21,870 bases of DNA from Candidatus Helarchaeota archaeon (GTDB taxonomy: Archaea; Asgardarchaeota; Lokiarchaeia; Helarchaeales; HEL-GB-A), in NCBI GenBank assembly GCA_016840125.1, contig JAEOSY010000082.1, positions 1 to 21,870 on the forward strand, read 5' to 3'. Made by a program: the position numbers and the translations under genes. The notes beneath the pieces are model-generated. The model was given only the letters and a program-made list of their open reading frames with translations, made no database searches and was not told the origin of the DNA. Shown here in pieces: positions 1 to 21,870 of this stretch; position 1 is the stretch's first letter; each line of letters opens with the position of its first letter.

Positions 1-198
1 GAGCCTGCCCCATAACTCGAAGTATACCCCGTGATATAGCTGTTATTATACCCATCAACGGCGAGGTGGTGCATCGACGGCGAGCTGATCATTGATACCT
101 TGATCGAGTTGCTGCGGCAGGATCAGCGACTCGTCGCCCCCAGCCCAGGACGGTTTCGGTTAGCGGAAAAAAATTTGAAAGATGAGGAAATTGTCTAG
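1..198 (+). pseudogene. GC-rich gene remnant at the left edge
   Basis: The stretch is visibly richer in G+C than what follows. The frame ending in TAG at 196-198 is open back to a stop at 37-39 and encodes an amphipathic tail (about 52 codons, with GELIIDTLIELLRQ and RLVAPSPGRFRL) that resembles the end of a winged-helix or similar domain. It has no ATG or GTG start. An adjacent frame carries a similar short INGEVV peptide that stops at GATCATTGA, so the piece may be a frameshifted gene tail. A 13-nt motif (CATCRACGGCGAG) occurs twice, at 53-65 and 72-84. The function is unknown, and this could also be spurious coding. Confidence 0.2.
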
Positions 199-221
199 AA
201 AAGAATGTTTTAGAAATTCTA

Positions 222-650
222 TTAAACCTTGTATTGACGTCGGTATAGTAGCCAATTCCGGAGGATCAGAGTGAAGTGTCTGAGCTCCAAGCGGGGGATA
301 GCTACCATCTTGTGAGGGGGCTTCAGGAATTGCTCAAATGCCTGACAGTCTTTAGTAGCGTTATCCGATCCTGATGTGTGCTTTTTGAGTTCAATATTCC
401 ATGTGATTTTCTCAAGGTACTCATCAAGAAGTGAGATAGTAGTCCTAGCTGGGGGGGATTTTGCATACATAATTGTACTCCCAAGCATGCGTTCCGAGAG
501 TTCCTTTCGTTCATGAAATAGTTGTTGAATATCTAATGCTAGGTCTCGAGGGATTATAACTGATTTGGTCTTGGTCTCAGCTAGAAGTGCTAATAATCTG
601 AATACTACTGCCTCTACTCGGTCTAAACTTGTCTGCCGCTTGTTATTCAT
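222..650 (-). CDS. Hypothetical protein, 142 aa
   Basis: I do not recognise this protein. It is predicted mostly helical, with no signal peptide and no membrane segment; charged helices cover residues 1-55, there is a Ser/Thr-rich linker around 65-75, and the tail is basic (RNWLLYRRQYKV). The ATG at 650 is preceded by AAAGGAT about 7 nt upstream, a good ribosome binding site, which supports it as a real gene rather than chance. It is separated by about 170 nt from the divergently oriented membrane-protein remnant to its right. It contains two cysteines at most and no recognisable metal or nucleotide motif. Function not assigned. Confidence 0.5.
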   Translation of the reverse strand: MNNKRQTSLDRVEAVVFRLLALLAETKTKSVIIPRDLALDIQQLFHERKELSERMLGSTIMYAKSPPARTTISLLDEYLEKITWNIELKKHTSGSDNATKDCQAFEQFLKPPHKMVAIPRLELRHFTLILRNWLLYRRQYKV

Positions 651-923
651 GTGCTATCCTTTTCCATAGCTAGGAATAATCTATCAAACTATTGAGGTAG
701 GGAATATGAAGAGAAAAATAGGCTTTTTAGTACACCTCATCACTTCAAAATTCTTCTAATTTTTATTCCCTAATTTTTGAATAATTCATAGAAAGCAAAG
801 GATTTAAATGTTAAGGGATAACTTTATACAATCAAAAGTGATATTACTATCACTTTTATAATATTTGCCATCCTTTTAGCACCTTTTTACCATCCTACCG
901 GCATCGAAGCTTTTACCAATATT

Positions 924-1229
924 ATGTTACACTATCTCGTCCCAATTCTCTTTCTCGCCGATTGGTTCTTGACTGAAATGCATCGAAAAACCTCTTGGAA
1001 ATACATATTTGTTTGGTTAGCATATCCCATTTTCTACCTTATATTTACGCTCGTCCGCGGTTATTTTACGGGATCTTACATTTATCCCTTCTTGAATCTG
1101 AACACGCTTGGTACTAACTTGTTTGTTATTTTTTGTTTTTTTCTCGCTGGAGTTTTTATTGGGTTTGGAGGCCTTTTTGTTCTCAGTAACTGGCTGCTTT
1201 ATAGACAGCTAGAAAAACGAGAAAAATAA
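924..1229 (+). CDS. Pr6Pr-type integral membrane protein, 5'-truncated
   Basis: The 101-aa product carries the hallmark order of the C-terminal half of Pr6Pr/FAR-17a-like membrane proteins: an HYLVPILFLADW motif in the first helix, a WLAYPIFYLIFTLVRG helix, then GSYIYPFLNLNTLG and a last hydrophobic helix ending in a basic tail. Three membrane segments are visible. The family normally has a further roughly 100 residues and several helices in front. The same frame continues coding upstream of the ATG back to a TAA at 819-821, with family-like sequence (AILLAPFYHPTG) but no ATG, GTG or TTG. The gene therefore seems to have lost its 5' half, or to start at a non-standard codon. Function in the family is poorly known; it may be inactive here. 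Confidence 0.6.
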   Translation: MLHYLVPILFLADWFLTEMHRKTSWKYIFVWLAYPIFYLIFTLVRGYFTGSYIYPFLNLNTLGTNLFVIFCFFLAGVFIGFGGLFVLSNWLLYRQLEKREK

Positions 1230-1264
1230 ATACCCAAATCGATTAATTCTATTTGTGGTATGTA

Positions 1265-1270
1265 GGGAGG
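1265..1270 (+). promoter_or_regulatory. Ribosome binding site deciding a TTG start
   Basis: GGGAGG lies 9 nt before the TTG at 1280-1282. It fixes the HEAT-repeat gene's start there rather than at the ATG 24 nt further on. Confidence 0.7.
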
Positions 1271-1279
1271 TCCCCCTAA

Positions 1280-1720
1280 TTGTGGCGAAGAGAAATTGAA
1301 AAAATGAAAATGAGAGAGGAACTTCGCAGATTACAGCGAGAATATGAATTAGTGGTAGGAAAAATTACGCGGAAATTAGAAGCACTTATAGATGCGCCTC
1401 TCTCCCATTTTGAAAGTGAAAACCCCAAAATAAAGACAGTAATTTCCTTACTAAAAGATGTTAACATGGAAAATCGACTTCATGCGATCTCGCTTTTGGA
1501 TGATTTCCCCTATAATATTCAAAAAGCTATCCTTATGGAACTGCTACGGTCTGATATTGAACCTAAAATACGATTGAGCGCAGCAGAAGCGGTAGGTGAT
1601 TTAGGTGATAAAGCTTTAATCCCTATTTTAAGACGTGCAATGGACGACGACACAGATCCTGAGGTACGAAAAGCCGCCGCTGATGCTATTGAGTTGATTG
1701 AAAGCCTTGAAGAGTTATAG
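1280..1720 (+). CDS. HEAT-repeat protein with N-terminal coiled coil, 146 aa
   Basis: Residues about 3-38 form a highly charged, probably coiled-coil helix. Residues about 50-143 contain three HEAT/PBS-lyase-type helical repeats; the clearest are IEPKIRLSAAEAVGDLGD and TDPEVRKAAADAIELI, with the typical D-P-x-V/I-R-x-x-A-A-x-A-L/I spacing. HEAT repeats are protein-interaction scaffolds, so this is probably an adaptor rather than an enzyme; its partner is unknown. Translation starts at TTG 1280, supported by GGGAGG 9 nt upstream. The gene ends 14 nt before the 3' end of the convergent acyl-CoA synthetase gene, with almost no room for separate terminators. No signal peptide or membrane segment is seen. 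Confidence 0.8.
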   Translation: MWRREIEKMKMREELRRLQREYELVVGKITRKLEALIDAPLSHFESENPKIKTVISLLKDVNMENRLHAISLLDDFPYNIQKAILMELLRSDIEPKIRLSAAEAVGDLGDKALIPILRRAMDDDTDPEVRKAAADAIELIESLEEL

Positions 1721-1734
1721 AGACACATAAGAAA

Positions 1735-3729
1735 TTATGGATTACCAAAGAGTTCCTTAATTTTGGCTCTGAGGACTTTACCTACGGGTGATAGAGGTAA
1801 TTTGTTGGTAAAAACGACAGACCTTGGTTTCTTGTAACCCGCAACTTTTCCAACGCACCACTGGATGATTTCCCCCTCAGTAATATCAACGTTTTTACGC
1901 GGCACAACCACTGCCCGGACTGTTTCCCCCCAATCCTCATCTGGCACTCCAATTACACAGACATTATCAACCTTAGGGTGGTCTAGGATGACCTCTTCCA
2001 CCTCTAGTGGGAAGATTTTTTCGCCGCCACTATTAATACACGCTTTTTTTCGTTCAACCGTATAAATCTCGCCATCAGGTCCCCGATACGCTAAATCTCC
2101 TGAATGAAACCAGCCATGGTCATCGATTGCTAGCTTTGTTTTCACTTCATCCTTGTAATATCCCTTCATTATTGTGGGTCCCCGATACCATATTTCCCCA
2201 ATTTCCCCGTCCGGTAAGTCCTTCCCCTCCTCATCGACAATTCGCACCTCGATTCCCGTAAGTGTTTGGCCGACGGATCGATCTTTAACTTTGGTTTCAT
2301 CCGCGCTCAATTTAATAGAAGTAACTGGAGCCATTTCCGTTTGGCCAAAGGCATCAAGCACCATTGCATTGGGAAAGTGGTGGAGAATCTGCTTCTTATA
2401 CTTAGCTCGCATTAACGCGGCACCAGTAACTGCAATCTTAATTGAGGATAGATCATATTTATCAATATCCGGATGCTCTAGAAGACGCTTCCACATCGTG
2501 GGAACGAGGAAGATAAAAGTAACCCGCTGTTTTTCGATTAATTGTAATACTTCACCGGGTTCAAAGCTTTTTGACTTCGGGAATACAATCGGACTCCCGG
2601 AATACAACCATTGAACCATGAATAGCGCATAACTTGCCAAGTGAAAAAGTGGAGGAATAATCAACATCGTCATTTTCTTTTGCCCTTTCGGAGCTTTCAT
2701 TAATGCTCGGATCATCGCTACCCGGACATCAAAAGCTCCTGAAATTTTAACACCGCCCAGCAAAAAGCGATAAAGTAATTTGGGAAAGAGCTCCAGCCGT
2801 CCCCTCATAGTGTATTTAAAAGGAATTAGATTCACGAAATCCCGTATATGGTCCCCGATATGCCCGTATAGCTTGGCATCCCACCGATTCGGCTTACCAG
2901 AGAAAAATTTCAGTTTCCCTTCTTTAGTTGCCATCGTAATAGGGGGGAGTCCTGGACCTTTCTTCAGAGGGGCCTCGTATACAAATACTTTATCGCGAAG
3001 GGTGGGATCGCTCATAAAATCAAAAATGGATCCGCCGAACATCCCTGCTGCTAACTCGATTTTCCTCTCGAACTCGCTCTTCGCAAAATAATTCTTCTCT
3101 ACATCCTTTGCTGAAGGTAAAAGTCTCATCAAAAAATTGAATACTGCCTCTTGATTATATTGGATACTATGGTACGACAGCATAACACCTTTACTTCTCC
3201 CTGTCGTACCTCCGGTATAGCAGATTAATGCAAGGTCCTCCTCTGATAAGCGTGGTCTGACGTGTAACTCTATATTATAGCTGTCTTCAATCAGACTTTC
3301 ATAATCTAGGTAGCCATTATGAGAACCATTACCTTGGCATATGAAATATTTTACGTTTGGCGTATTTTTCTGTACTTCTTCAACCACAGGGAGTGCTTCA
3401 TTTTCAAAAATTAGGCATTTGGCATCACAATTATTTAGAAGATATTCCAATTCATTTGCAACATATCTATAATTCACAGGCACTGGGATTGCTCCAATTC
3501 CTTGAATCGCAACATTCGTCTCGACAAAGGCTGGGGTATTATGAAACAGAATTGCGACTTTATCGTCCTTTTTAATCCCTAAGCTCCTTAACCCGTTCCC
3601 TATACGATTAACTCTCTCATTTAATTTGTGCCATGTAATTCTATCCTCCCCATAGATGATAGAAACGTGATCCTTCGGGAGATATTTCGCTTTAATCGCA
3701 ATCGATTCTTTAAAAGGACTAATCCGCAT
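1735..3729 (-). CDS. AMP-dependent (long-chain-type) acyl-CoA synthetase with large insertion, 664 aa
   Basis: This is an ANL-superfamily adenylate-forming enzyme that would activate a carboxylic acid with ATP and join it to CoA. The motifs are in order: P-loop YTGGTTGRSKG (171-181), PPLFH (359-363), the A5 motif FGQTE (461-465), GWFHSGDLA (539-547) and PLSPVGKVLR with the catalytic Lys651. The family is usually about 500-560 aa. Here the interval from the P-loop to PPLFH is about 180 residues instead of roughly 40, because of an extra block at about 205-345 that has no recognisable motif. The ATG at 3729 has AAGG 7-8 nt upstream. The gene is monocistronic and convergent with the HEAT gene. 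A second, partial synthetase lies at the right edge of the window. The substrate cannot be read from the sequence. Confidence 0.9.
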   Translation of the reverse strand: MRISPFKESIAIKAKYLPKDHVSIIYGEDRITWHKLNERVNRIGNGLRSLGIKKDDKVAILFHNTPAFVETNVAIQGIGAIPVPVNYRYVANELEYLLNNCDAKCLIFENEALPVVEEVQKNTPNVKYFICQGNGSHNGYLDYESLIEDSYNIELHVRPRLSEEDLALICYTGGTTGRSKGVMLSYHSIQYNQEAVFNFLMRLLPSAKDVEKNYFAKSEFERKIELAAGMFGGSIFDFMSDPTLRDKVFVYEAPLKKGPGLPPITMATKEGKLKFFSGKPNRWDAKLYGHIGDHIRDFVNLIPFKYTMRGRLELFPKLLYRFLLGGVKISGAFDVRVAMIRALMKAPKGQKKMTMLIIPPLFHLASYALFMVQWLYSGSPIVFPKSKSFEPGEVLQLIEKQRVTFIFLVPTMWKRLLEHPDIDKYDLSSIKIAVTGAALMRAKYKKQILHHFPNAMVLDAFGQTEMAPVTSIKLSADETKVKDRSVGQTLTGIEVRIVDEEGKDLPDGEIGEIWYRGPTIMKGYYKDEVKTKLAIDDHGWFHSGDLAYRGPDGEIYTVERKKACINSGGEKIFPLEVEEVILDHPKVDNVCVIGVPDEDWGETVRAVVVPRKNVDITEGEIIQWCVGKVAGYKKPRSVVFTNKLPLSPVGKVLRAKIKELFGNP

Positions 3730-3860
3730 AGATATAACCTTGACCTATTATTCAAAATGCTATATTTGCCATCCTTTAATAATCACATTTGATTATCAAA
3801 AATGCAATTTGAGTAACATAAAAAAAAATAAGACTAATATATTTTGGCTTTTCATTTAAG

Positions 3861-3868
3861 TTTAAATA
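3861..3868 (+). promoter_or_regulatory. Archaeal TATA box (TTTAAATA)
   Basis: A perfect TTTAAATA centred about 34 nt before the ATG at 3899. A transcript would start around 3890, giving a leader of about 10 nt or less, which fits the absence of a Shine-Dalgarno site. Confidence 0.55.
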
Positions 3869-3898
3869 CTATCCATTAAAAATAATAATTAGACTGAA

Positions 3899-3997
3899 AT
3901 GAAACGCTTATGTATCCTTTTAATTTTGGGGATGGTCATGGTGTTTGGACTCACCATAAACGGTTGGCGAATAGAAATAATTGGAAAAGACAATTAA
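3899..3997 (+). CDS. Membrane or secreted microprotein, 32 aa
   Basis: A short open frame, ATG to TAA, encodes a basic start (MKRL), one uninterrupted hydrophobic helix (residues about 4-20, CILLILGMVMVFGLTI) and a short polar tail (NGWRIEIIGKDN). It looks like a signal-anchor or single-helix microprotein. A TTTAAATA box sits at the distance expected for a nearly leaderless transcript, which is the main reason to take it as a gene. It stands alone between the acyl-CoA synthetase start (divergent) and the left end of the TnpB element, so it could also be a remnant cut off by that insertion. Function unknown. Confidence 0.4.
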   Translation: MKRLCILLILGMVMVFGLTINGWRIEIIGKDN

Positions 3998-4201
3998 ATT
4001 CCTAAAATACTTTCTTTTGACATACTTCGTACAGGGACGCAATATTTCATTAATTAATCGAGTATGACTCAAATTTCAAACCCCGTTTGGAGTACTTTTA
4101 AACTTCGAAGGGATCAGCTTAAACTCCAAAATCCCACCTTTTCGTAGTTTAAACGAACTTTCATAGGTGTGGGGAGGAAATGCGCAAAAGTCGTCCATGG
4201 A

Positions 4202-4209
4202 TTTAAATA
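4202..4209 (+). promoter_or_regulatory. TATA-like box upstream of tnpB
   Basis: TTTAAATA inside the left end of the element, 62 nt before the tnpB ATG. The core is palindromic, so direction is not certain. Confidence 0.35.
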
Positions 4210-4270
4210 GAGTGGACGCGTTTACTTCTCTTAAAGTGGTTACTTCATAAAACCAACTGGATCTATCCCC

Positions 4271-5737
4271 ATGCTCACCACCACCATTTTTCGCTTGCAC
4301 CCCTCGGAAGCCCAGATCGCGAAGCTCAACGAGATCTTCGTGATCTACAATCGGGTGAAGCGAAAGGGATACAAACTTCTCTTTGCGGGGAAGAGGGGAA
4401 TTCAGCAGAAACTCATGAAAGTCTGTCGTAATAACCCCTATGTCAATACCATTATGATTGAGAATAAAACCAAGTTAAAGCAGCAGAAAACGTGGCTGGA
4501 GAAAAACAAGACTCGTCTTAGGCGGAAAATTGAAGTCGTGGCAGGAAAAATTACTGCAATCAAAGAGAAGAACCCGAAGGATCGGAGACTCAAAGGGCTG
4601 TATCGCCACTTATCTTCGCTCCAAAGCCGAGTGGCGTCACTGGCACTCAAACCCATCGTCTTTGGCACGAAAAGCTTGTTTCGGGAGCGTATTCGGGGGA
4701 AAATTTCTAGGGAGGAATTTCTCATTTGGCGGGACGCGTCGTTTGGCTGCGTGGGAAAGGCGCAGGGTGGGGTGCAGAATAACAATTTGAAGCTCTTGCC
4801 CAGCGAGGAATTGCGGATTTCGACCTTCCAGAAAATGAAGGGGAGGATTCCGAAGCGCCTGCATGTGCCGCTCGCGGTGAATCCAACCCAGAGGGCAGCA
4901 TTCCACGAACTCCTCCAAATGGATAAATACACCGTGGTCGTCAAGCGGAAATTCGTCAAGGGGGAAGTGCGGTATTACGCTCACGTGTCCTATGACACGC
5001 CTGAACCCACTACGCGCTTTGAATTTCAGCACGGGACGATTGGGCTGGATTTCAATTACAATTTCATCGTTCTCGTCAATATTGATAAAGAGGGGAAGTT
5101 TTTAAGTTATCAGCAAATCCCGTTTCGGAACTTGCACTCCTATCGCAAGGGTCGACGGGACGATTACGCGAGTTTCAAGATGGAGAAAGTTATTAATTAT
5201 TGTCTGAATAAGAGAAAGGGATTGATTATGGAAGACCTCTCCTTTGACCAGTCCTTTTCCTATAATAAGAAGCGTAATCGGAAAGTTACTCAATTGAAAA
5301 CTTCGATGCTCCCCCTGCTGGAGCGCAAGTGCGCTCGGCGGGGCATCGCAGTCAAAAAAGTTCACCCTGCATACACTTCAATCATCGGCGAATTGAAGTA
5401 TTCACGTTCATTTAATTTGTCCAGGCACGTCCTGGCGAGTTATGTGATAGCTCGGAAAGGTTTAGGGTTCACGGAATCACTTCCAGCCTTCTATAAGCGG
5501 GTGCTCGCACAAGTCGGGGGCGCTTTAAAACCCCGTTTGAAACCGAGCAGTCCCTACTATCAGTGGGCGCAACTCTACGACCTTTTCAAGCACTGTGGGA
5601 TAACCTCCTTCAACCCTTCGGAGACTCCTTCCTACAAGCCTGAGGCGATTGTGAAGAAGTTATTGATGCATGGGGCGAACCCGGCGACGGGCACACAGCC
5701 GGATAACCTTACGGCTGGTCTACTCGCTTGCGGGTAG
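4271..5737 (+). CDS. tnpB: TnpB-family RNA-guided nuclease-like protein, 488 aa
   Basis: TnpB proteins are omega-RNA-guided nucleases carried by IS200/IS605 elements. The N-terminal part (1-190) is basic and helical. The RuvC core shows motif I at GLDFNYNF (Asp260) and motif II at LIMEDLSFDQ (Glu321). Motif III is the variant HPAYTSIIGELKY...LSRHVLASYVIARK (365-396), which has no Asp between 365 and 401. The CxxC zinc-ribbon cysteines normally placed between motifs II and III are absent. This matches the TnpB-related group with HPAYTS/NPAYTS and IARR/IARK signatures rather than canonical TnpB. Catalytic competence is therefore uncertain. The C-terminus (HGANPATGTQPDNLTAGLLACG region) is encoded by DNA that folds into three hairpins and probably is the omega-RNA. 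Start at ATG 4271; no clear ribosome binding site. Confidence 0.88.
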   Translation: MLTTTIFRLHPSEAQIAKLNEIFVIYNRVKRKGYKLLFAGKRGIQQKLMKVCRNNPYVNTIMIENKTKLKQQKTWLEKNKTRLRRKIEVVAGKITAIKEKNPKDRRLKGLYRHLSSLQSRVASLALKPIVFGTKSLFRERIRGKISREEFLIWRDASFGCVGKAQGGVQNNNLKLLPSEELRISTFQKMKGRIPKRLHVPLAVNPTQRAAFHELLQMDKYTVVVKRKFVKGEVRYYAHVSYDTPEPTTRFEFQHGTIGLDFNYNFIVLVNIDKEGKFLSYQQIPFRNLHSYRKGRRDDYASFKMEKVINYCLNKRKGLIMEDLSFDQSFSYNKKRNRKVTQLKTSMLPLLERKCARRGIAVKKVHPAYTSIIGELKYSRSFNLSRHVLASYVIARKGLGFTESLPAFYKRVLAQVGGALKPRLKPSSPYYQWAQLYDLFKHCGITSFNPSETPSYKPEAIVKKLLMHGANPATGTQPDNLTAGLLACG

Positions 5738-5750
5738 ATGGATAATTAGC
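5660..5750 (+). ncRNA. Candidate omega-RNA scaffold overlapping the tnpB 3' end
   Basis: Three consecutive perfect or near-perfect hairpins cover 58 nt ending exactly at the tnpB stop codon. They are CCCG-gcga-CGGG (5680-5691, GCGA tetraloop), CAGCCG-10 nt-CGGCTG (5696-5717), and CTACTCG-cttg-CGGGTAG (5720-5737, with one G-U pair). The stop codon TAG is the last three bases of the third stem. Omega-RNAs of TnpB systems are known to overlap the 3' end of tnpB and run to the right end of the element, with the guide just outside it. The 5' and 3' limits given here are approximate. Confidence 0.5.
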
Positions 5751-5772
5751 ATAGAAATTTATTAGTTTCTAT
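5751..5772 (+). repeat. AT-rich hairpin at the right end of the TnpB element
   Basis: ATAGAAA and TTTCTAT form a perfect 7-bp stem around TTTATTAG. It lies just after the tnpB stop and is a candidate for the subterminal right-end palindrome. Its 3' arm overlaps a TATA-like box for the next gene. Confidence 0.4.
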
Positions 5773-5777
5773 AAATA
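5770..5777 (+). promoter_or_regulatory. TATA-like box for the 5818 operon
   Basis: TATAAATA, centred about 45 nt before the ATG at 5818. It would give a transcript start near 5800, just upstream of the AAAGGA ribosome binding site at 5806-5811. Confidence 0.4.
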
Positions 5778-5817
5778 ATTTGAAGGTTTTGGCTTAGACC
5801 TCTACAAAGGAACTCCG

Positions 5818-5991
5818 ATGCATGAGAATCTATCACCGACAAAATTGTCAGAAGTATTGAAGCAAAACTATTCATTTTTTAATAAAAATTGGAGTAATGT
5901 TTTATTAACATCCTTGTCTTTCTATTCAAAAAAATTAAGATTCGAGTCGTATGATAATACTCTAGGTTCCATAGTTGAACATTATGATTGA
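5818..5991 (+). CDS. Hypothetical protein, 57 aa, coupled to the YkgJ-like gene
   Basis: The frame runs from ATG 5818 to TGA 5989-5991. AAAGGA at 5806-5811 stands 7 nt before the ATG, a good ribosome binding site. The stop overlaps the ATG of the cysteine-cluster gene at 5984 (ATGATTGA), the arrangement typical of translational coupling. The product is soluble and helical-looking (MHENLSPTKLSEVLKQNYSF at the start, then a Ser/Leu-rich middle and an acidic tail), with no cysteines and no motif I recognise. Because it is short it could be missed by automatic gene calling. Context suggests it works with, or regulates translation of, the downstream protein. Confidence 0.5.
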   Translation: MHENLSPTKLSEVLKQNYSFFNKNWSNVLLTSLSFYSKKLRFESYDNTLGSIVEHYD

Positions 5992-6532
5992 TAAATCAAA
6001 ATTAGTAGATACTTTCAACTACTTTAACGTGTGTGGTACTTGTACAGATGAAGAGTGCTGTGCAGATCCCTACTTTATATTCTGTGCCCGTAATGAAATC
6101 GAAAAAATCAAGGATTTTATTAAGGATTTTCCCCCAAAATTCCAAAATTTCCTTGATATCGATACGATTACCTATAGTAATAAGCAGTATGAATACTATG
6201 GCTTTAAGAAAACAGCTACTAAAAAATGCATTTTCTTAGAAGGTAAGCGGGAGTGCATGATTCATGAAGTGAAGCCCTTACACTGTCGCTGTTGGCCTCT
6301 GGTCTGGTCTTGGGAGGGGAAAGAGGTTAATAAGGTATTTATCTATATTGATGAAGATCCCATTTGTCCTCTATCGGAGATCTTGTCAGAAAACAGTAAT
6401 TGGATCGCGACCATGAAGAAAATAATTATAGTAGAAGTGCAAGCGATGTCAAAGGTTGATCGGTTTGCGTTTGCCTCGCTTGATACAGATGATACATTAC
6501 GCATGATCGATGTTATCGATCTCCATGACTGA
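5984..6532 (+). CDS. YkgJ-type cysteine-cluster protein, 182 aa
   Basis: The protein has the cysteine pattern of the YkgJ/zinc- or iron-cluster family. It shows C17-x2-C20-x4-C25-C26-x7-C34 near the N-terminus, then CIFL (Cys82), CMIH (Cys91) and LHCRCWP (Cys101, Cys103), equivalent to the family's C-x-F-L ... C-x-I-H/Y ... RPxxCRxFP. The cysteines probably bind a metal ion or Fe-S cluster; the biochemical role of the family is not settled. ATG 5984 is preferred because it overlaps the stop of the preceding 57-aa frame; a TTG at 5975 in the same frame is possible. The last 60 residues lack cysteines and look like a helical extension. Confidence 0.8.
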   Translation: MIDKSKLVDTFNYFNVCGTCTDEECCADPYFIFCARNEIEKIKDFIKDFPPKFQNFLDIDTITYSNKQYEYYGFKKTATKKCIFLEGKRECMIHEVKPLHCRCWPLVWSWEGKEVNKVFIYIDEDPICPLSEILSENSNWIATMKKIIIVEVQAMSKVDRFAFASLDTDDTLRMIDVIDLHD

Positions 6533-6897
6533 AATCCTAGTTACAATTTATTTTACAATTAAGTACTAAATTACAAATTCGTAAGCAAAAGACATCACCT
6601 ATGATGGTAATTGTGTATTTCATCCTTTGAACAACTCAAACTAGTTTTTTAAACTAGGATTTTTCACTTCATAAAAAATTTATAATTAATATTGTAAACT
6701 CGTAAGGATTATTCAGGATACTTAAATTTCAATATGATAAACTCATTTAATTAAAACATCGATCCCAAATTCAAAGCTAGATCCAAAATCTTCTTCATTT
6801 GAATGGACAAAAAACCATTAGCTTTTTATACTCATTCACTGGTAAGCTTTAACAGTAGGTTAGAAAAGATCTACCCACAGTTATATGAGGGAGATAT
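6533..6897. other. AT-rich intergenic region before the histone gene
   Basis: No convincing reading frame was found in 365 bases. TTACAAWTT occurs three times at 6541-6579. A perfect inverted repeat CTAGTTT-ttt-AAACTAG lies at 6641-6657 and could end the YkgJ transcript or bind a regulator. TTTTTATACT at 6823-6832 is a possible TATA box for the histone gene. Confidence 0.5.
6641..6657. repeat. Perfect inverted repeat (7-bp arms)
   Basis: CTAGTTT and AAACTAG separated by three T. The position, about 110 nt after the YkgJ-like gene and 240 nt before the histone gene, fits either a termination hairpin or a protein-binding palindrome. Confidence 0.35.
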
Positions 6898-7110
6898 ATG
6901 GCAAAAGTCAAACAAGTTATCACCAAAACTGCTTTGCGAAGATTGATGAAACATGAAGGGCGTGCCGATATCGTGGCATTAAATGCAGTACTTTCGCTCC
7001 AAGAGCATTTAAATGATACTGCCATCGGAATTACGACGAAAGCACTCGCCCTAGCGAAACACGCTAAACGTAAGACAATTACCAAAGCAGACATCAAATT
7101 AGCTATTTAG
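6898..7110 (+). CDS. Archaeal histone, 70 aa
   Basis: This is a single histone fold that would dimerise and wrap DNA. The closest family signature is the C-terminal KHAKRKTITKADIKLAI, matching the RHAGRKTIKAEDIELA of HMf-type histones (loop 2 with the R-K-T DNA contact, then helix 3). Helix 1 is around residues 8-18 (TKTALRRLMKH), the loop carries GRADI, and the long helix 2 covers about 25-54. Length is typical of the family (65-70 aa), without extra tails. GAGGGAG ends about 5 nt before the ATG, a strong ribosome binding site. A run of eight T at 7129-7136 soon after the stop is a likely terminator. Confidence 0.92.
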   Translation: MAKVKQVITKTALRRLMKHEGRADIVALNAVLSLQEHLNDTAIGITTKALALAKHAKRKTITKADIKLAI

Positions 7111-7128
7111 GCTAATTTCAACCCCTTC

Positions 7129-7136
7129 TTTTTTTT
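7129..7136 (+). terminator. T-run terminator after the histone gene
   Basis: Eight consecutive T about 20 nt after the histone stop, typical of U-tract termination in archaea. Confidence 0.5.
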
Positions 7137-7195
7137 AATCTTTCACCCTTACTGTCTTCAATTTTGTACTTGAAACTATTCTAAGATAGAAAGAG

Positions 7196-7230
7196 TTTAA
7201 ATAAATTCGAAATCATGTAATTTTATAAAG
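7196..7230 (+). promoter_or_regulatory. Two TATA-like boxes before the 7249 gene
   Basis: TTTAAATA at 7196-7203 and TTTATAAAG at 7222-7230. The second is at the right distance (about 23-26 nt) for a leaderless transcript starting at the ATG at 7249, which has no Shine-Dalgarno site. Confidence 0.4.
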
Positions 7231-7248
7231 AATCCTCTCTGATTGAAA

Positions 7249-7476
7249 ATGAAATTCAACGTGATTCAAATAATCTTAGTTGGCATCTGCGCTGCGATTG
7301 TGATTTATTTTACCTATGCGACCATTGACTTAATCGTCACAGGTCAAAATGTTATTGATTTGAAACCTGTAGGAACGGCTACCTTAAATTTTCTTGATTA
7401 CGGGATGATTCAATTCTATGTGTTTATGGGTGTTATGGCCTTTTTGCTTTACATGCTTGCTGGCGGGAATCAATAA
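7249..7476 (+). CDS. Small membrane protein with two helices, 75 aa
   Basis: Two transmembrane segments are clear. The first is at about residues 4-29 (VIQIILVGICAAIVIYFTYA and following) and the second at about 49-70 (MIQFYVFMGVMAFLLYMLAG), joined by a loop of about 20 residues that includes TGQNVIDLKPVGT. The family is not recognised. ATG 7249 is preferred over the in-frame TTG at 7243; neither has a ribosome binding site, and a TATA box at 7222-7230 fits leaderless translation from the ATG. It follows the histone gene but is separated from it by a T-run, so it is probably a separate transcript. It is convergent with the FAD-reductase gene. Confidence 0.6.
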   Translation: MKFNVIQIILVGICAAIVIYFTYATIDLIVTGQNVIDLKPVGTATLNFLDYGMIQFYVFMGVMAFLLYMLAGGNQ

Positions 7477-7523
7477 TTAAAATAAACTCAAAATAATCAA
7501 TAGTATCTCTTACGCACCTTTTC

Positions 7524-8963
7524 TCACGGACTCATAAATTTATACAATACTGATGCTAGTCTCTTTCTAAACTTCTTCCACCCCTGCAGAGATCGTTGTC
7601 CCAGCATCTTGATGGAATCCGGTATAAAGTCGGGAAGAAATTCCTTAATTTTCTCTTCGATCATTCGCTCGGTGATTGGAGCAATTGCCGGTGCAAGCAC
7701 CTTTAGAAGGTTGGGCAAAAATTTCTTGTAACGCGCTGTAGTTGTGATAAAATTTGCGAAATTGTAAGAGTGGCTTTCTCCTACATTGAGTAACGAATAA
7801 AAAACATCGTTAACGAGAGGGATTATCCACTTTGCGGCATCCATTGAAAAGGCAATTTCACGAAGAAAGTTATAAATTTCAACCCCTAATTCAAATTCTT
7901 CTCCAATGGGCGAATTTTTCCAGTTAGTTTCATATTCTTTTAAAACTGAGGAATCTCCTGAATTAATATAGGATTCACTTACATCCACCGCGATCTTCCC
8001 AGAGAGCATTGCGTAATATATCCCTTCCGCCTCTAGCGGGCATGGAAATCCCGCTGCATCCCCTATTAGCAAAACTCCATCAGTCGAATATGTGCGGACT
8101 GGGTTTTGTACAAATGTCAAAAGATGCGCTTGGAATTCTCGTGGTTGCCCATCCACGAGATCTATTTGTTGATTGAGGGCAGGGGTATTTAAAAATTTAT
8201 CTAAATAATATTTCGGGTTTTTATCCCATGCATTAACAAAATGGCCGAGCCCTATATGTGCCCCCGTCCCATGAAAAAACGTATATGCAACCGGGAATGC
8301 AGAGCTGAACCAATAGTGTAGTGCATTAGATCCAAACGCACGATCTATTTTTTCGCGTGACGCTTCAAAATCGATGGTTACCATGAGTACTAAATCGTTT
8401 TGCGCCCAGCGTTCACGAAGTCCACTCTTCAACGCAACAGTGGATACTACCCCATCCGCACCTAAGACAATCTTTCCAAAATATTGGTTATTATTATCAT
8501 CAATGACTCCTACAATCTTATTCTTCTCATTCCTAATCAGATCAGTGATCAGGGTTGAGCATTTTAATTCAGCACCCTCATTAACTGCTAAATCTGCAAG
8601 ATAGGGGTCCAGTTCAGCACGGTAGACGTTCACCGTTAGAAAATCTCTGGCTTCCGAATAATTCGCTGAGGAGGAGGAAGAAAAGCCAAAAAAAGTTTTT
8701 TCCTCTAAATTTTCATCAACAAGGTGCGCTGTTGCCATTTTTGAGATTCGAGTCGATTCTAAGCCGAGTTCGGGTTTCAGATATTTGAAATCCCGGAATA
8801 CTTTTGGAGATAATGCGGTCCCTGAACAATTTTTTTGACCGGGAATTTCGGATCGTTCGAACATTATAGTTTTTAAACCCTTTTCTGCCGCATACTTTGC
8901 AGCCGTGGAACCACCGGGTCCCGCGCCAACAATGATAATATCATACTCTGTCATTTTCTTCAC
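7524..8963 (-). CDS. FAD-dependent geranylgeranyl-reductase/FixC-family oxidoreductase, 479 aa
   Basis: The N-terminus has the dinucleotide-binding motif DIIIVGAGPGGSTAA (Gly13, 15, 18), followed by FERSEIPGQKNCSGTALS, whose Cys lies where the family carries its conserved C-x-G loop. Further motifs are GADGVVSTVA and the second FAD motif GVLLIGDAAGFPCPLEAEG. These place it in the geranylgeranyl reductase/FixC group, which in archaea includes enzymes saturating isoprenoid lipid chains and quinone-linked ETF dehydrogenases. The C-terminal 130 residues are longer than in short archaeal lipid reductases. It is the second gene of an operon: the metallo-hydrolase stop lies 6 nt upstream of the GTG at 8963. 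An in-frame ATG at 8956 (third codon after) is an equally plausible start. The exact substrate is not known. Confidence 0.85.
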   Translation of the reverse strand: MKKMTEYDIIIVGAGPGGSTAAKYAAEKGLKTIMFERSEIPGQKNCSGTALSPKVFRDFKYLKPELGLESTRISKMATAHLVDENLEEKTFFGFSSSSSANYSEARDFLTVNVYRAELDPYLADLAVNEGAELKCSTLITDLIRNEKNKIVGVIDDNNNQYFGKIVLGADGVVSTVALKSGLRERWAQNDLVLMVTIDFEASREKIDRAFGSNALHYWFSSAFPVAYTFFHGTGAHIGLGHFVNAWDKNPKYYLDKFLNTPALNQQIDLVDGQPREFQAHLLTFVQNPVRTYSTDGVLLIGDAAGFPCPLEAEGIYYAMLSGKIAVDVSESYINSGDSSVLKEYETNWKNSPIGEEFELGVEIYNFLREIAFSMDAAKWIIPLVNDVFYSLLNVGESHSYNFANFITTTARYKKFLPNLLKVLAPAIAPITERMIEEKIKEFLPDFIPDSIKMLGQRSLQGWKKFRKRLASVLYKFMSP

Positions 8964-8969
8964 ACGTTC

Positions 8970-9911
8970 TTAACGATTAATAGAATATTGTTCTCCCTTT
9001 TTAGTTACTCGCTTTTCATCAATCAAATAAATAAGGAGTGCCCGTATCATACGTGACATTGTATAAACTTTCCTCGTATTCTCAATTTCTTTCTTGAAAA
9101 AGAGTGAAATTAGCTCATCGAGGGTTTTTGGTCCCGTTTTTAAGAGCTCTAAAACTTTCTTAGGCGCTTTCATAGACATATCTTGCAGCCACTCAATCTT
9201 CTCTTTTGGGTTGCGAATGATCTCACCATGAGCCGGAAGGATCATATTTATTTTTTCCTTAAGTTGAATGACTTTTTGCAAACTCTCATAATATTTCTTT
9301 CGATTCCCGCTATAATCATAAATAAATGGATTTATCGCCACCCACGGTTCGATCTCCTCACCTATGATAAAGTCTGAGGAAAAATATATTTGATTTTCTT
9401 CACAATAGAAGGTAAGTTCCTCCGCAGCATGTCCTGGGGTCTCAAGAACTGTTAAAGTATGATTCCCCAATGAAAGCTTTTCATTATCTCGAATGATTTT
9501 TTCAACTTTAATAGTCTTTATAGGTGAAAATTGATCATAATAGAACTCAAATACACCAGGAATGGTTTGAAATTCATTCTTTCCCTCTTGAAAGACTTCC
9601 AAAAAAGTTTTTTCAAAATTTCCTAAATAGTGGGCGTTCTTTGGACCTGTTAAAATCTGACAGTTGGGAACTTGTCTGCTAAAATAGCCGAGCGATCGAA
9701 TGTGTTCCAGATGAAGGTGAGTTACCAAGATGTAATCAATATCTTCGATTCCTTTCCCTATTTTCTTCAATTCCGCGAGAAGGTTTATGGGAACTACTTC
9801 TGCATTTGCATCAATCAAACAAGTTTTCTCATCATCAATCAAATAGGTGTTCAGCGGAAAGCGGAACGGCGTCTCGGTTCGGAATTGATAAATATTTTCA
9901 ACTACTTCCAC
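8970..9911 (-). CDS. Metallo-beta-lactamase-fold hydrolase with C-terminal winged helix, 313 aa
   Basis: Metal ligands of the MBL fold are visible in order: THLHLEH (His65, His67, Glu69, His70), TPGHAAEE (His161), SSDF (Asp180) and LPAHGE (His228). The standard motif is HxHxDH; here Asp is replaced by Glu. Residues about 250-313 resemble the small winged-helix tail found in LACTB2-like thioesterase/hydrolase members (LKTGPKTLDELISLFF). It probably hydrolyses a thioester, ester or phosphodiester; the substrate is unknown. GTG 9911 is the start, with AGGTG 7 nt upstream. It is the first gene of the operon with the FAD reductase and is divergent from the LLM oxidoreductase. Confidence 0.85.
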   Translation of the reverse strand: MEVVENIYQFRTETPFRFPLNTYLIDDEKTCLIDANAEVVPINLLAELKKIGKGIEDIDYILVTHLHLEHIRSLGYFSRQVPNCQILTGPKNAHYLGNFEKTFLEVFQEGKNEFQTIPGVFEFYYDQFSPIKTIKVEKIIRDNEKLSLGNHTLTVLETPGHAAEELTFYCEENQIYFSSDFIIGEEIEPWVAINPFIYDYSGNRKKYYESLQKVIQLKEKINMILPAHGEIIRNPKEKIEWLQDMSMKAPKKVLELLKTGPKTLDELISLFFKKEIENTRKVYTMSRMIRALLIYLIDEKRVTKKGEQYSINR

Positions 9912-9970
9912 AAAGACACACCTATCTGTTTCACCTTTTTCATGTAAGATAATTTAATATTCCCTCTCTG

Positions 9971-9978
9971 TTTAAAAC
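9971..9978 (+). promoter_or_regulatory. TATA-like box upstream of the LLM oxidoreductase
   Basis: TTTAAAAC about 34 nt before the ATG at 10009, in the 97-nt divergent spacer shared with the metallo-hydrolase operon. Confidence 0.35.
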
Positions 9979-10008
9979 TTTAATTACAGACTTCGTGCAG
10001 ATGATAAA

Positions 10009-11049
10009 ATGGATATAAAATGGGGTTTGTTTACTCCTCCTCGTGGGTTAAAATGGATCTATCGCACTACTGAACTGGCTGAAAAGCTTGGAAACTATGA
10101 TTCCGTTTGGATGCCTGACCACCTCGTTGGATGGGGTCGAAATCAAGATGCTTTAAGTGTTTGGCCAATATTAACTGCTTTAGGGCTTCAGACCAAACGG
10201 ATTAAAGTCGGAACTGGTGTAACTGATCCCCACCGACTTCACCCCAGCGTTATGGCTCACATAGCGATGACCATGGAGCAGGTTCTCGGGGAAAATCGCG
10301 TGATGATTGGAATAGGGGCAGGTGAAGCCATGAATCTTGATAGCTATGGATTCGATTGGGAAAAACCAGTTTCACGCCTTGAAGAATTCTTGGAAGTCAT
10401 TAAATTACTCTGGCGAAAGAGAAAAGTTACCTATGATGGACAATTTTATAAATTAAAACGCGCCTTTATCAGCCCGCGTCCCCAAAATATCCCTTTATTT
10501 GTTGCGGGAAATCGCCCACGCACCCGAAAAATCACTGGCACTTATGGTGATGGCTGGTTCCCATTTAAAGTGAGTCCTGAATTATATGCACGGGATTTAA
10601 AAGAGGTTCAAGATGCATCTCGTGCTGCAGATCGACCGGCAGAGGCCGTTACTCCCGGCTACTTGCTCTATACAGTCGTTTCAGAGGATGCTGATGCAGC
10701 TCGGAAGATCGTCCAACAACAAGGGAAGATACTCCTCATGGTTTCTCCAAATAAAATGAAAGACCACGGCTATGAACCCCCCACCTATAATTTGGATGCC
10801 TCCAAAAGCTGGAAAGGTCGTGACCCAATGAAAGATGCGGAAAAAATCAGCGAAGTACCAAATGAAATGATTGAAAAAATATTTGTCTATGGTACCCCTG
10901 ATGATTGTATTAAAAAAATAGAGAAATATATAGCGTCTGGCTGTCGCTACTTCATTCTCGGGGTATTAAACCCAGGGAAAGAGCGTGATGAGGCCATCAC
11001 TACATATTCTGATAAGATTATCAAATATTTTCAAGAGCAAATTTCGTAA
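10009..11049 (+). CDS. LLM-class, probably F420-dependent oxidoreductase, 346 aa
   Basis: This is a luciferase-like (bacterial-luciferase-fold) TIM-barrel enzyme. Signatures are WGLFTPP at strand 1, YDSVWMPDHLVGWG (30-43), KVGTGVTDPHRLHP, GENRVMIGIGAGEAMN (94-109) and RLEEFLEVIKLLW, then ISPRPQNIPLFVAG. The GAGEAMN motif and overall layout fit the F420-using branch (methylene-tetrahydromethanopterin reductase and F420-dependent dehydrogenases) better than FMN monooxygenases. The reaction would be hydride transfer between F420 and an alcohol, aldehyde or pterin substrate that cannot be named. It is monocistronic, divergent from the MBL/FAD-reductase operon and followed convergently by the DUF6512-like gene 9 nt on. 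No strong ribosome binding site; a TATA box at 9971 suggests a very short leader. Confidence 0.88.
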   Translation: MDIKWGLFTPPRGLKWIYRTTELAEKLGNYDSVWMPDHLVGWGRNQDALSVWPILTALGLQTKRIKVGTGVTDPHRLHPSVMAHIAMTMEQVLGENRVMIGIGAGEAMNLDSYGFDWEKPVSRLEEFLEVIKLLWRKRKVTYDGQFYKLKRAFISPRPQNIPLFVAGNRPRTRKITGTYGDGWFPFKVSPELYARDLKEVQDASRAADRPAEAVTPGYLLYTVVSEDADAARKIVQQQGKILLMVSPNKMKDHGYEPPTYNLDASKSWKGRDPMKDAEKISEVPNEMIEKIFVYGTPDDCIKKIEKYIASGCRYFILGVLNPGKERDEAITTYSDKIIKYFQEQIS

Positions 11050-11058
11050 TCGGTTTTA

Positions 11059-11592
11059 CTAAGGTATAGCAAACACATCTAAGAAGGGACTTGTGAAGCT
11101 AAATATCGTAAAGAAGTAAATACTTGCAATCAATAAAGCAAAAATTGCTATACGCAAACTCTTTCTGATCTCACTTCCATACATATTTTGCTCGACTATT
11201 CCTGCGATAACTGCCATTATAAATAAGACAATCATTGAATAGACCAACTCCAGTGCTAACGGCGTTATTTCACCAACGATTGATGGGATACTGTACCATA
11301 ATATTAATTCCATTCCCGGAATAAATGATGCGAGAAGTAAACGGGGATAAAGAAAACCAGCACCATTTTCGATATTCTTCCTCACTAATAGATACTCAAT
11401 TGGTATCAGGAACAAGTATGCGAAGAATGCAAGTTTAAGATGAGAAAATACTGATTCATTTGTTCCACCGATTACCGCGAAAAAAACATTTGGAAACCAA
11501 TTATAGATGAAATGCAACAGCGTGAAAAGCAGTACGAATATGCCACCCTTGATCAATAAAAATTTATATCTTAGAAAATCCAGTTCGATCAT
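11059..11592 (-). CDS. DUF6512-like integral membrane protein, 177 aa
   Basis: Five hydrophobic segments are visible (about residues 12-30, 45-64, 80-100, 108-130, 143-165). The stretch FTLLHFIYNWFPN followed by GGTNESVFSHLKLAF resembles the DUF6512 signature (HF-x-Y-x-W ... NESVWEHLKL), with W-E replaced by F-S. The function of the family is not known to me. The ATG at 11592 directly abuts the purines AAAGGAG with no spacer, so that site cannot serve as a normal ribosome binding site; the gene may be leaderless. It lies downstream of nitroreductase operon A on the same strand but about 100 nt away, so it probably has its own promoter. Confidence 0.6.
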   Translation of the reverse strand: MIELDFLRYKFLLIKGGIFVLLFTLLHFIYNWFPNVFFAVIGGTNESVFSHLKLAFFAYLFLIPIEYLLVRKNIENGAGFLYPRLLLASFIPGMELILWYSIPSIVGEITPLALELVYSMIVLFIMAVIAGIVEQNMYGSEIRKSLRIAIFALLIASIYFFTIFSFTSPFLDVFAIP

Positions 11593-11696
11593 CTCCTTTC
11601 TTCATTAAATAGTTAGTTGAACAATCCATGATATTTAAGAAAATTATCGGCAATATTTGGCTATATTGCTACTTAAAAATGATTAGATAAAAGGAA

Positions 11697-13103
11697 TTAA
11701 GTGAGGGTTGTATGGCCAATTCCCCACGCTTCATCAAAAACAAGATTCTTGATCGGCGGAGGAGTTCGTTGCTTGGTGGCAAAATTTGGGGCGTCACCTG
11801 CTTCTCCAACGCACAACATCGTTAGAGGTGGCCAGCTCCAGGGGATGCCTAAATGTGTCACTAATTGTTCATTGCGCCGAAATTCAGCAATAGGATAGAG
11901 ATTTATTTGTGTTTCTAATCCTAAGGCTTGAGCTGCGAGGCGCATGTTTTGGATGCCACACCCAGTAGCAGTTGACCAGATATAATCAATACCACCTGGG
12001 AGCGTCCCTGCCACGTGCGCATACTCCACCCAATCCTTCGCGAACGTTGTGAGGATTATCGCATCGCATTCTAACGGATATTTCCATCCCTCCGCCATCA
12101 TCCATTCTACATACTCAATGATTTGATCTTCTGGGATATGCGGATGGTGGTTTTTAGTTTGCTCGATACTAGCTCGATACTGTTGAATATAAGCTTCCTT
12201 TGTACAATTAGCAACAAACTCTTTCGTTTTTTCATCCCGAATAACGATATGGCGCCAATGATTCAAGTTTTCGGGGTTTGGCGACCAGATCCCGCAGTGT
12301 AACATTTTTTCCAGTTTCCAATCTTCAACCTCAGCGCTCTTATCAAATTTATAGCAGTTTCGAACACCTTTAATGGTTGCCGAAATGTCTTTTGTGGGAA
12401 TTACTATCTCAGATGTATCCGAACGAAAGCCACTTCGAACGAACCGACTTCCCCAATGATCGAGAAACGCAATTCCCTCTAAGCTTGCACGCGAGGGTCC
12501 GACACTCCTGGCAGAAACCCTATCACCAAAGCAGTAAGCTGCACACATTTGCCAGCTCATAGGCACCCCTGAGAAATTTGAAAACAATTCTCTACGCCGA
12601 ATATCATTTAAAGGCATTGCATTACAGCCAGCGCCCCACCCGAGGTTATTAGCAGTCAACCACATGTTTTGAAGAGCCATACCGCCAACCGCGGTGGCTT
12701 GCTCCATATACGGAACACGCGAATCAAACCACGCCCCTTTAGTAATGCATGGGATCACAATAAAATCAGATTCAATTGGGTACTTCCACAACTCTCCGGT
12801 CTGGGTATATTCTGCGATGGTCGGTCGCCGATTCTCAGGCAAATACCAGAGATGGCCACTAAAAATCTCATACGACTTCCCAAAGATCATATGCGCGACT
12901 TCCTGGGCAAATTCAGCCAGTAGATTCTTCGTATCTTGATCTTTTATCAGCAAAAATCTCCATTGTGGAATACCCTCTATTTGAAATGCATAACGAGCAG
13001 CGTCCAAGATCTCTTCTACATGTTTACCCGGTATCTTTCTCCCTTTTTCTCCTTTGAAGCGGCGTTCACTTCTCCGCGTATATATACATTCCCATACATC
13101 CAT
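11697..13103 (-). CDS. Tandem double-nitroreductase-domain protein (operon A), 468 aa
   Basis: Two nitroreductase (FMN-binding) domains are fused head to tail, at about 3-220 and 240-465. Domain 1 has the phosphate-binding YTRRSERRF (8-16), but the usual SPNNAQPWRF is replaced by IEGIPQWRF. In domain 2 the RRSxRxF motif is lost (GVRNCYKF, 246-253), while SPNPENLNHWRH (274-285) remains. Each half ends with the A/G-rich helix LQNMWL or IQNMRL followed by a G-C-N-x-x-P or similar stretch. Nitroreductase-family enzymes are FMN oxidoreductases acting on nitro compounds, quinones, enones or halogenated aromatics; with domain 2 degenerate this copy may bind only one FMN. It is the last gene of operon A: its ATG is 2 nt after the SCP2-like stop, with GGGAGG about 9 nt upstream inside that gene. 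Paralogue at 16500-17948. Confidence 0.85.
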   Translation of the reverse strand: MDVWECIYTRRSERRFKGEKGRKIPGKHVEEILDAARYAFQIEGIPQWRFLLIKDQDTKNLLAEFAQEVAHMIFGKSYEIFSGHLWYLPENRRPTIAEYTQTGELWKYPIESDFIVIPCITKGAWFDSRVPYMEQATAVGGMALQNMWLTANNLGWGAGCNAMPLNDIRRRELFSNFSGVPMSWQMCAAYCFGDRVSARSVGPSRASLEGIAFLDHWGSRFVRSGFRSDTSEIVIPTKDISATIKGVRNCYKFDKSAEVEDWKLEKMLHCGIWSPNPENLNHWRHIVIRDEKTKEFVANCTKEAYIQQYRASIEQTKNHHPHIPEDQIIEYVEWMMAEGWKYPLECDAIILTTFAKDWVEYAHVAGTLPGGIDYIWSTATGCGIQNMRLAAQALGLETQINLYPIAEFRRNEQLVTHLGIPWSWPPLTMLCVGEAGDAPNFATKQRTPPPIKNLVFDEAWGIGHTTLT

Positions 13104-13105
13104 CT

Positions 13106-13492
13106 TCAGTTTCCTCCCAAACTCTTAATCTTTCCCATGACTTTTTCAAAAGTTAAACCCTCATTCAAATTGCCCCAGACCATGACGTTCTTCTGTTTCA
13201 ATTCCGAACCTAGCCGCTTCTCCCCTCTTACAATCCCTAAAATTGTGTCAACACTTCCAATTATCATCGTATCAAAAGCTGGATATTCTCCGACGTTTAA
13301 TCGTGCCTCTTCAGTCGTAAAGATAACATGATAATTCTCTTCCTTGCTTTCCGACCTGATTTTCCAACCAATGATCTTACCATATTTATCATCAATCCAT
13401 CGATTTACTATGGTCTGTGCCTCTTTTTTGGAATTTACCGTGGAGATAACTGAATCTAGGATGGATTTAAATTCTTGAATATCATTTGGCAT
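13106..13492 (-). CDS. SCP2-like sterol/lipid-carrier domain protein (operon A), 128 aa
   Basis: Residues about 45-125 show the SCP2 pattern. A beta strand YHVIFTTEEARLNVGEYP is followed by DTMIIGSVDTILGIVRGEK, a helical part, then a strand KNVMVWGNLNEGLTFEKVM (the family's G-K-I-x-I-x-G-D/N). SCP2 folds bind fatty acyl chains, sterols or similar hydrophobic molecules in a tunnel. The N-terminal 40 residues form a charged helix, and KYGKIIGWKI is shared with the paralogue at 15577-15966 (KIIGF). There is no transit or signal peptide. It is the third gene of operon A, starting 5 nt after the preceding stop. It probably carries the hydrophobic substrate of the neighbouring nitroreductase; this is inference from context. 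Confidence 0.75.
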   Translation of the reverse strand: MPNDIQEFKSILDSVISTVNSKKEAQTIVNRWIDDKYGKIIGWKIRSESKEENYHVIFTTEEARLNVGEYPAFDTMIIGSVDTILGIVRGEKRLGSELKQKNVMVWGNLNEGLTFEKVMGKIKSLGGN

Positions 13493-13497
13493 TAAAT

Positions 13498-13752
13498 CTA
13501 CCCTTCTTTAACCCACTTTTTGAGCGCCTCATCCGCGGCAAGATGGATCGTAGCTGGTGTTGCTTTACCATATTTTTTCTTGACTAGTTCAATGAATTGA
13601 TCTCCAAAATCATAATCCAACACAACGGTTATTCTCAGCTTCTGGTTATCTTCAAAGTATTTTGCCAAGGTAGGAAAATTTTCCACTAAAGTTGGCTGGT
13701 ATTTTTCGATATCTTCCTTCTTAATCCTAGGCCGACCTAACCATTCTGACAT
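13498..13752 (-). CDS. Small conserved protein 2, possible ribbon-helix-helix fold (operon A), 84 aa
   Basis: The N-terminal half begins MSEWLGRPRIKKEDIEKYQP and is nearly the same in the operon B copy (15976-16242, MSEWLGMPRITEEDIEKYQP). The C-terminal half is a strand (LRITVVLDYD), a helix (FGDQFIELVKKKYG) and a second helix (LAADEALKKWVKEG). That order is what a ribbon-helix-helix domain looks like, but it is a weak call. AGGAGG 11-12 nt upstream of the ATG is the ribosome binding site. It lies between small protein 1 (15 nt gap) and the SCP2-like gene (5 nt gap). No catalytic motif is seen; role unknown, perhaps a subunit or DNA-binding regulator of the cassette. Confidence 0.7.
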   Translation of the reverse strand: MSEWLGRPRIKKEDIEKYQPTLVENFPTLAKYFEDNQKLRITVVLDYDFGDQFIELVKKKYGKATPATIHLAADEALKKWVKEG

Positions 13753-13767
13753 TTCTTTATCTTCCTC

Positions 13768-14007
13768 CTACTTTAACTCATTTTCCTTTAATTTAATTAC
13801 TCGTGAGGTATATTTGGGAAAATCAATGATTACTCGTTTCCCGGGACCTTCTGGCCACGTACCTCCATAGACTTTCCCTTGATAGGTAAACTCTTCAAGG
13901 ATGTGTTTGCACATTCTCTGAAGACTCACACCAATATCATTTGCCATGTTTAATAATTTCGATTGGGCTTCATCTTCTAGTTGGAGTTCTAAATTTCCCA
14001 TTTTCAT
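13768..14007 (-). CDS. Small conserved protein 1, ribbon-helix-helix-like (operon A), 79 aa
   Basis: Residues 3-40 show strand (LELQLED), helix A (AQSKLLNMANDIG) and helix B (SLQRMCKHILEEF), which fits the RHH/Arc-type DNA-binding fold. The second half has GKVYGGTWPEGPGKRVIIDFPKYTSRVIKLKENELK, of which G-x-W, GPG-x-R, ID-x-PK, S-x-VIKLK and LK are shared with the copy in operon B (16239-16478). The in-frame GTG at 14010, ATG at 14007 and ATG at 14001 are all possible starts; none has a Shine-Dalgarno site. A minus-strand TATA box at 14063-14072 fits a short leader. It is the first gene of operon A, divergent from the SDR gene. It may be an autoregulator or a structural partner. Confidence 0.65.
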   Translation of the reverse strand: MKMGNLELQLEDEAQSKLLNMANDIGVSLQRMCKHILEEFTYQGKVYGGTWPEGPGKRVIIDFPKYTSRVIKLKENELK

Positions 14008-14062
14008 CACTTAACGCATTTAATTCCTTTTTTTTTGAATGTTATCTATCTCTCTCTTAGAA

Positions 14063-14072
14063 TTTTATAAAT
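14063..14072 (-). promoter_or_regulatory. TATA box for operon A (minus strand)
   Basis: ATTTTATAAA read on the minus strand, about 60 nt before the first gene of operon A. The core is near-palindromic and could also serve the divergent SDR gene. Confidence 0.4.
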
Positions 14073-14154
14073 CTTACAGACTAACTCGGGTAGAAACTGG
14101 ATGAAATACTTGCCAACAACTTTTAACCCCTATTCCCACTAACCTCATAATACT

Positions 14155-14160
14155 GAGGTG
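14155..14160 (+). promoter_or_regulatory. Ribosome binding site deciding the SDR start
   Basis: GAGGTG lies 7 nt before the TTG at 14168 but only 1 nt before the in-frame GTG at 14162, which favours the TTG. Confidence 0.5.
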
Positions 14161-14167
14161 TGTGAAA

Positions 14168-15022
14168 TTGAGTGACTTGGATTTGATGAAAGGAAAAATA
14201 TGCATGATTACAGGAGCTAATTCGGGAATTGGAAAAGCTACTGCGTTAGAACTTGCAAAGATGAATGCTCATATAGTGATGGTGTGTCGAAATGAGGAAA
14301 AAGGTTTGATAGCTCAAGAGGATATTAAAACTAAAAGCGGGAATCAAGCGATTGATTTATTACTTGCGGATCTCTCCTCTCAGCAACAGATCCGCGATCT
14401 TGCTACCGAATTCAAACAGAACTATTCGCAATTAGATGTCTTAATCAACAATGCTGGTATCATTTTAAACAAACGCAAACTAACCGTTGATAATATCGAA
14501 TGGGTTTTTGCCGTGAATCACTTAGCCCCCTTCTTGCTAACGAATTTATTACTCGATATGATTAAAAATAGCGCTCCAGCACGAATTATTACGGTCAGTT
14601 CCAGGGCCCATAGCAATAAGATTGACCTCGATAATTTACAGTTGGAAAAAGGGTTCACCACCTTCAAGGCATACGCATGGTCCAAACTATGTAATATTCT
14701 CTTTGCCTACGAACTCGCCAGACGTCTGGAGGGCACGGGGATCACATCCAATGCCTTACATCCTGGAGGCGTTAGAACAAATTTCGGTCATAGTATGACA
14801 GGAATATTTAAAATTGGTATGTATATTGCAGCTCCCTTTTTGAAGAGTCCTAAAAAAGGTGCCATCGCCTCTATTTATCTTGCATCTTCCCCTGACGTTG
14901 AAGGCGTGACTGGGAAGTATTATATAAAGAAAAAAGCAGTGAAATCGTCCAAAATCTCCTACGATGAATCCGTTGCAAAACGTCTGTGGGAGATAAGTGC
15001 TGAATTAACAAATATAAGTTAG
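14168..15022 (+). CDS. Short-chain dehydrogenase/reductase, retinol-dehydrogenase-like, 284 aa
   Basis: A classical SDR with all key motifs: TGANSGIG (15-22) for NAD(P) binding, CRNEE after strand 2 (Arg suggests NADPH), LADLSS, NNAG (94-97), the catalytic Ser in VSSRAHS (about 145) and YAWSK (Tyr169, Lys173), then LHPGGVRTNF. The best-matching subgroup is the retinol dehydrogenase/WW-oxidoreductase-like SDRs, which oxidise or reduce hydrophobic alcohols and ketones. Length is usual for the group. The start is taken at TTG 14168 because GAGGTG is 7 nt upstream; GTG 14162 is the alternative. It is divergent from operon A and followed 14 nt later by the longin-like gene, probably in the same transcript. 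Confidence 0.88.
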   Translation: MSDLDLMKGKICMITGANSGIGKATALELAKMNAHIVMVCRNEEKGLIAQEDIKTKSGNQAIDLLLADLSSQQQIRDLATEFKQNYSQLDVLINNAGIILNKRKLTVDNIEWVFAVNHLAPFLLTNLLLDMIKNSAPARIITVSSRAHSNKIDLDNLQLEKGFTTFKAYAWSKLCNILFAYELARRLEGTGITSNALHPGGVRTNFGHSMTGIFKIGMYIAAPFLKSPKKGAIASIYLASSPDVEGVTGKYYIKKKAVKSSKISYDESVAKRLWEISAELTNIS

Positions 15023-15036
15023 AAGAAAGTATTAGG

Positions 15037-15580
15037 ATGGATCAAAATAATTCGTAACATTTTCATCATAAAGAATGGAGTCCCTCTACTAACTCGGAAT
15101 TTTGGGGAATGTCAATCCCTCGGTTCAGACGTTCAATTAATAAGTGGCTTTATCAGCGCACTTCAGTCATTCTCAGAAGAAGTCACAAAATCTGAAATAA
15201 AATCCATCAAATTTGAAGAATTCAACTTCAATTTTTTTAAGACATCTGAGTTAACCGACATTCTTTTTGTCTTTGTTTCAGAGATGGCGGATGATCCAGC
15301 TGAAATTCAATTTAAAATAAAACGTATTGCAGCTCTATTTAGTGACTTGCACAATGACGATGCTAAGCAATTTAATGGGAATACTGAAAAATTTGATACC
15401 TTTGGTGACACTCTCATCGCAATGAATTTAGCCCAAAAAAACTGTGGCGGGCGTCCTGAATGTGAAGGCTGTCCAAATAGTCTTAAAACTAGTAAAATTC
15501 TCGATGCTTTCAAAAAGGATAAAAGGAGCTTTCTTACCCGGATTAAATCCTTCTTTAGGAGAGCAAAAAAAAGAGATTAA
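15037..15580 (+). CDS. Longin/roadblock-like domain protein with a frameshift near its start, about 180 aa
   Basis: The main frame, read to TAA 15578-15580, encodes RNIFIIKNGVPLLTRNFGEC, then QLISGFISALQSFSEEV, EIKSIKFEEFNF and DILFVFVSEMADDP. This is the pattern of the longin/roadblock-like domains frequent in Asgard proteins and linked to small-GTPase regulation. The open frame reaches back to the SDR stop with no ATG, GTG or TTG before the ATG at 15284, which lies in the middle of the domain. Removing one A from the AAAA run at 15044-15047 joins ATG 15037 to the domain as MDQIIRNIFIIKNG. The tail has a cysteine motif (NCGGRPECEGCP) and a strongly basic end (FFRRAKKRD), perhaps for membrane contact. 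It is either frameshifted, mis-sequenced, or translated by a frameshift. Confidence 0.65.
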
Positions 15581-15966
15581 GATTGTAGTTTTGAAGCGAA
15601 TTTTTGCATGATCGGGACGCAGACAGTATTCAATGCTAAGAGCTCATGGAAATTCCCCCGAATCCAGATTTTCCCCTCGGTCATTGCCGTCTTGGTATAT
15701 TCGAAACCTTTGAGTAGGAAGTTATACCACGTTTCCGGATCGGTGAGGATAATTGTCTCGCTGGCAGGGTATTCTCCCAGACCGAATTTAGCAGTCCCAT
15801 CTCTCATGAAGATAAGGTGGTATTTTTTCGCCCCGAAATCGAACCCGATTATCTTCCCGTAATAGTTGCTCACCCACTTCCTGACGCGTTTTTGAAAGCG
15901 CTCCTTGCTATTTATCTGTTCTATGGTGTCTCTGAGGATTTGTTCCATATCCGATACTGTTACCAT
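15577..15966 (-). CDS. SCP2-like sterol/lipid-carrier domain protein (operon B), 129 aa
   Basis: It has the same architecture as the operon A copy: an N-terminal charged helix, KWVSNYYGKIIGF, then the SCP2 core YHLIFMRDGTAKFGLGEYP, ETIILTDPETWYNFLLKGFE and EGKIWIRGNFHELLALNTV. It is closer to the standard SCP2 pattern (titls-d-p-e-t-w ... G-K-i-x-i-x-G-d) than the operon A copy and may be the less diverged one. It is expected to bind a hydrophobic ligand in the cytosol. It is the last gene of operon B, with its ATG 9 nt after the stop of small protein 2 and GTGAGGATT as ribosome binding site. Its stop overlaps by 4 nt the 3' end of the longin-like gene on the other strand. Confidence 0.78.
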   Translation of the reverse strand: MVTVSDMEQILRDTIEQINSKERFQKRVRKWVSNYYGKIIGFDFGAKKYHLIFMRDGTAKFGLGEYPASETIILTDPETWYNFLLKGFEYTKTAMTEGKIWIRGNFHELLALNTVCVPIMQKFASKLQS

Positions 15967-15975
15967 GTTTAATCC

Positions 15976-16242
15976 TCACTTGGATTTCTTCTCTATCCAA
16001 AGTTCCAGGGCTTCTTTCACTGCTGCTTGGACATTGATGGGGTTGATGCCGTCAGGACCGTACTCTTGCTTTAGTACAGCCCGGAACTTGTCAGCGAAGT
16101 CCCAATCCAAGATCAATGAGACCCGAAATTTCTGATTATCAATGAAATACTTCGTTAATGCGGGAAAATATTTGGTAATCATCGGTTGATATTTTTCTAT
16201 GTCTTCTTCAGTAATGCGCGGCATTCCCAGCCATTCACTCAT
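15976..16242 (-). CDS. Small conserved protein 2, possible ribbon-helix-helix fold (operon B), 88 aa
   Basis: Paralogue of the 84-aa protein of operon A. Strictly shared blocks are MSEWLG-x-PRI, EDIEKYQP, a KYF-x-DNQK stretch, and the strand-helix-helix part (RVSLILDWDFADKFRAVLKQ, then VQAAVKEALELWIEKK). The four-residue insertion before the last helix is the main difference. Its ATG overlaps the stop of small protein 1 by 4 nt, with AGGAGG as ribosome binding site, so the two are translationally coupled. The conserved first 20 residues, without an obvious fold, may be a binding segment for the SCP2-like or nitroreductase partner (inference). Function unknown. Confidence 0.7.
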   Translation of the reverse strand: MSEWLGMPRITEEDIEKYQPMITKYFPALTKYFIDNQKFRVSLILDWDFADKFRAVLKQEYGPDGINPINVQAAVKEALELWIEKKSK

Positions 16243-16478
16243 TTTAAGTCCTCCTTTTTTAGTTTAATTACAGGGGATGAAAATTTGGGCCAGTCGATGA
16301 CGAATCGACGCGCTCCGGGTCCTCCACGGTACCAACTTCCCCAGTAGAGATTTCCATCTTCGGGGAACATTTCGAGAATTAACTCACAAAACCGTTTTAA
16401 ACTCAACCCATTCTCTTTTGCCATATGCTCTAACTGCTCAGTCGCATCCTTTTTAATATTTAAATTCAAATCTTCCAT
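16239..16478 (-). CDS. Small conserved protein 1, ribbon-helix-helix-like (operon B), 79 aa
   Basis: Starts MEDLNLNIKKDATEQLEHMA, then KENGLSLKRFCELILEMF: a strand and two helices as in RHH DNA-binding proteins. The second half, YWGSWYRGGPGARRFVIDWP and SSPVIKLKKEDLK, matches the operon A copy in G-x-W, GPG, ID-x-PK and VIKLK. The ATG is 21 nt after the nitroreductase stop, with AGGTGAAAG upstream, so it follows that gene in the same transcript. It overlaps small protein 2 by 4 nt. It may bind the promoter of either operon or form a complex with its neighbours; the sequence cannot decide. Confidence 0.68.
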   Translation of the reverse strand: MEDLNLNIKKDATEQLEHMAKENGLSLKRFCELILEMFPEDGNLYWGSWYRGGPGARRFVIDWPKFSSPVIKLKKEDLK

Positions 16479-16499
16479 TATTCTTTCACCTATAATTCA

Positions 16500-17948
16500 T
16501 TAATCCTTGATATGTTGGGGAACATAATGATTGCCCCAGGTTTCCTCGAACACGAGGGTGGAAAGAGGAAATCGTCGTGGGGGTTTCGGGGATTCATTCG
16601 GCTCACCTATACAAAATGCACCCAACGGCTCCCAAGAACGCGGGATTGCTAAATGATCACATAGGATCTCTTGCCGCCGAATATCGCTCATCGGGAAAAC
16701 GTTGAAGGCACCACCCAAACCAAGCGCGTGTGTCGCTAACCACATGTTCTGCAGCCCGGCGCCCGTTGCCGCAGCCCAGATGTGGTCAATTCCACCTGCA
16801 ATCGATCCCGGATACTCAAACCAAGACGTTCGGGAATAGCACGGGATGATAATGGTGTTACAATCACCTGGATATTTCCAGATCTCGGATCTCATGAGTT
16901 CGAGATGTTCCAACTTATCCTCCTGTGGAATGCCCAAGGCGTCCATGTGCCCGCTCTGGATCTGAAATTGCCCCATTCGGTATGCTAGGTTATGGAACTC
17001 GCGATTAAACTCCATGATCATGTCCTTGGTAGCTTGATTTTGGATCACGAGGAATCTAAAATGATTTAGGTTTTCAGGGTTTGGACACCATTTGATTGTG
17101 TCCAAAATCTTCTCTAACTTCCACCGAGGAACTTCCACATCGCGTTTAAATTGTCGAACACTCCGCCGCTTGTGGATCGCGTCCGATAAATTCACCCGAG
17201 GCAATTCGCCAATCATGTAATTCTCTTCAAATCCCATGCGAACCCAGCGTTCGCCCCACGTCTCCTTAAAAACCAATCCCTCAAAGGGAGCGCGAGAGGG
17301 TCCAAGCATCCGCGCATGTTCAGGCGTACCTACGGCGAACGCACCCAATGGGATCCACGAAGGAGGGATACACATTAATTCGGAGAACAATTCGCGCCGT
17401 CTAGCGTCTGAAAGGGGCATCGCATTGAACCCTGCACCTAGCCCGAGGCTGTAAATAGTCAACCACATATTCTGCAAACTCATGCCGATGGACATGGGCC
17501 ACCCGGCATCTTGCGAACCGACGGTTGCGTAACTGTCCATCCACGCCCCTTTACTGAAACAGGGCACGATGATGAAGTTCGCTTCTTTGGGGTATTCCCA
17601 GAGAACCCCTGTCTGCGTATACTCCGCTATCCCCGTCAAGCGATCCTTTGGAACATACCAGAGGTGCCCAAAGAAGATCTGGGCAGATGCTCCGAAGATC
17701 AAGTGTGCCATCTCTCGCCCGAAATCAGCTAATAAGTTCCGCATTGCATCGCTCTTTATTAGGAGAAATCGCCATGGTTGGGCGTTGTTCGGGGAGGGCG
17801 CCCAACGTGCTGCTTCGAGAATTACCTCAACTTTCTCATCTGAGACGGGTAAAGGTTTCCCGTTATCGTCAGTCTTAAATCTTCGCGTGCTCCGTCGCCC
17901 GTAAATAGCTTCAAACAGTTCCATCTCGAGTATATCCGAACCTGACAT
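16500..17948 (-). CDS. Tandem double-nitroreductase-domain protein (operon B), 482 aa
   Basis: Two complete nitroreductase domains are fused (about 8-235 and 252-475). Domain 1 has YGRRSTRRF (16-24) and APSPNNAQPWRF (50-61), both classical FMN-site motifs. Domain 2 has HKRRSVRQF (259-267) and CPNPENLNHFRF (288-299). Each half then has GLGAGFNAMPLSDARRREL-like or GLGGAFNVFPMSDIRRQE-like C-terminal FMN contacts. Unlike the operon A copy, both halves look intact. Nitroreductases normally work as dimers with FMN at the interface, so the fusion may be an internal pseudo-dimer. The substrate is unknown. It is the first gene of operon B, with GGAAGTGA as ribosome binding site 8 nt before the ATG at 17948 and a TATA-like TAGTATAAAG further upstream on the minus strand. 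Confidence 0.88.
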   Translation of the reverse strand: MSGSDILEMELFEAIYGRRSTRRFKTDDNGKPLPVSDEKVEVILEAARWAPSPNNAQPWRFLLIKSDAMRNLLADFGREMAHLIFGASAQIFFGHLWYVPKDRLTGIAEYTQTGVLWEYPKEANFIIVPCFSKGAWMDSYATVGSQDAGWPMSIGMSLQNMWLTIYSLGLGAGFNAMPLSDARRRELFSELMCIPPSWIPLGAFAVGTPEHARMLGPSRAPFEGLVFKETWGERWVRMGFEENYMIGELPRVNLSDAIHKRRSVRQFKRDVEVPRWKLEKILDTIKWCPNPENLNHFRFLVIQNQATKDMIMEFNREFHNLAYRMGQFQIQSGHMDALGIPQEDKLEHLELMRSEIWKYPGDCNTIIIPCYSRTSWFEYPGSIAGGIDHIWAAATGAGLQNMWLATHALGLGGAFNVFPMSDIRRQEILCDHLAIPRSWEPLGAFCIGEPNESPKPPRRFPLSTLVFEETWGNHYVPQHIKD

Positions 17949-17966
17949 TCAAACTTCACTTCCTAT

Positions 17967-18000
17967 CATCGAAAGAAAATTGAGGGTCGCCGTCCTTCGA
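17967..18000 (-). promoter_or_regulatory. Hairpin-forming inverted repeat in the operon B leader
   Basis: CATCGAA and TTCGATG, separated by about 20-23 nt, lie just before the operon B start and could form a stem in its leader RNA or bind a dimeric regulator. Confidence 0.3.
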
Positions 18001-18145
18001 TGGTTGAAGAACCCCCTTTATACTAGATAATACTTTCTACTAGTGATAAGGTATTCTTTTTGGACTAAAATTTCAATAGATAATAAAAGTAAGTTTAACC
18101 CCAAAACTCTCAGATCTTCGAAAATTAAACAGATAGATTGTCAGT

Positions 18146-18200
18146 TTGATCGTACAATAATAAGGATATTTTTCCCTCAAAATTGATCGTACAATAATAA
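18146..18200. repeat. Direct repeat of 18 nt, two copies
   Basis: TTGATCGTACAATAATAA occurs exactly at 18146-18163 and at 18183-18200, 37 nt apart. Its core TTGATCGTACAA is a partial palindrome (TTG ... CG ... CAA). It lies about 200 nt upstream of the operon B start and just after the TrmB-like gene, so it is a candidate operator pair. Confidence 0.55.
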
Positions 18201-18235
18201 TGAGTGATTTACTATAGATCTGAAAATTGACGATG

Positions 18236-19063
18236 TTATTCAGATAAAATTGGCTCTCCTCGTTTCCAAATATCATCAAAATAAGGTACTAAATCTTCAT
18301 ATAGCTTTTTATTGACCATATAAATGGATAATAGAAAATCTTCGTACGGTTTGGTGGGATGTCTCATGAGTAATATCACTTTGTTAAGATCGAACAATCC
18401 GAAAGGAACCTGTATATCTTCTTTTAAAATACGTATCTGGTTTTTTGCATCAATTTTTCTGGGACGAGTACGAACCCAATCCATTATCTTTGCCTTTTCC
18501 TGATTGGACCTATAACCGATTATTAGTTTTGTTGTAATCTTCTTTTTTTTGAAATTCAAACTAATTTCTTCAGCCATTTTCCCGGTGGCCATTTTTTCCA
18601 ACATATTATCATCAATACAAATAAAAGAAGAAAAATCTACGAACCTAAACCTTGAAATATGCCTGTTGAAAATCTCAGATTCGTTGATTGTGACGTTCCA
18701 GAAAACTGCATCCGTTTCGTAGGTTTTTATTCTACTTTGCAAAAATTCTTTTAATTTGGGTAATTTACCCTTAAATCCAACATATTCTTCTCGCTTTTTT
18801 TGTCTCAAACTTTCAAGTGCTAAATCCAAGGCAACTGGGCGATATTTTTTTGGTCTCGATTGTTGAATTTCGATTAACCCTAAATCTTCCAACTTTTCTA
18901 ATATATTGTAGATTTTGCTAGAGGGAATATGGGTTTTTGAACAAATCTCTTTTGCTTCAGATAAATCCATCGATATTACTGTTAAATAGGTATAAATTTC
19001 ATTTTTTGATAAGCCAAATTCTCGTAAGATCTCATATTCAGTGAGATGATCATCTTCTGCCAT
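18236..19063 (-). CDS. TrmB-family transcriptional regulator, 275 aa
   Basis: The N-terminal winged helix-turn-helix is at about residues 8-75: LREFGLSKNEIYTYLTVI, then CSKTHIPSSKIYNILEKLEDLGLI and a wing with SRPKKYRPV. This is the TrmB pattern (Gly-Leu-Ser/Thr-x-x-E-x-x-x-Y). A coiled-coil linker follows (80-110), then a PLD-like C-terminal sensor domain (about 117-270) of the kind that binds sugars or other small ligands in this family. GAGGAAG is 5 nt upstream of the ATG. It lies upstream of operon B on the same strand and is divergent from the nitronate monooxygenase-like gene across 136 nt. It may therefore control either; the 18-nt repeats between it and operon B are possible targets. 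The ligand is unknown. Confidence 0.85.
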   Translation of the reverse strand: MAEDDHLTEYEILREFGLSKNEIYTYLTVISMDLSEAKEICSKTHIPSSKIYNILEKLEDLGLIEIQQSRPKKYRPVALDLALESLRQKKREEYVGFKGKLPKLKEFLQSRIKTYETDAVFWNVTINESEIFNRHISRFRFVDFSSFICIDDNMLEKMATGKMAEEISLNFKKKKITTKLIIGYRSNQEKAKIMDWVRTRPRKIDAKNQIRILKEDIQVPFGLFDLNKVILLMRHPTKPYEDFLLSIYMVNKKLYEDLVPYFDDIWKRGEPILSE

Positions 19064-19185
19064 AATCTTCCTCGAATCTACTTTATCTCATCGATTTTTT
19101 AATACGAATGTTTTTTTCAACAATTCCTTTCTACCATTTAGAAGTAGACAATTATTTTAAGTTTGTTTACTCCAGAGAATTATCT

Positions 19186-19193
19186 AAGGAGAC
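19186..19193 (+). promoter_or_regulatory. Ribosome binding site deciding a TTG start
   Basis: AAGGAGAC, with GGAG ending 8 nt before the TTG at 19200, fixes that codon as the start of the FMN enzyme. Confidence 0.7.
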
Positions 19194-19199
19194 GATTTT

Positions 19200-20228
19200 T
19201 TGATTCATACGGAATTATGTGATTTATTAAACATCAAACACCCGATAATCCAAGCCGGGATGGGACCATTCTCGACGAAGTTACTGGCGATTGCTGCATC
19301 CGAAGCTGGAACTTGTGGTTTAATAAGTCATTCTGGTGGTCCCTTAATGGGATTTGAAAAACCTGTACCCGAAATAATGGAGGATGCCATTGATGAAGTT
19401 GCTAAGAAAACGCAGTATACCTTTGGGGTAAATGTACGGGTCGCAAAAAATCAACCCGATGCGAAAAAATGTATCAAAATGATCTGTGATAAGGTGCAGG
19501 GCGACTCAGATCTCGCTAAAAAACTCAGGGTTGTAGTAACGTCTGCGGGGGATCCAATAGGTGGCACGAAAAAAGGTGGATCATGGACCCAACAATTGCA
19601 CAGATCTGGAATTCTCCATTTTCATGTGGCGGCAGCGACCAAGCATGCTTTAAGAATTCAGAAAGGTGGCTTGGACGGCGTCATCGCTTCAGGTTATGAA
19701 GCAGGTGGACATATCGCTTTAGATCCTGTACACACTTGGGTTTTACTTCAAGGGATTGTGAAAGCTGTAAAAATACCCGTCATTGCCGCTGGAGGAATGA
19801 CCGATGGGAAGAGTCTAGCTGCCGCACTCGCAATGGGCGCCGTTGGGATTCAAATGGGGACCCGGATGATCGCCACAAAAGAGAGTGATTTTAAAGATAA
19901 CTACAAAGAAGCCTTCACGGCTGCCCAGGAAACGGCTACTACCGTCATGCCAGGCTTCTTCTCCCCACATTGTCGTTATCTCGCCAATGAATGGACTGAA
20001 GGGCTAGAGAAAATGATGGCCGAGAATGCTTCTGAGGATGCTCTGCTAAAGTTTAAAGCGGAAGGGCGAAAATTAGCTGCCGAAATCGGGGATAAACGTG
20101 GAAGCCTTTTGTGCGGTCAAGTGACGGGATTAATTGAAGATGTTCCAACCGTAAAGGAATTAGTTGATAGAACCATTCAAGAAGCTGAAGAGATCATTAA
20201 AAAAATGCCCTCCTATATCAAATCCTAA
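19200..20228 (+). CDS. Nitronate monooxygenase/FabK-like FMN enzyme, 342 aa
   Basis: TIM-barrel FMN protein of the nitronate monooxygenase/2-nitropropane dioxygenase and enoyl-ACP reductase II group. It starts with LCDLLNIKHPIIQAGMGPFST, has the SHSGG loop (43-47), GYEAGGHIALD (165-175) with the active-site His171 of the family, IPVIAAGGMTDGKSLAAALA (193-212) and GAVGIQMGTRMIATKES, the FMN phosphate site. It could oxidise nitronates or reduce enoyl thioesters; the tools to separate these are not in the sequence. TTG 19200 is the start. It is divergent from the TrmB-like regulator and ends in a run of eight T. Confidence 0.88.
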   Translation: MIHTELCDLLNIKHPIIQAGMGPFSTKLLAIAASEAGTCGLISHSGGPLMGFEKPVPEIMEDAIDEVAKKTQYTFGVNVRVAKNQPDAKKCIKMICDKVQGDSDLAKKLRVVVTSAGDPIGGTKKGGSWTQQLHRSGILHFHVAAATKHALRIQKGGLDGVIASGYEAGGHIALDPVHTWVLLQGIVKAVKIPVIAAGGMTDGKSLAAALAMGAVGIQMGTRMIATKESDFKDNYKEAFTAAQETATTVMPGFFSPHCRYLANEWTEGLEKMMAENASEDALLKFKAEGRKLAAEIGDKRGSLLCGQVTGLIEDVPTVKELVDRTIQEAEEIIKKMPSYIKS

Positions 20229-20232
20229 TCAC

Positions 20233-20240
20233 TTTTTTTT
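20233..20240 (+). terminator. T-run terminator after the FMN enzyme gene
   Basis: Eight consecutive T, 4 nt after the stop codon of the nitronate monooxygenase-like gene. Confidence 0.45.
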
Positions 20241-20312
20241 AAGCATCATAAAAACCAATTATAAAGGATGGATACTAACAAATAAATTAACATAGACACG
20301 AGGCTGAGGTTT

Positions 20313-20900
20313 TTGAGCGATAGCAATAAAGTAAATAACCAAATGAATATAGCCAAAATTTTGATAATGGGATTAGATAACAGCGGTAAGACTTCCATTT
20401 TATTGAGTTTACAGCACGAAGTCAATTTGCTGACTTATTACTCATTAAAACCAACCCCTGGGTTAAATATTGTTACGATTGATAAAGAAGATAAGAAATT
20501 TATCATATGGGAATGTGGGGGGCAGCAACAATATCGAGACGAATATCTACAAAATTTGGAGAAATATATTCAGGAAACGAAAAAATTCATCTACGTTATT
20601 GATGTTCAAGATATTGACCGATATAATACGGCACTACAATATTTTGCTGACATCTTGAAAATGATGAGTAGCGAAGATATGAAAAATATTCAATTGAGTA
20701 TATTTTTGCATAAATTTGACCCTGGTCTTGACAAAAAGGAAGATTTCTCCTACAAAAAGATTTCATTACGACTTATCGATAGGATCAGTACTATCATTCC
20801 TTCAGATATTAACTATTATATATTTAGGACTACTATATACACGATCTTTGAAAAGAAGCTCCTCGAAAGCGTCGCGGATGAAATTTTTACTATTTTATGA
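20313..20900 (+). CDS. Small Ras-superfamily GTPase, Arf/Rag-like, 195 aa
   Basis: G-domain motifs in order: G1 GLDNSGKTS (20-28), G2 in PTPG (47-50, Thr48), G3 WECGGQQQYR (66-75) where the usual Asp of DxxGG is Glu67, and G4 HKFD (133-136) where Asn is replaced by His. WxxGGQ with a GLDNSGKT P-loop is Arf-like, while HKxD is the form found in Rag/Gtr GTPases. No C-terminal prenylation CaaX and no obvious lipid anchor is visible. Such GTPases are a hallmark of Asgard archaea. The TTG start (20313) has GAGG 9 nt upstream; the in-frame ATG at 20343 is an alternative. It is convergent with the hexapeptide protein, 15 nt away. Confidence 0.85.
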   Translation: MSDSNKVNNQMNIAKILIMGLDNSGKTSILLSLQHEVNLLTYYSLKPTPGLNIVTIDKEDKKFIIWECGGQQQYRDEYLQNLEKYIQETKKFIYVIDVQDIDRYNTALQYFADILKMMSSEDMKNIQLSIFLHKFDPGLDKKEDFSYKKISLRLIDRISTIIPSDINYYIFRTTIYTIFEKKLLESVADEIFTIL

Positions 20901-20915
20901 TACCGTATTCGCAAT

Positions 20916-21425
20916 TCATTGTGATTCTTTATATTTTTGAGCGATCTCTCTAAATGTTTTTTTGGCAATTTCCCTTATTGTGAGGTCCCGTTCTGTAATA
21001 TCTCGTTTCTCTTTGGCGGGAATTCCTACCCAGACTTTCCCCTTTGGTATCGTGCCTTTCGCGATGAAAGACATTGCTCCAATCATACACTCAGCCTTAA
21101 TCTTTACGCCAGGCATGATCAAGGATCTCGCCCCTATTATTGAATTTTCCCCAATAATCGCACCATGTATAATGGACCCAAAACCGATGAGACAATTCTC
21201 GCCAATTTTAGTCCGATTGCCAGCCGCAGGATTAATTATTACCCCATCCTGAATTACTGTTCCAGATTTTATAATTACAGGGGCAATATCTCCGCGAATA
21301 ACTCCACCTGGAAAAATTACAACATTTTTCTCGATCTGAACGTCCCCATAGACAACTACATCATCCGCAATCCATGTATTCGGATCTATTTCCGGTTTTT
21401 TCTCACCATAATTATAAGTTTTCAT
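20916..21425 (-). CDS. Gamma-carbonic-anhydrase-like hexapeptide protein, probably without carbonic-anhydrase activity, 169 aa
   Basis: Left-handed beta-helix with hexapeptide repeats from VVYGDVQIEKNVVIFPGG to GVKIKAECMIGAMSFI, then a C-terminal helix (TIREIAKKTFREIAQKYKES). It belongs to the YrdA/PaaY/gamma-CA group: VIRGD (Arg44, Asp46) and QDG (Gln59, Asp60) are kept. Against the Cam enzyme, the zinc ligand His81 corresponds to Asn65 here and His117 to Phe82; only His122 (His87) remains. Thus the usual three-His zinc site is not present. The ATG at 21425 has AAGGAG 8 nt upstream. Length is normal. It may act as an acyl- or acetyltransferase or a scaffold. Confidence 0.85.
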   Translation of the reverse strand: MKTYNYGEKKPEIDPNTWIADDVVVYGDVQIEKNVVIFPGGVIRGDIAPVIIKSGTVIQDGVIINPAAGNRTKIGENCLIGFGSIIHGAIIGENSIIGARSLIMPGVKIKAECMIGAMSFIAKGTIPKGKVWVGIPAKEKRDITERDLTIREIAKKTFREIAQKYKESQ

Positions 21426-21597
21426 CTTTTTCAGCTCCTTCGCTTCATTCTCTTTAATGCGAACATAAATTACTTTCTATCTTGTGTTTGGAAATTCTCC
21501 TTTTTCAAAAACGAATGATTTTTATTAAAAGTGAATGATGAATAGAATTACGTTTAAAAAAACTGCTTTTAATTTAATATGGGATATAAATCGAATG

Positions 21598-21604
21598 GGT
21601 GATC
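21598..21604 (+). promoter_or_regulatory. Ribosome binding site for the edge synthetase
   Basis: GGTGATC ends 3-4 nt before the TTG at 21608, a close match to the anti-Shine-Dalgarno sequence. Confidence 0.55.
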
Positions 21605-21607
21605 TCG

Positions 21608-21870
21608 TTGGGTCTTGGTGATTTGATAAGTGAAATGGCAAAAAAATATCCAAAAAAAGTTGCTCTCATACACGGTTCCAAAAGTGTGAAATATAAGGAG
21701 CTAGATGAAAGGACTAATCAGCTTGCAAATGCGTTTTTAGATATTGGATTAAAGAAAGGCGACCATGTAGGGATTTTGCTTTACAATTGTATCCAATATA
21801 TCGAAGTTTATATCGCATGTTACAAGATTGGCGCCGCAGGATTCGGGATAAACTACCGTTATAGAGAAAA
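21608..21870 (+). CDS. AMP-dependent acyl-CoA synthetase, N-terminal part (cut by window edge)
   Basis: Only the first 87 codons are in the window. They match the N-terminal end of acyl-CoA synthetases: GDLISEMAKKYPKKVALIHG, YKELDERTNQLANAFLDIGL, KKGDHVGILLYNCIQYIEVY and KIGAAGFGINYRYRE, the last corresponding to the conserved GAVxVPINYRY of the family. The start is TTG 21608 with GGTGATC just upstream. It is divergent from the hexapeptide gene across about 180 nt. Catalytic motifs lie beyond the edge, so the substrate class cannot be judged; it is a second ligase in addition to the one at 1735-3729. Confidence 0.82.
   Translation, partial: MGLGDLISEMAKKYPKKVALIHGSKSVKYKELDERTNQLANAFLDIGLKKGDHVGILLYNCIQYIEVYIACYKIGAAGFGINYRYRE

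Follow-up and report, generated by a model that had tools for sequence, protein, structure and literature searches.

Two gene cassettes of the same composition lie on one contig of a Candidatus Helarchaeota archaeon, each consisting of a nitroreductase-superfamily protein (NR), two small proteins (S1 and S2) and an SCP2-family protein (SCP), and the question is what such a set of genes does as a unit. The answer favored here, with slightly less than even confidence, is that the cassette encodes one heteromeric FMN enzyme, in which S1 and S2 would be obligate partners and SCP would present an acyl or lipid substrate.

Two homologous cassettes in the window

The window, that is, the whole stretch of DNA analysed, comprises 21,870 nt (GCA_016840125.1, contig JAEOSY010000082.1, positions 1 to 21,870). 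As shown in Table 1, it contains two homologous cassettes with all eight ORFs on the minus strand, and the rechecked coordinates agree with the original prediction. The gene order is NR-S1-S2-SCP in cassette B and S1-S2-SCP-NR in cassette A, which bears out the permutation proposed there, with NR first in B and last in A. The S1B and S2B genes overlap by 4 nt. The homology of the two gene sets was recovered by BLASTP for all four A/B pairs, and the motifs said to be shared were found in S1 (GPG-x-R, ID-x-PK and VIKLK), S2 (MSEWLG-x-PRI and EDIEKYQP) and SCP (YGKIIG and GEYPA). Both NRs are full-length tandem proteins, as had been described, with 38% between the N and the C half in NRB and 25% in NRA. 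The TrmB-family regulator, whose gene also adjoins the cassette in Hel_GB_A (L001, 7334-8161; 69% match), is a candidate regulator of cassette B that lies outside cassette membership.

Table 1. Features of the window. Percentages between A and B proteins are BLASTP identities, and the E-value beside each is for comparison with one sequence.
Feature	Coordinates	Strand	Description and basis
NRA	11697..13103	-	Tandem NTR protein of cassette A, 468 aa; PF00881 E 3.9e-25 and motif alignment; 46% to NRB, E 2e-144
SCPA	13106..13492	-	SCP2-family protein of cassette A, as assigned by sequence; 29% to SCPB, E 9e-18; PF02036 20.5 bits, cut-off 21.3
S2A	13498..13752	-	S2 of cassette A; 51% to S2B, E 2e-33
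S1A	13768..14010	-	S1 of cassette A; 46% to S1B, E 2e-22
SCPB	15577..15966	-	SCP2-family protein, 129 aa; belongs to profile A12, among whose matches are solved SCP2 structures
S2B	15976..16242	-	Orphan, 88 aa, MSEWLG start, possible RHH-like C-terminal half; family alignments
S1B	16239..16478	-	79 aa, predicted ribbon-helix-helix head and conserved tail; family profile against CopG E 4.5e-6 and family alignments
NRB	16500..17948	-	Tandem NTR protein of predicted FMN type, cassette B, 482 aa; PF00881 E 1e-42 and motif alignment
TrmB-family transcription regulator	18236..19063	-	PF01978 E 1.5e-18; directly upstream of cassette B

Linkage of the four families

A search of 227 Asgard genomes gave 69 places with a strong S1 match and 69 with a strong S2 match, and S1 lies directly upstream of S2 at 68 of the 69 S2 places. 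All four families were detected at 67 of the 69, the remaining two being cut by contig ends. The co-occurrence that was to be looked for elsewhere is very strong in this genome set, S1 and S2 occurring one-to-one and NR and SCP adjoining them wherever the contig allows. What began as a local oddity becomes a sharply defined gene system, carried by 61 of the 227 genomes searched (about a quarter). The duplicate loci L004-L038, L108, L111 and L152 were left out when cassettes were counted. The commonest order is NR-S1-S2-SCP, and most NRs in Asgard cassettes are single-unit (median gene 253 aa); thus, both the tandem NR and the gene order of cassette A depart from the usual form, the latter as a rare permutation. 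S1 and S2 form one fused ORF in 16 cassettes, and whole sets are kept in the six genomes with several cassettes (G001, G080, G081, G082, G162 and G168).

Weak matches were left out of the 69 places. The nine weak S1 matches all lie inside the ribbon-helix-helix (RHH) head, and none is near S2. Among the nine weak S2 matches, six cover approximately positions 32-83, two run from 11 or 18 to 82, and the remaining one (G076) is the cut start of an S2; around the two whose surroundings were inspected (L099 and L101), the other three cassette genes are absent.

Outside the Asgard archaea, three loci of Dehalococcoidia (Chloroflexota) also hold the cassette. A pattern scan of genome contigs, which followed the MSEWLG form and missed other forms of S2, returned one locus in Helarchaeota and two in Chloroflexota. 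Matches occur in 4 of 294 Dehalococcoidia genomes, one of them weak and confined to the C-terminal half, and in 1 of 400 evenly drawn Chloroflexota genomes. In searches of 5.8 billion proteins, every match labelled with an organism is Asgard, most matches being without such a label. Viral spread of the cassette was rejected, as viral contigs yielded no relative of S2.

The small proteins and the possibility of DNA binding

Both small proteins had been called RHH-like, which stood for S1 and is only suggestive for S2. The S1 family profile (A14) matches CopG over positions 2-41 with E 4.5e-6, followed by weaker matches to ORF56, Reg576, AvtR and Arc, so that by profile comparison the head of S1 is of the CopG RHH type. 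At the level of single sequences S1 is at best a generic RHH protein: a Pfam RHH match appears in 1 of 22 members (E 0.0069), and NCBI gives the RHH name to 2 of 28 matches. The most conserved part of S1 in the family alignments is its tail, with the pattern G-x-x-Y-x-G-x-W...GPG...R...D-x-P...S. S2 has no Pfam or NCBIfam family among the members scanned, S2B having no Pfam match of its own, and its profile found no PDB or Pfam support for an RHH fold. Its N-terminal start is strongly conserved within Helarchaeota and Chloroflexota. The predicted model of S2 has two consecutive C-terminal helices, and hhalign places S2 on S1 in the same register, but with P 0.024 and a probability of 2%; S2 may tentatively be called RHH-like. 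The model of a fused S1-S2 protein (pLDDT 84, pTM 0.48) does not contain a paired RHH ribbon and gave no Foldseek match at E 0.001.

The main rival explanation, which we consider unlikely, gives S1 and S2 a regulatory role: as an RHH pair that binds DNA, they would control their own operon according to a ligand detected via SCP or NR, and the chemistry would be performed by NR and SCP alone. RHH proteins are usually transcription factors, and the solved structures closest to S1, beginning with CopG, are DNA-binding repressors. The coupling of a repressor to a flavoenzyme also has a precedent in the trifunctional PutA proteins, which are described as carrying an RHH repressor domain (PMC5293562). 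However, the RHH heads of S1 are for the most part acidic, with a median net charge of −3 and no positive net charge in 67 of 73, conservation in S1 is highest in the tail, a TrmB regulator is already located beside cassette B, and the near-perfect linkage to NR and SCP would, in our judgement, be unusual for a mere regulator. Inverted repeats were also not enriched in 69 upstream regions, where the mean longest arm was 5.48 against 5.41 after shuffling, although this is a weak test whose control consisted of mononucleotide shuffles only.

A toxin-antitoxin role of S1 and S2 was considered and rejected, as no toxin was seen and the partners in 72 cassettes are NTR and SCP2 proteins; the best antitoxin model scored 13.8 bits against a cut-off of 60.

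The NR and SCP proteins

The PF00881 scores are 89.4 bits for NRA, 146.6 bits for NRB and 87.9 bits for the single NR of L058 (cut-off 23.5). On this basis NR is a member of the NTR superfamily, and FMN binding is predicted from its motifs. The Arg-Arg-Ser motif and the Pro-Ser loop of the FMN site are each present in 63 of 65 single-unit rows, two of which are cut by contig ends. In NRB, the Arg-Arg-Ser motif and the Pro-x-Pro-x-Asn loop are kept in both halves, whereas in NRA the N half keeps the Arg motif without the P-x-P-E-N loop and the C half shows the reverse. Every tandem NR retains at least one Arg motif and at least one Pro loop, these being only partial in L002 and L040. Motif loss is seen in five of the seven readable tandem NRs, from three lineages, and in all five the remaining Arg motif and Pro loop stand in opposite halves, as would be expected if one active site were shared across the interface. 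In NfsB, the FMN is described as bound by residues from both monomers (PMC10051150, PMC11203732).

The similarity of NR to characterised enzymes is generic. A second alternative, that NR makes a cofactor, as BluB or the C-terminal domain of FbiB does, and that the small proteins serve that pathway, draws on the matches of NRB to these curated models and on G080 and G081, where one cassette follows genes that resemble, as named by eye, a cobalamin operon. It is improbable, because the scores (BluB 93.3 bits; FbiB 97.7 and 93.2 bits) are all far below the NCBIfam cut-offs of 150, 304 and 249.55, respectively, which places NRB outside these equivalog families; moreover, the cobalamin context is confined to two related loci (L043 and L045) of 44, and it is hard to see what an SCP2 protein would do in such a pathway.

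The SCP2-like assignment of the fourth protein was upheld. A PF02036 match at E 1e-3 or better was obtained for 25 of 30 members, and profile A12, from which the SCP of L039 was left out, matches the solved SCP2 proteins 3cnu (E 1.6e-9) and 3bn8 (E 4.3e-8). By these matches SCP is an SCP2-family protein; SCPB alone has no Pfam match.

Acyl-CoA genes around the cassettes

At least two acyl-CoA gene families were found around 25 of 44 cassette loci but around only 1 of 40 controls, and their density per 10 kb is 1.88 near cassettes and 0.15 in controls; the eight families counted were picked for recurring, and the enriched loci belong mainly to a single clade of related genomes. None of the eight was found around 10 of the 44 cassettes. 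Some of these 10 adjoin genes resembling those for cobalamin, HypF or tryptophan. The cassette of one large clade is surrounded by genes for 3-hydroxyacyl-CoA dehydrogenase, enoyl-CoA hydratase, thiolase and acyl-CoA ligase, and the locus contains no acyl-CoA dehydrogenase gene. This gene order makes it attractive to regard the cassette as a non-orthologous replacement of that dehydrogenase in beta-oxidation, but the idea has almost no probability left and was rejected, because PF02770 is present in 206 of the 227 Asgard genomes, including all 61 with a cassette (lists compared by eye), and L003, L078, L040, L055 and L057 hold acyl-CoA dehydrogenase genes in the cassette locus itself.

Origin of the two cassettes

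The orthologues of the window cassette genes in Hel_GB_A (L001) show 58-89% identity and dN of 0.08-0.28 (NG86), with dS computable in two of eight pairs (1.5 and 3.7) and assumed to be saturated in the other six, which fits purifying selection on both cassette copies. In the NR tree, the N halves of A and B group together (96/90), as do the C halves (100/99), and in the S1+S2+SCP tree the Helarchaeota A and B cassettes are weakly supported sisters (86/66). The trees thus fit a single duplication of a whole cassette, the origin that had been raised for A and B.

Proposed function

In the heteromeric FMN enzyme favored here, NR would form an NTR-type dimer with FMN at the subunit interface, for which the tandem NRs of Helarchaeota, L040 and Chloroflexota would be covalent pseudo-dimers. 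S1 and S2 would pair, probably via their RHH parts, and the conserved S1 tail and the S2 N-terminus would dock on NR and shape or cap its active site, while SCP would carry or present the acyl or lipid substrate. The enzyme would probably use FMN either to reduce or to introduce a C=C bond, acting on an acyl or lipid intermediate linked to the breakdown of acyl-CoA.

We infer the complex, the non-DNA role of S1 and S2, the substrate, the reaction and its direction from several observations. These are the linkage of four families with exceptions only at contig ends, the natural S1-S2 fusions and the whole sets in multi-cassette genomes, the conserved S1 tail and, in Helarchaeota and Chloroflexota, S2 start, the division of the surviving FMN-site motifs between the halves of tandem NRs, and the SCP2 membership and acyl-CoA enrichment together with the precedents of AlbAB, NTR oxidases and UbiJ/UbiT. 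That the substrate is hydrophobic is suggested by the SCP2 family and the acyl-CoA gene neighbors, that is, by sequence and gene context. Counted against the single complex are the low pTM of the fused S1-S2 model and its missing RHH ribbon and Foldseek match, the repressors among the relatives of S1, the 10 loci without acyl-CoA genes, the concentration of enriched loci in one clade with gene families picked for recurring, and the generic similarity of NR to characterised enzymes.

A broader proposal is possible, although we hold it with clear doubt: Asgard archaea would have a new kind of flavoenzyme that processes acyl groups or lipids. In it, an RHH pair, whose fold is known chiefly from repressors that bind DNA, would have become an obligate partner of an NTR FMN dimer, both structurally and at the active site, with an SCP2 carrier supplying the substrate. 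The system would go back to the ancestry of several Asgard lineages, would have multiplied by copying of complete cassettes and would have been transferred between Asgard archaea and a few Dehalococcoidia. Should the complex exist, it would represent a new architecture in the NTR superfamily, a non-DNA role for an RHH protein and an additional redox step in the acyl-CoA metabolism of Asgard archaea, which are relatives of our own cell lineage and whose handling of fatty acids bears on the hydrocarbon-degrading lifestyles proposed for them.

Comparison with known systems

The original prediction knew of no described system with this composition, and the literature on the subject, among the matches listed, likewise contained no description of the four-gene system. 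Among curated nitroreductase models, NRB comes nearest to those of the FbiB C-terminal domain and BluB, with scores far below cut-off, and we know of no RHH or SCP2 partners for either protein. TyzC and the enone reductase CLA-ER are NTR-family proteins, like NR, that act on fatty or acylated substrates; CLA-ER (4qlx, E 2.6e-6), whose substrate is a fatty acid, is among the PDB matches of NR, and TyzC works with O2. To our knowledge, neither has partners like S1 and S2. TyzC is reported to desaturate N-acyl-tyrosine, and NTR oxidases have been proposed to desaturate lipids (PMC10404671).

The cassette also resembles AlbA/AlbB, the cyclodipeptide oxidase of Streptomyces noursei. In this system, an FMN enzyme of the NTR fold is described as depending on an obligate small partner whose gene lies beside its own, often overlapping it and in some cases naturally fused, and the chemistry forms a C=C bond (PMC11055893). 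Albonoursin synthase (8uc3_A, E 9.4e-12) is among the PDB matches of NR. However, AlbB is described in the same source as a four-helix protein that dimerises into an eight-helix bundle, whereas S1 has a predicted RHH head; AlbB was not among the S1 or S2 profile matches at E 10, a comparison by sequence that may miss a shared fold, and the cassette has a second small protein besides the RHH-headed one, as well as an SCP2 protein.

PutA resembles the cassette in coupling an RHH domain to a flavoenzyme, but there the RHH domain is part of the enzyme's own chain and acts as a transcriptional repressor (PMC5293562), whereas S1 and S2 are separate proteins and S1 combines an acidic head with a conserved tail. 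For SCP, the likeness is to the SCP2 proteins UbiJ, described as binding hydrophobic intermediates in ubiquinone synthesis, and UbiT, for which this is proposed (PMC6747719); both would hold such intermediates for partner enzymes as SCP may do for NR, with other partner enzymes and in another pathway.

Composition and linkage of the cassettes

The positions of the two cassettes in the window, each encoding a nitroreductase-superfamily (NTR) FMN-type protein (NR), two small proteins (S1 and S2) and an SCP2-family protein (SCP), are given in the feature table. The namesakes of cassettes A and B are homologous, with identities of 46% for NR, 46% for S1, 51% for S2 and 29% for SCP. The intergenic gaps inside each cassette do not exceed 21 nt, S1B runs 4 nt into S2B, and a plus-strand short-chain dehydrogenase lies between the cassettes. 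Both cassettes are also found in Hel_GB_A (locus L001), each in the same gene order as in the window, and the nearest organism-named relatives of S1 and S2 from the window belong to Helarchaeota. The window and Hel_GB_A also have in common the nitronate monooxygenase and hexapeptide-repeat genes located past the TrmB-type regulator, whereas they do not share the genes separating cassette B from cassette A.

Features and their coordinates
Feature	Locus	Coordinates	Strand	Remark
Cassette B (NRB, S1B, S2B, SCPB)	window	17948 to 15577	minus	
Cassette A (S1A, S2A, SCPA, NRA)	window	14010 to 11697	minus	
TrmB-type regulator	window	18236-19063; with the genes beyond it, 18236-21425		directly upstream of cassette B
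TrmB-type regulator	L001	7334-8161		likewise upstream of cassette B
AMP-forming acyl-CoA ligase, 664 aa	window	1735-3729		AMP-binding domain in two Pfam stretches
TnpB-like transposon protein, 488 aa	window	4271-5737		Cas12f1-like_TNB match below cut-off; otherwise named by eye
ORF resembling archaeal histone, 70 aa	window	6898-7110		by eye
Small GTPase, Arf / Gtr1-RagA type	window	20313-20900		expected in an Asgard archaeon
Fused S1-S2	L072	8783-9310		
Cassette after cobalamin-like genes (by eye)	L043 (G081)	4420-7993		
Cluster c8	L056	10950-12918		
Cluster c8	L072	1992-3978		
Cluster c8	L076	15013-16014		

The S2 profile (A13) and the S1 profile (A14) were applied to 227 Asgard genomes, where the strong matches had E of 1.3e-14 or better and 1.6e-18 or better, respectively, and 9 weak matches per profile were left out of the strong counts. 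Each profile gave 69 strong places in 60 genomes, and the two combined cover 61 of the 227 genomes. S1 lies immediately upstream on the same strand at 68 of the 69 strong S2 places; the exception is genome G217, where S2 starts at contig base 2. Genome G076 is a further exception, in which S1 is followed by just an S2 fragment.

When these Asgard places were annotated with profiles of the four families together with the window and the Chloroflexota (Dehalococcoidia) loci, all four families were present in 72 of 78 groups, and at 67 of the 69 Asgard places when the window's 2 and Chloroflexota's 3 cassettes are excluded. Loci L084 and L100 begin at a contig end, without the genes expected upstream, and the remaining groups are weak matches (three S2-only, one S1-only). 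Six genomes (G001, G080, G081, G082, G162 and G168) carry two to four cassettes. The Asgard lineages, assigned through organism-named protein matches only, comprise Helarchaeota, Freyarchaeota, Baldrarchaeia, Lokiarchaeia, Jordarchaeum and Hodarchaeota.

Gene orders among the 72 groups
Order	Groups	Remark
NR-S1-S2-SCP	49	includes Chloroflexota L003, NR cut by contig start
NR-[S1=S2 fused]-SCP	15	
tandemNR-S1-S2-SCP	4	
S1-S2-SCP-tandemNR	2	A cassettes of window and Hel_GB_A
SCP-tandemNR-S1-S2	1	L040
S1-S2-SCP-NR	1	L048; NR cut by contig end

Every order is a rotation of one circle, and we infer that such rotated orders are what tandem duplication with loss would leave. In 16 cassettes, one of them listed in the feature table, S1 and S2 form a single protein of about 175 aa; because all 16 come from genomes within the range G198-G215, a single fusion event may account for them.

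Properties of the four proteins

NR is a member of the nitroreductase superfamily and reached no curated nitroreductase sub-family model. Among 65 NR rows treated as single units, a set that includes truncated ones, 63 have the Arg-Arg-Ser motif and 63 have the Pro-Ser-x-Glu-Asn loop. SCP belongs to the SCP2 family (25 of 30 members match), and its closest solved structure is AF_1534. S2 starts with MSEWLG in Helarchaeota, in Chloroflexota and in some of the others, with a variant start elsewhere; two helices are predicted in its second half after a conserved hydrophobic stretch, and an RHH-like nature is offered as a suggestion only. Taken as a gene system, the cassette can be placed in three superfamilies, but in no specific family among those tested.

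Tandem nitroreductases and cassette history

The Pro-Ser loop is the partner monomer's contribution to the NTR FMN site. FMN sits at the dimer interface of NTR enzymes, where each monomer supplies residues that bind it (PMC10051150; PMC11203732), and the R-x-S-x-R motif of NfnB holds the FMN tail (PMC8484813). Both halves were readable in seven tandem NRs. Two of them, the window's NRB and the orthologue in Hel_GB_A, have both the Arg motif and the Pro loop in each half. In the cassette A proteins of the window and Hel_GB_A and the Chloroflexota proteins of L002 and L078, the P-x-P-E-N loop is gone from the N half, which retains the Arg motif (as RRAAR in L002), and the Arg motif is gone from the C half, which retains the loop. 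L040 shows the reverse arrangement, with a partial Arg motif remaining in the N half. The surviving motif and loop thus lie in opposite halves in 5/5 degenerate tandem NRs from three lineages, a pattern that can be read as a covalent pseudo-dimer in which one shared FMN site is kept and the other lost.

The NR tree unites the N halves of the two Helarchaeota cassettes, A and B (96/90), and likewise their C halves (100/99); therefore, the NR tandem is older than the A/B split. The Helarchaeota N halves join the Chloroflexota N halves and L048 (94/89). The Chloroflexota C halves stand apart from those of Helarchaeota, beside the L040 N half (92/90), and the two halves of L040 fall apart; these placements, on long branches flagged by the program as unsure, speak against a single simple NR history. 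In the midpoint-rooted S1+S2+SCP tree, Chloroflexota and Helarchaeota A and B come together (98/97), with A and B weakly as sisters (86/66). The trees fit a single duplication of the cassette within the Helarchaeota line, together with a transfer, in either direction, between Asgard archaea and Dehalococcoidia.

Neighbouring genes

In one large clade, genes for 3-hydroxyacyl-CoA dehydrogenase, enoyl-CoA hydratase, thiolase and a DUF35 (ChsH2-like) protein come after the cassette, and those for an ADP-forming acyl-CoA ligase and a DRTGG protein often come before it. Thiolase and DUF35 genes also lie near the cassettes of L048 and L049, acyl-CoA dehydrogenases or CoA transferases near those of L003, L040 and L078, and AMP-forming ligases near those of the window, L001, L055 and L057. 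The window's large AMP-forming ligase is about 8 kb from cassette A; its split AMP-binding domain suggests a long internal insert.

Profiles of eight acyl-CoA-related families were compared between 44 cassette loci and 40 control regions taken from 12 of the genomes concerned. At least one family was present at 34/44 loci versus 8/40 controls, at least two at 25/44 versus 1/40, and the gene density was 1.88 versus 0.15 per 10 kb, where the families had been chosen for recurring near cassettes and related genomes are not independent. Outside the large clade, at least one family was found at 14/23 loci (sorted by eye) versus 8/40 controls (Fisher p 0.002). None of the eight was found at 10/44 cassette loci.

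At several loci of the large clade, one or two proteins of ~320 aa belonging to cluster c8 are encoded upstream of the cassette operon and divergent from it; the single c8 member scanned has no Pfam match. In L043 and L045 (G080), one cassette is preceded by cobalamin nucleotide-loop assembly-like genes (by eye) and followed by a gene resembling formaldehyde-activating enzyme.

Proposed function

The cassette most likely encodes a heteromeric FMN enzyme for an acyl or lipid substrate, in which the SCP2 protein would present the substrate to NR, and S1 and S2 would be obligate subunits. S1 has a CopG-like RHH head, and could instead bind DNA; against this role, the head is acidic (median −3; 67/73 not positive), no enriched inverted repeat was found upstream of the cassettes, and S1 carries a conserved tail, which is better conserved than the head, although none of these points is decisive. 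The cassette is not a substitute for acyl-CoA dehydrogenase: this enzyme occurs in 206/227 Asgard genomes, including every cassette genome (lists compared by eye), and the cassette is therefore an addition to beta-oxidation.

Among the leading matches in open-licence literature on these subjects or on Asgard/Helarchaeota, as far as their text was accessible, no description of a nitroreductase/SCP2/RHH/acyl-CoA system was met, and the Helarchaeota genome paper does not use the word nitroreductase in its main text. The likeliest mechanism would be of a known type, that of an NTR flavoenzyme with dedicated small partners. TyzC is an NTR enzyme that desaturates an acylated compound (PMC10404671), and cyclodipeptide oxidase is an NTR enzyme requiring a small partner, where residues of both proteins form the active site, the genes often overlap and natural fusions occur (PMC11055893). 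On that account, cyclodipeptide oxidase is the best working analogue of the proposed NR and S1/S2 enzyme, and the SCP2 protein UbiJ, together with UbiT by proposal, is the substrate-handling analogue for SCP (PMC6747719).
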